Shown piece by piece: positions 1 to 64,000 of a stretch of 64,000 nt of DNA. This DNA is from Pseudomonas sp. PDM18. GTDB taxonomy: Bacteria > Pseudomonadota > Gammaproteobacteria > Pseudomonadales > Pseudomonadaceae. The position numbers were made by a program, and so were the translations under genes. Numbering within the stretch: the first letter of the stretch is position 1; each line of letters starts with the position of its first letter. Location of the stretch: positions 1 through 64,000 of the forward strand of contig NZ_JACVBX010000012.1 in assembly GCF_014852585.1 (NCBI RefSeq). The letters are read 5' to 3'. Under the pieces are notes generated by a model. That model did not search any database, had not been told where the DNA came from, and worked only from the letters and a program-made list of their open reading frames with translations.

Positions 1-110
1 TGCAAAAGATCGAGGCGCTGACCGTCCTCGCCCGCAAATTGGCCCGGATTGCCTTTGCCCTGATGACGACTCAGCAACCGTATCGGACTGCGGCCGATAC
101 GGTGGGGTAG
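1..110 (+). CDS. IS110-family (IS1111-like) transposase, C-terminal end only
   Basis: Reading from base 3, the last 35 residues of a protein are visible and end at TAG (108-110). They include KIEALTVLARKLARIAFALM, which closely resembles the C-terminal end of IS110/IS1111-group transposases. These are DEDD-type recombinases that move an insertion sequence without classical terminal inverted repeats. The rest of the gene lies outside the window. A short inverted repeat (GTATCGG / CCGATAC) spans the last codons. The 56 bases after the stop hold a REP-like fragment (GCAGGAGCGAG), and some IS110 elements are known to target REP sequences. Family assignment rests on this short tail only. Confidence 0.65.
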   Translation, partial: QKIEALTVLARKLARIAFALMTTQQPYRTAADTVG

Positions 111-166
111 ACATAGAATCTCCTACAGCGGGCTCCGAAGTTGCCGGCAGGAGCGAGTCACAGCGG

Positions 167-1639
167 TTATTTCAGGTACCAGCCCCAGGGCTGATCCGAG
201 ATGTACTCGGTCACCTGCTTCACCTCCAGGTAGTTCTCCAGCCCCCACACGCCCAGCTCGCGGCCGATGCCGCTCTGCTTCATGCCGCCCCAGGGCGCCT
301 GGGTGAAGGTCGGCTGAGAGCAGTTGACCCAGACGATCCCTGCGCGCAACCCGTCTGCCACCCGCGCAGCACGTTGCGGGTCGCCCGACATCACCGCACC
401 GGCCAGGCCGAAACGGCTGTCGTTGGCCAGGCGCAGGGCCTCGGCCTCGGTCTTGAAACGCTTCACACAGAGCACCGGGCCGAAGATTTCCTCGCGCCAG
501 ATCAGCGCGTCCTCGGTCGGTTCGTCGAAGATCGCCGGCTCGATGAACCAGCCCTGCTCCAACCCCGCCGGGCGCTTGCCGCCGGTGAGCAACCGGGCGC
601 CGCCCGTGCGGCCTTTTTCGACGAAGCCGAGTACCTTTTCGTGCTGCCCCTGGCTGACCAGCGGACCGAGCAGCACGCCCGGCTGCAGGCCGTCACCGAT
701 GGTGATGGCGCGGGTCGCCTCCACCAGCCGCTCAATCAGCCGTGGGGCGATGCCCTCCTGCACCAGCAGGCGCGAGGTGGCGCTGCACACCTGCCCCTGG
801 TTCCAGAAGATGCCGAACAGGATCCATTCCACCGCCGCCTCGACATCGCTGTCGTCGAAGACGATGAAGGCCGATTTGCCACCCAGCTCCAGACTGACGT
901 TCTTGATGTCCTGGGCTGCCGCCGACATGATCCGCGAGCCGGTCGGCACACTGCCGGTGAACGCCAGCTTGTCCACGCCCGGATGCTGGCTCAGCGGCCC
1001 GCCGGCTTCCGCGCCGAGGCCGGGCAGCACGTTGAGAACGCCCGCCGGCAGCCCCGCGGCGTCCGCCGCGGCGGCCAGTTCCAGGGCGCTCAGGGGTGTC
1101 AGCTCGGAGGGCTTGAGCACGCAGGTGGCGCCCGCCGCCAAGGCCGGCGCGACCTTCCAGGCCGCCATCAGCAGCGGGTAGTTCCAGGGAATGATCTGCC
1201 CGGCCACACCCACCGGCTCCTGGCGGATGCGGCAGCGGAAGCGCTCGTCGGGCAGCGCCAGGACCTGGTCCTGGCGCTGGTCCAGTTCTCGCGCCAGCTC
1301 CGCGTAATAGCGGAAGCAGCCGATGGCGTCGGCCACGTCCCACTGCGCTTCGGGCAGCGGTTTGCCGTTGTCGCGCACCTCCAGTTCGGCCAGTGAATCC
1401 TGGTGGCGCTCCAACTCGCCGGCCAGTGCCTCCAGCCATTCGGCGCGCTCGCTGCCGCGGCTCTGCCCCCAGCCGCGATTGAACGCGGTGCGCGCCGCAC
1501 GCACAGCGTGATCGACGTCTTCCTCGGTGGCCGCCGGCACTTCCTGCAGCGGCTGGCCGGTGGCCGGGTCGAAGCTGGTGAAGCGGCCGCCCAGGTCCGG
1601 CCTGACCCACTGCCCGTTGATGTAGAGCTGGTCGCGCAT
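167..1639 (-). CDS. NAD(P)-dependent aldehyde dehydrogenase (betaine/aminoaldehyde dehydrogenase-like)
   Basis: A 490-residue enzyme of the ALDH superfamily, full family length, oxidising an aldehyde to a carboxylic acid in the cytoplasm. Visible motifs are PWNYPL with the catalytic-site Asn153, FTGS at 227-230, the general-base Glu251 in LELGGKS, and the nucleophile Cys285 in QGQVCSATS. An AAGGAG ribosome site lies 8-9 bases before the ATG. It is the last gene of the operon that begins with the polyamine-type ABC transporter, 25 bases after the second permease gene. This suggests it oxidises an aminoaldehyde derived from the imported substrate. Substrate choice among betaine aldehyde, 4-aminobutanal and similar compounds cannot be decided here. 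Confidence 0.9.
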   Translation of the reverse strand: MRDQLYINGQWVRPDLGGRFTSFDPATGQPLQEVPAATEEDVDHAVRAARTAFNRGWGQSRGSERAEWLEALAGELERHQDSLAELEVRDNGKPLPEAQWDVADAIGCFRYYAELARELDQRQDQVLALPDERFRCRIRQEPVGVAGQIIPWNYPLLMAAWKVAPALAAGATCVLKPSELTPLSALELAAAADAAGLPAGVLNVLPGLGAEAGGPLSQHPGVDKLAFTGSVPTGSRIMSAAAQDIKNVSLELGGKSAFIVFDDSDVEAAVEWILFGIFWNQGQVCSATSRLLVQEGIAPRLIERLVEATRAITIGDGLQPGVLLGPLVSQGQHEKVLGFVEKGRTGGARLLTGGKRPAGLEQGWFIEPAIFDEPTEDALIWREEIFGPVLCVKRFKTEAEALRLANDSRFGLAGAVMSGDPQRAARVADGLRAGIVWVNCSQPTFTQAPWGGMKQSGIGRELGVWGLENYLEVKQVTEYISDQPWGWYLK

Positions 1640-1664
1640 CCTTCAGTCTCCTTGAAGTCGGCCC

Positions 1665-2483
1665 TCAGGCGGCCTGAACGCCGGTGCGGCGGTTCTGCAG
1701 GTAGCGGGAGGTGAACAGCAGCGCCAGCGAGGCACAGATGATCACCGTGGAGATGGCGTTGATCTCCGGCGTGATGCCCCGGCGGATCGACGAGAAGATG
1801 TAGATCGGCAGCGTGGTCTCGGAGCCGGCGACGAAGAAGGCGATGATGAAATCGTCGAAGCTGAAGGTGAACGCCAGCAGGAAGCCGGCGAGGATGGCCG
1901 GGGCGATCTGCGGCAGGGTCACCCGCCAGAAGGTATCCAGCGGCGGCGCGTAGAGGTCGGCGGAGGCTTCCAGCAGCGACTTGTCCATTGCCTCGACGCG
2001 GGTGCGGACGATCACCATCACCAGCGCCATGGTGAACAGCGAGTGCGCTGCCACCACGGTGCCGAAGCCCATGTTGAGTTTCGGCAGGCCGATGTCCAGC
2101 AGCGCCAGCAGCGGGTTGAGCACGTCGAACAGGGTGATGAAGGCGATCAGCGTGGCGATGCCGATGACGATGCCCGGCACGATGATCGCGCAGTAGGTCA
2201 GCGCGTCGAACAGCAGGCGCACGCGCTTGCCGACCCGCTGCAGGCCGAACACCGCGAGGGTGCCGAACAGGGTGGCGATCAGCGCCGAGCAGAGGGCGAT
2301 CAGCGCGCTGTTGCCCAGGGCTTCCAGGATGAACGGGTTGTCGAAGGCGCGGCCGAACCATTGCACCGAGCAGCACTGGAAGCTCAGCCCGCTACGCCCG
2401 GCGTTGAAGGCGAAGAGCATGATCAGCGCGATGGGCGCGTAGAGGAACAGGTAGACCGAGGTGGAGTAACTGCGCAGCCACAT
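1665..2483 (-). CDS. ABC transporter permease, PotC-type
   Basis: A 272-residue inner-membrane permease of the spermidine/putrescine (PotC/PotI) type. It begins with a membrane helix (residues about 8-28) and has about six hydrophobic segments. The cytoplasmic EAA loop is seen as EASADLYAPPLDTFWRVTLP, which docks on the ATPase. The start codon lies one base after the stop of the first permease gene, so translation is probably coupled. It pairs with that permease to form the membrane channel of the importer encoded at 5800-1665. Confidence 0.9.
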   Translation of the reverse strand: MWLRSYSTSVYLFLYAPIALIMLFAFNAGRSGLSFQCCSVQWFGRAFDNPFILEALGNSALIALCSALIATLFGTLAVFGLQRVGKRVRLLFDALTYCAIIVPGIVIGIATLIAFITLFDVLNPLLALLDIGLPKLNMGFGTVVAAHSLFTMALVMVIVRTRVEAMDKSLLEASADLYAPPLDTFWRVTLPQIAPAILAGFLLAFTFSFDDFIIAFFVAGSETTLPIYIFSSIRRGITPEINAISTVIICASLALLFTSRYLQNRRTGVQAA

Positions 2484-2484
2484 G

Positions 2485-3396
2485 TCAGAGCACTCCGTCG
2501 TTGCGCGAGCCGCCGTTGCGGGCCACGAGTTTCAGGTAGACGCCGATGATCGCCAGCATCATCGCCACCAGGGTCATAGCCACCGCGCTGCCGAACGCCC
2601 AGTTGCGCGATTGCAGGAACAGGTCGACCAGCGCGTTGCCGACGAAGAACACCTTGCCGCCGCCGAGAATGGCCGGGATCAGGAACTCGCCCATGAGCAG
2701 AATGAACACCAGCATCACCCCGGTGATCACCCCCGGCGCGGACAGCGGCAGGGTGATCCGGCGGAAGGTTTCGAAGGCGCTCGCACCGAGGTCGCCGGAG
2801 GCTTCCAGCAGGCGCTTGTCGAGCTTCTCCAGGGTCACGTAGATGGGGAACACCATCAGCGGCAGGTAGCCGTAGACGATGCCGATCAGTACCGCGTAGG
2901 GCGTGTTGATCAGGCGCACGTCGGCGATGCCGAAGGTCTCCAGGAGCGCCGGGATGCCACGGCCGCTGAGCAGGAAGATCCAGGCGTAGGTGCGGATCAG
3001 GAAGCTGGTCCAGAACGGCACGATCACCAGCGTGAGCAGCAGCGACTTGTTGCGCCGCACCTTCACCGCCAGGAAGTAGGCCAGTGGGTAGGCCGCCAGC
3101 AGGCATGCCAGGGTGCCCAGCGGCGCCAGGGTCAGGGTGTTCCAGAAGGCCTGGGCGCGGGAGCCGAGGTTCAGGTAATTCTCCAGCGTCAGCCCGCCAC
3201 CGTAGCCACCCACGGCGCTGCGCTCGCCGAAGCTGAAGACCAGGATGATCACCAGCGGCATCAGGAGCAGCAGCAGGAACCACAGGGTGGACGGCAACAG
3301 CAGCAGGAGCGTGACGCGCCGGCCGAGGCTTTTTGCGCGCGAGGCGCTGGGCGTCGCCTGGGTCTGCGGCAACGGGGCGCTGACAGCGATGTTCAT
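2485..3396 (-). CDS. ABC transporter permease, PotB-type
   Basis: A 303-residue inner-membrane permease of the PotB/PotH type. It has a hydrophobic first helix rich in leucine (LLLLLPSTLWFLLLLLMP), about six membrane segments, and an EAA loop EASGDLGASAFETFRRITLP. The start at 3396 is preferred over the in-frame ATG at 3414 because AGGGA sits 7 bases upstream of it. It is the third gene of the transporter operon and is separated from the binding-protein gene by about 95 bases that carry a palindromic hairpin. Confidence 0.9.
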   Translation of the reverse strand: MNIAVSAPLPQTQATPSASRAKSLGRRVTLLLLLPSTLWFLLLLLMPLVIILVFSFGERSAVGGYGGGLTLENYLNLGSRAQAFWNTLTLAPLGTLACLLAAYPLAYFLAVKVRRNKSLLLTLVIVPFWTSFLIRTYAWIFLLSGRGIPALLETFGIADVRLINTPYAVLIGIVYGYLPLMVFPIYVTLEKLDKRLLEASGDLGASAFETFRRITLPLSAPGVITGVMLVFILLMGEFLIPAILGGGKVFFVGNALVDLFLQSRNWAFGSAVAMTLVAMMLAIIGVYLKLVARNGGSRNDGVL

Positions 3397-3434
3397 GTTC
3401 GATTCCCTACGCATGGAACGGACCTTCGCGGTAG

Positions 3435-3462
3435 GGCGAATAACGCGCCAGCGTTATCCGCC
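3435..3462. repeat. Intercistronic palindrome in the transporter operon
   Basis: Arms GGCGAATAACGC and GCGTTATCCGCC form a near-perfect 12-bp stem with a 4-base loop. It sits between the highly expressed solute-binding protein gene and the first permease gene. A related GTAGGGCG...CGCCCTAC palindrome occurs at 11257-11295, so this is a dispersed repeat family. In this position such hairpins can protect the upstream mRNA or lower downstream expression; that role is inferred. Confidence 0.6.
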
Positions 3463-3491
3463 GCATTCCGCACAAGCGCCAGAATTGCCGA

Positions 3492-4634
3492 TCAGGCGGC
3501 CTTGAACCGCGCCATCAGTTCGGCGCGTGCCGGGCTGGTGAGGGTCGCCGCGGCGCCGAACTCCAGCGGCGACAGGCGCTCGGCCGCCGGGTACATGATC
3601 GGGTCGTCGAGCATCTCCTTGGAGAGCAGCGCATCGACGCGCTTGTCCCCGCTCGGGTAGCCGTGGGAGAGCACCTCCAGCTTGTTGTGCTGCGGGTCTA
3701 GCAGGTAGTTGATGAACGCGTAGGCGGCATCGCGGTGCTCGGCGCTCTTGGGAATGGCGAAGAAGTCGCTCCATATCTCGCCGCCTTCCTTGCCCAGCAC
3801 GAAGGTCATGTCCGGGTTGTCGCGGTGCAGCTGGGAGGCGTCACCAGTCCAGGCCATGGCCATCCAGGCGTCGCCGTTGCGCAGCGAAGGCTGGATGTCG
3901 GAGTTGATCGCGAACAGGTGCGGCTTGGCCTGGATCAGCAGCTTCTCGGCCTCGGCCAGTTCCTTCGGGTCCAGCGAGTTGAAGCTGTAGCCGTAGTACT
4001 TGAGCGCGTTGCCGATGGCGGTGAGCTGGTAGTCATGGACGATGGTGCGGCCCGAGGCGTGGGTCAATGTCAGGTCCCAGAACTGCTTCCAGGAATCCGG
4101 GCTGCCCTTCACACGGCTGGCGTCATAGACGATGCCGGTGGTGCCCCAGTTCTTCGGCACCGCGTAGACCTTGCCGTCCACCGTTCCCTGGGCCATGAAG
4201 CGCTCCTCGAAGGCCTTGGGGTCGAAGTTGGGGATGCGCGAGAGGTCCAGCGGCTCGATCAGCCCGAGCTGCACGTAGGTGCTGATGGTGTAGTTGGTCG
4301 GCACGAAGACGTCCCAGCCGCTACCGCCGGCCTGCAATTTGGCGAGCATCTCCTCGTTGGAACCGAACACGTTCATCTGCACCCGCGCGCCGGTAGCCTT
4401 GGCGAAGGCATCGAAGTTCTCCTGGCTGTGGTAGTTCGGCCAGGTGGCCAGGGCCAGGCGGTCACCGATGTTGCTGCCTTCGGCCGCGTAGGCCTTGCCG
4501 CTGAGCAGGCCGGGAGTGTTGGCGGCGACCACCGCCATCGCCAGCCCGAGGCCGGTCTTGCCGAGGAAATCGCGCCGCGTGATGGAGCCGTTTTCCCAGC
4601 TGCGCATCGTCTTGATGAAGCTCTTCTTGTCCAT
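3492..4634 (-). CDS. Periplasmic polyamine-type solute-binding protein (PotD/PotF family)
   Basis: A 380-residue extracellular solute-binding protein (SBP_bac_8-like) that captures the ligand for the adjacent ABC importer. The N-terminus has a twin-arginine-type signal, TRRDFLGKTGLGLAMAVVA, ending in AYA near residue 50, so export by Tat is likely. The mature part begins LALATWPNYHSQENFDAFAK, typical of PotD/PotF-like proteins. The start at 4634 (ATG, preceded by GGGGAG) is chosen over a GTG two codons upstream. Spermidine, putrescine or another cationic amine is the likely ligand, but the specificity residues were not verified. Confidence 0.9.
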   Translation of the reverse strand: MDKKSFIKTMRSWENGSITRRDFLGKTGLGLAMAVVAANTPGLLSGKAYAAEGSNIGDRLALATWPNYHSQENFDAFAKATGARVQMNVFGSNEEMLAKLQAGGSGWDVFVPTNYTISTYVQLGLIEPLDLSRIPNFDPKAFEERFMAQGTVDGKVYAVPKNWGTTGIVYDASRVKGSPDSWKQFWDLTLTHASGRTIVHDYQLTAIGNALKYYGYSFNSLDPKELAEAEKLLIQAKPHLFAINSDIQPSLRNGDAWMAMAWTGDASQLHRDNPDMTFVLGKEGGEIWSDFFAIPKSAEHRDAAYAFINYLLDPQHNKLEVLSHGYPSGDKRVDALLSKEMLDDPIMYPAAERLSPLEFGAAATLTSPARAELMARFKAA

Positions 4635-4684
4635 CGTCACTCCCCGCCTGTCTGCTGATTGTCGTTATGGTTGGATCGTCGAAC

Positions 4685-5800
4685 TCAAAGGGCCATGGCC
4701 AGGCCGCTGGCCTGGTTCCAGCCGACCTGTACCGGCGCGCCGTGCTCGAAGGCTTCCGCCTCGCCGCCGGCCTTGCGCGGCACGCGCACGCAGACGATGC
4801 CGAAAGCGTCGGTGCGTACGCGGTATTCAGTGAGGTTGCCCAGGTAGATGCGGTCTTCGACGCGGCCCTTCAGGCGCACTTCGCGCTGCAGCTCCGAATC
4901 GGCGGCGGCGATGCCGACCAGCTCCGGGCGCACGGCGATGCAGCCTTCGGCCTGGGGCGCCAGCACAGGGCCGGTGGGCGTCGGCGGGCTGCTCAGTTCC
5001 AGCCCGGCCGGGGTGCCCAGCACCACGCGGCCTGAATCGAGGCGGCGCACGGTGCCGGAAAACAGGTTGGACTCGCCGATGAAGTCGGCGACGTAGCGGC
5101 TCGCCGGGGTCTCATAGAGCGCCTCAGGGGTGGCGGTCTGGATGATCAGGCCGTCCTTCATGATGCTGATGCTGTCGCTCATCGACAGCGCTTCTTCCTG
5201 GTCGTGGGTGACCAGCACGAAGGTGATGCCGACCTCGCGCTGCAAACGCAGCAGCTCCGACTGCATCTCCTTGCGCAACTTGCGGTCGAGTGCGGCCAGC
5301 GGCTCGTCGAGCAGCAGCACGGTGGGCTTGTTCACCAGTGCGCGGGCCAGCGCCACACGCTGCTGCTGGCCGCCGGAAAGCTCATGCGGCTTGCGCGTGC
5401 CGAAGCCGGAGAGGCGCACCATCTCCAGCGCCTCGTCGGCCATGCGGCGCTGCTGCGCACGGTCCGGTCGCGGCGTGCGGTAGCGCAGGCCGTAGGCGAT
5501 GTTCTCGGCCACCGTCAGGTGCGGGAACAGCGCGTAGTGCTGGAACACCATGTTCACCGCACGCTGGTGCGCCGGCACCCCGGCCACCGCCTTGCCGGCC
5601 AGGAGCACCTCGCCTTCGCTGGGCTGTTCGAAGCCGGCGATCATCCGCAGGGTGGTGGTCTTGCCGCAGCCGGAGCTACCGAGGAAGGAATGGAAGGCGC
5701 CGCGCTTCACCCTGAAGCTCAACCCGTTGACCGCCGGCACGCTGCCGTAGCGCTTGACCACGTTGCGGAATTCGATATCGAAGTCCTGACCGCTTTCCAT
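4685..5800 (-). CDS. ABC transporter ATP-binding protein, PotA/PotG-type
   Basis: A 371-residue ATPase that energises the importer. Visible are Walker A (GSSGCGKTT, about residues 41-49), the signature LSGGQQQRVALARAL, and Walker B with D-loop LLLDEPLAALD. A C-terminal TOBE-type region of about 130 residues is typical of PotA and related ATPases. It is the first gene of the operon, 45-50 bases upstream of the binding-protein gene. The ATG at 5800 is preferred over an adjacent GTG. The gene order ATPase, binding protein, permease, permease, aldehyde dehydrogenase indicates uptake plus catabolism. Confidence 0.92.
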   Translation of the reverse strand: MESGQDFDIEFRNVVKRYGSVPAVNGLSFRVKRGAFHSFLGSSGCGKTTTLRMIAGFEQPSEGEVLLAGKAVAGVPAHQRAVNMVFQHYALFPHLTVAENIAYGLRYRTPRPDRAQQRRMADEALEMVRLSGFGTRKPHELSGGQQQRVALARALVNKPTVLLLDEPLAALDRKLRKEMQSELLRLQREVGITFVLVTHDQEEALSMSDSISIMKDGLIIQTATPEALYETPASRYVADFIGESNLFSGTVRRLDSGRVVLGTPAGLELSSPPTPTGPVLAPQAEGCIAVRPELVGIAAADSELQREVRLKGRVEDRIYLGNLTEYRVRTDAFGIVCVRVPRKAGGEAEAFEHGAPVQVGWNQASGLAMAL

Positions 5801-5966
5801 CACCGCGCTCCCACTTTGTTCTTGTTGGGGCTCACGCTAGCAACGGGGCTTTCGGGGTGTATATATCCCTCGGGGGATAGATGGCGGGAATGGATCCTTC
5901 GGTATGCACTCGCGGGCTATCCCCGAAAGATCCCGCCATGCGCGCTCCTACAACAAATCAAGAGCC

Positions 5967-6158
5967 CCTCACCCTAACCCTCTCCCGGAGGGAGAGGGGA
6001 CAGTTCGGCGCAGGTTGGAACCATCGCGTCAGCCGGCACGGACGGCCCCCTCTCCCTCTGGGAGAGGGCTGGGGTGAGGGAAAAGCTGTGGCACGGAGCC
6101 CGCTCTTACAGGGGACGCCCGCAGCTGACGGTGGCTGTAGGAGCAAGCTCGCTCCTAC
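5967..6158. repeat. Dispersed palindromic repeats upstream of the transporter operon
   Basis: The 373-base gap between the ATPase gene and the LuxR gene holds two facing copies of a CCCTCTCCC...GGGAGAGGG palindrome (5967-6080). Their outer flanks CCTCACCC and GGGTGAGG are also inverted. A REP-like palindrome follows (6137-6158, GTAGGAGC...GCTCCTAC). The same CCCTCTCCC palindrome recurs at 23418-23439. No gene is visible in this gap. The operon promoter must lie between it and 5800 but was not identified. Confidence 0.7.
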
Positions 6159-6173
6159 TAAGAGCCGCCCTGC

Positions 6174-6992
6174 TCAGCCAACTGCCAGCATCCCACCCGC
6201 CGCATCGCGCCCGGCCAGTTCGCGGATGAACAGCCCGAGCAGCTCCGACTGGCTGCCGATGCCGAGCTTGGCGTAAATGTTCTTGCGGTGGATCTTCACC
6301 GTGCCCGGACTGATGTCCAGCTGCTCGGCCACCGAGGCGCTGGAGTGGCCGCGCAGCAGCAGCTGGACGATCTCCTGCTCGCGGGGCGTGAGCAATTGGG
6401 CGCCGAACTGGTCGAAGGCCTCGCGGATCTGGTAGTCCAGGTCCTGCGCCGGGCGAGGCTGCGCGCGGCGCAGTTCCCAGGCTTCGCGCACCACCTGCTC
6501 GACCACCGGCCGCGCGCACTCCAGCAACTGCATCTCGTCGCGGCTGTAGGCGGGGCTGGAGGTCTTGCGCATCAGCGAGAGCACGGCGGTGGCGCCATCG
6601 GCGAGGTCGATGAAGAAGGCGATCTCCTCGGTCAGGCCGGTCTGCTGGTAATACGTCTGGTAGTACTCGCCCAGGTAGAAGTGGTCCGGCGCGAACTGCC
6701 GCAGGCGCCACAGCCCCGGCGCCTGGTGGCGGGTGCAGGCGAGGTAGAAGGGATCGAGCAGGTACGGGCCGACCTGGTAGTCCTCGACGTAGACGTGGCG
6801 GACATCGGCCGGGAAGGTGTCGAACAGGTCCAGCGGCCGGTGGTTGCCTTCGTAGACGAAGAGCACGAAGTTATCCACCGCGCAGACCTGCTGCAGCCAC
6901 TGGCTGAGGCCGAGCAGGCGCGGACGACCGGCGGCCAGCGGGAGCAGATGGGCGACTCCGCCGGTCCAGGCTTTGAGTTCCTTGTGGCGCAT
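6174..6992 (-). CDS. LuxR-family transcriptional regulator
   Basis: A 272-residue regulator. The C-terminal LuxR/GerE helix-turn-helix is clear: LTPREQEIVQLLLRGHSSAS followed by VAEQLDISPGTVKIHRKNIY (about residues 205-260). The N-terminal 190 residues show no receiver aspartate pattern and no obvious autoinducer-domain signature, so the sensed signal is unknown. The ATG at 6992 is chosen because it gives a family-like N-terminus; longer in-frame starts exist upstream. The gene is on the same strand, directly upstream of the polyamine-type transporter/aldehyde dehydrogenase operon, which makes that operon its likely target. This is inferred from position. Confidence 0.85.
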   Translation of the reverse strand: MRHKELKAWTGGVAHLLPLAAGRPRLLGLSQWLQQVCAVDNFVLFVYEGNHRPLDLFDTFPADVRHVYVEDYQVGPYLLDPFYLACTRHQAPGLWRLRQFAPDHFYLGEYYQTYYQQTGLTEEIAFFIDLADGATAVLSLMRKTSSPAYSRDEMQLLECARPVVEQVVREAWELRRAQPRPAQDLDYQIREAFDQFGAQLLTPREQEIVQLLLRGHSSASVAEQLDISPGTVKIHRKNIYAKLGIGSQSELLGLFIRELAGRDAAGGMLAVG

Positions 6993-7160
6993 GGGCTGTC
7001 GTTCTTGTTGTGTGCGCGATGGGCACACTATAGGCGTTCGGGATTCCACACGGAAATGCAGCTTTTGCGCCACACCCCGCAAGGCCCCGCAACGCCTGGA
7101 GACAGCGACTGATTCAGCCTTGGCGCGCACCGTGATGAAGCAGACGCGCGCCTTATCGGC

Positions 7161-8543
7161 TCAGGGGCGACGAGCGCCCTTGCCGCCGGGCTTTCCAGCA
7201 GACGATTTGTTGGAAGACGGTTTTCCAGCAGCCGGCTTACCACCAAGGCCGAAGCCCGGCGCCTTGCGCACCGCCTTGACCTGCGGCTTGTCGTCGAGCA
7301 GCGAACCAAGATGCACCTTGCCCGGCTTGCCTTCGGGCACCTTGGGTTGCTTGGGCTTCTTCGGCTTCCTGGTGATCTGGCCGCCAGGAGCGGTGACGGG
7401 TACCCGGTGCTCCGCCTCGAAGCCGTCTTCCTCCTGGCGCGGCAGGGTCTGGCCGATCAGCGTCTCGATGGCCGCCAGCTGTTGCACTTCATCGGCGCAG
7501 ACCAGCGAGATCGCCTGCCCACTGGCGCCGGCCCGACCGGTCCGGCCGATGCGGTGCACGTAGTCCTCGGGGACGATGGGCAGGTCGAAGTTGACCACCA
7601 GCGGCATCTCCTCGATATCCAGGCCGCGCGCGGCGACGTCGGTGGCGATGAGGAAATCCACCTCCCCGGCCTTGAACCGCGCCAGGGCGCGCAGGCGCGA
7701 GGGCTGCGGCTTGTCGCCGTGGATCGAGTCGGCGCGGATGCCTTCGCGCTGCAGAAGGTCGACCAGTTCGTCGACGCCCTTGCGGGTCTTGGCGAACACC
7801 AGCGCCTGGCGCCAGCCCTGCTCGCGCAGCAGGTGCAGGAACAGTTCAGCCTTGCGCTTCTTGTCGACAGTAAGCAGGTGCTGTTTCACCGTCTTCGCCG
7901 CCGTGTTGCGCGGTGCCACGTCTATCGTCAGCGGGTCGCGCAGCAGAGTGCGGGCCATCTGGCGGATGGCGTCGGAGAATGTCGCGGAGAACAGCAGGGT
8001 CTGCCGGCGTCGGGGCAGCGCGGCGAAGACTTCGTCCAGTTCGCGGGCGAAGCCGAGGTCGAGCATGCGGTCGGCCTCGTCCAGCACCAGCACCTGCAGC
8101 TGGGTGAATTTCAGGGCGTTCTGCCGGTACAGGTCCAGCAGGCGGCCGGGAGTCGCCACCAGCACGTCGACGCCCTTGCGCAGCTTCATCATCTGCGGGT
8201 TGATGCTGACCCCGCCGTAAGCCACGGCGGTGCGCAACGGCACATGCTGGCCGTAGGCGCGGAAGCTCTCGTGCACCTGCTCGGCCAGCTCGCGGGTCGG
8301 CACCAGCACCAGCGCGCGGATCGAGTTGGCCGCCACCTGCGGGCCTTCCTGGAGCAGCTTCTGCAGCAGCGGCAGGGCGAACCCGGCGGTCTTGCCGGTA
8401 CCGGTCTGGGCAGCAGCCAGCAGGTCGCGGCCCTTGAGCACGGCCGGGATGGCCTGGGCCTGCACCGCCGTCGGGTTCTGGTAGCCGAGCCCGTCGAGGG
8501 CGTGCAGGAGGGGATCGATCAGGCCGAGATTGGCGAAGGTCAT
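7161..8543 (-). CDS. rhlE: DEAD-box RNA helicase, RhlE-like
   Basis: A 460-residue ATP-dependent RNA helicase acting in ribosome assembly or RNA turnover. The Q-motif region begins FANLGLIDPLLHALDGLGY. Motif I is AQTGTGKT (45-52), motif II VLDEADRMLD, motif III SAT, and motif VI HRIGRTGRAG. The two RecA lobes are followed by a basic Lys/Gly/Ser-rich tail of about 90 residues, as in Pseudomonas RhlE paralogs. The ATG at 8543 gives the canonical MTFANLGL start; a 12-codon upstream extension is unlikely. It stands alone on the minus strand. Confidence 0.92.
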   Translation of the reverse strand: MTFANLGLIDPLLHALDGLGYQNPTAVQAQAIPAVLKGRDLLAAAQTGTGKTAGFALPLLQKLLQEGPQVAANSIRALVLVPTRELAEQVHESFRAYGQHVPLRTAVAYGGVSINPQMMKLRKGVDVLVATPGRLLDLYRQNALKFTQLQVLVLDEADRMLDLGFARELDEVFAALPRRRQTLLFSATFSDAIRQMARTLLRDPLTIDVAPRNTAAKTVKQHLLTVDKKRKAELFLHLLREQGWRQALVFAKTRKGVDELVDLLQREGIRADSIHGDKPQPSRLRALARFKAGEVDFLIATDVAARGLDIEEMPLVVNFDLPIVPEDYVHRIGRTGRAGASGQAISLVCADEVQQLAAIETLIGQTLPRQEEDGFEAEHRVPVTAPGGQITRKPKKPKQPKVPEGKPGKVHLGSLLDDKPQVKAVRKAPGFGLGGKPAAGKPSSNKSSAGKPGGKGARRP

Positions 8544-8593
8544 GGAGCGCTCGCAGAAACGATTCGGAATGGGCGGCATTGTAGCCGCAAGGG

Positions 8594-9070
8594 TCAGGAG
8601 CGCAGCAGCAGCGCGCCTTCGATGGGCACGTAGCGGCTGGCCGCGCGGATCAGCGCCTGGGCGGTGAGGCCCGGCACGCCGTAGGCGGTGGCGTCGGTGC
8701 CGCCGGCGCGGACGCGGTCGAGCAGCAGGTCGAAATCGCCGTCGCCGGAGGCCAGCACGATCTCGTCCACGTTCGGCGCGGCGTCGAGGATGTCGATGGT
8801 GATGCCCACGTCCCAGTCACCCTTGGCCGAGCCATCGGCGCGCTGGATGTAGGGTTTGAGCTTCACGGTGAAGCCGAGCTTGCGCAGGATCTGCTGGAAC
8901 TGCTGCTGCTTGGCATCGCCACGGTCGATGGCGTAGGCGTAGGCCTGGACGATGTTGCCCTGGGCGCTCAGCTCGGCCCACAGCGCGGCGTAGTTGAAGT
9001 GGCAGCCGTAGGCCTGACGCACGGTGTAGTAGAGGTTCTGCACGTCGGCGAACAGGGCGATGGTCTTCAA
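8594..9070 (-). CDS. NYN domain (LabA/DUF88-type) putative nuclease
   Basis: A 158-residue protein of the NYN/PIN-like fold. Acidic motifs typical of the family are present: FADVQNLYYT near the N-terminus (Asp9, Asn12), DWDVGITIDI in the middle, and LASGDGDFDLLLDRVR. These form a metal-binding site in NYN ribonucleases. Its RNA target is unknown. It is followed 50 bases downstream by the rhlE-like gene on the same strand, so co-transcription and a shared role in RNA metabolism are plausible. Confidence 0.82.
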   Translation of the reverse strand: MKTIALFADVQNLYYTVRQAYGCHFNYAALWAELSAQGNIVQAYAYAIDRGDAKQQQFQQILRKLGFTVKLKPYIQRADGSAKGDWDVGITIDILDAAPNVDEIVLASGDGDFDLLLDRVRAGGTDATAYGVPGLTAQALIRAASRYVPIEGALLLRS

Positions 9071-9163
9071 CGGTGACTCCGGGACTCGGACAGCGGGGGC
9101 GCATTATCGGCACAGTGGCGCGCCCCCGCCAGTCCCGGCGGGCGGGACAGCTTCGCCGGCGAC

Positions 9164-9904
9164 TCAGCTGAACATGTCGCCGTCGTCGCCACCGAAAAAG
9201 CCGGAGTCGTCGCCGAAGCTGCCTCCGTCGTCGTAGTTGGCGTCACTGAAGTTGCTGTCGGCATAGCGGTCGCCGCCGCCAAAGGAGTCGTCCGTCCGCG
9301 AGTCGTCGAAGTTCGACGGCTCCGGTTGCACCGGCTGTTCCTGGATCACCTCGACGATTTCCTGCGGCTGGTTGTGGTGGAACATGCTGGTCAGCAGGTC
9401 CGCCACCATCACGCCGCCAGCCACGCCTGCAGCAGTCTGCAGGGCACCGCGCAGGAAGCCGCCGCCCTGGGGCGCCGCTTGCGCGGGCTGGGCCGGCCTG
9501 AAGTCGTTCGGGTTGCTGGGGCCGGGGTTGTTCGCGTAAGCCGCGTTGCCGCCGGCCGGTTGCGAGAAGCGTGTCTGGCCCCAGCCGTCCGGGCGCTGCT
9601 GCGCCTGTTCCTGCCGAGGTTGCGGGCTCTGGCCGCCGCCGAACAAGCCGGCGAGGAAGCCGCCGCTGCTCGGTCGACTCTGCTGCGCCTGGGCTTCGAG
9701 TTCCTTGACGCGCTGGTCCAGGCGCTTGATCGCTGCTTCCTGGATCAGCATCGCCTGGGCCATGTAGTACGGCGCGGCCGGCTGTTGCACCAGGTGCCGG
9801 TTGATCTGCGCCTCGGCGTCGGCGTCGCGCGGCGCAGTCTGCGCCTCGGCGTCACGCAGGCGGGTGAACAGACCATCGATCAGGGATTGCTCTTCGGAAT
9901 TCAT
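9164..9904 (-). CDS. DUF2076 family protein
   Basis: A 246-residue protein matching the DUF2076 pattern. The N-terminal helical segment starts MNSEEQSLIDGLFTRLRDAE and includes a coiled-coil-like stretch around KRLDQRVKELEAQAQQ. A Gly/Pro/Gln-rich middle, a hydrophobic glycine-rich segment GVAGGVMVADLLTSMF, and an acidic Asp/Gly/Phe-rich tail follow. The function is unknown; the glycine-rich hydrophobic stretch suggests membrane association. The ATG at 9904 is chosen as the family-typical start; the longer in-frame extension overlaps the promoter region of the divergent gene at 10062. Confidence 0.75.
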   Translation of the reverse strand: MNSEEQSLIDGLFTRLRDAEAQTAPRDADAEAQINRHLVQQPAAPYYMAQAMLIQEAAIKRLDQRVKELEAQAQQSRPSSGGFLAGLFGGGQSPQPRQEQAQQRPDGWGQTRFSQPAGGNAAYANNPGPSNPNDFRPAQPAQAAPQGGGFLRGALQTAAGVAGGVMVADLLTSMFHHNQPQEIVEVIQEQPVQPEPSNFDDSRTDDSFGGGDRYADSNFSDANYDDGGSFGDDSGFFGGDDGDMFS

Positions 9905-10061
9905 GGCAGGCCTCGGGGAAGCGGGTGGTTCGATAGAACATTGCCTTTGCAACATTGGATCGGCTCGCAAAAAAACAAGTTCCGGTCGCAGAATTCTGGC
10001 GCCTTCAGCTGAGGGTTTGCTTAAGTTAGAGTCCAAGCCCTCCGACAGTATCGGGTTACTG

Positions 10062-10712
10062 ATGAATCCCCTTTCCATCCTCCGCGACACCTGGTTCTTC
10101 TTCTCACGTCACCTCGGCATCCTGGTGCCGCTGTGCCTGCCCTGGATCGTCATCGAGACGCTGGTGCAGCAGCAGATCAACGTCGCCGCCGGCCCGCAGA
10201 ACTTCGCGCCCTGGGGCATGGCCGCGGGCCTGGTGTTCTACCCGATCTACACCGCCAGCCTGATCCTGTTCATGATCGACGCCGGCGAAGGCGTCGAGCG
10301 GGGTGTACGCGAACTGTGGAGCGCGGCCCTGCGATTGTGGCCCGCCTTTGCCCTGCTGTCGGCGATCACCTCGCTGCTGATCGTGATCGGCCTGTACCTG
10401 ATGGTGCTGCCGGGTATCTTCGTGATGATCAAGCTGGCCTTCGCCGAATTCCTCCTGGTGCAGCGCGGCCGCTCGCCCATCGACGCGATGCGCGAGAGCT
10501 TCGCCATGACCACCGGGCACTTCTTCCTGCTGCTGATGACCTCCCTGGCCATCCTCGCGCCGGTATGGATCGCCGAAGGCTGGATCACCGAGGCCGGCCA
10601 GGACGCACCGATGCTCAGCGTCGCGCTGCACTCGCTGAGCGGGTTCTTCCAACTGCTGCTGACGGTGGCCGCCTACCGCATCTTCATCCTGCTCGGCCGC
10701 GAGGCCGCCTGA
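10062..10712 (+). CDS. YciC-like (UPF0259-type) integral membrane protein
   Basis: A 216-residue hydrophobic protein with about five or six membrane segments, for example GILVPLCLPWIVIETLV, LLIVIGLYLMVLPGIFVMIK and LLLTVAAYRIFILLGR. The segment QRGRSPIDAMRESFAMTTGH between helices is typical of the YciC/DUF975-like group. The biochemical role is unknown. It is transcribed divergently from the DUF2076 gene with a short intergenic region that must hold both promoters. Confidence 0.72.
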   Translation: MNPLSILRDTWFFFSRHLGILVPLCLPWIVIETLVQQQINVAAGPQNFAPWGMAAGLVFYPIYTASLILFMIDAGEGVERGVRELWSAALRLWPAFALLSAITSLLIVIGLYLMVLPGIFVMIKLAFAEFLLVQRGRSPIDAMRESFAMTTGHFFLLLMTSLAILAPVWIAEGWITEAGQDAPMLSVALHSLSGFFQLLLTVAAYRIFILLGREAA

Positions 10713-10813
10713 GCGGCAGCATGTCGCAACAAATCGCCCGGCGCATCGCGCGCCGGGGTTCTACGCTGGAGTCTCCTTCCCTCCCCCGAAAACCCCGAGT
10801 AAGGAGACTCGCC

Positions 10814-11245
10814 GTGAGCGACTTCCCGCCCAGCTGCCTTTCGCACATTTCCATCGGTACTAACGACTACCCGCGCGCCAAGGCGTTCTACGACGCCGTG
10901 CTGCCGACGCTGGGCTGCCAGCCGATCATGGAACATCCTGGAGCCGTGGCTTACGGCCGGGTTTTCCCCGAGTTCTGGCTGCAGACGCCCATCGACGGCC
11001 ACCCGGCCAGCGTCGGCAACGGCACGCACTTCGGTTTCATGGCCAATTCCCGCGAGGAGGTAGATGCCTTCTACCGCGCCGCGATAGCCGCCGGCGCCAC
11101 CGACGAAGGCGCGCCCGGCCCGCGCCCGCTGTATGGCGACCCTTACTACGGCTGCTTCATCCGCGACCTGGACGGGCACAAGATCGAGGCATCGTTCTGG
11201 GACATGGCGCTGACGGATGGCGGTTTCGATACCCACTCGCACTGA
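10814..11245 (+). CDS. VOC (glyoxalase/bleomycin-resistance fold) family protein
   Basis: A 143-residue single-module VOC protein. It begins with the beta-alpha pattern HISIGTNDYPRAKAFYDAVL and ends with FIRDLDGHKIEASFW, where the Glu is the usual metal ligand. The start is a GTG at 10814, chosen because AAGGAG lies 8 bases upstream and no ATG gives a family-like N-terminus. Such proteins act as metal-dependent isomerases or dioxygenases or bind small molecules; which applies here is unknown. Confidence 0.82.
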   Translation: MSDFPPSCLSHISIGTNDYPRAKAFYDAVLPTLGCQPIMEHPGAVAYGRVFPEFWLQTPIDGHPASVGNGTHFGFMANSREEVDAFYRAAIAAGATDEGAPGPRPLYGDPYYGCFIRDLDGHKIEASFWDMALTDGGFDTHSH

Positions 11246-11256
11246 TGGACCACATC

Positions 11257-11295
11257 CGTAGGGCGCATAACCCGGAACGGGTTATCCGCCCTACG
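11257..11295. repeat. Palindromic repeat between convergent genes
   Basis: CGTAGGGCG...TAACCCG and CGGGTTA...CGCCCTACG form a near-perfect long hairpin between the 3' ends of the VOC gene and the SDR gene. It can act as a bidirectional transcript end. It belongs to the same dispersed family as the palindrome at 3435-3462. Confidence 0.6.
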
Positions 11296-11300
11296 AAGAG

Positions 11301-12137
11301 CTAATGCCCCGGCCTGAGCCCCGACATCTTCGGCACCAGCAGCTTCTCGAAAAGCCGCGGGAAGAAGCGCGCCAGCAGTCGTGCCCGCCAGTTGACGTTG
11401 GACAGCACCAGCAAACGCCGCCGACGCAGCGCTCCCTGGTAAATCGCCTCGGCCACATCGCGCGGCGAGGCCACTTCCGCGCCCAGCACCACAGCCGGCT
11501 GGCGGATCACCGAACCGTCGCCCACCAGGGCGTTCTTGCGCAGGTCGGTGGCGGTGAAGCCCGGGCAGGCCAGAGTGATCGCCACGCCGGTGCCGTCCAG
11601 CTCCATGCGCAGCGTGTCGAACAACCCGTGCAGCGCATGCTTGCTGGCGTTGTAGGCACTGCGATAGAGCAGCGGCGCGAATCCGGTCAGCGAGCTGAGC
11701 ACGACGATCTGCCCCTGCCGCGCCAGCAGGCTGGGCAACGCCGCCTGAGTACAGTGCAACGCGCCATAGAAGTTCACCGCCATCACCCGGCGGAACACTG
11801 CCAGCTCGGTCTCGATGAACAAGCTGCGGTGGGTGATGCCGGCGTTGTTCACCAGCACGTCGATGCCACCGAAGCGCTCGACGGCGAGCGCCACCGCGCG
11901 TTCCACCGCCTCGGCGTCGGCGATGTCGCAGCGCAGCCCGAGGGCTTCGACGCTCAGGTGCTCGCGCAGGTGCTGCACCAGGCTGTCCAGCGCCGCCTGG
12001 TCGAGGTCGAGGATCACCGGGTGCGCGCCGGCCTGGGCGAAGCGCAGCACCAGCGCGCGACCGATGCCGGAACAGCCGCCGCTGACCAGCACCACCTTGC
12101 GTCGGTACACCGAGTGCGAGAACAACGAGCGTGGCAT
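11301..12137 (-). CDS. Short-chain dehydrogenase/reductase (SDR)
   Basis: A 278-residue classical SDR. The cofactor-binding motif is SGGCSGIGRA near residue 20, NNAG follows at about 92-95, and the catalytic Ser-Tyr-x3-Lys triad is seen as SSL...SAYNASKH. It is longer than minimal SDRs, with a hydrophobic/basic C-terminal segment (NVNWRARLLARFFPRLFEKL) that may attach to membranes, as in some lipid-active SDRs. An upstream GGGAGG supports the start. The substrate is unknown. Confidence 0.87.
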   Translation of the reverse strand: MPRSLFSHSVYRRKVVLVSGGCSGIGRALVLRFAQAGAHPVILDLDQAALDSLVQHLREHLSVEALGLRCDIADAEAVERAVALAVERFGGIDVLVNNAGITHRSLFIETELAVFRRVMAVNFYGALHCTQAALPSLLARQGQIVVLSSLTGFAPLLYRSAYNASKHALHGLFDTLRMELDGTGVAITLACPGFTATDLRKNALVGDGSVIRQPAVVLGAEVASPRDVAEAIYQGALRRRRLLVLSNVNWRARLLARFFPRLFEKLLVPKMSGLRPGH

Positions 12138-12279
12138 GGCGACCTCCCGGAGCAGGCGCTACGCGCGGTGTACGGCCTGCCTCAAGGTTGCAGGATGCTT
12201 CGCGCGGCAAATGCGCAGGTGAAATGCGCGGGCACAGACACTATCCTCTGGACCCAACAAGCATAGCCCCTGGTCACCC

Positions 12280-13362
12280 ATGAGCCTCTCGCTTCGCCGC
12301 CGCATCCTCTTCGTGCTGTTCATCGCCCTGCTGCTCGCCATCACCGCAGCCGCCTGGCTGCTGGCCTGGCACCCCGCCGAGCGCGAGGCCGTCGCCGCGC
12401 AGTGCCGTGCGCCCGCGCCGCAATTGCAGCCGGGGCAGGCGCTGAAGGTGATGACCTGGAACGTCCAGTACCTGGCCGGCAAGCGCTACATCTTCTGGGA
12501 CGACCTGCCCGACACCACCGGCCCCGACGACAGCCCCAGCCCCGAAGACATCGCCTACAGCCTCGACGAGGTGGTGCGGGTGATTCGCGACGAAGCACCG
12601 GACATCGTGCTGCTGCAGGAAGTCGACGACGGCGCAGCGGCCACCGGCAAGCAGGACCAGCAGGCGCTGATCGGCGACCGCCTGACCGACCTCTATCCCT
12701 GCTCCACCACCGCCTTCGACTGGAAGGCACGCTTCGATCCCAACCCCCATGTGTTCGGCAGCGCCGGGCGCAAGCTGGTGACCTTCAGCCGCTTCCAGAT
12801 CAGCGGCGGCGAGCGCATCGCCCTGCCGCAGCGCTCATCCATCCCGCTACTGCACCTGTTCGCCCCGCAGCCGGCGATGCTGCAGAGCGACCTGCCGATC
12901 CGCGGCGGCGGCCAGCTCAGCGTGATCAACACACGCCTGGAGCGCCCCAACGGCGACGACACCCCGCAGCGCCAGGTCGAAGCCGTCGAAGCCCACCTGA
13001 ACAGCCTTCAGGCCTCCGGCCGCCCCTGGCTGCTGGGCGGCGATCTCGGCCTGCTGCCGCTGGGCCAATACCCGTATCTGCCCGAGGTGCTGCGCGCGCC
13101 CTACCGCGCGAACAGCGAGCTGAACCTGCTGGCGGCGCGCTTCCCGGTGGTCCCGGCGGTGGAGGAATCCAGTGGCGCCGAGCAGGAGAAGTGGTACACC
13201 CATTTCCCCAACGACCCGCGCGTGCACAAGCCCGATCGCACCCTCGACTACCTGTTCCACAGCCCCAGCCTGAACCGCCTCGATGCCGGCGTGCGCAGCC
13301 ACGACACCCTGCGCATCTCCAACCATCTGCCGCTGTCGGCGCGCTTCCTGCTGCCCCACTGA
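12280..13362 (+). CDS. Membrane-anchored endonuclease/exonuclease/phosphatase (EEP) family protein
   Basis: A 360-residue protein with an N-terminal signal anchor (RRRILFVLFIALLLAITAAA) and an EEP domain facing the periplasm. Motifs visible are MTWNVQYLAG, IVLLQEVDD with the metal-binding Glu, GRKLVTFSRF, NTRLERP, WLLGGDLGLLP, RTLDYLF and ISNHLPLSAR. Compared with the usual GGDFN and SDH motifs, the residues after GGD and the Asp of SDH are changed (SNH). Family members cleave DNA, phosphoinositides or sphingomyelin; the activity here is open. Confidence 0.78.
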   Translation: MSLSLRRRILFVLFIALLLAITAAAWLLAWHPAEREAVAAQCRAPAPQLQPGQALKVMTWNVQYLAGKRYIFWDDLPDTTGPDDSPSPEDIAYSLDEVVRVIRDEAPDIVLLQEVDDGAAATGKQDQQALIGDRLTDLYPCSTTAFDWKARFDPNPHVFGSAGRKLVTFSRFQISGGERIALPQRSSIPLLHLFAPQPAMLQSDLPIRGGGQLSVINTRLERPNGDDTPQRQVEAVEAHLNSLQASGRPWLLGGDLGLLPLGQYPYLPEVLRAPYRANSELNLLAARFPVVPAVEESSGAEQEKWYTHFPNDPRVHKPDRTLDYLFHSPSLNRLDAGVRSHDTLRISNHLPLSARFLLPH

Positions 13363-13466
13363 GCGCCGCGGCACATCGCCGCCGAGCCAGGCTGGACAAG
13401 CGAGGCGCGGCGGCCCCATGCTCGGGCGGCGCCGCATAACAACGACAACATGCACTTCGGGTATCC

Positions 13467-14231
13467 ATGCACTTTCGCCGTCTCATCGGGCCGATAGTCG
13501 CCCTGCTCTGCCTCAACGCCCTCGCCGTCGACCGGCCCACGCTGGCCGACCGGCTGCCGCATCCGCTGCCGGCATTGACCGTGGGCTACTACGAATTCCC
13601 GCCCTACACCTACACCGCCCCGGACGGCAGCACCCGCGGCAGTGGCGCCGACATGGTCCGGCGCATCCTGCTCAAGGCCGGCTACCGCGCCGACTTCCGC
13701 CCGCTGCCCAGCGCCCGCCTTTACCTGGGCCTGCAGGACGGCAGCGTGCAGCTCTGGGCTGGCGCACCGGGCAAGCAGGAACTGGTGGGCAGCACGCTGG
13801 AATGCGAGCGTGTGCTGGGGCATGTCGAGCTGAACCTGTATCGCCTGGCCTCCCGCCCCTCGCCGAAATTGCCCGACGGGCTGACCACCAGCCGGGTGAT
13901 CCTGATCAGCGGCTACAGCTACTGGCGGCCGATCACCGACATGCTGGCCGATCCGAAACTGCGGTTGGAAGTGCACCGCACCAGCACCCACACCGCCGCC
14001 CTGCAGATGCTCGAACGTGGTCGCGGCGACTTCCTGATCGACTACCAGACGCCGGTGGAACAGGCACGCCGCGAGCTGAACATGGCGCCGCTGGCCTTCG
14101 ACACCCTGTACAGCGTGCCGACCAAGCTCATCGTCTCCCGCCATGCGCCCGATGCCGAAGGCCTGCGCGCGCAGCTGGACTACGCCTACGACGAACTGCA
14201 GGCGGCGGGTTACGAGATGAAGTTGCCCTGA
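13467..14231 (+). CDS. Periplasmic amino-acid-type solute-binding protein (SBP_bac_3)
   Basis: A 254-residue protein with a signal peptide (MHFRRLIGPIVALLCLNALA). The fold pattern is LTVGYYEFPPYTYTAPDGST...GADMVRRILLKAGY, typical of family 3 solute-binding proteins. There is no permease or ATPase gene nearby. It therefore acts either as an orphan binding protein or as a stand-alone periplasmic sensor, which is common in Pseudomonas. The ligand is unknown. Confidence 0.8.
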   Translation: MHFRRLIGPIVALLCLNALAVDRPTLADRLPHPLPALTVGYYEFPPYTYTAPDGSTRGSGADMVRRILLKAGYRADFRPLPSARLYLGLQDGSVQLWAGAPGKQELVGSTLECERVLGHVELNLYRLASRPSPKLPDGLTTSRVILISGYSYWRPITDMLADPKLRLEVHRTSTHTAALQMLERGRGDFLIDYQTPVEQARRELNMAPLAFDTLYSVPTKLIVSRHAPDAEGLRAQLDYAYDELQAAGYEMKLP

Positions 14232-14259
14232 ACGGGATGACCGAGGCCGCAAACCCCCT

Positions 14260-14347
14260 GTAGGAGCGAGGGGGACGCCATCGTTATCGCTCGCGAACCC
14301 CGACACGCTCCGACGCTCCGAGGATTCGCGAGCAAGCTCGCTCCTAC
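14260..14347. repeat. REP doublet (REPIN-like)
   Basis: The outer inverted arms GTAGGAGCGAG and CTCGCTCCTAC enclose two inner copies of the TCGCGAA / TTCGCGA core, which is the structure of a Pseudomonas REP doublet. It lies between the convergent 3' ends of the solute-binding gene and hrpB. Single related copies are at 6137-6158 and 21055-21078. Confidence 0.8.
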
Positions 14348-14366
14348 GAAAAGCGGTGCACCGCGA

Positions 14367-16898
14367 TCAGGTTTTACGCGGCTTGGCCCGCGCCGTGGGC
14401 TCGGCGATCAAGGGATCATCCGGCCAGTAGTGTTTCGGATAGCGCCCCTTCAGGTCCTTCTTCACTTCCGCATAGGTGCTGCGCCAGAAGTTGGCCAGGT
14501 CCTGGGTCACCTGCACCGGCCGCTGTGCTGGCGACAGCAGGTGCAGCTTCACCGCCACCCGCCCTCCTGCAATGCGCGGCGTATCAGCCAGGCCGAACAG
14601 TTCCTGCAGGCGAACGGCGAGCACTGGCGGAAACTCGCTGTAATCCAGGCGGATATTGGAGCCGGACGGCACCTGCAACGTACGCGGCGCCAGCTCATCC
14701 AGACGCTGCGGCAACGGCCAGGGCTGCAGCCCATGGAGAATCCCGCTCAGCTCCAGGTTGGCGAAGTGCGACAGCCGCGAGACCTTGCCCAGGTACGGCA
14801 GCAGCCAGTCTTCCAGCGAAGCCAGCAGCGCGGCGTCGCTGACGTCCGGCCACTCGCTCTCGCCCTTGCCTTCCAGATCGAGCCGGCGCAGCAAGGCGAT
14901 GCGCGCCTGCCACTGGCGCAGCTCCGGCGTCCAGGGCAGCAGCTCCAACCCCTTGCGCCGCACCAGCCCGAGCAGCGCGCGGCTGCGGGCCTCGGCATCG
15001 AGGTTGGGCAGCGCCTCGGTGGACAGCACCAGCTCGCCGACCTTGCGCTGGCGCTCGGCGCGCAGCACGCCTTCGCGCTCGTCCCACTCCAGCTCATCGT
15101 GAACACTGACCTGTTCGGCGAGAATCGACTCGAACAGCCCCGGTTCCAGCGCCGCCGCCAGGTAGATGCGTTCTTCGCGCTGGCCCTGGCGGCTGCCGAG
15201 ATCGGCGACCACCAGCCAGGCTTCCTTCATCAGCGCATCCGGCTCGCCGAACAGCGCCGCGCGACCGTTGGCCAGTCGATATTCGCCGCCACCGGCACGT
15301 CGCTGGCGGGCAATGCGGTCCGGGTAGGCAAAGGCCAGCAGGCCGCCCAACCAGCGCGGATGATCGGGGTCGGCCACCGGCTCGCGGGCCGGGCCGCGCA
15401 GGTAGCCTTTGAACTGCCGCGCCAGCTGGCGCACGCGCTGCACCGCGCCCCGGCTGGCACGCGGGCCGCTCTGCTCGCCGGCCAGCAAGGCGATGCGGTG
15501 ATGCAGGTCGGCGTCGTTGCCACGCAGGATGTCGCGCTCACCGAGCAAAGCGGCCAGGTCGCAAGCCAGTTGCCCCAGCCCGAGCGCATGGCCACGCAGC
15601 AGCAGGTGGGCAATGCGCGGGTGCGCTGGCACTTCGGCCATGGCCTGACCGTGGGGCGTGAGGCTGCCGCCATTGGCGCGGGAAGCCAGCGCGCCGAGGC
15701 GCTCCAGCAGATCCTGGGCCTGTGCATAAGCGGCGGTGGGCGGCAGGTCGAGCCAGGCCAGCTCCTCCGGGGCGACGCCCCAGCGCGCCAGTTGCAGGGC
15801 GAGGCCGGACAGATCGGCCTGGAGAATTTCCGCCGCGCCATAGGCCGGCAGTTGATCGTGCTGCGCTTCGGACCACAGGCGATAGCAGGCGCCCGGCTCC
15901 AGTCGCCCGGCACGGCCGGCGCGCTGGGTGGCGGAGGCGCGGGAGATGCGCTGGGTTTCCAGGCGGGTCATGCCACTGCCCGGATCGAAGCGCGGCACCC
16001 GCGCCAGCCCGGCGTCCACGACGACGCGCACGCCGTCGATGGTCAGGCTGGTCTCGGCGATGTTGGTCGCCAGCACTACCTTGCGCTTGCCCGCCGGCGC
16101 GGGTTCGATGGCGGCACGCTGGGCGTCGAGGTCGAGTTCGCCGTGCAGCGGGCAGAGCAGGACATCGGAGCGGCCAGCCAGGGCCTCGCCCAACTGCTCG
16201 GCGACGCGGCGAATCTCCGCCCGGCCGGGCAGGAACACCAGCAGGCTGCCGGGCTCGTCGGCCAGCGCCTGCTGGACCGTCTGCACCACGCGCGGCTCGA
16301 TGAACTCGCCGGCCTGCCAGGGGCGGCCCCAGCGGAGATCCACCGGGAACATGCGGCCCTCGCTACGTACGACAGGCGCGTCGCCCAGCAGCGCGGACAG
16401 GCGCTCGCCTTCCAGCGTGGCCGACATCACCAGCACCTTGAGCGGCGGCTCGTCGCGCAGCAGCGCGCGGCCATTGAGGGTCAGCGCGAGGGCGAGATCG
16501 GCATCCAGTGAGCGCTCGTGGAATTCGTCGAAGATCACCAACCCCACGCCGTCCAGCGCCGGGTCGTCCTGCAGGCGGCGGGCGAGGATGCCCTCGGTGA
16601 CCACTTCAATGCGCGTCTTCGGGCCGACCTTGCTGTCCAGGCGGATGCGGTAGCCGACGGTTTCGCCGACCTTCTCGCCCAGTTCCGCAGCCAATCTTTC
16701 AGCGGCGGCGCGAGCGGCCAGCCGGCGCGGCTCCAGCATCAGGATCGACTGGCCGGCCAGCCACGCCTCATCCAGCAGCGCCAGCGGCACGCGGGTGGTC
16801 TTGCCGGCGCCGGGCGGCGCTTCCAGCACCACTTCGTGGCGCCCGGCCAGGGCCTGGCGCAAGGCGGGAAGGACGCTGTCGATGGGAAGGGCGTTCAT
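14367..16898 (-). CDS. hrpB: ATP-dependent helicase HrpB
   Basis: An 843-residue DEAH-type helicase, full family length. Motif I is APPGAGKTT (27-35), motif II DEFH (124-127), and motif III SATLEG. The conserved C-terminal HrpB region includes PSGSNIRLDYSEFPPVLAVR and the end DLANFWRSTYAEVKKDLKGR, diagnostic of HrpB rather than HrpA. HrpB is an RNA helicase-like protein of uncertain target in bacteria. It stands alone on the minus strand. Confidence 0.95.
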   Translation of the reverse strand: MNALPIDSVLPALRQALAGRHEVVLEAPPGAGKTTRVPLALLDEAWLAGQSILMLEPRRLAARAAAERLAAELGEKVGETVGYRIRLDSKVGPKTRIEVVTEGILARRLQDDPALDGVGLVIFDEFHERSLDADLALALTLNGRALLRDEPPLKVLVMSATLEGERLSALLGDAPVVRSEGRMFPVDLRWGRPWQAGEFIEPRVVQTVQQALADEPGSLLVFLPGRAEIRRVAEQLGEALAGRSDVLLCPLHGELDLDAQRAAIEPAPAGKRKVVLATNIAETSLTIDGVRVVVDAGLARVPRFDPGSGMTRLETQRISRASATQRAGRAGRLEPGACYRLWSEAQHDQLPAYGAAEILQADLSGLALQLARWGVAPEELAWLDLPPTAAYAQAQDLLERLGALASRANGGSLTPHGQAMAEVPAHPRIAHLLLRGHALGLGQLACDLAALLGERDILRGNDADLHHRIALLAGEQSGPRASRGAVQRVRQLARQFKGYLRGPAREPVADPDHPRWLGGLLAFAYPDRIARQRRAGGGEYRLANGRAALFGEPDALMKEAWLVVADLGSRQGQREERIYLAAALEPGLFESILAEQVSVHDELEWDEREGVLRAERQRKVGELVLSTEALPNLDAEARSRALLGLVRRKGLELLPWTPELRQWQARIALLRRLDLEGKGESEWPDVSDAALLASLEDWLLPYLGKVSRLSHFANLELSGILHGLQPWPLPQRLDELAPRTLQVPSGSNIRLDYSEFPPVLAVRLQELFGLADTPRIAGGRVAVKLHLLSPAQRPVQVTQDLANFWRSTYAEVKKDLKGRYPKHYWPDDPLIAEPTARAKPRKT

Positions 16899-17091
16899 GC
16901 CGGCTCCTGGAACTCGAATTTCATAAGGCGGTAACCCGGACTACGCGGGGGGCGGCGATTATAGCGGGCGAACCACGGTGCCAACCCAGCAGTCATAGAA
17001 GCAACGAGGACGCCAGCTAGTGCGAAACTGCCAGCAGTTGTTCAGGACTCGTTGATATAGTTGTCCGCATCATCCTCCCGGAGGTTTTTTC

Positions 17092-17508
17092 ATGCGTCTT
17101 GCCACCCGAGTCTCCTGTGCAGTTCTGAGCGCCGCCCTGTTCAGCCAGCTGACGGCCTGCGGCACCCTGTTCTACCCCGATCGCCGCGGCCAGATCGACG
17201 GCCGCATCGATCCGGCAGTCGCCGCTCTGGACGCGGTCGGACTGTTGTTCTACGTCATCCCGGGGCTGATCGCCTTCGGCGTAGACTTCGCCACCGGCGC
17301 GATCTACCTGCCCGACGAGAAGTACTCGGTCGCGCCTGAAAAGCTCAAGGATGCCGTGAGCGAAGACGGCACCGTGGACAAGGCTAAACTCAAGGCGATC
17401 CTCGAGCGTGAAACTGGCCGCAGCCTGCCCCTGGACGATCCACGTCTGATCCAGCGCAGCGGCGACCTCCAACAACTCGCCAGCCTGGGCCTGCGCCCGG
17501 AGGCCTGA
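17092..17508 (+). CDS. Hypothetical lipoprotein
   Basis: A 138-residue protein with a type II signal peptide; the lipobox LTAC puts Cys at about residue 23. The mature part begins GTLFYPDRRGQIDGRIDPAV and has one hydrophobic helix LLFYVIPGLIAFGVDFATGA. This is a conserved Pseudomonas-type small lipoprotein of unknown function. A strong GGAGG lies 9 bases before the ATG. The next gene starts 2 bases after its stop, so it leads a three-gene operon with the DinB and cation-exporter genes. Confidence 0.78.
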   Translation: MRLATRVSCAVLSAALFSQLTACGTLFYPDRRGQIDGRIDPAVAALDAVGLLFYVIPGLIAFGVDFATGAIYLPDEKYSVAPEKLKDAVSEDGTVDKAKLKAILERETGRSLPLDDPRLIQRSGDLQQLASLGLRPEA

Positions 17509-17509
17509 T

Positions 17510-18022
17510 ATGCACGGCGCTCTCGCTTCACACTTGCAGCAACTTCTGGCGTACCACCAGTGGGCCTACGAACGCATCCTGGAGGCCGTCGCCCCGCTGG
17601 ATGAAGAGGCCTACCGCGCACCGCGCGGGCTGTTCTTCGGCAGCCTGCACGGCACGCTCAACCACCTCGCGGTGGTCGATCGCATCTGGTTCGCCCGTGT
17701 GCAGCGAGAGCCCTGGCAGTTCGAACGCCTCGACGCCGAGGCCGCGCCTGACCGCGCCGGCCTCGCCGATTTCCTAATGGACGGGGTCGGCGCCTGGCGC
17801 CTGTGGCTGAGCAAGCAGAGCGACGCCACCCTCGGCACCCAGCTGGACTACCGCAACATGGCCGGGCAGGAACACCGCCAGAGCCTGGCGAACATCGTCC
17901 AGCACCTGGTCAACCACGGCACCCACCATCGCGGGCAGATGAGCGCCGCGCTCACCGCGCTGGGCCAGAAAGCGCCGCTGCTGGACTACATCTACTTCCT
18001 GCCCAACCGCCTGGATACCTGA
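17510..18022 (+). CDS. DinB-family protein
   Basis: A 170-residue four-helix protein of the DinB/DUF664 group. The three His metal ligands can be placed at HGTLNHL (first) and NHGTHHRGQ (second and third), the usual spacing. The family includes thiol transferases and many proteins of unknown role. Its stop overlaps the start of the next gene (TGATG), showing translational coupling. Confidence 0.83.
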   Translation: MHGALASHLQQLLAYHQWAYERILEAVAPLDEEAYRAPRGLFFGSLHGTLNHLAVVDRIWFARVQREPWQFERLDAEAAPDRAGLADFLMDGVGAWRLWLSKQSDATLGTQLDYRNMAGQEHRQSLANIVQHLVNHGTHHRGQMSAALTALGQKAPLLDYIYFLPNRLDT

Positions 18023-18918
18023 TGCTCAAGCATGCCAGCCACGCCCATCTCATGCGGCTGGCGACCTTTGCGTCGCTCGGCGTCGCCACCACCCTGATCG
18101 TCGCCAAGGCCATCGCCTGGTGGCTCAGTGGCTCGGTCAGCCTGCTGGCCGGCCTCACCGACTCACTGCTCGATGGCGCGGCCTCCTTCCTCAACCTGCT
18201 GGCGGTGCACTACGCCATCCGCCCGGCGGACGACGACCACCGTTACGGCCATGGCAAGGCGGAGTCGCTGTCGGGGTTGGCGCAGGCTCTGTTCATCGCG
18301 GTCAGCGCCGTGCTGGTTGGCACCCAGGCCATCGACCGCCTGCAACACCCGGAACCGGTGGAAGCCGTGGGATGGGGCGTCGCGGTCATGATCCTGTCGC
18401 TGGCGCTGACCGCCGGCCTGCTGCTGGTGCAGGGCTACGTGGTGAAGATCACCGGCTCCAATGCCATCCGCGCCGATTCGCTGCACTACCGCTCGGACCT
18501 GCTGCTCAACAGCAGCATCCTGGTGGCACTCCTGCTGGCGCAGTTCGGCTGGCAGCAGATGGACGCCATCTTCGGTCTGGGCATCGCGCTGTACATTCTC
18601 TGGAGTTCCTTCCAGATCGCCCGCGAATCCGTCGCTGTGCTGATGGACGAGGAACTGCCGCCGGATGTCAGCACCCGCATGCTCGAACTGGTGCGAGAAG
18701 TACCTGGCGTGCTCGGTGCCCACGACCTGCGCACGCGGATTTCCGGCACGCACTGGTTCGTCCAGTTGCATCTGGAGTTGCCAGGTGAGCTGTCGCTTTC
18801 AAAGGCGCATCATCTGTGCGACGAGGCGGTGCTGGCGATCCACAAGGAATTCCCGCGGGCCGAGGTGCTGGTGCACGCCGACCCACAGGAAGTGGTGGGC
18901 AAAGAGACCATCAGTTAG
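18022..18918 (+). CDS. fieF: Cation diffusion facilitator, FieF-type
   Basis: A 298-residue divalent-metal/proton antiporter (Zn2+, Fe2+ and similar) in the inner membrane. Six membrane segments lead to a cytoplasmic C-terminal ferredoxin-like dimerisation domain. Metal-site motifs are SLTDSLLDGAASF in helix 2 and DSLHYRSDLLLN in helix 5, with the HRYGHGKAESL loop typical of FieF/YiiP. The length matches the family. Translation is coupled to the DinB gene. Metal specificity is inferred from family only. Confidence 0.9.
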   Translation: MLKHASHAHLMRLATFASLGVATTLIVAKAIAWWLSGSVSLLAGLTDSLLDGAASFLNLLAVHYAIRPADDDHRYGHGKAESLSGLAQALFIAVSAVLVGTQAIDRLQHPEPVEAVGWGVAVMILSLALTAGLLLVQGYVVKITGSNAIRADSLHYRSDLLLNSSILVALLLAQFGWQQMDAIFGLGIALYILWSSFQIARESVAVLMDEELPPDVSTRMLELVREVPGVLGAHDLRTRISGTHWFVQLHLELPGELSLSKAHHLCDEAVLAIHKEFPRAEVLVHADPQEVVGKETIS

Positions 18919-18924
18919 AGAGCA

Positions 18925-20112
18925 TCAGTTGACGCTGTAGCCGCGCCCGCTCAGGCAGGCGCCCAGGGCGCGGCGGTAGTTGTCGGCGACGTAGGCCGGC
19001 GGCGCATAGCTCGCCAGGGCCGGGTCGAAGCCGCTCTGGTCGGCGGCCCAGCGGTGGCATTCATAGCGATCGCGGGCCTGCTGGTCCGGGCCCTGGTTGT
19101 ACATCGGGTAAGCCATCACGTCATAAGCCGATTGCGCCACGCTGGCCACCTGCTGCTGCGGGGGCTCCACCACTTCGTAATCCTGCGAGCCGGCTTGCCA
19201 CAGATAGTAGGTACCGGCGGCGAGGAAGTAGCCGATGCTGCCGATCCACACCTGCTCGGCGTAGGACGGCAGGTAGCGCACGCGCACGCCGTAAGGCGGT
19301 GTCACCACCACATAGCGTGAGCCGTAGGGGCGATACCAGTAGCCATCGTTGAAGTAGTAGTCGCTGCCGCGATAGGGCACTCGGTAATGCCCGCTCGGCA
19401 TGGCGTTGACCACGTAGCCCGGCCGCCAATAGGACGGATGCGGCCCCCAGTTGCCGTGGGAAGGCGGCGGGCGGCCCTGCCAGCCTGCCGACGGCGGACG
19501 ATTGCCGCCCTGCCAACCAGCGTTGCCGTGGTCGTTGTCCTGCGGACGACCATGCCACTGGCTGCCGTTGTTGCCCGGCGGACGGCCCTGCCATTGCCCG
19601 CCCGGATTACCCTGCGGACGGCCCTGCTCCTGGCCGCCATTATTGCCTTGGGGACGACCCTGCCATTGTCCACCATTGTTGCCTTGCGGCCGCCCGTGTT
19701 CATGGTCGCCAACGTTGCCTTGCGGGCGCTCCTGCCACTGACCACCGTTGTTGCCTTGAGGGCGCCCCTGCCATTGCCCGCCATTGTTGCCTTGCGAGTG
19801 TCCCTGCCACGGACCGCCATTGCTGCCCTGTGGACGCCCCTGCTCCGGGCCGCCATCGCCGCCTTGAGGACGACCTTGCCACTGGCCACCGTGGTTACCC
19901 TGTGGTCGGCCCTGCCATTGCCCGCCGTTGTTGCCTTGCGGTCGACCGTGCTCCTGGCCGCCGTTGCCCTGCGAACGCCCCTGGGGCTGCCCGCCACCGC
20001 CGTTCGCGGGCGGATGGCCCTGCATATCGGGCCCGTCAGCCGCCACCGCCTGGACCGCGACGGCTAGGGAAAGCACGGCGAACGAAGCGAACCGCCCGAT
20101 GCCCGACTTCAT
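18925..20112 (-). CDS. Repeat-rich secreted protein with C-terminal DUF6515-like domain
   Basis: A 395-residue protein with a Sec signal peptide (GRFASFAVLSLAVAVQAVAA). A Gly/Gln/Arg/Pro/Asn-rich region of about 12 tandem 12-residue repeats follows, with consensus GQWQGRPQGNNG (residues about 41-195). The C-terminal domain is rich in Tyr/Trp/Gly (PYRGSDYYFNDGYWYRPYGS) and resembles DUF6515, ending in two Cys-containing segments. It is probably periplasmic or envelope-associated. Its role is unknown. The start at 20112 is preferred because GAGG lies upstream and it places the signal peptide at the N-terminus; a 42-codon extension is possible. It converges with the fieF-like gene. Confidence 0.78.
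   Translation of the reverse strand: MKSGIGRFASFAVLSLAVAVQAVAADGPDMQGHPPANGGGGQPQGRSQGNGGQEHGRPQGNNGGQWQGRPQGNHGGQWQGRPQGGDGGPEQGRPQGSNGGPWQGHSQGNNGGQWQGRPQGNNGGQWQERPQGNVGDHEHGRPQGNNGGQWQGRPQGNNGGQEQGRPQGNPGGQWQGRPPGNNGSQWHGRPQDNDHGNAGWQGGNRPPSAGWQGRPPPSHGNWGPHPSYWRPGYVVNAMPSGHYRVPYRGSDYYFNDGYWYRPYGSRYVVVTPPYGVRVRYLPSYAEQVWIGSIGYFLAAGTYYLWQAGSQDYEVVEPPQQQVASVAQSAYDVMAYPMYNQGPDQQARDRYECHRWAADQSGFDPALASYAPPAYVADNYRRALGACLSGRGYSVN
19530..19990 (-). repeat. Tandem 36-bp coding repeats
   Basis: About 12 imperfect copies of a 36-bp unit encode the 12-residue repeat GQWQGRPQGNNG inside the DUF6515-like gene. Variant units include GQEQGRPQGNPG and DHEHGRPQGNNG. Copy number is likely to vary between strains by slippage or recombination. 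Confidence 0.85.
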
Positions 20113-20237
20113 GGATTCCTCACTTCGGCAACGGCCGAAAACCGTGATGTGACATCGCCATAGACCACGGCGCAAAGCCGCCATTGCGGGGCGCTGGGTA
20201 AAGTCAGGGTAAAGATGGCGGGGGCAAATCGCGGGCA

Positions 20238-20267
20238 AGAAAAAAGGGAGGCTCGTCAGCCTCCCTT
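20238..20267 (-). terminator. Rho-independent terminator reading the minus strand
   Basis: A perfect 10-bp stem AAGGGAGGCT / AGCCTCCCTT with loop CGTC is followed, on the minus strand, by TTTTTTCTT. No credible protein gene on the minus strand lies directly to its right; the 20276-20553 gap otherwise shows nothing recognisable apart from the Lrp gene's leader. It therefore may end an unannotated small transcript. Confidence 0.75.
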
Positions 20268-20553
20268 CCGGAATCTCGTCCTGCTCGTCGCTGTTGGCGC
20301 CGGCTCACCTCGCTCCGCCTTCTGGGCAGTGCGTAGCCCGGTGGCCGGCGCGATCCTGTGGGGTCGGCGGGCCGCGAAACGCCTGATTGGGCGGATCGCA
20401 GGGGACGTGATGTCCGGGCTGTGAATCTGGAAGAAATAGTAAAGCGACAGAGCGGGGAAATGATTGCTAAGATTGCTCATACAGGTACCACCTGAGCAAC
20501 AAATACCTAAAAATTACGCCACAAGCGCAATTCAATCGAAACATGAGGCTTTC

Positions 20554-21033
20554 ATGGACAAGCTGGACCGCTACGACCTGCGAATTCTTGCCGAACTGCA
20601 ACGCGACGCGCGCATCTCCAATCAGGAGCTGGCCGAACGCATCGGCCTGTCGCCCTCCCCCTGCTCGCGGCGGGTCAAGCAGCTCGAGGACGACGGCTAT
20701 ATCGTCCGCCAGGTCGCCCTGCTCGACAGCAAGAAACTCGGCCTGAGCCTCACCGCCTTCGTGCTGATCGGCATGGACCGCCACACGCCGGAACGTTTCG
20801 AACACTTCCAGCAGATCATCGGCAAATGCCCCGAGGTGCTGGAATGCAGCCTGGTGACCGGGATGGACGCGGACTACCAGCTCAAGGTCATGGTTCCGGA
20901 CATGGAACACTACCAGCACTTCCTGCTCGGTACCCTGACCCGCATTGAAGGCGTAACCAGCGTGCGGTCGAGCTTCGTGCTGCGCAATGTGATGGCGAGC
21001 ACTGAACTACCGCTGGATCATCTTCGCGTCTGA
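20554..21033 (+). CDS. Lrp/AsnC-family transcriptional regulator
   Basis: A 159-residue regulator with an N-terminal winged helix-turn-helix (LDRYDLRILAELQRDARISN, then ELAERIGLSPSPCSRRVKQL) and a C-terminal RAM/AsnC ligand-binding domain. The start at 20554 gives the classic MDKLDRYDL N-terminus, with GAGG 5-6 bases upstream. The usual effector is an amino acid. No obviously linked target gene is adjacent. Confidence 0.9.
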   Translation: MDKLDRYDLRILAELQRDARISNQELAERIGLSPSPCSRRVKQLEDDGYIVRQVALLDSKKLGLSLTAFVLIGMDRHTPERFEHFQQIIGKCPEVLECSLVTGMDADYQLKVMVPDMEHYQHFLLGTLTRIEGVTSVRSSFVLRNVMASTELPLDHLRV

Positions 21034-21054
21034 GCCAGCTGCTTGCTGGCTACT

Positions 21055-21078
21055 GCAGGAGCGAACTTGCTCGCGAAC
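21055..21078. repeat. REP palindrome
   Basis: GCAGGAGCGAACTTGCTCGC followed by GAA is a single Pseudomonas REP unit just downstream of the Lrp-type gene. The remaining bases to 21260 hold no gene that can be supported. Confidence 0.65.
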
Positions 21079-21266
21079 CGCTTCACTCCGAGCAGCCGGC
21101 CACGCCCACCGTCCGCCGGCAAAGCCGCCCTGCGACACAGCACCGCACCCCGCCTCTCGCCGAACGGAACCAATACCGCAGATTTCCCCGCCAGCCGCGC
21201 CACGGTGGGGAATTGCACGGTATTCCACCCATCCAGCAGCAGGAACTGATCACTTTATGAACGGCT

Positions 21267-21296
21267 CTGAACGACAAAGCGTCGCATGCGTATAAT
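21267..21296 (+). promoter_or_regulatory. Likely sigma-70 promoter of the DUF2788 gene
   Basis: A consensus -10 box TATAAT (21291-21296) is preceded 18 bases upstream by CTGAAC as a weak -35. It lies about 70 bases before the ATG of the DUF2788 gene, in an otherwise gene-free stretch. Confidence 0.55.
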
Positions 21297-21365
21297 GCGC
21301 GCCTTCTTCACCACCACCGCGTCCCGGCGTCCCTCGGACACCCTCCGCACCGGGCAGGAGCTGTA

Positions 21366-21569
21366 ATGAACGAAAGTTTCGAAGACTGGATGATGTATGG
21401 CCTGGTGACCGGCCTGATCCTGTTCATGGCCTTCATCGTCTGGGACCTCGCCAAGAAGTCCAAGGCCGGCCGCATGGGCACCATGGTGCTGTTCTTCGCA
21501 CTGGGCCTGGGCGTACTCGGCTTCCTGATCAAGTCCGTGGTCGTCGCCGGGCTCGAAGGCGGCTTCTGA
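21366..21569 (+). CDS. DUF2788 small membrane protein
   Basis: A 67-residue protein with two membrane segments (YGLVTGLILFMAFIVWDLAK and MVLFFALGLGVLGFLIKSVV), matching the DUF2788 family in size and layout. An inner-membrane location is expected; function is unknown. CAGGAG precedes the ATG by 6 bases. Confidence 0.82.
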   Translation: MNESFEDWMMYGLVTGLILFMAFIVWDLAKKSKAGRMGTMVLFFALGLGVLGFLIKSVVVAGLEGGF

Positions 21570-21592
21570 TCCCGCGCCCCCTGCCCCGGGTC

Positions 21593-22219
21593 TCAAAGCT
21601 CGGGGCTGACTTCCCGCCACTGCCCCGGCTGTAGGTCATCCAGCTGCCATGGCCCGATGCGTACGCGCACCAGGCGCAGCGTGGGCAGGCCGACCGCCGC
21701 CGTCATCCGCCGCACCTGGCGGTTGCGCCCTTCGCGGATCACCAACTCCAGCCAGGCCGTCGGTATCGACTTGCGGAAACGCACCGGCGGGTCGCGCTCC
21801 CAAATATCTGGCTCCTCCAGCCGCCGGGCCTCGGCCGGCAGCGTCGGGCCATCATTGAGCTGCACACCCTTGCGCAACCGGTCGAGCTGCTCGTCACTTG
21901 GCTCGCCCTCCACCTGCACCCAGTACGTCTTCGGCAGCTTGTGCTTCGGATCGGCGATGCGCGCCTGCAGGCGGCCGTCGTTGGTCAGCAGCAGCAGGCC
22001 CTCACTGTCGCGGTCCAGGCGGCCGGCCGGGTAGATGCCCGGCACGTCGACGAAATCCTTCAGCGTCGCGCGGCCCTCGCTGTCGTTGAACTGCGTCAGC
22101 ACGTCGAACGGCTTGTTCAGCAGGATCAGCCTGGGTTGCGCCGGCGGCGCCTTGGCCACGCGGCGAGGCGCGGGGCGGGTGGCTGGACGACGATTGGCGG
22201 GACGCGGAGGACGGGGCAT
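21593..22219 (-). CDS. rluE: 23S rRNA pseudouridine synthase, RluE/RsuA family
   Basis: A 208-residue RsuA/RluB/E/F-type pseudouridine synthase. The catalytic Asp69 is in [17 protein letters not shown], and the family motifs [14 protein letters not shown] and [11 protein letters not shown] are present. There is no S4 domain at the N-terminus, which fits RluE; instead there is a basic Pro/Arg-rich leader. The start at 22219 is preferred; an in-frame extension overlaps the divergent gene's promoter. Confidence 0.88.
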
Positions 22220-22316
22220 GGCGTAATGAGTGGTAACCGAGGTTGGGGGTGCGGCAAATGCCCAGCATGCTAGGTTGTGGCGAGTATTCATCGCAAGAGC
22301 ATGCACGAGCATACCC

Positions 22317-23363
22317 ATGAGCCACCCCACTTGGCTGATCACCTTGCAGAACCTCAGCGGCCGCCTCGGCGCCCGCTATCGCGGCGCACAAAGCCCCCAT
22401 TTCGACGGGCAGCGCTTTCACAACCTCGACCGCCAGCCGCATCACGGCCTGCGCGCCTTCCTTAAATGGCAGCGTGAGCGGGGCCGACAGGCAGAGTGGA
22501 TCGCCCAGCCCGGCCCCGATACCCGCCCGGAGACGCCAGCCCGCGTCGAGGGCGACGAACTGCGCGTCACCTACATCAACCATGCCACCCTGCTGATCCA
22601 GCACCGCGGCCTGAACATCCTCACCGACCCGCTCTGGTGCGAGCGCACCAGCCCGTTCAGCTTCGCCGGTCCCAAGCGTGTGCATCCGCCGGGCCTGGCG
22701 CTGGACGAGCTGCCGCCGATCAACCTGATCCTGGTCAGCCACAACCACTACGACCACCTGGATATCCATAGCCTTCGCGAGCTGGCGCGGCGCTTCCCCT
22801 CCGCCAAGGTGGTGACCGGCCTGGGCAATGGCGAGCTGATCCGCGCGTGCGGCTTCACCGATATCGCCGAACTGGACTGGTGGCAGAGCCTGCCGATGCC
22901 CGAAGGCATGCTGCTCACCGGCGTGCCGGCGCAGCACTGGTCGGCGCGCTCGCGGCGCGACACCAACCGCACGCTGTGGATGGGCTTCGTGCTGGAGTCG
23001 CCGGACGGCCCGCTGCTGTTCCCCGGCGATACCGGGCTGGGCGAAGAATTCGGCCTGATGCATGAGCGCTTCGGCCCCATGCGCTTCGCCGCCCTGCCTA
23101 TCGGCGCCTACGAGCCGCGCTGGTTCATGCGCCATCACCACATGAACCCGGATGATGCCGTACAGGCGCACCAGCACCTCGACTCGCAGTGCAGCATGGC
23201 GATCCACTTCGGCACCTTCCGCCTGAGCGACGAAGGCCAGTTCACTCCGGTCAGCGACCTGGCGGCAGCGCTGCAGCAACGTGGCGTGGCGGCGGAGCGT
23301 TTCCGCGCGCCGAAGCCGGGTGAGCAGTGGCTGGTGCCGCCGATGCCGGACGCATCCCTGTAG
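22317..23363 (+). CDS. MBL-fold (NAPE-PLD/UlaG-like) metal-dependent hydrolase
   Basis: A 348-residue metallo-beta-lactamase-fold protein. The metal-binding motif is SHNHYDHLD (141-149), with further ligands in LLFPGDTG and in IHFGTF near the C-terminus. The sequence order and [20 protein letters not shown] resemble the NAPE-hydrolysing phospholipase D-like/RomA group. This suggests a phosphodiesterase acting on lipids or small metabolites, but the substrate is unknown. The ATG at 22317 is chosen for family-like length. Confidence 0.82.
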
Positions 23364-23417
23364 GTGCAAGCAAACGCGGACAAAGTCCGCTATTCCCTGA
23401 AATATCGCGCCCGGGCC

Positions 23418-23439
23418 CCCTCTCCCTTCAGGGAGAGGG
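23418..23439. repeat. CCCTCTCCC-type palindrome
   Basis: A perfect 9-bp palindrome CCCTCTCCC/GGGAGAGGG with loop TTCA lies between convergent genes, same family as the pair at 5967-6080. Flanking it are degenerate REP halves, GTAGGTGCAAGC and TTGCTCCTAC. Confidence 0.65.
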
Positions 23440-23531
23440 TTAGGGAAAGGGAAACTCCGGGCACGGACTTTCAAGAAAGACAGTTGCTCCTACGTAAAGG
23501 GAAGCTTCGAGGATGACGTGTAGGAGCGGCC

Positions 23532-24095
23532 TCAGTTCTCCCGCACCCGCTTGCTGCAGCAGTTGCGATAACGCTTGCCGCTGTTGCACGGGCAGGGCTT
23601 GTCGCCGCGACCGCCCAGCTCCAGCCAGCTTTCCAGGCGCTGGCGCATGGAGTCGCGGACTTCCCGGCGCTCGTCGTCCTGCTGCGGCTTGCTCAGCTCG
23701 CGGCTGAGCCAGAGGTAATCCTCCAGCAGCTCGTCTCGCTCCAGCGCATGCAGTTGTTCGGCCAGCGGTACGCCTTCGTAGCGGCGCTTCGGGTCGGGCA
23801 GGAAGGCGATGGCTTCGCCACCCGGCAGAACATTCCACAGGCGCCCCTGGGCGTCGCGCCAGCAGGCGCTGAAACGGGCGCGCAAGGCCAAGCCCGGCCA
23901 CTCTTCCAGGCACCAGCCATCCACCCGCTCGCCGCCCAGGCCTTCCACCGCCCTGCCCACGGAGAACCAGGGTTCGCCAGCGATGCTGTCGGGCAGAGGG
24001 AGCGGTGCGGCAACTTCGGGCGTGCCGTTTTCCACCAGTCGGCGGGCGAAACGACGCAGCGGATTGGTGAGGTGCGAGGGGGCGCGGAACGGCAT
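23532..24095 (-). CDS. SEC-C motif protein of unknown function
   Basis: A 187-residue protein whose only recognisable element is the C-terminal zinc-binding SEC-C motif CPCNSGKRYRNCC. The preceding region (VDGWCLEEWPGLALRARFSA and the helical QLHALERDELLEDYLWLSRE) is not assignable. Stand-alone SEC-C proteins are widespread in proteobacteria, and their function is mostly unknown. Confidence 0.72.
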   Translation of the reverse strand: MPFRAPSHLTNPLRRFARRLVENGTPEVAAPLPLPDSIAGEPWFSVGRAVEGLGGERVDGWCLEEWPGLALRARFSACWRDAQGRLWNVLPGGEAIAFLPDPKRRYEGVPLAEQLHALERDELLEDYLWLSRELSKPQQDDERREVRDSMRQRLESWLELGGRGDKPCPCNSGKRYRNCCSKRVREN

Positions 24096-24139
24096 GGGAT
24101 CACCAGCGGAAGAGGTCGGCGAAAGTCCGACCGGAGGGA

Positions 24140-24188
24140 CGCGCCACGGTTCCCCGTGGCGCGGGAGGCGAGCATTCTAGGCTCGCCT
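24140..24188 (-). terminator. Two hairpins downstream of deoC
   Basis: Two adjacent perfect hairpins follow the deoC stop: AGGCGAGC/GCTCGCCT (24166-24188) and CGCGCCACGG/CCGTGGCGCG (24140-24163). Neither has a run of T, so they may act as mRNA 3'-end stabilisers or as a leader structure of the next gene rather than as a canonical terminator. Confidence 0.5.
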
Positions 24189-24211
24189 GGGGCGGCGTCA
24201 ACGCGGGGCGA

Positions 24212-24988
24212 TCAATAGTCCCGCGTGGAAATCGGCTGCGCCTCGCCGCTCAGCTCGCGCAGCAGGTCATCGAGCAGCGCGGAAGCGCCGAAACGCAGGT
24301 GCTCCGGCTTGATCCAGCCGGCGCCGAAACGCTCCTCCGCCAGCTTCTGGTAGGCCTGAGCATCGGCCAGCGTGCGCAGTCCGCCGGAGACTTTCAAGCC
24401 GACCTTGCCGCCCTCCTCCTCGATGGTTTCGAGCATTATCCGCACGGCTTCGGGCGTGGCGTGCGCCGTCGCCTTGCCGGTGCTGGTCTTGAGGAAATCG
24501 GCGCCGCCGGCGATGGCATCGCGGCAGGCCGTGCGGATCAGCTCCGGCTCGGCCAGCTCGCCGGTTTCGAGGATCACCTTGAGCCGGTGGTACGGCCCGC
24601 AGAGTGTCTTGCAGGTGCGGATCAATTCCACCGCACCGGTCTCCTGGCCAGCCTTGAGCTTGCGCCAGGGGTAGACCAGGTCGATCTCGTCGGCCCCCTC
24701 GGCAAGGGTCTTGCGTACCTCCTCCACCACATCGGCCAGCGGCGCGTCGCCGCCGGGGAAGTTGCACACGCTGGCAACCCGCACCCCGCGACCGCCCAAG
24801 GTATTGAGCGTGCGTCGGGCGATGTGCACCAGCTTCGGCCACACGCACACCGCCGCCACTTCGCCGTAGGGCGTCAGCGCGCGGCGGCAGAGGTCCACGG
24901 TACTTTGCAGGTCATCGCCGGCATTCAGCGAAGTCAGGTCCAGCAGGGCGAGCACACGGCCCGCCGGGGTCTTGCGAGGATCGGTCAT
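24212..24988 (-). CDS. deoC: Deoxyribose-phosphate aldolase
   Basis: A 258-residue class I aldolase that splits 2-deoxyribose 5-phosphate into acetaldehyde and glyceraldehyde 3-phosphate in deoxynucleoside catabolism. The Schiff-base Lys167 sits in FLKTSTGK, and the second active-site Lys199 in VGLKVSGG, matching the enterobacterial enzyme. ATG at 24988 with GGAGAG upstream is preferred over a TTG two codons earlier. It lies downstream of amn, so two nucleotide-salvage enzymes are neighbours. Confidence 0.95.
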   Translation of the reverse strand: MTDPRKTPAGRVLALLDLTSLNAGDDLQSTVDLCRRALTPYGEVAAVCVWPKLVHIARRTLNTLGGRGVRVASVCNFPGGDAPLADVVEEVRKTLAEGADEIDLVYPWRKLKAGQETGAVELIRTCKTLCGPYHRLKVILETGELAEPELIRTACRDAIAGGADFLKTSTGKATAHATPEAVRIMLETIEEEGGKVGLKVSGGLRTLADAQAYQKLAEERFGAGWIKPEHLRFGASALLDDLLRELSGEAQPISTRDY

Positions 24989-25070
24989 CGGCAATGCTCT
25001 CCATCGGCTTTCTTCAGGCAGCCGGGGCGACCACCATCACCCCGGCAGGCGCTCCGCGCCCTGTCGCAGA

Positions 25071-26546
25071 TCAGCGGAACGGCGGCTCGTCGAAGCTGCG
25101 CAGCTTGCGCGAGTGCAGCGAGTTGAGCTGGGTGCGCAGCAGGTCGACGGCGGCAACGCCGATGGACAGGTGCTGGCTCACCGCGCGCTGATAGAAGGCC
25201 GTGGCAGCGCCGGGCAGCTTGATCTCGCTGTGCAGCGGTTTGTCCGACACGCACAGCAGCGTGCCGTAGGGCACCCGCAGGCGATAACCCTGCGCGGCGA
25301 TGGTGCCACTCTCCATGTCCACCGCAATCGCCCGCGCCAGGTTGATCAGTGGGCGCTCCTGGGCCCAGTGCAGTTCCCAGTTGCGGTCGTCGTAGGTGAG
25401 CACGGTGCCGGTGCGCAGGCGACGCTTGAGCTGGTCGCCACGCTCGCCAGTCACCAGCGCAGCAGCTTCCTGCAACGCCAGTTGCACCTCGGCCAGCGCC
25501 GGGATCGGGATGTGCGGCGGCAGCACGCGGTCGAGAATGCCATCGCGGCGCATGTAGGCGTGGGCCAGCACATAGTCGCCGATGGTCTGCGATTGCCGCA
25601 GGCCGCCGCAGTGGCCAACCATCAGCCAGCAGTGCGGACGCAGCACAGCGAGGTGGTCGGTGATGTTCTTCGCGTTGGACGGGCCGACGCCGATGTTCAC
25701 CAGAGTCACGCCGTCGCCGTCCTCGGCGATCAGGTGATAGGCCGGCATCTGGAAACGGTGCCACTCGACGCTGGCGACGATGGCATTGGCTTCACCTTCA
25801 TCCGTGCCGCGCTCGATGATTACGTTGCCCGGCAGGACCATGCGCACGAAGCGCGGGTCATCGCGCAGGCGCTCCAGGCCCAGGTGGATGAACTGGTCGA
25901 CGTAGCGGTGGTAGTTGGTCAGCAGGATCCAAGGCTGCACGTGCCGCCAGTCACTGCCGGTGTAATGCACCATGCGGCGCAGGGAAAAGTCCGTACGCGC
26001 GGCGTCGAACAGCGCCAGCGGCATTGGGTCGGCGTTCTCCCATTCATACAGGCCGTCAGCAACACCGTCAGAGGTGGCCGACAGATCGGTGCTGGGGAAA
26101 ACCCGCGCCAGCTCGGCCGCGGTCACACCCGAGCCCCCCAATTCATCGCCGCCTTCCACCACATAGGGATACGGAATGTTCTGCGCGCTGACGCCGACTT
26201 CCACCCGCACGGTGAAGTCCTCCATCAGCGGGCGCAGCTGCTCCAGCAGGTATTTGCGGAAGGCCTTGGGCTGGGTAATAGTCACGGCGTAGGTGCCGGG
26301 TACCTGGACCTTGGCGTAGGCGCGGGTGGTCGAGGGCACTTCGCCCTGGCACAGGTAGGTCACCCGTAGCAGTGGGTAGCGGAATTGTTCGCGCTGTTGC
26401 GCGTCAGGGACTTCGCGGTCCTTGAGGTACCGCTTGAGCGCCTGGTTCAGGGCGCCGGTGGCGCGCTCGTGGAGCACGGCCAGTTGATCGACGGCCTCTT
26501 CGGCGGTCTGCGCGACGAAGAACTCGTCGCCAGTCGTAAGACTCAT
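25071..26546 (-). CDS. amn: AMP nucleosidase
   Basis: A 491-residue enzyme that hydrolyses AMP to adenine and ribose 5-phosphate. An N-terminal AMP nucleosidase regulatory domain (about 1-180) is followed by a phosphorylase-like catalytic domain with VNIGVGPSNAKNITDHLAVL and DMESGTIAAQGY. Length matches the family. The start at 26546 is preferred because the upstream in-frame ATG at 26555 has its ribosome site too close. It is followed by deoC on the same strand, about 80 bases downstream. Confidence 0.93.
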   Translation of the reverse strand: MSLTTGDEFFVAQTAEEAVDQLAVLHERATGALNQALKRYLKDREVPDAQQREQFRYPLLRVTYLCQGEVPSTTRAYAKVQVPGTYAVTITQPKAFRKYLLEQLRPLMEDFTVRVEVGVSAQNIPYPYVVEGGDELGGSGVTAAELARVFPSTDLSATSDGVADGLYEWENADPMPLALFDAARTDFSLRRMVHYTGSDWRHVQPWILLTNYHRYVDQFIHLGLERLRDDPRFVRMVLPGNVIIERGTDEGEANAIVASVEWHRFQMPAYHLIAEDGDGVTLVNIGVGPSNAKNITDHLAVLRPHCWLMVGHCGGLRQSQTIGDYVLAHAYMRRDGILDRVLPPHIPIPALAEVQLALQEAAALVTGERGDQLKRRLRTGTVLTYDDRNWELHWAQERPLINLARAIAVDMESGTIAAQGYRLRVPYGTLLCVSDKPLHSEIKLPGAATAFYQRAVSQHLSIGVAAVDLLRTQLNSLHSRKLRSFDEPPFR

Positions 26547-26678
26547 GGTGGGCATCCTGTCTGAACGATCAGCTCCATCTTGCCTGCTTCCGTTGCGGAA
26601 GGGGATGACAGATTCATCAGAGACGATCAGTGACAGGAGCAAACCAGCTGCCCATGGCGGGCAGCTGGCAAAGTTGCA

Positions 26679-28328
26679 TCACACCAGATGCGGCGTCGCC
26701 CGTGCCACCAGCGCTTCCACATCCACGCCGCGCGGCAGGGTGCCGTAGACGCAGCCGCCGTCGTCCAGGCGGCTGGCGATGAAGGCGTCGGAGACCACCG
26801 AATTACCCGCTTCCAGCAGCAGCTTGGCCTGCAGGGCGATGGCGACGTTTTCGGTGAGCTGGCGGGCGCGGTACTGGATGTCCTGGGTGTCGGCGAAGGA
26901 AGCCTTGAGGTTGCCGATGAACGAAGCCAGGCGTGCATCGCCATGGCCGTCGCCCAGTTCGGCGAACAGCGCGTCGAGCACGCCCGGCTCCTTCGACAGC
27001 GCGCGCAGCACGTCCAGGCACTGCACGTTGCCCGAGCCTTCCCAGGTGGAGTTGACCGGCGCTTCGCGGTACAGGCGCGGAAGGATGGTGTCTTCGACGT
27101 AACCGGCGCCGCCCAGGCATTCGGCGGCTTCGTTGATCATCGCGGGGGCGCGTTTGCAGATCCAGTACTTGCCCACGGCGGTGACCAGGCGGGCGAACTT
27201 GTCCTCCTGTTCGTCGTGCAAGTGGTCCAGGGCGCGGCCCATGCGCAGGGTCAGCGCCAGCGCGGCTTCGCTTTCCAGGGCAAGGTCGGCCAGCACGTTC
27301 TGCATCAGCGGTTGCTCGGCCAGCACGCGGCCACCGACCTGGCGGTAGGCGCAGTGGTGTGCGGCCTGGGTCAGCGCCTGGCGCATCAGGGAGCTGGAAC
27401 CGATCATGCAGTCGAAGCGGGTCATGGCGACCATCTCGATGATGGTCGGCACGCCGCGGCCTTCCTCGCCGACCATCCAGGCCAGCGCGCCACGGTACTC
27501 GACCTCGCTGGAGGCGTTGGACCAGTTGCCCAGCTTGTTCTTCAGGCGCTGGATGTAGAACTCGTTGCGGCTGCCGTCCGGACGATGGCGCGGCAGCAGG
27601 AAGCAGGTCAGCCCCTTGTCGGTGTAGGCCAGGGTGAGGAAGGCGTCGCACATCGGCGCCGAGCAGAACCACTTGTGGCCGACCAGTTCGTAAGCCTGGC
27701 CCGGGCCAGGGATGCCCACCGGGTAGGCGCGCGTGGTGTTGGCGCGTACGTCGGTGCCGCCCTGCTTCTCGGTCATGGCCATGCCGATGGTGGCGCCGGT
27801 CTTCTGCTCGATGGGCAGGTTGCGCGGGTCGTATTCGGTGGAGAGGATCTTCGGCAGCCACTTCTCGGCGATGTCCGCTTGCAGGCGGATCGCCGGCACG
27901 CTGGCGAAGGTCATGGTCAGAGGGCAGCCGGTGCCGGCTTCGGCCTGGCTGTGCAGGTAGCTCAGGCCCGCGCGGGCGACGTGGGCGCCGGCACGTGGGT
28001 CGGTCCAGGGCATAGAGGGCAGGCCGGCCTCGATGGCCGCGCGCATCAGCTCGTGGTAGGCCGGGTGGAACTCCACGAGGTCGACGCGGTGGCCGTAGCG
28101 GTCGTGGGACTTGAACACCGGCTTGTTCTCGTTGGCCAGGAAGCCCGCCGCCATCAATGGACCGCCGGCCAGCGCACCGTAAGCGTCGAGCTTCTGCTCG
28201 GCGAAACCGCCGTCGTAGCGACGCACCCACTCCTGCAGCGGCAGGTCGATGCGATAAAGGTTGGCACCGTCCAGCGGCGGCACCTGGTTGGTCACTTCGT
28301 GGGTTTCGGCGTACTGGTGCAGGCTCAT
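26679..28328 (-). CDS. aidB: AidB-like acyl-CoA dehydrogenase
   Basis: A 549-residue flavoprotein matching AidB rather than ordinary acyl-CoA dehydrogenases in length and in its N-terminal sequence (TNQVPPLDGANLYRIDLPLQ). FAD-site motifs MAMTEKQGGTDVRANTT and the C-terminal NSTWEGSGNVQCLD are present. AidB binds DNA and is part of the adaptive response to alkylation in E. coli; other members may act as isovaleryl-type dehydrogenases. Its start overlaps the TetR stop by 4 bases (ATGA), so the regulator and this gene form one coupled operon. Confidence 0.85.
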   Translation of the reverse strand: MSLHQYAETHEVTNQVPPLDGANLYRIDLPLQEWVRRYDGGFAEQKLDAYGALAGGPLMAAGFLANENKPVFKSHDRYGHRVDLVEFHPAYHELMRAAIEAGLPSMPWTDPRAGAHVARAGLSYLHSQAEAGTGCPLTMTFASVPAIRLQADIAEKWLPKILSTEYDPRNLPIEQKTGATIGMAMTEKQGGTDVRANTTRAYPVGIPGPGQAYELVGHKWFCSAPMCDAFLTLAYTDKGLTCFLLPRHRPDGSRNEFYIQRLKNKLGNWSNASSEVEYRGALAWMVGEEGRGVPTIIEMVAMTRFDCMIGSSSLMRQALTQAAHHCAYRQVGGRVLAEQPLMQNVLADLALESEAALALTLRMGRALDHLHDEQEDKFARLVTAVGKYWICKRAPAMINEAAECLGGAGYVEDTILPRLYREAPVNSTWEGSGNVQCLDVLRALSKEPGVLDALFAELGDGHGDARLASFIGNLKASFADTQDIQYRARQLTENVAIALQAKLLLEAGNSVVSDAFIASRLDDGGCVYGTLPRGVDVEALVARATPHLV

Positions 28329-29008
28329 GACGGGTCCTCCGAGGCGGTTGTGGGCGAGGCAGGCTTTGGCAGAACAGATGGGCGCGCCCCGACGGCGCGC
28401 AGGCAGAAGGTCACGAGGGCGTCACTGACCTCCCCCAGGGAAACCCTGGATTGCCCGGCATCGCGCGCAGCGCGGGCCGGTGGTGAAAGTGGACCGATCA
28501 GGGCTTCGGCAATGGCGCCGACCAGGCAGGCGGCGGTCAGCTGCACCGGCTGCGGCTGGAATTCACCGGTGGCTATGCCCTGCTCCAGCAGGGTGACGAA
28601 CAGCGCGGCGTAGGCTTCGCGGTAGATCAGGCGCTGCTCGTCCACCTCCGGATCGACCGGCTCGGCGATCAGGGCGAAGGCCAGCTGGCGACTGCCCCAG
28701 GCGCGGGCGGCGAACTGATGCAGGCCGCGGTTCAGGCGTTCCGAGGCGCTGCCGGGAGCTTTCAGCAGCTCGCCCAGGGTATCGACCTCACGCTGGCTGG
28801 CACGGGCGAAGACCTCGGCAGCCAGCTCGCCCTTGCCGCTGAAGTGCCGGTAGAGACTGCCAGTGGCGATGCCGGCGTCGTCGGCCAGGCCCTGCATGGT
28901 CAGTGCCGCGAACCCGCCATCAGCGACCCGCGCCAGCGCCAACACGAGAATGCGCTCGCGCTGTTCGCCATCCTTTTGCAGGCGGGCCTGGGTTTGTCGG
29001 TAAGCCAT
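28325..29008 (-). CDS. TetR-family transcriptional regulator
   Basis: A 227-residue repressor-type protein with an N-terminal TetR helix-turn-helix (ERILVLALARVADGGFAALT, then MQGLADDAGIATGSLYRHFS) and a variable ligand-binding C-terminal domain. It is the first gene of a two-gene operon with the aidB-like gene. A large inverted repeat starts 2 bases upstream of its ATG and almost certainly is its autoregulatory operator. The inducer is unknown. Confidence 0.9.
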   Translation of the reverse strand: MAYRQTQARLQKDGEQRERILVLALARVADGGFAALTMQGLADDAGIATGSLYRHFSGKGELAAEVFARASQREVDTLGELLKAPGSASERLNRGLHQFAARAWGSRQLAFALIAEPVDPEVDEQRLIYREAYAALFVTLLEQGIATGEFQPQPVQLTAACLVGAIAEALIGPLSPPARAARDAGQSRVSLGEVSDALVTFCLRAVGARPSVLPKPASPTTASEDPS

Positions 29009-29009
29009 G

Positions 29010-29058
29010 GTCTGAATCCTGATTCACTGCATGAAAAGCAGTGAATCATGATTCAGAC
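29010..29058. promoter_or_regulatory. Operator-like double palindrome upstream of the TetR gene
   Basis: Two 21-base arms (29010-29030 and 29038-29058) are inverted copies with a single mismatch. Each arm itself contains the palindrome TGAATCATGATTCA (one base changed in the left copy). This gives two operator sites for a dimeric TetR protein, adjacent to its start codon. The transposon left end begins 43 bases further right. Confidence 0.8.
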
Positions 29059-29100
29059 TTTATCGAAAAGGGACATTCCCGCCACGAGCGGGGTGGTTTC

Positions 29101-29160
29101 TGACAATAGATTTTGACAATCGATAAAAAATATTGACAAGAAACAATTAATTTAGACAAA
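29101..29160 (+). repeat. Tn7-like left-end repeats (putative TnsB sites)
   Basis: Four direct copies of (T/A)GACAA start at 29101, 29114, 29134 and 29154, with spacings of 13, 20 and 20 bases in very AT-rich DNA just upstream of tnsA. Multiple short spaced transposase-binding repeats are the hallmark of Tn7-family ends. The outermost base of the element is taken as 29101 (TGACAAT), but this is uncertain since no matching right end was found to confirm it. Confidence 0.6.
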
Positions 29161-29161
29161 T

Positions 29162-29188
29162 GTAAGTCATTGATTTTTATGGACTTAC
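29162..29188. promoter_or_regulatory. Inverted repeat in the tnsA leader
   Basis: GTAAGTC and GACTTAC are inverted about a 13-base AT-rich spacer between the left-end repeats and tnsA. It could be an operator for control of transposase expression. The 29189-29290 bases show nothing else recognisable until the AGGAGGG ribosome site of tnsA. Confidence 0.4.
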
Positions 29189-29302
29189 GATGAAGAACCG
29201 ACTATCTGGAATCGCCAAAACTCGGCGAATCCGCCGTAATCTGCACTCAGGGCAACCTGGCAAAAACGCCATCCGAGACATGCTCCTCCATCAGGAGGGA
29301 CG

Positions 29303-30154
29303 ATGAAGGCCAAACGACTCGAGAGTTCATCCGATATCGAGCGCCATATACGAGCCGGAGCAGGCCAAGGTGTTCGCGAATCGTATCGTCCGTGGTTGAC
29401 CGTCAAGGATGTGCCGTCTCTAGGGCGCTCACGCATTGTGAAAGGCCTCACGTTGAACCGTAGGCATCACCTCCTCTCTGACCTTGAGTATCACTACTTT
29501 TTGTTATGTGACTACTCAAGCGAAGTAGTTGATATAAGAGAGCAGTTCCCTCTACTCCCCATAGAGAAAACACGCGAACTTGCAGAGATAAGCAATATTA
29601 AGCATCCGCAACAGCCTCGCTCAAAGAACCCCCTTATCATGACCACAGACTTCCTCTTAACCATTGAAAACTCCGAGGGAAAAGTATTTAACGCCGCGAA
29701 ATCAATAAAATATGAAGAGCACCTAAACGACTCTAGAACTTGCGAAAAACTAGAGTTGGAACGTTTATATTGGGAGGATCAAGGAATTCCCTGGGAAATA
29801 ATCACTGAGAAGTCCCTCCCCATGAAATCAATATTGAATATTGACTACATTTACGGGAAAGCGAAAGTCTCGCTAAGCGAAAACATTAAAAGCCCAGGAG
29901 TTATTTCAAGATTCCTTTCAATGCTTGAACTGCATAACGACCAAGAGAAAACCCTTTCATCTATCATTAAAGATGCAAGCCGCAACCTTCCGCTGACAGC
30001 GGAAGATGCTAAACACCTGTTTTTCCACTGTGTTTGGTCGCGCCACATATGCATAGATATCCACTCCTCCACAGTAGAACTAAGGAAATCAGTTCCATTC
30101 ACTATTAACCACTCAACCTCCCAAGAAAATGAACGGGATTTAAAAGCATGCTAA
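29303..30154 (+). CDS. tnsA: Transposon Tn7-like transposase subunit TnsA (endonuclease)
   Basis: A 283-residue restriction-endonuclease-like protein that cuts the 5' ends of the element so that TnsA plus TnsB excise it fully. The catalytic set is visible: Glu62 in LLSDLEYHYF, Asp116 in IMTTDFLL and Lys133 in NAAKSIKY, matching Glu63/Asp114/Lys132 of Tn7. A C-terminal helical domain of about 110 residues follows. AGGAGGG lies 6 bases before the ATG. It overlaps tnsB by 7 bases. An intact TnsA implies cut-and-paste rather than replicative transposition. Confidence 0.9.
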   Translation: MKAKRLESSSDIERHIRAGAGQGVRESYRPWLTVKDVPSLGRSRIVKGLTLNRRHHLLSDLEYHYFLLCDYSSEVVDIREQFPLLPIEKTRELAEISNIKHPQQPRSKNPLIMTTDFLLTIENSEGKVFNAAKSIKYEEHLNDSRTCEKLELERLYWEDQGIPWEIITEKSLPMKSILNIDYIYGKAKVSLSENIKSPGVISRFLSMLELHNDQEKTLSSIIKDASRNLPLTAEDAKHLFFHCVWSRHICIDIHSSTVELRKSVPFTINHSTSQENERDLKAC

Positions 30155-32337
30155 TAAAAATCAATGAAATACTTACCCCAATCGAGGCTGAGTGCGAGAT
30201 CGCCTGCGCATGTAGAGTTATTTGGATAAATGCAAAATCAGATGCGATATGCTTATTTAAGCTATCTCACCCGGACCGAATGCCAGAGATTTACTCGCTT
30301 GCCTTGATAAAAGAACTCTTAGCCAGCCATAAGATAAGTAGAACCACAGAGAGCGTATCGCCTTTTATTTTACGACACGAAGATGACATTCCACGAAAAG
30401 AACTAGAAAAGCGCGACGATCGCTGGAAGTATATTGAGAAACTAGTAAACAGCACTGCTATCGACGAGGCATTTCTAACGGGCAGCCTAGGATCCAAAAT
30501 TTCAGAGCAAGCAAAGACGCTAGCAGTTGACAGCAAGAAGATATATCGCCTTATCTATAGATATTGGAGATTCGGCCAGACAAAAAACTCCCTGCTAGAC
30601 AACAGAGAGAAATCTGGTGGCAAAGGAAAGCAGCGAATTGCCAAAACGGGCACTTTCCTTGGGCGCCCGCCTAAGAAAGAATCAGCCTTCGGTTTAAAAG
30701 CTCAGTACGCGCTCACTGAATCTGACATACACAAAATACGTTGCGCCTATACACTTTACATGCGTAAGAAATCGCACTCACATACTACCGCCTACCAGGA
30801 CATGATAGAGAAGTACTACTATCAGATCGACCCTACAGATATTAGCAGAAGAATTAGGCCCGAACTGGGAACATATCCATCTATTAACCAGTTCATTTAC
30901 CAAGCAAAAAAAGTATTCGACCCAGTTATGACGCTTAGAAGCAGAATTGGGGATACAAAATACGAGAAAGACCACAAGGTTGTTACCGGAACTGTACAAG
31001 ACAACCTCTGGGGCCCAGGGCATCGTTACGAAATCGATGCGACCATTGCTGACATTTATCTTGTGAGTTCGATAGACCGTAATCGTGTGATTGGTCGACC
31101 AGTAGTTTATAGTGTTATTGACTCGTTCAGCGGAATGTTTGCGGGCATACACGTAGGATTAGAAGGCCCCAGTTGGTACGAAGCACGACAGGCACTATTC
31201 AACTCCTTTACAGACAAGGTCGAATTCTGTAAGGAAATTGGAATTGACATAACTCCCGATGAATGGCCGTCGCACCATTTACCCCGAGAAATCACGGCTG
31301 ATCGCGGCGAAATACTTAGTTTACCGGCTGAAGGAATGATTGATGGGCTAGATGTTAATCTTACCTATTGCCCACCTAGACGACCTGACTTGAAACCGAT
31401 GGTGGAAAGTCATTTTCGAACATTGAAGCGTGGAAGCCGAACTGAGTTCATGCCTGGGGCAGTAGTAAAAGTAGAAACGCAGCGAGGAGAACGCGACCCT
31501 CGGCTAGATGCGACGCTCAACATTAAAGAATTTACAAAAATAATAGTCGAATGTGTTCTCAACCACATTAAAACCACTAGACGCCCAGAGTATCTATCTC
31601 TCGACATGATCACTGACGGGATTAGGCCAACTCCATTATCCATATGGAACTGGGCCATTGAAAATGACCTGCATGAGTCCCACCAACGTGCTGCCGATAT
31701 TATATATCTAAATCTACTACCTAGAAAAAGAGCAATGATCACACGCTCCGGGATAAGATTTAATGGACTACGTTACTTTATCGACAATGACCCAAGCAAC
31801 GCCTGGATAGAATCCATGACGCTCAGAGCGTCTGTTCGCACAGATATCTATCATGACTGTATAACCTCGAATCACATCTGGATTCAAATAAAAGGAAAAG
31901 GGCTGCAGAGATGCTCGCTTCGTGCAAGCGACCTGCATTTTTCTGAGTTTAGAGCAGAAGAAGTTGAAGATATTAAAACGTACTACAAGACATCTACACC
32001 AGAGGAGAGTCACGATGCACTCATGTGCACGATTGAGAAAAATATGAGGATCAATGAGGTTCTAAAAAAAGCGACCGCAGAAAAAGCGCAACACCCTAAA
32101 CTCAAGACCAAAAAAGCAAAAACGGAAAACATTAAGATCAACAGAAACATCGAGAAGGCTATCTCTCGACAGCAGAACTTGGAAAGCAACGACCTCTACG
32201 AGAACGTTATACAACTCGAAAAGTACAAAAGCCCCCATAAATCCAAACTCCCCCCTCAAGCATCCCCCCTCGAAATATCAGAAGTACAAGACTTCTTAAG
32301 GATCTTGGCAGAAGTTGAGGGCACCCCCAATGAGTGA
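30148..32337 (+). CDS. tnsB: Transposon Tn7-like transposase subunit TnsB (DDE recombinase)
   Basis: A 729-residue DDE integrase-fold transposase that binds the end repeats and joins 3' ends to target DNA. The triad is Asp297 (RYEIDATI), Asp385 (ITADRGE) and Glu420 (MVESHFRTL), with the classic 34-residue gap between the last two. An N-terminal DNA-binding region precedes it, and a Lys-rich C-terminal tail (about 640-700) probably contacts TnsC. It overlaps tnsA by 7 bases and tnsC by 8, so the genes are translationally coupled. The sequence is AT-rich. Confidence 0.93.
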   Translation: MLIKINEILTPIEAECEIACACRVIWINAKSDAICLFKLSHPDRMPEIYSLALIKELLASHKISRTTESVSPFILRHEDDIPRKELEKRDDRWKYIEKLVNSTAIDEAFLTGSLGSKISEQAKTLAVDSKKIYRLIYRYWRFGQTKNSLLDNREKSGGKGKQRIAKTGTFLGRPPKKESAFGLKAQYALTESDIHKIRCAYTLYMRKKSHSHTTAYQDMIEKYYYQIDPTDISRRIRPELGTYPSINQFIYQAKKVFDPVMTLRSRIGDTKYEKDHKVVTGTVQDNLWGPGHRYEIDATIADIYLVSSIDRNRVIGRPVVYSVIDSFSGMFAGIHVGLEGPSWYEARQALFNSFTDKVEFCKEIGIDITPDEWPSHHLPREITADRGEILSLPAEGMIDGLDVNLTYCPPRRPDLKPMVESHFRTLKRGSRTEFMPGAVVKVETQRGERDPRLDATLNIKEFTKIIVECVLNHIKTTRRPEYLSLDMITDGIRPTPLSIWNWAIENDLHESHQRAADIIYLNLLPRKRAMITRSGIRFNGLRYFIDNDPSNAWIESMTLRASVRTDIYHDCITSNHIWIQIKGKGLQRCSLRASDLHFSEFRAEEVEDIKTYYKTSTPEESHDALMCTIEKNMRINEVLKKATAEKAQHPKLKTKKAKTENIKINRNIEKAISRQQNLESNDLYENVIQLEKYKSPHKSKLPPQASPLEISEVQDFLRILAEVEGTPNE

Positions 32338-33724
32338 TGCAGTCTACTCTCTTTCTGAAATTCCCGAGCATAGCGATAACCCCCTTATCGAAGCTCTTCC
32401 TCCGATAAAAAAACCTATAGAGACAGTCAGGTCCATAATAAACACCCCTGAACTCCCAAACGAAGACACAGCACTCGCCAGCTCTGTCCGCATTCACTTA
32501 TTAAACAGGATCAACCAAGTTATCCAGCCATTCCAGAGCCACATTCAGATAGAGCAATCAATCTCCATACTAATCAGAAACGGGTATTTAGGCAGAAATC
32601 CGTTCAACGCAACCACTGTAAGGCACCTACATACCATTAACCAAAGAATACACTCAGGCTTTAATTCAACAGCTAGTAGCGGATGTGTATTTGGCCTGAG
32701 CGGAATGGGGAAAACCACGGCCGTTACCTCGATTTTAAAAACCTATCCTCAAATTATAACTCACAACAAATACAAGGACCGAGCGTTTATCCAGAAGCAA
32801 GTAGTCTGGCTAAAAATTGACAGCCCAGCCGACGGCTCAATAAAATCTTTATGCTGCAGTTTCATCAGAGCATTAGGCGCAGCTCTTTGTGATGAAAAAA
32901 TTGTAGACCAAGCTCGCACTCTAAGAAGCACCTCGCAACTCATACAAACAATGTCTCAGCTTGCAAGCACATATTATCTCGGACTATTAGTAGTTGATGA
33001 AATTCAGACATTAAACCGGACGCGAGCAGGTAGAGAATCTCTTCTTGACCATTTATTAATACTTATCAACGAGATAGGAATTCCAATACTTTTTGTTGGC
33101 ACATTTTCAGCCATTCGATTATTCGATGGAAATTTGCGCACGACCCGTCGCATGTGTGGCATGGGAATGATAGCTATGGATAGATTTGAAAGTACTGATC
33201 CAGAATGGAATGGTCTTATTGAGAAACTATGGAAATACCAATGGGTACATCACCCCATTGAACTGACCGACTCAATCAAGAAGACAATTTACGACCTCAC
33301 TCAGGGGATAACTGACCTCTTAGTCAAGCTACTAATTTCAGCCCAATATTCTGTCATAGGATCAAGAAACGAAGAGATAAATGAATCCGTCTTGATGAAG
33401 GTATTTGAAAATCGATTATCCCCCCTGAAACCCGCAATGGATGCTCTTCGTTCAGGAGGCTACAAGTCGAAAGACTTGTATGAAGATCTACTACCATCCA
33501 AAGCGCTGATTAGCTCCATGATGAACACGCCATTCGCAGTCTGCAGAGATATTTCAGAACTAATATCCAACATTGAAGGCAACTATCCACCCACCCCGAC
33601 AAAAACCATTAATCGCGCGCCCACAACAAAAATCAAAGCGCCCAAAAAACCGCCGAAAGACATTATCGACATGACAAAGTGGGTTGCAAAGAACGCTCTA
33701 GAATTCTCGGGAAGCATAGAGTAG
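32330..33724 (+). CDS. tnsC: Transposition regulator TnsC (AAA+ ATPase)
   Basis: A 464-residue AAA+ protein that couples target selection to the transposase. Walker A is GLSGMGKTT (122-130) and Walker B LLVVDEIQ with Asp223/Glu224. The start at 32330 (ATGAGTGATG) overlaps the tnsB stop; a TTG 15 bases upstream is a weaker option. A basic C-terminal segment (KIKAPKKPPK) may bind DNA. The next gene starts 5 bases downstream. Confidence 0.9.
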   Translation: MSDAVYSLSEIPEHSDNPLIEALPPIKKPIETVRSIINTPELPNEDTALASSVRIHLLNRINQVIQPFQSHIQIEQSISILIRNGYLGRNPFNATTVRHLHTINQRIHSGFNSTASSGCVFGLSGMGKTTAVTSILKTYPQIITHNKYKDRAFIQKQVVWLKIDSPADGSIKSLCCSFIRALGAALCDEKIVDQARTLRSTSQLIQTMSQLASTYYLGLLVVDEIQTLNRTRAGRESLLDHLLILINEIGIPILFVGTFSAIRLFDGNLRTTRRMCGMGMIAMDRFESTDPEWNGLIEKLWKYQWVHHPIELTDSIKKTIYDLTQGITDLLVKLLISAQYSVIGSRNEEINESVLMKVFENRLSPLKPAMDALRSGGYKSKDLYEDLLPSKALISSMMNTPFAVCRDISELISNIEGNYPPTPTKTINRAPTTKIKAPKKPPKDIIDMTKWVAKNALEFSGSIE

Positions 33725-33729
33725 CGCCC

Positions 33730-34611
33730 ATGCCTGGGGCTAACCATTTCTTTCCCTCACCATTACCTGGCGAGACACTTTTTAGTATCTGCTCAAGATA
33801 CCATGTTCTTTCTGGGAATCCTTCACCATTGAAAACCAGAGAAGACTTGAAATGCCCTAGAAATTTCTTCGGCTTCTTAGATTTACCTACCAAAATTTCA
33901 CAACTAATATCCGAAACCGTTCTTAAAAATAGAATATCAGCAGACGAACTTACAATAAAAAATACAAATTACCCGTACTTCCAACCATTCCTAACCGAAC
34001 AACAGAACGCCGAATTAATCACTCTGATCTCAACAGGGAAACACCCCAAGCGCAGAATCACCCTGAGCATTAAAGCTCAAATTCGGTGCAAATACTGTGT
34101 CCACTGTGTAAATGATGACTTGTCAAGACATGGAGTATCCTATTGGCATAGGGAGCATCAGTTACCAGGGGTTTTTGTTTGCCCAACACATAACACCCCC
34201 CTTCGATTCGTACCTAATCGCTATCAAAATAAAGTAATATCAGGACTACTCCTTCCGGAGGCGACCGCCCTCAACCCTATATCCCAAGAAGCTGAGACTA
34301 AAGAATCTCTACAACTACTTACATGTATAGCCAAACGGACTTTAGACTACCTAAACCACCCCAGCATGGCTCTAATGGAGATCAATGAAGGGATTCCTCC
34401 GCTACGGAAAAATTTTGAGATACTAACAAAAACTCTTGCTAGCCTCCCCCCCCTCGGCGAATACCTTTACTTCAGACCAAGAGTCCCTGACTCCTTCCCA
34501 GCAAAGCTTCAGAAAGCCTTACACCGCCCCTTTATGCTTCATCGACCATTCGAATTCATCCTACTTAGATCAATCGCCGATGTCGTATCGCATAATCATT
34601 TGATCAATTAA
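33730..34611 (+). CDS. tniQ: TniQ/TnsD-family target-selection protein (short form)
   Basis: A 293-residue TniQ protein. The N-terminus FFPSPLPGETLFSICSRYHV is diagnostic of the family, and a zinc-finger set is visible: Cys120, Cys123, Cys126, His140, His143, Cys151 and His154. It is much shorter than Tn7 TnsD (about 500 residues) and lacks the C-terminal DNA-recognition part. It may therefore work as a minimal adaptor, like the TniQ of Tn5053-type or CRISPR-associated elements. No cas gene or CRISPR repeat accompanies it. It follows tnsC by 5 bases. Confidence 0.88.
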   Translation: MPGANHFFPSPLPGETLFSICSRYHVLSGNPSPLKTREDLKCPRNFFGFLDLPTKISQLISETVLKNRISADELTIKNTNYPYFQPFLTEQQNAELITLISTGKHPKRRITLSIKAQIRCKYCVHCVNDDLSRHGVSYWHREHQLPGVFVCPTHNTPLRFVPNRYQNKVISGLLLPEATALNPISQEAETKESLQLLTCIAKRTLDYLNHPSMALMEINEGIPPLRKNFEILTKTLASLPPLGEYLYFRPRVPDSFPAKLQKALHRPFMLHRPFEFILLRSIADVVSHNHLIN

Positions 34612-34754
34612 AATTTTCGATAACTTGAGCTCCATTTTTCTTCAAGCGAAACCAAAAATACTCGTCATAGCGGCGACTCAAGGGCGAAAACTTTCCACTA
34701 TCGAGTCGAGACTACCCGCTAATAGACGGAGACCCGCCACAGTCTTCGCGAAGG

Positions 34755-35473
34755 GTGAGCTTCTGTCCTTGTCGGGGGGATGTTCGATTGGCATATACCC
34801 CCGAGGTTGACCGCCCTAATCCGGTGCGCCCCTTCGCCCCTTGTCAACTTTCAAAGCCAAATTCTCACGGCTTTGGATACTGGCATAGCTTCGCGGCTGC
34901 TTGGCGGCGTGCAGTACTCGGAGCTTTTCTTCGCTGGGCTTAGGCGACTGCTGCAACTACTGATCACGCGAAGCAATTTTTCGCGCATCCGGACGTGGTT
35001 AGTAAAGGATTGGGGGGCAGTTGGAGATTGAGCCAAAGCTGAGCTCACCGAGGCGGTTTGAGAATCTGCGGGTTGGCGACAGAGCCAGGTTGCTGGAGAT
35101 GATCCATTCCCTTTTTATCGACTGGCCTGCGTCCTTTCTGTCGATAGCGAAAGCGCAGCATGTTTCGAGTTCATACATCCTGGATTATCACCGGTCTTTA
35201 CCCTTTTGGCTGGACAACCCGGTCAGGATGGAGTTGGGCGATAAGGATTACGCGCCGTCGGCTGCTGAGCGTAAAGCGGCGAAGGAATACCTTAAAAAAA
35301 ATGGCCGCTGCGGCAGCCAGGATGAGGTGAACGGGATCCTGGGGGTGTCGTCGACTGGATACAGTGCCTCGAAACGCGAGCGTTGGAATCCGCGGGGACC
35401 AGACACTTACTCCCGAGTTCGTTCTCCTTGCGCGCGAAGGCGGATTGTTCAAGTGCTAAGCCTTGGCGGTTGA
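34755..35473 (+). pseudogene. Second TniQ/TnsD-family gene, multiply frameshifted
   Basis: Three successive reading frames give TniQ-like sequence in the correct order. First is a Cys-containing finger segment (FCPCRGDVRLAYTPEVDRPN, ending PFAPC). Next is a middle part (ILTALDTGIASRLLGG, then FFAGLRRLLQLL, then RIRTWLVKDWG, up to about 35029). Last is a C-terminal part (RRFENLRVGDRARLLEMIHS and LFIDWPASFLSIA, from about 35045). At least two frameshifts interrupt it, and the N-terminal half is missing or unrecognisable. It is richer in GC than the tnsABC genes, so it may have a different origin. Confidence 0.65.
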
Positions 35474-35685
35474 CCGGCCTCCCTGCAGCACGAGCTTTGA
35501 TTTTTTCCTACCAAAATACGTCAGAAAAGGCTCCTTGAACCTTGCCAGCCCAGTAACCATGGGCCTGAAGAGATTCGCTGAAGTGCTTCCGGTAATTCCA
35601 GAAGGCGAAATCTTCGATACTGCGATCACCGAGGCGATAAAGCCTCCTGGCAGCGCCCTATCTTTCTTGCAAGGATCACCAGCAA

Positions 35686-35859
35686 ATGAAAAAGAGGAAG
35701 CTCAGAGCCGACCTGATTGAAGGGCGTTTCGAGATGAAGAACTACGAGATCAGCAAGGCCATTAAGTTTTTGGCCTTGCTCGGAGCTCTGATGCTCGCGG
35801 TGCAGGTACTCAAGGGAGACCTGTCACTGGTACTCATCATCAGCCATGTGGGGGGATGA
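35686..35859 (+). CDS. Small hypothetical membrane protein
   Basis: A 57-residue ORF (MKKRKLRADLIEGRFEMKNY...) with one hydrophobic segment AIKFLALLGALMLAVQVLKG. No good ribosome site is visible, and it overlaps another small ORF (35559-35720, MGLKRFAEVLPVIPEGEIFD...) in a different frame. Neither is recognised. They lie in the scrambled DNA behind the transposition genes, and either could be a fragment. Confidence 0.3.
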   Translation: MKKRKLRADLIEGRFEMKNYEISKAIKFLALLGALMLAVQVLKGDLSLVLIISHVGG

Positions 35860-35931
35860 TCTGACGGCGCGCACTGGAGGGCGTCGGCCATTGAATAAAT
35901 CAGCAAGCGTCCGCCGATTTCATCTCAGTGC

Positions 35932-36252
35932 CTATCGGCCGATCCCGCTGAGAAGTCTATTTTTTGTGTACTCAGTCAAAGCCGTCTTTTGCATCTCGGC
36001 CCAGTCCTGAAAATGGGTTTCTTGCCGTATGAATTGGTCCCATGGCCCGTCGGGGATTGCTTCCAAGTCCTCGCTGGTAAGCACGACATAGCCGGCGCCC
36101 TGAGCAAACTCCGCAAAGCTGCCAAAGCGGCTGACAGAAGAAATGAAGAGCGGGTTCATCACATCAAGGAATGGAACCTGGTTACGACCCTCCAACGACT
36201 TCGCATTCTCGATCAGACGCTTGAGGCCTGACAGATCTTTTTTGATCGGCAT
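35932..36252 (-). CDS. Hypothetical protein of accessory DNA
   Basis: A 106-residue soluble protein (MPIKKDLSGLKRLIENAKSL... to ...KNRLLSGIGR). An AGGAG lies 6 bases before the ATG at 36252, which is why this start is preferred over one nine codons upstream. It is rich in Phe/Glu/Asp, with no membrane segment and no recognised domain. The good ribosome site and full-looking ends suggest a real gene. Proteins of this look occur in mobile islands, but I do not recognise the function. Confidence 0.5.
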   Translation of the reverse strand: MPIKKDLSGLKRLIENAKSLEGRNQVPFLDVMNPLFISSVSRFGSFAEFAQGAGYVVLTSEDLEAIPDGPWDQFIRQETHFQDWAEMQKTALTEYTKNRLLSGIGR

Positions 36253-36436
36253 CGGGAGCTCCTTTTGGTTTGCTGGCACTGAAAAAGCTAGATCAACGGC
36301 AGGACTTTACAACCAGGGCGCATTTCGGTGCCCTCGGCTCGAGCCTTTCGCGTTCCAAGCCGGCGGGCGTTTGGCGGCCATAGCGCTAACCTAGGAGTAG
36401 CCGGGCGATTGGGATAAAGGCCGGCAGGAGGTTTGA

Positions 36437-36772
36437 ATGACTACCCCCTCTGAACGCTCGCGCGCAGTTCTGCAGGCCAGAGAGCTCTTGGCAGCATTGG
36501 CTAATAATCCTGAGCTTGATGAGTCCGTGCGGGAGAGCGCGCAAGGCGTTTTACGCCACTTCCCCACGCCTTCGGAAATGCACCAGGCAGGATTGATCGA
36601 AGAGAGCTCACGTTTCGGAGCAATTTTTGAGTCGACAGATCGTGCCAGTCGCTATGGCTGGCCGGCGACTGAGTGGGGGTTCGCGAAGCGCTGCGTCTGT
36701 CGATTAACTCGTCTCCTGATCCGTTTCCTGGCAAGCGGACCAGTAAAGCGCGTTGAAGCGCTGGATCGTTAG
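36437..36772 (+). CDS. BPSL0761-like small protein, 3' part possibly altered
   Basis: A 111-residue ORF. The first 65 or so residues (MTTPSERSRAVLQARELLAA...VRESAQGVLRHFPTPSEMHQ) match the short BPSL0761-type family, whose role is unknown. GGCAGGAGG lies 5 bases before the ATG. The last 40-45 residues (after GAIFE) are Arg/Cys-rich and do not look like the family, so the natural end was probably lost by a rearrangement that also joined this DNA to the IclR remnant. Confidence 0.45.
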   Translation: MTTPSERSRAVLQARELLAALANNPELDESVRESAQGVLRHFPTPSEMHQAGLIEESSRFGAIFESTDRASRYGWPATEWGFAKRCVCRLTRLLIRFLASGPVKRVEALDR

Positions 36773-36775
36773 GCG

Positions 36776-37225
36776 TTGGGAGAGACAGTGGCGCTGTCGT
36801 GTCTGCGCGGGCAGCAAAGCAACGTGATCATTCGCGTCATCAGCGAGAATGAACTGCATGTTGTCATTCCGCTGGGGCGTTCATTACCGATGCACGCCAC
36901 GGCGGACGGCAAGGTACTGCTTTCCACTTTGAGTGACGAAGAAATCGGTCAGTGGCTTACTCCCGAACCGGAGAAGCTAACCGGTAATACACTCGGCCTG
37001 ACTGCGCTGCTCAAGCAGATGCAAGCCATTCGCCGAGATGGTGTTGCCATGGATATTGAAGAGCACTCACCTGGCGTGAGCGCGATCAGCATTCTGCTCC
37101 CAACCTTCATGGGACCACACGCGGTGACGGTAATAGCCCCCACCTCGCGCTTTGAGGTCAGAAAGGAGGAGTTCCGCCAAGCCCTGGAGAAGTTCAGGGA
37201 GGACTTCAAGCAGACCCAGAAATGA
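36776..37225 (+). pseudogene. IclR-family regulator, C-terminal effector domain only
   Basis: About 148 codons encode the second half of an IclR-type regulator: GETVALSCLRG, then LGRSLPMHATADGKVLLSTL, then GVSAISILLP and VTVIAP near the end. The N-terminal winged helix and the start of the effector domain are missing; no ATG or ribosome site precedes the conserved part. The break sits immediately before the GETVALS strand. It is therefore a 5'-truncated remnant. Confidence 0.7.
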
Positions 37226-37316
37226 TTGGGCGTGAGCTAGGATAGATGGCTTGCGCATCGAGGCGCTGCTAACGCTCGTGTGCCAATCTATCTGGAGAGG
37301 AGCGCGATCGTGCGCC

Positions 37317-37688
37317 TCAGGAGCCTCGCTCGTCGAGCATTCGCAGGTACTGCTGAATTGGCCCCCATTCCCCGCCCACTCGGCTTATCACTACCAGGTC
37401 AGACTTCGGGGCATTCCCCGCTAACTTCCGACAGGTCACGTTCGGCGAGCTTGCAATGAGGGGGAGTCCATATACGGACGCTAGCTCCTTCAGGAGGGAA
37501 AAGGCGTCGTTTGGCCTGGAACGTGAATAGTTCGTGCGAGAGACACTGAGGAAATCGGTTTGGCTGACTAGACGATCCAGCGCGTCAAATCTGCTGAATT
37601 GGCGCAGATTGGTGTGGCTTTGTCGTTCAGTTGACACCGGTAGCATTATGTCTGCGCGCCAGCGCCGATTGAAAGCAGTGGGTGGCAC
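37317..37688 (-). pseudogene. Possible LysR-type regulator, C-terminal fragment
   Basis: The minus-strand sequence (FDALDRLVSQTDFLSVSRTN...GLPLIASSPNVTCRKLAG...EWGPIQQYLRMLDE) resembles the last 90 residues of a LysR effector-binding domain. The DNA-binding half is absent. The identification is weak and is based on residue pattern only. Confidence 0.35.
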
Positions 37689-37738
37689 AGTCAGTTATGC
37701 ACCCCGCACTGCTGCTCTTTATGCGAGCCTGCGGCCCC

Positions 37739-38000
37739 TTAGGCGCTGCGCCGTATGTGCGCCGACACGACGTCGTAGGCCTCGCGCTCGCCGAGGTTGT
37801 TGGCGAGCGCGGTCAGCGTGTCGGATGTATGTAGGTCTAACCAGCTACCGTCGGCATGATGTTCTTGACAGTGAGCTGAACGAAACGCTCTCGATACCAG
37901 TCATGCCACCAACGGGAGTGATGCTTGCGTGCTTGGGATTTACGACGCTGAAGTTCAGGGTGCTGCCAGAGGTGGGCTACGCTTTTCTGCGAGCAAGCCG
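37739..38000 (-). pseudogene. Unidentified frameshifted coding remnant
   Basis: Two minus-strand frames give protein-like sequence that would join across one frameshift near 37835. The first is HLWQHPELQRRKSQARKHHS, then RWWHDWYRERFVQLTVKNIM. The second is WLDLHTSDTLTALANNLGER, then EAYDVVSAHIRRSA and a stop (37739-37741). I do not recognise the family. The hybrid regulator gene starts 16 bases beyond its 5' side. Confidence 0.4.
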
Positions 38001-38016
38001 CGCGTAGGACACAAGG

Positions 38017-39705
38017 ATGAGCCGCATCGTTATAGCCGATCCGCACCCGTACATTCGTGAGGCGCTACATCAAAGGCTCGAGCGCTCCGGCCACGAGGTA
38101 GTCGGCATCTCTGGCGACGGACGGGAATCGCTGAGTCTAGTGCAACGCCTGCAGCCGGACTTAGTGATCCTTGACCTGGATCTGCCACGTCTTGGCGGGC
38201 TGGAGCTGCTGCGGCGGTTGCGCGCAGAAAAGCCCCACCCAAAAGTGCTCGTCTTTACCAGCCTGTCAGGTGCGCACTATTACGAAGCAAGTCAGCAGGG
38301 TGGCGCAGCTGGCTTCGTCCACAAGGACAGCTCACCCAGCGACGTGGACGATGCCGTGAAGATGGTGCTCAGCGGACACAAGGTCTTCCCTGCCCACCTC
38401 GCGGGCACTACCGCAGAAGGATCAACTCAGATCGAGCACATCACTCCCCGTGAGCTGACGGTGCTGCAGTATCTTGCCCAAGGTTATCGAATCAAAGACA
38501 TCGCCGACGAGCTGGCCATCAATGACCGCACCGTCAGCACCTACAAGACACGCCTATTAGAAAAGACACAAACCAGCTCCCTGATTGACCTAGTGGCGGC
38601 TGCCCATGCCCGGGGATTGCTGAGCGACCAGCAGATCAACCACCTGGCCCACGAGCCGATGCATTCGACCGCAGGAACCAATGACCTGGAGCAGTTACTG
38701 GAGATACTGCCGAACGCCGTTAGCCTGTGGAACGCAAAAGGTGAACTGCTGGCCTGCAACCGGCGCTTCGCCGAGGTGCACCGGCGTGGCAAGGCCGAGC
38801 TAATCGGCCAGCGCATCTTCGAGCTGGGCATGACGGAGCCAGGGCACATTGCCCGCGCCAAGCAGGAATTCCTCAATGGCGCCGCCGGCGGTGCTCCTTT
38901 CTCGCTTGTCGCCGCCGGCCTGCTGGACGGTGAAACGCTCACCTACCACCTGATCGGTGTACCGCTTAAGGACGATGCTGGTTCGCCGATCGGGGTGATG
39001 TGCTCCTACGCCGACGTCACCGAGCAACAGCATTACATCGAGCGCCTGCAGGAGTCCAAGGCCTACCTCGAATCGATCTTCGCCAGCCGCGCGGAGCTGC
39101 TGCTCAGCGCCGGTCGCGACCTGCTGCAGGAACTCGAAGCGCTGGATGCGCTGCTGTCCGAAGGCCGCTCGCGCCATCCGCAGGAGACTGCGCTGGTGGA
39201 GGCCCTTCCGCGCGTCGACCGAATGCGCGACAGGATTGAGGTGCTGCTGGAACTGATCCAGATGGAGCGCGGCAACATGTTGACCGTTCCGCGTTCGGAA
39301 GAACTCAACCGCCTGACGCGCAAATCATTGGATATAGCCCACCCTGACCAGGCCTTCATCCCGGAAGACCAGGAGCATTGGGCCTGGATCGACCCGAACC
39401 GCTACCAGCGTCTGTTGCGCATTCTGACGCAGTGCTTCGACAAGTCAGGCCTGCCGCAGCTCGAAGTGCGGGCGGAGTCGGCGTTACTGCCATTCGCCGA
39501 GATCACATGGCGGTTGCTTTTCGTCACCACAGACGGCACCCCCGTGCAAGACCGACTTGCCGGGATAGACCGCCAGGCCGGATGGCAACTTGCCCGGCGT
39601 CTGTGCGGCATGCTGGGTGGCGAGTTGCGGATTGGCAGCGATAGCCAACCAGAAGTCGCTGCATTGATCCAACTCAAACTTCCCAAGGGAAATCCCCGCA
39701 TCTAG
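38017..39705 (+). CDS. Hybrid response regulator: REC - LuxR HTH - PAS - degenerate histidine-kinase-like
   Basis: A 562-residue protein. The receiver domain (1-120) has Asp8, phospho-acceptor Asp53, Thr81 and Lys103. A LuxR/NarL helix-turn-helix follows (142-200, ITPRELTVLQYLAQGYRIKD). A PAS domain is at about 222-335 (LPNAVSLWNAKGELLACNRR). The last 215 residues look like a worn histidine-kinase core: coiled helices without a phospho-accepting His, an N-box-like DPNRYQRLLRILTQCFDKSG without the Asn, and a final GGELRIGSDSQ resembling the kinase G2/lid end. ACAAGG precedes the ATG. It directly precedes the autotransporter gene and probably controls it; this is inferred. Confidence 0.8.
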   Translation: MSRIVIADPHPYIREALHQRLERSGHEVVGISGDGRESLSLVQRLQPDLVILDLDLPRLGGLELLRRLRAEKPHPKVLVFTSLSGAHYYEASQQGGAAGFVHKDSSPSDVDDAVKMVLSGHKVFPAHLAGTTAEGSTQIEHITPRELTVLQYLAQGYRIKDIADELAINDRTVSTYKTRLLEKTQTSSLIDLVAAAHARGLLSDQQINHLAHEPMHSTAGTNDLEQLLEILPNAVSLWNAKGELLACNRRFAEVHRRGKAELIGQRIFELGMTEPGHIARAKQEFLNGAAGGAPFSLVAAGLLDGETLTYHLIGVPLKDDAGSPIGVMCSYADVTEQQHYIERLQESKAYLESIFASRAELLLSAGRDLLQELEALDALLSEGRSRHPQETALVEALPRVDRMRDRIEVLLELIQMERGNMLTVPRSEELNRLTRKSLDIAHPDQAFIPEDQEHWAWIDPNRYQRLLRILTQCFDKSGLPQLEVRAESALLPFAEITWRLLFVTTDGTPVQDRLAGIDRQAGWQLARRLCGMLGGELRIGSDSQPEVAALIQLKLPKGNPRI

Positions 39706-39797
39706 TGCCCCCACTACAGCGCTATCAGGCACCCACGATGTGATTGCCGCCCCCCCGAACCGATGCTCGCTCCATAGCCTTCTCATGGAGACGCATC

Positions 39798-42700
39798 ATG
39801 AAAACCGTCGACCGCACCGCTGCTTCGCCCACTTCGAACTGTACCCTCGCGCACCTGCGCCGTTCTCACCTGGCGCAAGCGATCAGTCTTGTTCTAGCCA
39901 GCGTGTTCAGCCTGCGGGTCATCGAGGCCGAAGCCGAGGACAACGTCACCGAAACCGATACCGACGACCTTAATCTGCCGTCCGAGGCCGGCGCCGTATT
40001 CGAATCCACCGCGCCCTCCTACCTCGACCTCGCGCTGCAAGCGGCCCATGAGGCACCGGCAATCTTCGCCAATCGAACCCTGCTCGGTGCGCCGGCGCCC
40101 ATCACGGTCACCACCAGCGGCGGAATCGGGGTCAGCACCGGCGTCACCACTGACACCACCATCCGGTTAGGCGGCGCCAGCACCACCGGCGTGAAAACCA
40201 GTGGCGACGTCACCTTCAACCAGGGACGCATCGAGAATATCGCCACCACCGCAGCGACGGCCAAGAGCCAGACCGGCGCCGAGGCAACCGCCGGGAAAAC
40301 CCTCACGATCAGCGACAGCAGCATCGTGCTGGACCCGAAAACCACGGCCAGCGTGGCCATCACCACCAACGACCTGACTGGCGTGCGAGTGAACGCCAAC
40401 GGCGCAGCGCACCTGACCGGCACGCAGGTCGTGGTTGGCGGTGGCGCAAAAGGCAACAACAACCACGGTGTCGTCGTCACCCAGGGACAACTGGACATGC
40501 GAGGCGGCTCGGTGAGCACCCAGTCCTGGGGTGGTATCGGCATATCCCTGGAAGGCGGCGCGCACGCGCGCCTGGATGACGTCGCCGTCGCCACTACTGG
40601 CGTTCGCAGTACCACCACCGGCGGCGCTCACGGTGTTCGAGTGAGCGGCGCCAGCACGCTCACGGCCAACGGCGGCACCATTGCGACCAGCGGCGGTTCC
40701 GCCTATGGGCTGCGTGCGGACCAGGGCGCGACGTCCGCCTTGAACGACATCAGTGTCACCACCGCCGGCGGCAACGGCCACGGCGTGCTGGCGGATGACG
40801 CGCGGGTGACCTTGTCCGGCGGCGCGATCAGCACCACCGGCAAAGGCTCCGTGGGCGTCTGGGCGCGTAACGGTGCAGAAGTCACCCTAAGCGGCAATAC
40901 GCAAATTCATACCAGCGGCGCAGCGGTCTCCGCAGCCACTCCAGTAGACGACGAAAAATCCCTGAGTCTGAGCCACGGCCTGCTGGCCAATGGTGCGGGT
41001 ACGTCCATCGATGCCGACGGCGTGGCGCTCGACATCGCTGCCGGCAGCGCCAGTGCGGCGCGCAGCGAGGACGGTGCACAGATTACCCTGCGCAATGCGG
41101 ACATCGATGTAAGCGGCGGCGCAACCTCCACCGCCACGACTGCCGCCCTGCACGCGCTCTCCGGCAGCCGGATCGACATGGCCGATTCCACCCTGGATGC
41201 CACAGGCACCAATGTCGGCGGCATTCGCGCCGAGGGTAACGGCAGCCAGGTGCGGATGAGCCACAGCCAGGCGACGATCAGCGGCGCGGGCAGCGCTGCT
41301 AATCCGGCAGCCGGCGCGCGGGCGATGTCCGGCGGTAGCGTTGAACTGGACCACGCCACTCTCAATGTGCATGGCCTGACCTATGGGCACGGTGTGTCCC
41401 TCGAAGGTGCAGGCTCCAGCGGCGCGATCAGCCACTCCACGGTCACTGTGGACGGCAACCGCTCCATCGGCCTCAACATTAGCGGCGGGGCCAGCGCAAG
41501 GGTGGATGCCAGCAGCATTTCGGTGGATGCACCGTCCGGCGCCGTAGGACCCTGGTCGCCCGGCGTGCTGGTGGATGGCGCGGGATCGACCCTGCAAATG
41601 TCCGGCAGCGACGTGCACACCACACCCAAGACCAGCTACGGCGTACAGGTGCGCGAAGGCGCCGATGCCACGGTGATCAACGGCAGCATCACCACCGAGG
41701 GCAACTATTCCACCGCACTGGCCGCCGGTAGTTCTTCCAGCACCGCGCCGCGCTCGACCCTCACCGCCAGCAACCTAACCGTCACCACCCATGGCAACGA
41801 CAACGCCATGGGCATCGTCGCCGACCTGGGCGCCACCGTCGTCGTCCATGGAGGCTCGGTCACCACCACCGGCAGCGGCTCGCCGGTGGCCAGCAACCTG
41901 ACCTTTCCCCACGGCCTTGCCGCCCGCAATCCCGGCGCGCTGCTGATTGCCGACGGCACCAGCGTGCTGACCCAGGGTTCGCAAGCCTACGGCGCCGCTG
42001 TTGACGACGGCGGCAGCATGATCCTCGATAACCTTAGCGTGAAGACCGAAGGCCAGTATTCGGTCGGGCTGTACGCCGGCATCGGCTCAGCCAAGCCGGG
42101 CACGGTCGGCCTGAGCGCCAGCCACGTGACGGTGCAGACACTGGGAGATCACGCCAGCGGAGCCATGGTCAGCCGGCAGTACAAGAGCGAGACCGCAACG
42201 CTGGATCTCAAGGACAGCAGCATCTCCACCCAGGGCATGGGTTCCCACGGGCTGCGGGCCGAATCCGGCGGAGCATTGAGTGCGAGCAACAGCGCCGTCA
42301 GCACGCAAGGCAAACAGGCCACTGGCGTGTTCGCCAACAACACCGCCAGCGCTCGCCTGGACGGAGTGAGCGTGAATACCCAAGGCGATTTCGGCCACGG
42401 CGTGGTGGCCCGCCAGGGTGGCAGCGTCGACGCCGAGTCTGTCGTGGTCGCCGCCCACGGCGGGCAATCGGCGGCGCTCTACGTGCAAGGCACCGATGCG
42501 CTCCCCGGGCAGGTACGCATGGACCAGGCCACGCTGGGCAACCGCGACGGTGCCACTATCGCCACGGCCGGCGTCGCGGACATCGCCCTGAGCCACAGCC
42601 TCGCCGGCGGCAGCGGCCAATGGCTGAACGTGGACAGCTCGGTGGCCAGCGATGGCACCAGCGTTCCGGACATGGGCACTGGCCAGTGGCAAGGTATCGG

Positions 42701-44381
42701 CAGCAGCCAGGATGCTGCCGGCCAGGCGCGCCTGGACCTGTCATCCTCCGTGGTCACCGGTACGGCGAAAACCGCCAGCGGCGCCCACTCCGACGTCACC
42801 CTGCGCGACACCAGCCTCTGGCAGCTCACCGGTGACTCCAACCTGAGCAGCCTGCACAACGATTCCAGCCTGATCGACTTCAGTTCCGAGGGTGGCTACA
42901 AGCGGCTCACCGCCAATGACTACCACGGCGCCAACGGCACCATTGCCCTGAATACCTACCTGTTTAAGGACGACTCGCCGTCCGACCAGTTGGTGATCGA
43001 TGGCGGCAAGGCCACCGGCGAGAGCAACCTGCGCATCAAGAATGCGGGCGGCCCCGGCGCGCTGACCGAGGGCAACGGCATCAAGGTGGTAGACGCCGTC
43101 AACGGGGGCACCACGCAAGCGGACGCCTTCCACTTGCTCAACCGGGTCAAGGCCGGCCCGTATGAGTACACGCTGCATCGCTCAAGCCTCGACGACAGCA
43201 ACGGCGAAGCCTGGTACCTGCGCTCGACGACGGACGCCAACCCCGTCGATCCGGTGGACCCGGTGGACCCGGTGGATCCTGTTGATCCCGTCGACCCAGC
43301 CAATCCAGTCGATCCGGCGGACCCTGTGACACCCACTGACCCAGTCACCCCGGTCACACCAGACACCCCTGCGCCAACACCGCAAATCCCCAATTACCGT
43401 GCAGAGACCTCGCTGTACAGCGCCCTCCCCGCCATGGCGTTGAGCTACAGCCGTGCCCTGGTCGACACCCTGCACGAACGCGTCGGCGAGGAGCGGCGCA
43501 ACGCCACTGACCCACTGCCCAGCGAAGATACCGACACCTACGGCCCCTCGCTCGGCTGGGGCCGGCTGATCTACCAGAAAGGCCGCGACAGCCTCCCCAG
43601 CGGCACAGACTACGACTACCGCATCCAGGCCTTCCAGGTCGGCGCCGACCTCTATCGCAACGAAGACACCGACGGCAGCACGGACCAGGCAGGGCTGTCA
43701 CTGCAGGCCGGGCGCATCAAGGGCAACGTCGATCACACCGACGGCCAGGGCGCCGGAGACGATACCCTGCGCTCCTATGGTATCGGCGGCTACTGGACCC
43801 ACTTCGGCCCCAAAGGCTGGTACCTCGATAGCGTACTGCAATTCAACCGCTTCGACATGCAGGCCCGCGCCAATGACGCCGATCCACTGAAGACACGCGG
43901 GCATGGCGTCACGGCCTCGCTGGAAGCCGGCTACCCGCTCAAGCTCAACCGCGACAAGACGCTCCACCTCGAACCCCAGGCCCAGGTGATCGCCAGCCGC
44001 CTGAAACTCGACGACGCCCATGACGATGCCGCCGATGTCCGCTTCGAAGACGTCGACTCCCTCACCGGCCGGTTGGGCGTGAGGATCGACAAGGACTGGT
44101 TCCGCACGGACGACAAGGGGCAGATCCATCGCACCAACGCCTGGGTACGTCCGAGCGTCTGGCATGAGTTCGAGGGCAAGGCCAAGACGGAGTTCTCCTC
44201 GGCCAACGGCTACATCCCCTTCGGCACCGACATGGATGGCACCTGGGGCGAACTGAACCTGGGCGTGGATTACCAGCTTAACGACCGGACGAGCGTCACC
44301 GGCTCACTGGGATACCAGAAATCGCTCGATGGAGAAGGCCGTAGCTACGAAGGCGTACTAGGTATCAAGGTGAAGTTCTGA
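39798..44381 (+). CDS. Type Va autotransporter (beta-helix passenger, beta-barrel translocator)
   Basis: A 1527-residue outer-membrane protein. An N-terminal export signal ([19 protein letters not shown], about 28-48) is preceded by a 27-residue leader. The passenger (about 50-1145) is Gly/Ser/Thr/Ala-rich, with many strand-turn repeats such as [18 protein letters not shown], typical of pertactin-like beta-helices. A Val-Asp-Pro linker (1150-1190) follows, then an autotransporter barrel (about 1250-1527) ending in Phe (GVLGIKVKF). No protease triad or RGD motif was noticed. GGAG precedes the ATG at 39798. A surface adhesin or biofilm role is likely but unproven. Confidence 0.9.
43245..43371 (+). 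repeat. Val-Asp-Pro tandem repeat in the autotransporter linker
   Basis: About a dozen 9-bp units encode VDP and near variants ([12 protein letters not shown]), forming an extended acidic linker between passenger and barrel. Early units are almost identical in DNA, so the number may vary between strains. Confidence 0.85.
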
Positions 44382-44400
44382 AAACCTACCCTCTGACCGG

Positions 44401-44423
44401 CGGGGCGCCAATAGGGCGTCCCG
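44401..44423 (+). terminator. Hairpin after the autotransporter gene
   Basis: CGGGGCGCC and GGGCGTCCCG pair as a 9-bp stem with one G-T pair and a short AATAG loop, 20 bases after the stop codon. There is only a weak T-run after it. Confidence 0.5.
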
Positions 44424-44830
44424 TTAGGATCATTTATCTGCAACCTGGTGAGCGTCTTGCAAATCTCCCTCACCACGTGGTGTTATCAGCCGCCCTATCC
44501 CGCTCATAATTCGTTCGCCCAACCCGCCATCGCGTATGCGATGCGGGTCGCCTAGAGAGAAGCAAAGACGTCAGCTATGGGTTGGTAGCAGCCGTGTTAC
44601 TGCTAATGATCAAGGTTCGTCCTTAGCAAACGAACCATGGCCCGTTCGCCCTCTGGCCTTCTACTCAAGCGTTGCTCCTCTCATGCGCAACTTGCGCCCC
44701 CAAATAAGCGAGCCCATGACAAACGAGACGGATCTATTCACTCAGCGAGAATAAGCACCCAGGTAGCGATTGATGCCCCACAAGAGGATGAACAGCGAGG
44801 CTCCGGCCAGCGGAGCCTCGCGCTGGAAAC
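44424..44830. other. Intergenic stretch without recognisable genes
   Basis: Between the autotransporter and etfA (convergent 3' ends) no supported gene, repeat or RNA is seen. Base composition is lower in GC than the flanks, which suggests leftover accessory DNA. Confidence 0.5.
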
Positions 44831-45766
44831 TCAGATCGCCTTTTCCAGCTCTGGTATCAGCTCGAACAGATCGCCAACCAAGCCGTAGTCGGCAACCTGA
44901 AAGATCGGCGCCTCTTCGTCCTTGTTGATCGCAACGATCACTTTCGAATCCTTCATGCCCGCCAGGTGCTGGATGGCGCCGGAGATACCGACGGCCACGT
45001 ACAGCTGCGGAGCAACGATCTTGCCGGTCTGGCCGACCTGCATGTCGTTCGGCACGAAGCCGGCGTCGACCGCGGCGCGGGATGCACCGACGGCAGCGCC
45101 CAGCTTGTCGGCCAGGGAATAAAGGATGCTGAAGTTGTCGCCATTGCCCATGCCGCGGCCGCCGGAAACGACGATCTTGGCAGCAGTCAGTTCCGGACGG
45201 TCGGACTTGGCCAGCTCTTCACCGACGAAGGCGGACTTGCCGGCATCGGCCGGGCCGGAAACAGCTTCAACAGCGGCGGAACCACCTTCGGCAGCAACGG
45301 CGTCGAAGCCGGTGCCACGCACGGTGATCACTTTCACCGCAGCCGAGGACTGCACGGTAGCGATGGCATTACCGGCATAGATCGGGCGCTTGAAGGTGTC
45401 GGCGCTGACCACTTCGATGATTTCGGAGATCTGGTCGACGTCCAGCAGGGCGGCAACGCGCGGCAGGAAGTTCTTGCCGTTGGTGGTAGCGGCGGCCAGC
45501 ACGTGGCTGAACCCACCGTCTTTCACAAGAGCAGCGATCAGTGGAGCCACATTCTCCGGCAGCTGGTGAGCATAGGCAGCGTTGTCGGCGACAAGCACCT
45601 TGGCAACACCAGCGATCTTGGCAGCGGCTTCAGCCACGCCACCGACGTTCTGGCCAGCGACCAGCACGGCGATGTCACCACCGATCTTCTGCGCAGCAGC
45701 AACAGTGTTCAGAGTGGCAGCGCCCAGTGCGCCGTTGTTGTGCTCAGCGATTACCAGGATAGCCAT
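44831..45766 (-). CDS. etfA: Electron transfer flavoprotein alpha subunit
   Basis: A 311-residue FAD-binding subunit that with EtfB accepts electrons from acyl-CoA dehydrogenases and passes them to ETF-ubiquinone oxidoreductase. The C-terminal FAD motif is clear: [29 protein letters not shown], and [20 protein letters not shown]. Full length. It overlaps etfB at position 45766. It provides the electron sink for the six dehydrogenases encoded nearby. Confidence 0.96.
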
Positions 45767-46515
45767 CAGATTACTTTCGCCTCGTTCTTCAGTTTCTCGA
45801 CCAGTTCGGCAACGGACTTGACCTTGATGCCGGCGCTACGGGCAGCCGGAGCTTCGACTTTCACGGTCTTCACGGTGGAAGCGGTGGAAACGCCCAGGGC
45901 GTCCGGGGTCACCACGTCCAGCGGCTTCTTCTTCGCCTTCATGATGTTGGGCAGCGACGCGTAGCGCGGCTCGTTCAGGCGCAGGTCGGTGGTGACGATT
46001 GCCGGCAGGTTCAGGGCAACGGTCTGCAGGCCGCCGTCGATTTCACGGGTGACGTTGACCTTGTCGCCAGCCACTTCGACCTTGGAGGCGAAGGTGCCCT
46101 GGGCGTAGCCGGTCAGCGCAGCCAGCATCTGGCCGGTCTGGTTGTTGTCGCTGTCGATGGCCTGCTTGCCGAGGATGATCAGTTGCGGCTGCTCCCGGTC
46201 CAGCAGCGCCTTCAACGCCTTGGCGATGGCCAGCGAACCTAGCTCCGCCTCACTCTCCACTAGTGTGGCGCGGTCGGCACCCAGGGCTAACGCGGTACGC
46301 AATTGTTCCTGGGCTGCGCTCGAACCGACGGTGACCACCACCACTTCACCGGCGATGCCCTGCTCTTTCAGGCGCACCGCCTCTTCCACGGCGATCTCGC
46401 AGAAGGGATTGAGGGCCATTTTCACGTTGGCCAGGTCGACGCCGGATTGGTCCGCCTTGACGCGAACCTTGACGTTGAAGTCGACCACGCGCTTGACGGC
46501 AACGAGGACTTTCAT
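45766..46515 (-). CDS. etfB: Electron transfer flavoprotein beta subunit
   Basis: A 249-residue AMP-binding subunit of ETF. It has the typical start [20 protein letters not shown], the family signature [20 protein letters not shown], and the acyl-CoA dehydrogenase recognition region [20 protein letters not shown]. Start at 46515 is fixed by the conserved N-terminus; a longer in-frame extension is not real. First gene of the etfBA pair. Confidence 0.96.
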
Positions 46516-46705
46516 CTGGGGACTCCCTAAAAAAACCGGACCTAGTGGCCCGGAAAAATATATGGACAGATTCCAAGGTGAACCGGCCCAAACCAGCCGC
46601 CGCAATATAGGACTGGCTTCGGCAGGTTCTCCCCTCCCCCTAAGGGAGGCGGTGGCGGACGCCGCAAGGGGCGACCGCACAGATACGCCATGGACTCAGT
46701 CGCGA

Positions 46706-46945
46706 GGATTGCTCGCCATAGGCATGGGTGAAGAGCGCCCCTTCCTTGGCGATACGGTCGATGTTCGGCGTCTCGTAGCCCATCATCCCCTGGTTGTAGG
46801 CGCTCAGATTGAAGTAGCCGATATCGTCGCCGAAGATCACCAAGATGTTCGGTTTGTCGGTGGCGTGGACAAGACAAACCGCGTCCGCCAGCGCGGCCGC
46901 CAGGCAAGCCTGGCAAAGCGTTTTCCGCTTGTTTTCGTGCGTCTT
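46706..46945 (-). pseudogene. Arylsulfatase, 5' fragment
   Basis: A signal-peptide-like stretch is followed by the sulfatase N-terminus [20 protein letters not shown] with the metal-binding Asp-Asp pair, then [20 protein letters not shown] and EQS. Sequence identity stops exactly where the catalytic Cys/Ser motif (C/S-x-P/A-x-R) should come; instead unrelated residues lead to a stop. The remaining three quarters of the gene are absent. There is no ATG in a good context. The rest of the gap, 46946-47332, holds nothing recognisable. Confidence 0.65.
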
Positions 46946-47332
46946 CTCGGCAGGTTGGGGGTGCGGCCACCCGCCCACCGGGCCGGAGCTGGCCGCTCGC
47001 CGGCGATACTAGTTTCCGGCTGTCCCGCGAGAGCCCCGCTATTGGAGGGGGCAGCCCCTGACGCCCGTGCGCCCCCTCGCCACGGGGGGCGGGGGACAGC
47101 GCGCCGCGCCTTACCCTGCCCGCCACATGGCCGGTCGGCGTGAGGGCGCTCCACGCAAGGCACCTTCCCGTCGGCGGGCCATCCCTCGCCTGCCGCCCTC
47201 CCCCCTAGCATCCCCCCCTCTCATAAAGGGAGGACCGCCGCGGGTGGCATTCCTGATTCACTGCCACACCGGCCGGCCCCGCGCCGCCAACCCGCCATTC
47301 GCGCCTGCCGCACCAAGACCGACGAGGGACAG

Positions 47333-49135
47333 ATGACCGATCAACTGCTCAACGAACGCGAGCTGGACTTTCTGCTCTACGAGCTGCTCGACACCACCGC
47401 GCTGCTCGAACGCTCGCGCTACGCCGAACATGATCGGGCCGTCTTCGACGCGACCCTGCGAACGGCGCACGGCATCGCAGCCGAATACTTCGCTCCGCAC
47501 AACCAGAAGGGAGACCATGAGGAGCCGACTTTCGATGGCGAACGGGTCCGCCTAATCCCGGAAACCAAGCGCGCCTGGGACGCCTTCGCCGAGGCCGGCT
47601 TCCTCGCCGCGCACCACGACGGCGCCGACGGCGGCCTCCAACTGCCAGAGGTGATCCTGCGGGCCAGCATGGCGTACTTCAATGCCGCCAACATCGCCAC
47701 CGTCGCCTACTCCTTCCTGACCATAGGCTCGGCCAACCTGGTGAAGAGCTTCGCCAGCGACAACCTGCGCGAGCGCTTCCTGCCGGCCATGCTCGACGGC
47801 CGCAGCAGCGGCACCATGGCGCTGACCGAACCCGGCCAGGGCTCGGCCCTGGGCGACCTGCGTACCACCGCGCGTCCCGCCGCCGACGGCAGTTACCGGA
47901 TCTTCGGCCAGAAGATGTTCATTTCCGGCGGCGACCACGACCTGACCGAGAACATCGTGCACATGGTCCTCGCCCGCATCGAAGGCGCACCGGCCGGCAC
48001 CAAGGGCATCTCGCTGTTCCTCGTGCCCAAGTTCCTGGTCGATGCCGACGGCAATCCGAGCGAGCGCAACGATGTGGCTCTCGCCGGCCTGCTGCACAAG
48101 ATGGGCTACCGCAACACCACTTCGACGGTGCTCAACTTCGGCGAGCAGGACGGCGCCATCGGCTACCTGGTGGGCGAGGCCAACAAGGGCCTGTCCTACA
48201 TGTTCCAGATGATGAACGAAGCGCGCATCGGGGTCGCCCTGGGCGCCTCGGTGCTCGCTTACCAAAGTTTCGTGTACGCGCTCGACTACGCCCGCGAGCG
48301 CCCGCAGGGGCGCCTGCCAGGCGCCAAGGATCCGCTGGCCCCACAGGTGCGCATCGTCGAGCACGCCGACGTGCGACGCATGCTGCTGCAGCAGAAGGTC
48401 TACGCCGAAGGCAGCCTCGCCCTCTGCCTGTACGCCAGCAGCCTGTTCGAGGATGCGCATACCGCGCCCACTGCCGAGGAGCGCCAGAACGCCGGCGAGC
48501 TGCTCGACCTGCTGATCCCGATGGTCAAGTCCTACCCCTCGCGCTACGGCGTAATCGCCTCGGACATCGGCATCCAAGTCCTCGGCGGCTCCGGCTACAT
48601 CCGCGAATACCCGCTGGAACAGTTCTACCGCGACAACCGCCTGAACCCGATCCACGAAGGCACCGAGGGCATCCACGGCCTCGACCTGCTGGGGCGCAAG
48701 CTGGGCCAGCGCGACGGCGCCGGCTTCCGCCAGTTCCTCGCCCTCACCCATTCAGCCATCGAGGCCTCACATACCGATGCCCGTTGTGCCGACCTCGGCG
48801 CGGCGCTGGGCGTCGCGCTGAATCATCTGCAACAGGCGACCACCGCGCTGCGTGAGCAGGTGGCCGCCGATGCCAACCTCGGTCTGGCCAACGCGACCAG
48901 CTACCTCGACCTGTTCGGCCGCGTGGTCGTCGGCTGGCTGTGGCTGCGCATGGCCGGCATCGCCAGCCGCGCTCTGCAGACCGGCGCCACCGGCAGCGAG
49001 GCCGACTTCTACCACGGCAAGCTGCAGGCCGCCCGCTACTTCATGGACTGGGAGCTGGCGCCGACCCAGGCGCTGACGCGCCTGCTCATCCAGGGCAACC
49101 GGGTGAGTTTCGACATGCAGGACCGCTGGTTCTGA
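47333..49135 (+). CDS. Acyl-CoA dehydrogenase, long (about 600-residue) type
   Basis: A 600-residue flavoprotein catalysing the first step of beta-oxidation. The FAD/substrate motif is MALTEPGQGSALGDLRTTAR (about 160-180). The catalytic Glu (about residue 443) is in NPIHEGTEGIHGLDLLG. The extra C-terminal domain of about 130 residues is the acyl-CoA dehydrogenase C-terminal extension found in FadE5-like enzymes. GAGGGAC lies before the ATG. It is the first gene of the plus-strand catabolic operon, 27 bases before the bifunctional enzyme gene. Confidence 0.92.
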   Translation: MTDQLLNERELDFLLYELLDTTALLERSRYAEHDRAVFDATLRTAHGIAAEYFAPHNQKGDHEEPTFDGERVRLIPETKRAWDAFAEAGFLAAHHDGADGGLQLPEVILRASMAYFNAANIATVAYSFLTIGSANLVKSFASDNLRERFLPAMLDGRSSGTMALTEPGQGSALGDLRTTARPAADGSYRIFGQKMFISGGDHDLTENIVHMVLARIEGAPAGTKGISLFLVPKFLVDADGNPSERNDVALAGLLHKMGYRNTTSTVLNFGEQDGAIGYLVGEANKGLSYMFQMMNEARIGVALGASVLAYQSFVYALDYARERPQGRLPGAKDPLAPQVRIVEHADVRRMLLQQKVYAEGSLALCLYASSLFEDAHTAPTAEERQNAGELLDLLIPMVKSYPSRYGVIASDIGIQVLGGSGYIREYPLEQFYRDNRLNPIHEGTEGIHGLDLLGRKLGQRDGAGFRQFLALTHSAIEASHTDARCADLGAALGVALNHLQQATTALREQVAADANLGLANATSYLDLFGRVVVGWLWLRMAGIASRALQTGATGSEADFYHGKLQAARYFMDWELAPTQALTRLLIQGNRVSFDMQDRWF

Positions 49136-49162
49136 CCCGGCCCCATCAGGAGAGAAAACCTC

Positions 49163-51274
49163 ATGACTGCCCTTGTTCACTACCGATTGGACGGCCAGCT
49201 GGCCCTGATCGGCCTGTCCCGCCCCCCGGTCAATGCCCTCGGCCAACCGCTGCGCGCGGCCCTGCTGGAAGCCTGCGAGCGCGCCGCCGCCGATCCCGCG
49301 GTGGCGGCAATAGTGGTGCACGGCACCAACGGCCTGTTCAGTGCCGGCGCCGACATCAGCGAATTCGGCAGCGAAGCGTCGTCGGCCGCACCCGATCTGC
49401 CCGGCCTGCTGGTTCGCCTCACCCGCATCGACAAGCCGCTGGTCGCCGCCATTGGCAAGCTGGCCCTGGGCGGCGGCCTCGAGTTGGCCCTGGCCTGCGG
49501 CTACCGCATCGGCGAGCCACAGGCCCGACTCGGCCTGCCGGAAATCAACCTCGGCCTGCTGCCCGGCGCCGGCGGCACCCAGCGCCTGCCACGGCTGATC
49601 GGCGCCGAGTCGGCGCTGAACATGATCCTTTCCGGCAAACAGGTGGATGTCCAGCACGCACACCTGATGGGCATCATCGACCGCCTGGCGGATAACCCCG
49701 AAACACTCATCGAACAAGCCTGCGCCTATGCCCGCGAGCTGCTCGCGCAAGGCGTCCCGGCACAACCAGCCGCCCGCTACCCCAGCCCCGCCGTCGATTT
49801 GCCAGAGGGCTTCTTCGCCGGCTTCCGCGCCGAACAGGAGGCACGCTGGAAAAGCCGTCTGGCGCCGCGCCTGGTGCTCGCAGCGATAGAGGCCGCCTGT
49901 CTGTTGCCGCTCGAGGAAGGCCTGGCGCGCGAGCAGGACCTGTTCCGGCAAGCCGAGGCTTCGCGCCAGTCGGCTGCGCTGCGCCATGTGTTCTTCGCCG
50001 AACGCGAGGCCGGGCGTATTCCCGGCATCGACCCTGCGCTCGACATGCGCCCCATCGCCAAGGTCGCGGTAATCGGCGCCGGCACCATGGGCGGCGGTAT
50101 CGCCATGAACTTCGCCAATGCCGGCATCCCGGTGGTGATGCTGGAACAGAAGTCCGACGCCCTAGAACGCGGCCTGTCCAATGTGCAGCGCAACTACGAG
50201 ATCAGCGTCAAGCGCGGCAAGCTGAGCCAGGCCGAGCTGGAGAAACGCATGCGCCTGCTGCAAGGCAGCCTTGAATATGCCGACATCGCCGATGCCGACC
50301 TGGTGATCGAAGCGGTGTTCGAGAAGCTCGAGATCAAGCAGCAGGTGTTCCGCACCCTCGACGAGGTGTGCAAACCAGGGGCGATCCTTGCGACCAACAC
50401 CTCCAGCCTCGACGTCGATGCCATCGCCGCGGTGACCTCACGCCCGCAGGACGTCATCGGCCTACACTTCTTCAGTCCGGCCAACGTCATGCGCCTGCTG
50501 GAAGTGGTGCGCGCCCGCCGAACCGCGCCGGACGTGCTGGCCACCACGCTCAAGCTGGCGCGGCGGATAGGCAAGTTGCCGGTGGTTTCCGGGGTGTGCT
50601 TCGGCTTCATCGGCAACCGCATGCTCGAACCCTACGCCCGCGAGGCGATGCGCATGGTGCTGGAAGGCGCCTCGCCGGCGCAGGTCGACGGCGTGCTGAC
50701 CGGGATCGACCTGAACATGGGCGTGTTGAGCATGCTCGACCTCGCCGGCATCGACGTGAACTACCTGGTGCGCCAGGCCAACAAGGCCGCTTTCGCCGAC
50801 GACCCCAGCTATTGCCGCCTGGGCGACGAGCTCTACGCCATGGGTTGCTACGGCCAGAAGAGCAGCTTTGGCTTCTACCACTACGAAGGTCGCCAGCGCC
50901 TGGACGACCCTACTGTGGAGAAGGTCGCCGAGCGTCTCGCCGGCGAGCTGCAGATCCCGCGGCGCTCGCTCGCCCCCCAGGAAATCCACGACCGCTGCCT
51001 GTTCATGCTGATCAACGAAGGCATCCAGCTGCTCGACGAAGGGATCGCCCTGCGCGCCAGCGACATCGACCTGGTGTGGATCAACGGATACGGCTTCCCG
51101 GCGCACCTGGGCGGCCCGATGCACTACGCCGAGCAACTGGGCCTGGACCAGGTGCTCGACGGCATCCTGCGCCTGCAGGCGAGCCTGGGCAGCCACGGGC
51201 AGCGCTGGTTCAAGCCCGCGCCCCTGCTCAAGCGCCTGGTCGCCGCCGGCCGCACCCGCATCGAGAAATTCTGA
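49163..51274 (+). CDS. Enoyl-CoA hydratase / 3-hydroxyacyl-CoA dehydrogenase, FadB/FadJ-like
   Basis: A 703-residue multifunctional enzyme. An N-terminal crotonase domain (about 1-185) has the oxyanion-hole pattern [15 protein letters not shown] and [20 protein letters not shown]. The NAD-binding domain follows, with [19 protein letters not shown] from about residue 303, and two C-terminal dehydrogenase domains. The hydratase Glu pair is placed at [20 protein letters not shown]. It performs steps two and three of beta-oxidation. A CAGGAGAG ribosome site is present. Confidence 0.95.
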
Positions 51275-51323
51275 CTTTTCCGCCGCCACCTCCAGGTGGC
51301 GGCCCCGTTGCAAGGACAATTCC

Positions 51324-52508
51324 ATGAAAGAAGCCGTCATCCTCTCCACCGCCCGCACGCCGATTGCCAAGGCCTTCCGCGGTGCCTTCAACCACACTCC
51401 GTCGCCGAGCATGGCCTCCTTCGCCATCCGCGCTGCGGTCGAGCGCGCCGGCATCGACGCCGCCGAGATCGAAGACCTGGTGATGGGCACCGGCATGCCG
51501 GCCGGCACCGCCGGCTGGAACCTCGGCCGCATGAGCGTGCTTGCGTCCGGCCTGCCACTGTCGGTCAGCGGCCAGACCCTGGACCGCCAGTGCGCTTCCG
51601 GCTTGATGGCGGTGGCCACCGCCGCCAAGCAGATCATGGTCGATGGCATGCAGGTCACTATCGGCGCCGGCCAGGAGCACATCTCCCTGGTGCAGAACCG
51701 CCACATGGAATGGGTTGGCGAGTTCCACGATCGCCTGGTGCTGCAGAACGAGCCAAACGCCTATATGCCGATGCTGCAGACCGCCGAACGGGTCGCCGAA
51801 CGTTACGGCATCAGCCGCGAGGCCCAGGACGAATACGCCCTGCAGTCGCAGCTGCGCACAGCGGCCGCGCAACGTGCCGGCCTGTTCGAGGGCGAGATCG
51901 TGCCGGTCAGTGTGATCAAGCTAGTGGTCGACAAGGCCACCGGCGCCACCGGCTACGAGAAAGTCAGCCTGTCGCTCGACGAAGGCAATCGCCCGCAAAC
52001 CGCACTCGCCGACCTGCAGAAGCTCAAGCCGGTCATCGAAGGCGGCTGCATCACCGCCGGCAATGCCAGCCAGCTCTCCGACGGCGCCGCCGCCTGCGTG
52101 CTGATGGAGGGCCGCCTGGCCGAGCAGCGCAATCTCGAACCGCTGGGCGCCTATCGCGGCATCGCGGTGGCCGGCCTAGCACCCGAGGAAATGGGCATCG
52201 GCCCGGTCCTGGCGGTGCCCAAGCTGCTCAAGCAACACGGCCTAAAGGTCGACGACATCGGCCTGTGGGAGCTCAACGAAGCATTCGCCTGCCAGGTGCT
52301 TTATTGCCGCGACAAACTGGGCATCGACAACGACAAGCTCAATGTCAATGGCGGTGCCATCGCCATCGGCCACCCCTACGGCATGAGCGGCGCACGCATG
52401 ATCGGCCATGCCTTGCTGGAAGGTAAGCGCCGGGGCGTGAAGCACGTGGTGGTGACCATGTGCGTCGGCGGCGGCATGGGCGCGGCCGGCCTGTTCGAGG
52501 TGTTCTGA
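51324..52508 (+). CDS. Acetyl-CoA acyltransferase (thiolase)
   Basis: A 394-residue thiolase for the last, chain-shortening step. The nucleophilic Cys90 is in [15 protein letters not shown], the catalytic His in [16 protein letters not shown], and the second Cys in [15 protein letters not shown]. The length and N-terminus ([16 protein letters not shown]) fit the degradative class. Its stop overlaps the next start (TGATG). Confidence 0.95.
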
Positions 52509-53281
52509 TGAGCAACGAACTCTTTTCCCTCGCCGGCAAGACCGTACTCATCACCGGCGCCTCCAGCGGCATCGGTGCGCACCTAGGGCGCGTCGCTAGC
52601 CGCGCCGGCGCCCGCGTGGTGCTCGCCGCGCGCCGCGTGGAACGCCTCAACCAGCTGGCCGCCGACATCGGCTGGGACGGCGGCACCGCGCTGGCAGTCC
52701 CCATGGACGTGACCTGCCGGCAAAGCGTCGAGGCTGCCTTCAACGCCGCCGAGGAGGCCTTCGGCGTGGTCCACGTGGTGCTCAACAACGCCGGCGTCGG
52801 CAACGGCCAGCGCGCTCTTGAGGTCAGCGAGGAAGAATGGCGCCATATGCTGGCCACCAACCTCGACGGCGTCTGGCGCGTGGCCCAGGTGGCCGCCCAG
52901 CGCATGGTCCGCGCCGGCGCGCCGGGCAGCATCGTCAATATCGCCTCGATGCTCGGCCTGCGCGTGGGCACCGGCTACAGCCATTACTGTGCTGCCAAGG
53001 CCGGCGTGGTGCAGCTGACCAAGTCGCTGGCACTGGAACTGGCGCGCGAGCATATCCGCGTGAACGCCATCGCCCCGGGCTACTTCAAGACCGAGATGAC
53101 CGACGCCTTCTTCGACAGCGAGAAGGGCCAGGCCTACATCCGCGCCGCCGTGCCCCTGCGCCGCCTGGGCCAACTCGAGGAGCTGGAAGGTCCCTTCCTG
53201 CTCCTGGCCAGCGCTGCCGGTGCCTTCATGACCGGCAGTGTGCTGGCGGTCGACGGCGGCCATCTGGTCGGCAGCCTCTGA
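52508..53281 (+). CDS. Short-chain dehydrogenase/reductase in the catabolic operon
   Basis: A 257-residue classical SDR. Cofactor motif TGASSGIGAHLGRV, NNAG near residue 95, active-site Tyr and Lys in YSHYCAAKAG, and the C-terminal GSVLAVDGGHLV. It probably oxidises a hydroxyl group or 3-hydroxyacyl-CoA of the operon's substrate. Start at 52508 is coupled to the thiolase stop. Confidence 0.92.
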   Translation: MSNELFSLAGKTVLITGASSGIGAHLGRVASRAGARVVLAARRVERLNQLAADIGWDGGTALAVPMDVTCRQSVEAAFNAAEEAFGVVHVVLNNAGVGNGQRALEVSEEEWRHMLATNLDGVWRVAQVAAQRMVRAGAPGSIVNIASMLGLRVGTGYSHYCAAKAGVVQLTKSLALELAREHIRVNAIAPGYFKTEMTDAFFDSEKGQAYIRAAVPLRRLGQLEELEGPFLLLASAAGAFMTGSVLAVDGGHLVGSL

Positions 53282-53393
53282 CCTCACGCGCCGCTCGTGC
53301 ACGGGCCCGCCCCTCCCTTTGCGGGGGGACGGGTCGGTGCGGCTCCTTGCAATGCTTCCTCCGGTTGTAATCCCACCACCACCGGAGGCCATC

Positions 53394-54971
53394 ATGAAGA
53401 TCAACTTCGCCCGGATCATGGGCCAGGTCGCGCAGCGCCATGCCGACCAGGAAGCCCTCGTGAACATCGAGCGCAACCGGCGCTACAGCTTCGAGGAGCT
53501 GCACGGCCTGACCAACCGCATCAGCCACCTGCTGCATGTCCGACTGGGCCTGGGGCGCGGCGACGTCGCCCTGTGCATCCTGGAGAACGACAACCTCTCG
53601 CTGCTGCACGCCTGGACCGCGTTCAAGGGCGAGGCAGCCCTGGCGCACACCAACTTCCGCGACGCCCTCGACGAGCACCGCTGGCAGATCGAGTTCCTCC
53701 GCCCACGGGTGATCTTCATCGAGACCGTGCTGCTGGAACGCTACGCCGAGCTGCTGCGAGCGAGCGAAGCCTGCGTGGTGTGCATGGACCCGCCGCCGGC
53801 CGACCAAAGCGCCGCTCTGTACTTCTGGGACCTGCTCGAAGGCCTGCCGGACAGCGAGCCGGACGTCGAGTCCGATGACCGAGACGACATCCTCCTCTAC
53901 CGCTTCACCGGCGGCACCACCGGCCGCAGCAAATGCGCCCAGTACAGCATCGACAACTGGCTGGCCGCGCGCGACTCCATGTACGCCGACAGCGAGCAGA
54001 GCGAGGCGCTCAACGCGACCACCCGCTACCTGCAGATCGCCCCCATCAGCCATGGCGCCGGACTCTCGCTGCTGCCCACGCTGTTCCGCGGCGGCTGCAC
54101 CCTGACGCAGAACACCACCGACCTGAAGGCCTGGTGCCACAACGTCGAGCGCGAGCGGGTCACCACCAGTCTGATGGTGCCGACCCTAGTCAACGGCCTG
54201 CTGGAGCTCCCGGAAGCGACGCAGCACGACCTCTCCAGCCTGAGCACCCTGTACTACGGCGCAGCGCCCATGAGCCCGGCCAAGCTGGAACGGGCGCAGG
54301 CGCGCTTCGGCAACATCTTCTACCAGCTGTATGGCTCGACCGAATGCGCCCAGGCGGTCTGCACCCTGACCAAGGCCGATCACCTGACGGCCATCGCGAC
54401 CGGCCGCCTCGCCTCGGCCGGCCGGCCGACCACCGGGATCGAACTGAGGGTGGTCGACGACACCGGCCAGTGCCTGCCCCCGGGCGTCACCGGCGAGATC
54501 CTGCTGCGCGGTCGCGGCACCATCTGCGGCTACTTCCGCAACCCACAGGGCACGGCGGCGGAGTTCGTCGACGGTTTCTGGAAATCCGGCGACCTGGGTT
54601 ACCTGGACGAAGCCGGTTACCTGTTCATCGTCGATCGCAAGAAGGACGTCATCATCAGCGGCGGCTTCAACGTCTACGCGGTGGAAGTGGAGTCCAGCCT
54701 CAACGCGCATCCGGCCGTATCGCTCTCTGCCGTGGTAGGGGTACCTCATGGCCACTGGGGCGAGTCGGTGCATGCCGAAGTGGTGCTCAAGGAAGGTGCC
54801 AGAGTCACTCAGGATGAACTGATCGAGCATGTCAGGGAGCGCCTGGGTAGCCTGAAGGCGCCCAAGACTCTGACCTTCGTCGAGGCCTTGCCACTGAGCG
54901 CGGTCGGCAAGGTCTTGCGTCGCCAGGTCCGCGAGAAGTACTGGAAGGACCAGGTGCGCCGGGTCAGCTGA
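53394..54971 (+). CDS. AMP-dependent acyl-CoA synthetase
   Basis: A 525-residue adenylate-forming ligase that activates the free acid to its CoA thioester. Motifs: P-loop YRFTGGTTGRSKCAQYS, the YGSTE motif, KSGDLGYLDEAGYLFIVDRK, and the catalytic Lys near the C-terminus in SAVGKVLRR. GGAGG is 6 bases before the ATG. It closes the plus-strand operon, about 110 bases after the SDR gene. This is the entry enzyme; its acid is unknown. Confidence 0.92.
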   Translation: MKINFARIMGQVAQRHADQEALVNIERNRRYSFEELHGLTNRISHLLHVRLGLGRGDVALCILENDNLSLLHAWTAFKGEAALAHTNFRDALDEHRWQIEFLRPRVIFIETVLLERYAELLRASEACVVCMDPPPADQSAALYFWDLLEGLPDSEPDVESDDRDDILLYRFTGGTTGRSKCAQYSIDNWLAARDSMYADSEQSEALNATTRYLQIAPISHGAGLSLLPTLFRGGCTLTQNTTDLKAWCHNVERERVTTSLMVPTLVNGLLELPEATQHDLSSLSTLYYGAAPMSPAKLERAQARFGNIFYQLYGSTECAQAVCTLTKADHLTAIATGRLASAGRPTTGIELRVVDDTGQCLPPGVTGEILLRGRGTICGYFRNPQGTAAEFVDGFWKSGDLGYLDEAGYLFIVDRKKDVIISGGFNVYAVEVESSLNAHPAVSLSAVVGVPHGHWGESVHAEVVLKEGARVTQDELIEHVRERLGSLKAPKTLTFVEALPLSAVGKVLRRQVREKYWKDQVRRVS

Positions 54972-54985
54972 TCGGTAGCGCGCCA

Positions 54986-55005
54986 CGGAGCCTACAGAGG
55001 CTCCG
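54986..55005 (+). terminator. Terminator hairpin of the plus-strand catabolic operon
   Basis: A perfect 8-bp stem CGGAGCCT/AGGCTCCG with loop ACAG lies 14 bases after the ligase stop codon. A T-run is lacking. Confidence 0.6.
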
Positions 55006-55014
55006 CGGCGACAG

Positions 55015-55051
55015 CAAAAAAAGACAGACCCGCATTACGCGGGTCCGTCTT
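55015..55051 (-). terminator. Rho-independent terminator of the DUF1329 operon
   Basis: A GACCCGC/GCGGGTC stem, extended by AGAC/GTCT with one mismatch, is followed on the minus strand by seven T residues. It separates the two convergent catabolic operons. Confidence 0.8.
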
Positions 55052-55071
55052 CAATGGGGGAAACGAATGCC

Positions 55072-56424
55072 TCAGCGGATACCGCTACCCGCCAGGCTGT
55101 CCGGGGTCCACATGTTGTCGGAGCTCATGGTCGGCGACACTTTCAGGCCGCCCAGGCTCGGCCACTGGTTGATGTAGTAGCTGCCTGCGATCAGGTCGTA
55201 ATGACCGGTGGTGGTAGTGTTGATCGCCGACGCATCGTAGAGCGGGGTCAGGTAGGCGAAGCCCGGACGCCACAGCTGGCCATGACCGTCGTACTGGTCA
55301 TTGGCGAGCACGGCCCAGCTGTCCTCGTCGACGTAGAAGGTGCGCTTGGCATAGATGTGCCGCTCGCTCGGCTTAAGGGTCGCTTCCACTACCCACACGC
55401 GGTGCAGTTCCCAGCGCACGAAATCGGGGTTTATGAACTTGTTGCCGAACACCTGATCGGCGTTGGCTGCGTAGTTGAAGCGATAGGTGTTGTACGGAAC
55501 GTACAGCTCCTTCTTGCCGGCCAGCTTCCAGTCGTAGCGATCCATGCGACCGTTGAACAGGTTGACGTCGTCGACCGTGGACATGCCCGAGGTACTGGGG
55601 TTCGGGGTGTCGTAGGCTAGGTCCGGCGCCAGACGTACGCGGCGCTGTCCCGGCAGGTACTGGTAGGCGCGGCGGCCCTTCAGGCCATCGACGTTCTCGA
55701 AGGTCATGATCGCCTCGCCGGCGCGACGGGCCGGGCCAGTGTAGTTGGCGCGGGCCCGGTTGTAGATCACCGGCGACTCCTCCTTGTGGTCATAGAACGG
55801 ACTCTCGATGGTCCATACGCCCTGGGTGGAGAGCACGCGCTTGCCGGCCGCGTCGATGTTGAATGCCGAGTACTTCGGCATCACGAAGGAGATGCCCTGG
55901 TAACGTGCGATGTGGTTGAGCATCACCTCAATACCGCTTTTCGGGATCGGGAAGGGAATCCCGCCAGCGGCATCGACCGGCGTGTAGCCGTCGGCGGCCA
56001 GCTTGGCGCCGGTGGCGTTCTTGATGGTCTTGTCGAGCACCGACTGCGGGTAAGCGACCGTTCGATGGGTGGGATATACGTCCATGCGGAAGCCCGGCAG
56101 CTTCTTCACCAGGGCCTTCGCGCCCTCGCTCATCTTGGCTGCATAGGTGTCCACGTTCTTCGCGTCGATGGTGAACAGCGGTTTCTCGCTGGCGAAGGGA
56201 TCGGGGCGAATGCCCGACGCCGCGTCGAACCCCGCTGGCGGGGTGGTCAGGCCGCCAGCATAGGCCGGGATGCTGCCATCCGAGCTGCCCGCTTTTTCGG
56301 CGCCGATGGCCGTCAGGTTGCTGCCTAGTGCCTTGGCCTCGTCGGCCGAAACGGCCGCATGGAGCACGCCTGCATGCGCGGCCAGGATGCTGGCCGCGAT
56401 CAGGGTTCTTGTCAGTCTATTCAT
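55072..56424 (-). CDS. DUF1329 envelope protein (LolB-like fold)
   Basis: A 450-residue exported protein with a Sec signal peptide (RTLIAASILAAHAGVLHAAV). The typical DUF1329 content is visible: ALGSNLTAIGAEKAGSSDGS, GRRAYQYLPGQRRVRLAPDL and YAKRTFYVDEDSWAVLANDQ. Members occur beside catabolic clusters for hydrophobic compounds, often with DUF1302 and RND proteins, and are thought to help substrate passage across the outer membrane; this is not proven. GGTGGAG precedes the ATG. No DUF1302 gene is in the window. Confidence 0.88.
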   Translation of the reverse strand: MNRLTRTLIAASILAAHAGVLHAAVSADEAKALGSNLTAIGAEKAGSSDGSIPAYAGGLTTPPAGFDAASGIRPDPFASEKPLFTIDAKNVDTYAAKMSEGAKALVKKLPGFRMDVYPTHRTVAYPQSVLDKTIKNATGAKLAADGYTPVDAAGGIPFPIPKSGIEVMLNHIARYQGISFVMPKYSAFNIDAAGKRVLSTQGVWTIESPFYDHKEESPVIYNRARANYTGPARRAGEAIMTFENVDGLKGRRAYQYLPGQRRVRLAPDLAYDTPNPSTSGMSTVDDVNLFNGRMDRYDWKLAGKKELYVPYNTYRFNYAANADQVFGNKFINPDFVRWELHRVWVVEATLKPSERHIYAKRTFYVDEDSWAVLANDQYDGHGQLWRPGFAYLTPLYDASAINTTTTGHYDLIAGSYYINQWPSLGGLKVSPTMSSDNMWTPDSLAGSGIR

Positions 56425-56834
56425 GTCTCCACCTTCTCATCTTGTATTTTTGAACGTCGCGTACAGCGCGCCACACAGCTTCCGGGAGCCGCCACCATCG
56501 CCCCCGGCCGGCACCACCATGGGCGGCTACGTAGACCGGGCAGGAACAGGCTGTCGATAAGCCGCCGGCGCAGTGGCAGCGCGACAGCACGCGCCTCGAC
56601 GCGGTTGGGTCGAGCCCGATTCCTGGCTTATGTTTTATCCAAGGCTCCGCTTCCCCCGCCCCCCCCGATAGGCATGGGGTGGGAGGGGACGGGCGGGCGC
56701 CACTGCCGTGCAGTCGATCGGACGATCGGACGATCGGAAAACTCCCGACGCAAATGCAATGACGCCGCAACCCTCGCGGATTGCGGCGTCATTGCTGCCC
56801 AGGCGGGAGGGCGCAGCGGCCCGTCCTGCAGGCC
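56425..56834. other. Gap with a 13-bp hairpin and a short tandem repeat
   Basis: No gene is supported. A perfect 13-bp stem AATGACGCCGCAA/TTGCGGCGTCATT (56758-56793) probably ends the transcript of the MaoC operon on the minus strand. Three tandem copies of the 8-mer CGATCGGA lie at 56714-56738. The DUF1329 promoter, if separate, must be in 56425-56700. Confidence 0.55.
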
Positions 56835-57290
56835 TCAGGCGAACACGCGGAGGATGGTTTCCGCCACGCAGGCAGGCTTGCTCGCGCCTTCCACCTCAAC
56901 GGTCATTTCGTAGGTGATCTGCGCGCCATTGCCTTCCAGCGGCTCCCAGGCCAGCACCTTGAAGTGCCCGCGCAGGCGGCTGCCGACTGGCACCGGCTGG
57001 ACGAAGCGCACCTTGTTCAGCCCGTAGTTCAGGCCCATCTTGACGTTGCGGATCTCGAAGGCGTCGGTCATCAAGGGCGGCAGCAGGCTGAGGGTCAGGA
57101 AGCCATGGGCGATGGTGGTGCCGAACGGGCCCTTGGCCGCGCGTTCGGGATCGACATGGATCCACTGCGAGTCGCCGGTGGCCTCGGCGAAGGTGTCGAT
57201 TCGCTTTTGGTCGATGGTCAGCCAGTCGCTAGTGCCGACGACCTGGCCGACCAGACCCTGTAGTTCCGCGATGGTTTCGTAGCTTTTCAT
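56835..57290 (-). CDS. MaoC-family (R)-specific enoyl-CoA hydratase-like
   Basis: A 151-residue single hot-dog domain. The hydratase-2 motif is WIHVDPERAAKGPFGTTIAH followed by GFLTLSLLPPL, giving the catalytic Asp and His. It hydrates 2-enoyl-CoA esters, commonly branched or bulky ones in catabolic clusters. The ATG at 57290 is preferred over a GTG three codons earlier. It follows the paired acyl-CoA dehydrogenase genes by about 30 bases. Confidence 0.9.
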   Translation of the reverse strand: MKSYETIAELQGLVGQVVGTSDWLTIDQKRIDTFAEATGDSQWIHVDPERAAKGPFGTTIAHGFLTLSLLPPLMTDAFEIRNVKMGLNYGLNKVRFVQPVPVGSRLRGHFKVLAWEPLEGNGAQITYEMTVEVEGASKPACVAETILRVFA

Positions 57291-57321
57291 TGTTTTCACT
57301 CAAAGGGGATGAAAGCGAGTA

Positions 57322-58461
57322 TCAGGCGCCCAGCTCAGCCTGCAGCGCCGCGGCGCAGGCCGCCTCATGGCTGTCGGCGCTGCCCAGTTGCAGGTCGGCG
57401 ACGATGGCGCGCTTGTAGTAGTGGCCGATCAGGTATTCCTCGGTCATGCCGATGCCGCCGTGCAGTTGGATACCCTGCCCGCAGATGAACTTGGCGGCGC
57501 GGCTGATCAGCATCTTCGTTGCCGACAGAGTGCGGCTGCGCTCCTGCGGGGCGTCATTGGCCACCGAGGCGAGCGCCGCGTGCAGCATCGAGCGAGCCAC
57601 CTCCAGCTCCGCGGCCATGTCGGCCATGCGGTGCTGCAGGGACTGGAAGCTACCGATGGCGACACCGAACTGTTGGCGCACCTTCAGGTATTCGGCGGTG
57701 ACCTCGAGGGTCTTCTCCATCACCCCGATCAGCTCGGCGCACAGCGCCACGGTGGCGTGGGCCAGGCCTTCCTGCAGCGCCTCCAGGCCCTGGCCCGGCT
57801 CACCGAGCAGCGCCTCGCGGCCGATAGCCACGCCATCGAAGTGCAGTTCCTCGACCCAGCTGCCGTCATGCAGCGGCAACGCCTGGCGGTCCAGTCCGAG
57901 GAACTCGCCTTCGAGCAGCACCAGGCTCAGGCCAGGCACGTCGTCCAGCTGTACCGACACCAGCAGCGCATCGGCGCCGGGAGCGCCGAGCACCAGGCTC
58001 TTGCGACCGTGCAGTCGGTAACCCTCGCCGTGGCGTTCGCCCCGCAGCGCAACCGGCAGCGGCATGCCGCGCGAAGCCGGTTCGCTGTAGGCCAGCGCCA
58101 GGCGCAGCGAACCGTCGGCCAGTTGCGGCAGCAGACGCGCCTTCTGCGCCTCGCTGCCGCCGGCTACCAGCGTCTGTGCCGCCAGCACCGCGCAGCCCAG
58201 GTAGGGCTCCAGCACCAGGGCACGGCCCAGCTGCTGGGCGATGATCACGGTCTCCTGCAGCGAGCCGCCGAGGCCACCATAAGCCTCGGGCAGGGCCGCC
58301 ATGAGCCAGCCGTTGTCGGCGAACACTTGCCAGTTGTCGGCGCGGCCGTTGCGGCCGCCCTTGAGCAGCGCGTTGCGTGTCTCGAAGCCGTAAGCCTTGT
58401 CGACATAACGGCGCACGCTGTCCTGCAGCAGCTGTTGTTCCGAATTCAGATCGAAATCCAT
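57322..58461 (-). CDS. Acyl-CoA dehydrogenase, small subunit of a pair (PimD-like)
   Basis: A 379-residue acyl-CoA dehydrogenase-fold protein (MDFDLNSEQQLLQDSVRRYV...). It resembles the small subunits of heteromeric dehydrogenases. The C-terminal YEGTS motif with the usual catalytic Glu is missing (QLGSADSHEA instead), while QLHGGIGMTEEY carries another acidic pair. The ATG at 58461 has AGGA upstream; a TTG at 58479 would overlap the preceding gene. It probably works only with the 397-residue partner encoded 14 bases upstream. Confidence 0.85.
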   Translation of the reverse strand: MDFDLNSEQQLLQDSVRRYVDKAYGFETRNALLKGGRNGRADNWQVFADNGWLMAALPEAYGGLGGSLQETVIIAQQLGRALVLEPYLGCAVLAAQTLVAGGSEAQKARLLPQLADGSLRLALAYSEPASRGMPLPVALRGERHGEGYRLHGRKSLVLGAPGADALLVSVQLDDVPGLSLVLLEGEFLGLDRQALPLHDGSWVEELHFDGVAIGREALLGEPGQGLEALQEGLAHATVALCAELIGVMEKTLEVTAEYLKVRQQFGVAIGSFQSLQHRMADMAAELEVARSMLHAALASVANDAPQERSRTLSATKMLISRAAKFICGQGIQLHGGIGMTEEYLIGHYYKRAIVADLQLGSADSHEAACAAALQAELGA

Positions 58462-58475
58462 ACCCGTGTCCTGAC

Positions 58476-59669
58476 TCAAAGTTGGAACAGCATCTTGGCG
58501 ATGATGCCGCGCTGCACCTCGCTGGTGCCGCCGTAGATGGTCGAGGCGCGGCGCAGGAACATGTCGTTGGCAATGCCGCGGGCCAGCTCCTGTAACGGGT
58601 ACGCCTGCGCCGGCGCCGCCTCGTGGGGATGCGCGTAAGCCACGGCACCGTAGTCGCCCAGCGCCTCCAGCTGCACCTCGGTGATGCGTTGCTGCAGCTC
58701 GGTCGCTCGGATTTTCAGCATCGAGCCCAGCACGTGCGAAGCCGGGTCGTGCCGCTGCTCCATCTGCGCGACGCGCTGTACCAGCATGCCGATGGCCTGC
58801 AGCTCGGCATCCAGGCGCGCCAGCTTCAGGGCGAACTCCGTACGCTCGATCAGCCGCCCCTCGCCGGCCGGAATGGCGGTGGCGAACAGGCGCAGCTCAC
58901 GCATGTAGCGCTTGAGCTCGGGGAGGTCGGCGGTGGTCGCGTGCTCGTTGTTGAGCAGGAACTTGGTGATGTTCCAGCCCTGCCCTTCGGCGCCGATCAG
59001 GTTACCCACCGGCACCCGCACGTTGTCGAAGAAGGTCTCGTTCAGGTGATGGGCGTCGTCGATGCTGCGGATCGGCCGCACGGTCACGCCCGGGGTATTC
59101 ATGTCCACCAGCAGGAAGCTGATCCCGGCCTGCTTCTTCACCTCGAAATCGGTGCGCACCAGCAGGAAGATCCAGTCGGCATGATGGGCGTAGCTGGTCC
59201 AGATCTTCTGGCCGTTGATCACGTAGTGGTCGCCGTCGCGCTCGGCGCGGGTGCGCAGCGCGGCGAGGTCGGAGCCGGCGCCCGGCTCGGAGAAGCCCTG
59301 GCACCACAGGCGCTCGCCGTTGAAGATGGCCGGCAGGTGCTCGGCCTTCTGTTCCGGCGTGGCGAAGGCATTGAGCACCGGGCCGAGCATCTTGTGCACG
59401 AAGGCGTCCTGGGTTGGGGTTCCGGCCGCGCTGCACTCATCGTCGAATACCAGGATCTGCGGCACCGACCAGCCGGTGCCGCCGTGCTCCTTCGCCCAGT
59501 AGGGCGCACCCCAGCCGCGCGCCTGCAGCAGCTTCTGCCAGCGCATGATCTGCTCGCGGGGCGAGCGCGTGCAGCGCTGCAGCCCCTTGAGCTCGGCCGG
59601 CACCTGGGCCAGGAAGTCGCGGACCTCCTGGCGGAACGCCGCGAGTCCGGCGTCAGGTTGAAAGTCCAT
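58476..59669 (-). CDS. Acyl-CoA dehydrogenase, large subunit of a pair (PimC-like)
   Basis: A 397-residue acyl-CoA dehydrogenase. FAD-site motifs: WCQGFSEPGAGSDLAALRTR, INGQKIWTSYAHHADWIFLL and the C-terminal RRASTIYGGTSEVQRGIIAK. The latter has Gly where many enzymes have the catalytic Glu, a feature seen in large subunits of heterotetrameric enzymes such as PimC or steroid side-chain dehydrogenases. GAGGAAC precedes the ATG. It is transcribed just before its presumed partner. Confidence 0.88.
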   Translation of the reverse strand: MDFQPDAGLAAFRQEVRDFLAQVPAELKGLQRCTRSPREQIMRWQKLLQARGWGAPYWAKEHGGTGWSVPQILVFDDECSAAGTPTQDAFVHKMLGPVLNAFATPEQKAEHLPAIFNGERLWCQGFSEPGAGSDLAALRTRAERDGDHYVINGQKIWTSYAHHADWIFLLVRTDFEVKKQAGISFLLVDMNTPGVTVRPIRSIDDAHHLNETFFDNVRVPVGNLIGAEGQGWNITKFLLNNEHATTADLPELKRYMRELRLFATAIPAGEGRLIERTEFALKLARLDAELQAIGMLVQRVAQMEQRHDPASHVLGSMLKIRATELQQRITEVQLEALGDYGAVAYAHPHEAAPAQAYPLQELARGIANDMFLRRASTIYGGTSEVQRGIIAKMLFQL

Positions 59670-59681
59670 GGCCGTTCCTCG

Positions 59682-60869
59682 TCAGTCTTTGCGGTACATG
59701 GTGACTACACAGGCGCCACCGATACCGATGTTGTGCTGCAGCGCGATACGCGCGCCTTCGACCTGGCGCTGCTCGGCCTGGCCGCGCAGCTGCTGGACCA
59801 GTTCGGTGCACTGCGCGAGGCCCGTGGCGCCGATCGGGTGGCCCTTGGACAGCAGGCCGCCGGACGGGTTGACCACGTAGCGGCCGCCGTAGGTGTTGTC
59901 GCCGTCGTCGACGAACTTCTGTGCGCCGCCTTCCGGGCACAGGCCCAGGGATTCGTAGGTAAGCAGCTCGTTCTGCGCGAAGCAGTCGTGCAGTTCGACG
60001 ACGTTCACCGCTTCGGCGCCGATACCGGCCTGCTCGTAGACCTTCTGCGCCGCCGCGCGGGACATCGAGTAACCCGCCACGTCACGCATGTCGCCGGACT
60101 TGAAGGTCTCGGCGCCATCGGTGGTCAGCGCCTGGCCGGCGATCCACACGCGCGAATCCAGGCCATGCTTCTTGGCGTAGGCCTCGCTGCACAGCACCGC
60201 CGCCGCCGCGCCGCAGGTCGGCGGGCAAGCCATCAGGCGCGTCATGACTTCCGGCCAGACCACCTGATCGGCGAGCACGTCTTCGCTGCTCACGACCTTG
60301 CGGAACACTGCCTTGGGGTTGTTCGCGGCGTGGCGGCTGGCCTTGGCGCGAATCTTGGCGAAGGTTTCCAGGGGCGTGCCGAAGCGCTTCATGTGCTCCA
60401 CCCCGGCGCTGCCGAAGATGCGCAGCGCCGCGGGGATTTCCGAGGCGCCGGGGATGGCCGCGTCGCACTGGTCGAGGAATAGCTCCAGCGGGCTGGGACG
60501 GTCGGCGAAGGCGCTGGGAATGGCCCCCGGGACCATTTGCTCGAAGCCTACGGCCAGGACGATGTCGACCATGCCGCTGGCGATCGCCTGGTTGGCCAGG
60601 TACAGCGCGGTGGAGCCGCTGGCGCAGTTGTTGTTGACGTTGATCACCGGGATACCGGTCATGCCCACGTTGTAGAGCACACGCTGGCCGCAGGTGGAAT
60701 CACCGAAGACGAAGCTGGCATAGGCCTGCTGGACCGACTCGTAGCCAACGCCGGCATCTGCCAGGGCGATGCGTACGGCCTGCTCGCCCATGGCCACGTA
60801 GGTCTCGTTCTGGCCCGGTTTCACGAACGGGATCATGCCGACCCCGGCGACAACGACTTTCTGCGCCAT
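59682..60869 (-). CDS. SCP-x-like thiolase / lipid-transfer protein
   Basis: A 395-residue thiolase-fold protein of the non-specific lipid-transfer/SCP-x group. Nucleophile Cys in NVNNNCASGSTALYLANQAI, active-site motif GGLLSKGHPIGATGLAQ, and a C-terminal GIGGACVVTMYRKD. The group cleaves bulky or alpha-branched 3-ketoacyl-CoAs, or in some members runs retro-aldol cleavage (Ltp2). GAGGAG precedes the ATG. It lies upstream of the paired dehydrogenases in the minus-strand operon. Confidence 0.9.
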   Translation of the reverse strand: MAQKVVVAGVGMIPFVKPGQNETYVAMGEQAVRIALADAGVGYESVQQAYASFVFGDSTCGQRVLYNVGMTGIPVINVNNNCASGSTALYLANQAIASGMVDIVLAVGFEQMVPGAIPSAFADRPSPLELFLDQCDAAIPGASEIPAALRIFGSAGVEHMKRFGTPLETFAKIRAKASRHAANNPKAVFRKVVSSEDVLADQVVWPEVMTRLMACPPTCGAAAAVLCSEAYAKKHGLDSRVWIAGQALTTDGAETFKSGDMRDVAGYSMSRAAAQKVYEQAGIGAEAVNVVELHDCFAQNELLTYESLGLCPEGGAQKFVDDGDNTYGGRYVVNPSGGLLSKGHPIGATGLAQCTELVQQLRGQAEQRQVEGARIALQHNIGIGGACVVTMYRKD

Positions 60870-61142
60870 TTGCTTCTCCTCAGAATTGCCAAGCCCACCG
60901 GGAACGCGGCGCCGCTGCGCGGCCGACGCGGATGGGCGTCATGAGTCTCAAGGATAGGCAGACCGTTCGCCCCGTCGCCCCTCCCGAATGGGATGGGTCC
61001 GCGGCCGTCGGGAGCGGCCGATCCTCACGTTTATTCGTCGCGCGCGCCCCGTGGCACAACGCGGATGTTTCATCGGGCCTACGCCCAGTCTCTCACGTCG
61101 TCGTATCGGCATCGGCCAGTACGACGGCAGGTCGAGCGCCGC
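60870..61142. other. Short gap without recognisable genes
   Basis: A 273-base gap separates the enoyl-CoA hydratase gene from the thiolase gene. No gene, repeat or clear hairpin with a T-run is seen. It is long enough to hold a separate promoter for the thiolase-dehydrogenase-MaoC genes. Confidence 0.4.
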
Positions 61143-61943
61143 TCAAGGTGCGAGGCGCGCTGCGCCGCGGTAGGGCAAGCCTTCCTTGGCCAGGAAACGG
61201 CGTACCGCCTCGGCGTGGTAGTTGCTGTCACCGCACAGCGACTGCGCCAGCGCCTCGAACTGGTTCATGGCGTGGCGATCGGTTTCGAAGCTGCGGTTGA
61301 GCAGAGTCTTCACCAGGCCCAGGGCATGGGTCGGCGCCTCGTCGAACTGCTGGGCGTATTCCAGCACGCTGTCGCGCAACTGCTCGGGCGCCACCACCGT
61401 CTGCGCCAGGCCCAGGCCGATAGCTTCCTCGGCGCCCAGCGCGCGAGCAGAGAACACGATCTCCTTGGCCCGCGCCAGGCCGATCAGGCGCGGCAGCACG
61501 TAGAGCATCGACAGGTCCGGCACCAGGCCCAGGCCGAGGAAGGTCGGCAACAGGCGGGTGCGCGGGGTGACGAAGACGAAGTCCGCCGCCAGCGCCAGGG
61601 AGAAGCCCGCGCCCACGGCTACGCCGTCCACCGCCGCGATCACCGGCTTCTCCAGATCCTGCAGCTCGCCAAACCAGCGGTGGAAGCCCAGCACCAGCTC
61701 ACGCCCGGCGAACGCCGGCTCATCGCCCGGGTCCAGGCTGCCCAGGTCGAAGCCGGAACAGAAGCTGCCGCCGGCGCCAGTGAGCACCACCGAACGGACT
61801 TCGCGGTCCTCGCGGGCGGCCCGCAGCGCCGCCGGCATCGCCTCGCTGATGGCCTCGCACAGGGCGTTGCGTTTCTGCGGCCGGTTCAGCGTGATGATCG
61901 CCGTCCGCCCGACCTTCTCGAACACTACTGCGTCGTCTGTCAC
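61143..61943 (-). CDS. Enoyl-CoA hydratase/isomerase
   Basis: A 266-residue crotonase-fold enzyme. Oxyanion-hole motifs VVLTGAGGSFCSGFDLGSL and AVDGVAVGAGFSLALAADFV are visible; the second-site FLGLGLVPD lacks the usual Glu, so isomerase or another crotonase activity is also possible. It is in the minus-strand operon, about 55 bases after the acyl-CoA dehydrogenase gene. Confidence 0.88.
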   Translation of the reverse strand: MTDDAVVFEKVGRTAIITLNRPQKRNALCEAISEAMPAALRAAREDREVRSVVLTGAGGSFCSGFDLGSLDPGDEPAFAGRELVLGFHRWFGELQDLEKPVIAAVDGVAVGAGFSLALAADFVFVTPRTRLLPTFLGLGLVPDLSMLYVLPRLIGLARAKEIVFSARALGAEEAIGLGLAQTVVAPEQLRDSVLEYAQQFDEAPTHALGLVKTLLNRSFETDRHAMNQFEALAQSLCGDSNYHAEAVRRFLAKEGLPYRGAARLAP

Positions 61944-61999
61944 CTGCGTCTCTCCTCTTCGCCAGACGCCGCACGGAACGCGGGGCGCCGGCCGCTGGC

Positions 62000-63148
62000 T
62001 CAGCCCAGGTTGCGGGCGATGATCATCTTCTGGATGTGGCTGGTGCCTTCGTAGATCTTGGTCACCCGCACGTCGCGGCAGTAGCGCTCCACCGGGAAGT
62101 CGGCGAGATAACCGTAGCCGCCGTGAATCTGCAGGGCTTCGGAGCAGACTTTCTCGGCCATCTCGCTGGCGTACAGCTTGGCCATCGAGGCTTCCTTGGT
62201 GCAGGACACGCCGGCCGCGTGCAGACGCGCGGCATGCAGGGTGAACTGGTGCGCCACCTCCACCTGGGTGGCCATGTCGGCCAGGTCGAAGGCCACGCCC
62301 TGCAGCTGAATGATCGGCGCGCCGTAGGCTTCACGCTCCTTGGCGTACTTCACCGCGGCATCCAGTGCAGCTCGGGCGGCACCGACGGCCACCGCAGCGA
62401 TACCGATGCGACCTTCGGACAGGGTGCCCATCAAGCGCTTGTAGGCAGTGCCCTCCTCCCCCAGCAGGTTCTCCGCCGGAACCCGGCAGTTGTCCAACTG
62501 GATAGCCGCTACCTGGGCGGAACGCTGGCCCATCTTTTCCTCGACGCGCGCCACGTTGTAGCCAGGGCCGCGCGGATCGACGATGAACATGCTCGCGCCC
62601 TTGCGGCCTTCCGGGGTATCGGTGTGAGCGGCAATGGCGAAGGCGATTCCGGCTTCGTTGCCGTTGGAGATGAACTGCTTACTGCCGTTGAGCACGTAGC
62701 CATCGCCGTCACGGCGCGCGGTGGTGCGGAAGGCGCCGGTATCCGAGCCGGCCTGCGGCTCGGTCAGCAAGCCGGCGGCGATCAGCTCGCCCGAGGCCAT
62801 GCGCTGCAGGTACTTGTTCTTCTGCGCCTGGGTGCCGTAGCGGCACAGCATGTCGGCCAGGCCATTGTGTACGTGAAGGATGGTGGCGAAACCGGCATCT
62901 GCTGCGGCAAATTCCTCGATGGCCAGCACATACTCCGGGAAGGACATCGCCGAACCGCCGTACTCTTCCGGCAGGTGTATGCCAAGGAAGCCCAGCTCCG
63001 CTACCGCCGCCAGCTCATTGCGCGGCCATGCGCCCGTACGGTCACGCTCTGCGGCGGTCGCCGCCACCACGTCCTGAGCCACCTTGCGGGCGGTATCGCG
63101 GATCATGACTTCCTGTTCACTCAGGAACACTGCGGATGTATCGCTCAT
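62000..63148 (-). CDS. Acyl-CoA dehydrogenase (short/medium-chain type)
   Basis: A 382-residue acyl-CoA dehydrogenase of usual length. Motifs: LLTEPQAGSDTGAFRTTARR, GSKQFISNGNEAGIAFAIAA and the C-terminal RVTKIYEGTSHIQKMIIARN with the catalytic Glu position filled. Start at 63148 is chosen for length and because GAGGAAGAAA lies upstream; a 22-codon extension is unlikely. It is the first enzyme gene after the LuxR-type regulator. Confidence 0.93.
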   Translation of the reverse strand: MSDTSAVFLSEQEVMIRDTARKVAQDVVAATAAERDRTGAWPRNELAAVAELGFLGIHLPEEYGGSAMSFPEYVLAIEEFAAADAGFATILHVHNGLADMLCRYGTQAQKNKYLQRMASGELIAAGLLTEPQAGSDTGAFRTTARRDGDGYVLNGSKQFISNGNEAGIAFAIAAHTDTPEGRKGASMFIVDPRGPGYNVARVEEKMGQRSAQVAAIQLDNCRVPAENLLGEEGTAYKRLMGTLSEGRIGIAAVAVGAARAALDAAVKYAKEREAYGAPIIQLQGVAFDLADMATQVEVAHQFTLHAARLHAAGVSCTKEASMAKLYASEMAEKVCSEALQIHGGYGYLADFPVERYCRDVRVTKIYEGTSHIQKMIIARNLG

Positions 63149-63309
63149 TTTCTTCCTCACGAATGGGATCGGGTTGCCGATGCTTTGCCGTGCGACGCGG
63201 CCTTGGCGGCGCACTTCGCAATGTCCGCAGGATGCCGACGCGCTTCAGGGGGGCGCGCCTCCCCTCTTGGTAGGGGAGCACCCTGCCGGGCACCTCCGCT
63301 CCGACGTCC

Positions 63310-64000
63310 TCAACGGATCAGCCCATGCTGGCGCGCCAGGCTGATGGCGGCGTAGCGGCTGGAAACACCGAGCTTGGCGAGGATGTTCTTCACGTTCCAT
63401 TTCACCGTGCCGAAGGTGATGTTCAGGGTCAGCGCAATCCGCTTGTTGGACATTGCCTGGGCGATCAGGCCGAGGATTTCCACCTCGCGCGGGGTCAGGC
63501 TGGCGCGTTGCTCGCCGCCCGCCGCCCGCCGAGCCGGCACCGGCTCGGCGGCGCTCTCTGCAGGCGCCACATACGCCAGCAACACGTCGAGATAGCCATG
63601 CCCGGCCTCGTCCAGCCCCTCGTCCTCGCGCAGTGCCCTGAGCCGATCCAGCAGGCGAGGCCCCTCGTCGAGCAGCGTGCGTACCAGGCCGAGGCACGCA
63701 CCAAGCCGGAGGGCCTCGCGCAGGCGTTCGCGGTGTTGCTCGTCCTGCCCGAGGTCATCGTGGGCAACTGCGCAGAGCAGCAAGGCCTTCACCCGCGTGC
63801 GACCGCGACCGTAGCCTTCTGCGAAGCATCCGATCAGGGCCAGCGACTCCAGCGCCGCCGCCGGCTCGTGCCCAGCCAGGGCTACGCGGGCGCGGGCGAA
63901 GGCAACCATGGTGGCAATCTCGTCCTGGCAATCGCCACGGTATTGCGCCAGCAGTTCTTCGAGACGTCCCAGGCGCTCGCCGGCGCGGCGCGCATCGCCC
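63310..64000 (-). CDS. MalT-like (LAL) LuxR-family regulator, C-terminal part; gene runs off the window
   Basis: At least 229 residues are visible and the frame stays open to the window end. The C-terminal LuxR helix-turn-helix is SLTPREVEILGLIAQAMSNK, then IALTLNITFGTVKWNVKNIL. The preceding helical repeats (ALLLCAVAHDDLGQDEQHRE) look like the TPR-like part of large ATP-binding LuxR regulators. Such regulators often activate the neighbouring catabolic operon, and this one sits 160 bases upstream of the acyl-CoA dehydrogenase on the same strand. Confidence 0.85.
   Translation of the reverse strand, partial: GDARRAGERLGRLEELLAQYRGDCQDEIATMVAFARARVALAGHEPAAALESLALIGCFAEGYGRGRTRVKALLLCAVAHDDLGQDEQHRERLREALRLGACLGLVRTLLDEGPRLLDRLRALREDEGLDEAGHGYLDVLLAYVAPAESAAEPVPARRAAGGEQRASLTPREVEILGLIAQAMSNKRIALTLNITFGTVKWNVKNILAKLGVSSRYAAISLARQHGLIR

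Follow-up and report, generated by a model that had tools for sequence, protein, structure and literature searches.

A Tn7-like transposon with a short TniQ inserted at a recurrent site beside tetR

Tn7 of E. coli has asymmetric ends, with a tight array of TnsB sites at the R end and a spread array at the L end, terminates in the bases TGT, generates a 5-bp duplication on insertion, and lies with its tnsA end toward the attachment gene. The site of its TnsD at glmS extends from +23 to +58 from the centre of the duplication, and the interaction between TnsD and TnsC lies within TnsD residues 1–309 (PMC2918618). Smaller TniQ proteins are found in other systems: Tn6022 has a short TniQ (369 aa) together with TnsF and sits at comM, the short TniQ being described as a hub that links the transposition machinery to a selector of its own kind (PMC10293859), and the CRISPR-associated transposons (I-F3, I-B, I-D, and V-K) have a TniQ of core size, with two TniQs in some (PMC10293859, PMC11406308). 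Faure et al. 2023 report, in addition, numerous Tn7-like loci in which TniQ is too short for target selection and no partner is identifiable, and leave open how such loci find their sites (PMC10293859).

Here we describe an element of this kind in the window, that is, the whole stretch of DNA analysed (64,000 nucleotides, positions 1–64000 of contig C3, with the same numbering). As in Tn7, its TnsA, TnsB, and TnsC (homologous to those of Tn7) keep their catalytic residues, its ends are asymmetric and flanked by a 5-bp duplication, and its tnsA end faces the attachment gene. Unlike Tn7, it lies in a tetR-aidB promoter region and not at glmS, its TniQ stops at the end of the TnsD core, its terminal bases are TGG, and a second TniQ is found at its far end. 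It has the short TniQ in common with Tn6022, but its site is not comM, and a TnsF was not noticed among its genes. It also resembles the CRISPR-associated transposons in having a core-size TniQ and two TniQs, but differs from them in that the 71.6-kb element contains no CRISPR-like array of exact repeats and that no Cas effector occurs among the ORFs scanned, part of the cargo having been compared with family libraries. Judged by its sequence (TnsABC homology, a TniQ, asymmetric ends, and a 5-bp duplication), it is a Tn7-like transposon of the TnsA+TnsB type. In searches of the main texts of open-licence papers, we met with no tetR or aidB locus used as a site by a Tn7-like element, and Benler et al. 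2021 do not mention TetR in their main text (PMC8649781). This is a Tn7-like element with a shortened TnsD and an attachment site that we have not seen described.

Genes, ends, and cargo of the element

The four transposition genes have open frames and run in one direction on the plus strand: tnsA (29303–30154) encodes a PD-(D/E)XK endonuclease of 283 aa with E62, D116, and K133; tnsB (30148–32337) a DDE transposase of 729 aa with D297, D385, and E420; tnsC (32330–33724) an AAA+ regulator of 464 aa with the Walker A motif GLSGMGKT at residue 122 and the Walker B motif LLVVDEIQ at residue 219; and the short tniQ (33730–34611) a protein of 293 aa with the Pfam TniQ domain, similar to residues 1–318 of Tn7 TnsD. 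By sequence, the top solved structures are those of the Tn7 proteins, with 1t0f for TnsA (E 2.6e-39), Tn7 TnsB 7pik for TnsB (E 3.7e-77), 7mbw for TnsC (E 4.6e-71), and TnsD(1–318) 8glu for the short TniQ (E 1.2e-13). The initial annotation had listed these catalytic residues and Walker motifs, all of which were found, and had proposed an intact TnsABC and TniQ module, which indeed looks complete, with genes that are real and look intact; that the machinery is active, as it also suggested, is a prediction from sequence. Its statement that the genes overlap holds for tnsA/tnsB (7 bases) and tnsB/tnsC (8 bases), but not for tnsC and tniQ, which are separated by 5 bases if the tniQ start is taken as 33730. 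The GC content is 0.43–0.45 over the tns genes versus about 0.67 in the surrounding window.

The transposon fills the window from 29094 to 64000 and continues beyond it, the whole element being C3 29094–100675 (71,582 bp). On the left, the match of the flank in the closest genomes of the same genus stops at about 29091–29094, and in one same-genus locus (L002) an OprD porin gene comes after the empty site. The right end came to light only once this right flank had been placed in the genome of the window itself: the OprD porin region was traced to C3 100686, with contig and strand unchanged. The target-site duplication is CGGGG, with the left copy at 29089–29093 and the right copy, outside the window, at C3 100676–100680. 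Within the window, no right end was found from inverted repeats or from the reverse of the left terminus; genome-wide, the terminus pattern gave 47 matches versus 29 for the control, with the left end itself as the sole exact match.

The tnsA-proximal, Tn7R-like end (29094–29160, plus strand) starts with TGGTTTC and has repeats resembling TnsB sites at end positions 17, 37, and 57, thus 20 bp apart, with an additional partial copy at position 4, while at the far end such repeats lie at 17, 84, and 138; the tnsA end is a tight array of TnsB-like sites and the far end a spread one. The termini read TGGTT...AACCA, with GGACCA as the right terminal part.

A 5-bp duplication and a right end were what the initial annotation had proposed to look for in the empty locus of related strains, and both exist, the end at C3 100675 lying beyond the window. 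Its left edge at 29101 was close, the true start at 29094 being 7 bp away. Two outcomes that it had named as refuting its reading, an empty site elsewhere than about 29100 and tns genes fixed in related genomes without transposon ends, were not seen: the empty site is at about 29093, and the TnsB search matched one of the 25 genomes of the window's genus, the window itself, leaving the element absent from the other 24.

Much of the interior is a lipid-catabolism block (44787–92624, 47.8 kb) that recurs with 98.8% identity in another genome (G037), in which no TnsB was found. It holds genes for ETF, acyl-CoA dehydrogenases, a fused hydratase/dehydrogenase, a thiolase, and a CoA ligase, as well as DUF1302/DUF1329, an MMPL transporter, and a LuxC-type reductase. 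AbiTii and a DUF4297-HerA pair, all of them families in PADLOC, are encoded close to the right end. A guide RNA was considered and rejected: the longest word common to the site and the element is 14 nt, a length also reached in 2 of 30 shuffles, and the shared word, at 47251, is half of the palindrome described below.

The same insertion point in another genus

Three species of another genus (G101, G115, and G162) have an element or a remnant at the identical position. In G101, the tns genes adjoin the same aidB and tetR genes; its TnsA, TnsB, and TnsC are 47, 52, and 52% identical to those of the window, and its 288-aa TniQ is 34% identical. In G115 and G162 the left end is at the same place as in the window, and the G115 element measures 21,908 bp. 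Each of the four occupied genomes also has the right terminus, and the TnsB-site repeats of the three other-genus elements lie at 17/37 on the left (with 57 in addition in G101) and at 17/85/138–140 on the right.

Reading the ends as TGGTT/AACCA yields a perfect 5-bp duplication at each of the four occupied sites: CGGGG in the window, TGGTG in G101, CAGCG in G115, and CGAAG in G162, where the duplications of G101 and G162 pair separate contigs, the left and right ends being on different ones. That the four duplications differ points to separate insertions. The tnsA end faces tetR at all occupied sites, and 16 empty sites were read, seven in the window's genus and nine in the other genus. We regard the finding as solid at the DNA level. 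The suggestion of the initial annotation that the attachment site lies beside the tetR/aidB locus and not at glmS is borne out both by the comparison of empty with occupied sites and by the use of the same point in the three other-genus genomes.

Only two elements with tns genes are known here at the tetR site, that of the window and that of G101; the TnsB search in the other genus matched 3 of 18 genomes, namely G101 and two of a more distant type. In the stretches examined, 89 residues from the 5' part of tnsA are all that matches the tns genes in G115, G162 has no tns gene match, and the second TniQ of G101 is at the same place as that of the window, 0.5 kb from the right end, but broken. 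These losses would suit a dead relic, in which TnsD was shortened by decay after landing at the tetR site. We consider this very unlikely for the window, which retains the catalytic residues, has uninterrupted frames, and preserves the two ends as well as the duplication. Moreover, the short TniQs of the two elements that retain tns genes (293 and 288 aa) have nearly equal length and end at nearly the same place while being only 34–35% identical, as would be expected of a form maintained by selection more than of a recent truncation.

Two TniQ-family proteins and the relatives at glmS

The short TniQ aligns to the long TnsD-type proteins of its relatives up to about the end of the TnsD core, and does not have the 261–320 residues by which the latter exceed it. 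The long C-terminal part of TnsD is, as the initial annotation had it, missing (293 aa versus 554–613 aa in relatives). The predicted model has a pLDDT of 63.6 and is weak beyond residue 208; it is closest to the Tn7 TnsD(1–318)-TnsC-DNA complex (Foldseek E 6.9e-8, 306 columns, TM 0.65). Since the short TniQ corresponds to the core that contacts TnsC, it should be able to load TnsC but would be without the usual DNA reader.

Shortening by a frameshift found no support: no TnsD C-terminus is seen by eye in the three frames after 34611, and a frameshift is made unlikely also by the G101 TniQ, which is likewise short. An ORF at 35021–35473, at first taken as the TniQ tail, has no family match and is similar only to small ORFs on four Pseudomonas plasmids; in the two inspected, it lies behind tnsC-like genes. 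The best TniQ match in plasmids is 29% identical.

The minimal TniQ is not, however, the sole candidate for a targeting protein, contrary to what its description in the initial annotation implied. A second TniQ-family gene (C3 99362–100492, minus strand, 376 aa, Pfam TniQ) lies outside the window, 183 bp from the right end; it also is without the long C-terminus, and its model (pLDDT 40) is unusable. Between 29,000 and 103,900, the TniQ profile matched nothing beyond these two. The TniQ tree joins the short TniQs of the two elements as sisters (100/98) and places the right-end TniQs with the second TniQ of relatives, although the position of the window's right-end TniQ is unsure because of a long-branch warning that concerns this branch above all.

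A small TniQ is described as a hallmark of elements with additional selectors (PMC10293859), and another gene of the element, neither TniQ, might read the site in the manner of TnsF of Tn6022 at comM. Several regulator genes do occur among the cargo. In the 400 bp behind tniQ, however, no ORF of at least 90 aa begins on the tniQ strand, and of the four ORFs tested after tniQ, two are matchless, one matches the BPSL0761 family, and one matches a part of the IclR regulators. We regard a reader of this sort as improbable.

A TnsB search of 398 family genomes gave 34 matches at E ≤ 1e-60, with 35 matches counted besides the window's own, and G101 alone, besides the window, has a TnsB of more than 41% identity. 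In 27 of the 29 family loci fetched, the 3' end of glmS comes just before tnsA, the exceptions being G101, at the tetR site, and G094; for three of these genes that were complete and were tested, Pfam supports domains of the GlmS type, and the tnsA end faces glmS in the glmS-site relatives. These Pseudomonadaceae-like relatives (L015–L033 and L035–L042), together with the plasmid kin (L043–L045), have a TnsB 30–41% identical to that of the window and share with it the order of tnsABC; those read at length, L048 excepted, also have two TniQ-family genes. They differ in that the chromosomal ones are at glmS and that their TniQs are long: four of the five family glmS elements read at length have a TniQ of 554–613 aa beside tnsC and a second of 552–568 aa (L048, the fifth, gave no TniQ match), and the three plasmid relatives have two long TniQs each. 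A wider TnsB search of genome contigs gave three loci of 31–32% identity, viral contigs gave no matches, and 398 genomes of genus g27 gave no TnsB at E ≤ 1e-172 in a search that had no positive control.

The element of the window is, as had been noted from the beginning, not at glmS, and with its place in the tetR-aidB promoter region it falls outside the glmS-homing subfamily. With 27 of 29 relatives at glmS, the lineage appears to have switched site while losing the TnsD C-terminus; the simplest history, we infer, would start from an ancestor at glmS and involve the loss of the reading half of its TnsD as the lineage moved to the tetR site.

The palindrome upstream of tetR and how the site may be read

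The attachment site is adjoined by a host gene of the tetR family (28325–29008, minus strand, Pfam TetR_N), whose end is overlapped on the same strand by an aidB-like acyl-CoA dehydrogenase gene (26679–28328, Pfam AidB_N). Directly upstream of tetR is a palindrome (29010–29058), with TGAATCNNGATTCA in each arm (29013–29026 and 29042–29055), which we propose as the attachment determinant. The host genes on the far side differ, with an OprD porin in the window's genus (L002) and a 7TMR-DISM sensor kinase in the other (L068), so that the shared part of the sites is on the tetR side. With the centre of the duplication as 0, the near arm extends from +33 to +53 and its inner word from +36 to +49, an offset that falls within the one at which Tn7 TnsD reads glmS.

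In an alignment of 20 sequences, from 4 occupied and 16 empty sites, the near arm has a mean conservation of 0.94 and the far arm one of 0.92, compared with 0.74 for the stretch from the palindrome to the insertion and 0.81 for the coding part of tetR; the whole palindrome including its loop, at 0.82, is no better conserved than the tetR coding DNA, and its conservation may possibly serve tetR regulation alone. The exact word TGAATCNNGATTCA is confined to this locus in seven of eight whole genomes, with one further copy elsewhere in the eighth (G063), and the same word reversed, as a control, matches none of the eight. The near copy is exact in 4/4 occupied versus 6/16 empty sites (one-sided Fisher p 0.043, for a comparison picked after seeing the data and among related genomes). 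The empty sites with an exact near copy number 0/7 in the window's genus, where the near arm has one mismatch to TGAATCNNGATTCA in all seven, and 6/9 in the other genus. The far copy is inexact in G115, and the near copy in G015 and G007.

By analogy with Tn7, TnsB and TnsA would cut the element out and join it to the target, TnsC would connect them to the target, and the short TniQ, which resembles the TnsC-contacting part of Tn7 TnsD, would load TnsC. The site would be read through the conserved near palindrome arm at +33 to +53, presumably by a TniQ of the element: the short one, the 376-aa second one, or both together. The best explanation of the sequence data, to which we give a probability of about 0.6 as a whole, is that a complete 71.6-kb Tn7-like transposon homes through an element-encoded TniQ to a dedicated chromosomal site, the tetR-aidB promoter region, and not to glmS.

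Rather unlikely, but with several observations in its favour, is selection in trans by the host TetR, which would sit on its palindrome and distort the DNA, allowing the short TniQ to dock and load TnsC; the element could then do without a domain that reads DNA. The short TniQ amounts to no more than the TnsC-contacting core of the Tn7 protein, the insertion keeps its distance to the inner TGAATCNNGATTCA palindrome (33 bp in the window and 32 bp in the other genus) despite a spacing between the two palindromes that differs by 5 bp (29 versus 24), and that inner palindrome is exact in all four occupied sites. The host TetRs are also 69% identical, versus 34–35% for the TniQs, and in the model of Faure et al. 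2023 a transcription factor is among the possible selectors that act in trans (PMC10293859). On the other hand, the palindrome is taken as a TetR operator from its position, a contact between TniQ and TetR is hypothetical, and the second TniQ on the element could serve instead. For the reader of the site, we place most weight on an element TniQ and some on the host TetR.

The element provides a short-TniQ example with both ends mapped, a recurrent site exact to the base, and differing duplications in four species. Most members of the family are still at glmS. The element opens two questions to direct test: by what route an element of the Tn7 type comes to use another attachment site, and whether target selection by a host regulator is possible; if the latter were true here, the attachment site would be an occupied operator instead of a conserved gene, and the DNA-reading half of TnsD would have been dropped.

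Other genes and cargo of the element

Downstream of tniQ lies a 150-aa ORF of higher GC (35021-35473), which has no family match. Small ORFs carried by four Pseudomonas plasmids share about 39% identity with it; in both of the two plasmids inspected of these four, the counterpart is located behind a tnsC-like gene. A BPSL0761-family ORF with an adjoining IclR fragment, the latter matching IclR regulators in their C-terminal part only, is found at 36437-37225, and a 1545-aa autotransporter, carrying a VDP-type repeat stretch ahead of its beta-barrel, at 39744-44381, its gene preceded by a response regulator/PAS gene.

The cargo from 44787 to 64000, continuing to position 92624 of the contig (C3), forms a 47.8-kb lipid-catabolism block within the element, 98.8% identical to a segment of genome G037 (contig C1, about 1946797-1994608). 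Its right border is an IS-like ORF pair, identified by eye, of which G037 also holds a 99% copy; the block may have entered the transposon independently. Defence-family genes for AbiTii and DUF4297-HerA adjoin the right end of the element, beyond the window (C3 94917-98868, equivalent to 10917-14868 of locus L091).

Repeats and a shared word

The 14-nt word TCCTGATTCACTGC (47251-47264), upstream of a cargo acyl-CoA dehydrogenase gene, is common to the cargo and an arm of the tetR palindrome. A site/element shared word of this length was reached in 2 of 30 shuffles, and the match is therefore perhaps due to chance. Separately, a dispersed repeat roughly 100 bp long has copies at 5962-6082 and 23414-23473, and dozens of matches across the host genome.

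Related elements at tetR and elsewhere

Two genomes of another genus carry elements at the same tetR site, with both ends present in each: G115 (L066 from 6398 on, and L092) and G162 (L065 from 6837 on, and L093). Common to both is a cargo of an AraC/DJ-1 regulator, AAA/NB-ARC regulators and a hydrolase, and tnsB, tnsC and tniQ had no match in these four element stretches; the two elements possibly moved in trans. Finally, a related element with a 524-aa TniQ (L070, genome G094) is located away from glmS, with a HAD-hydrolase gene upstream, and represents a possible further change of attachment site.
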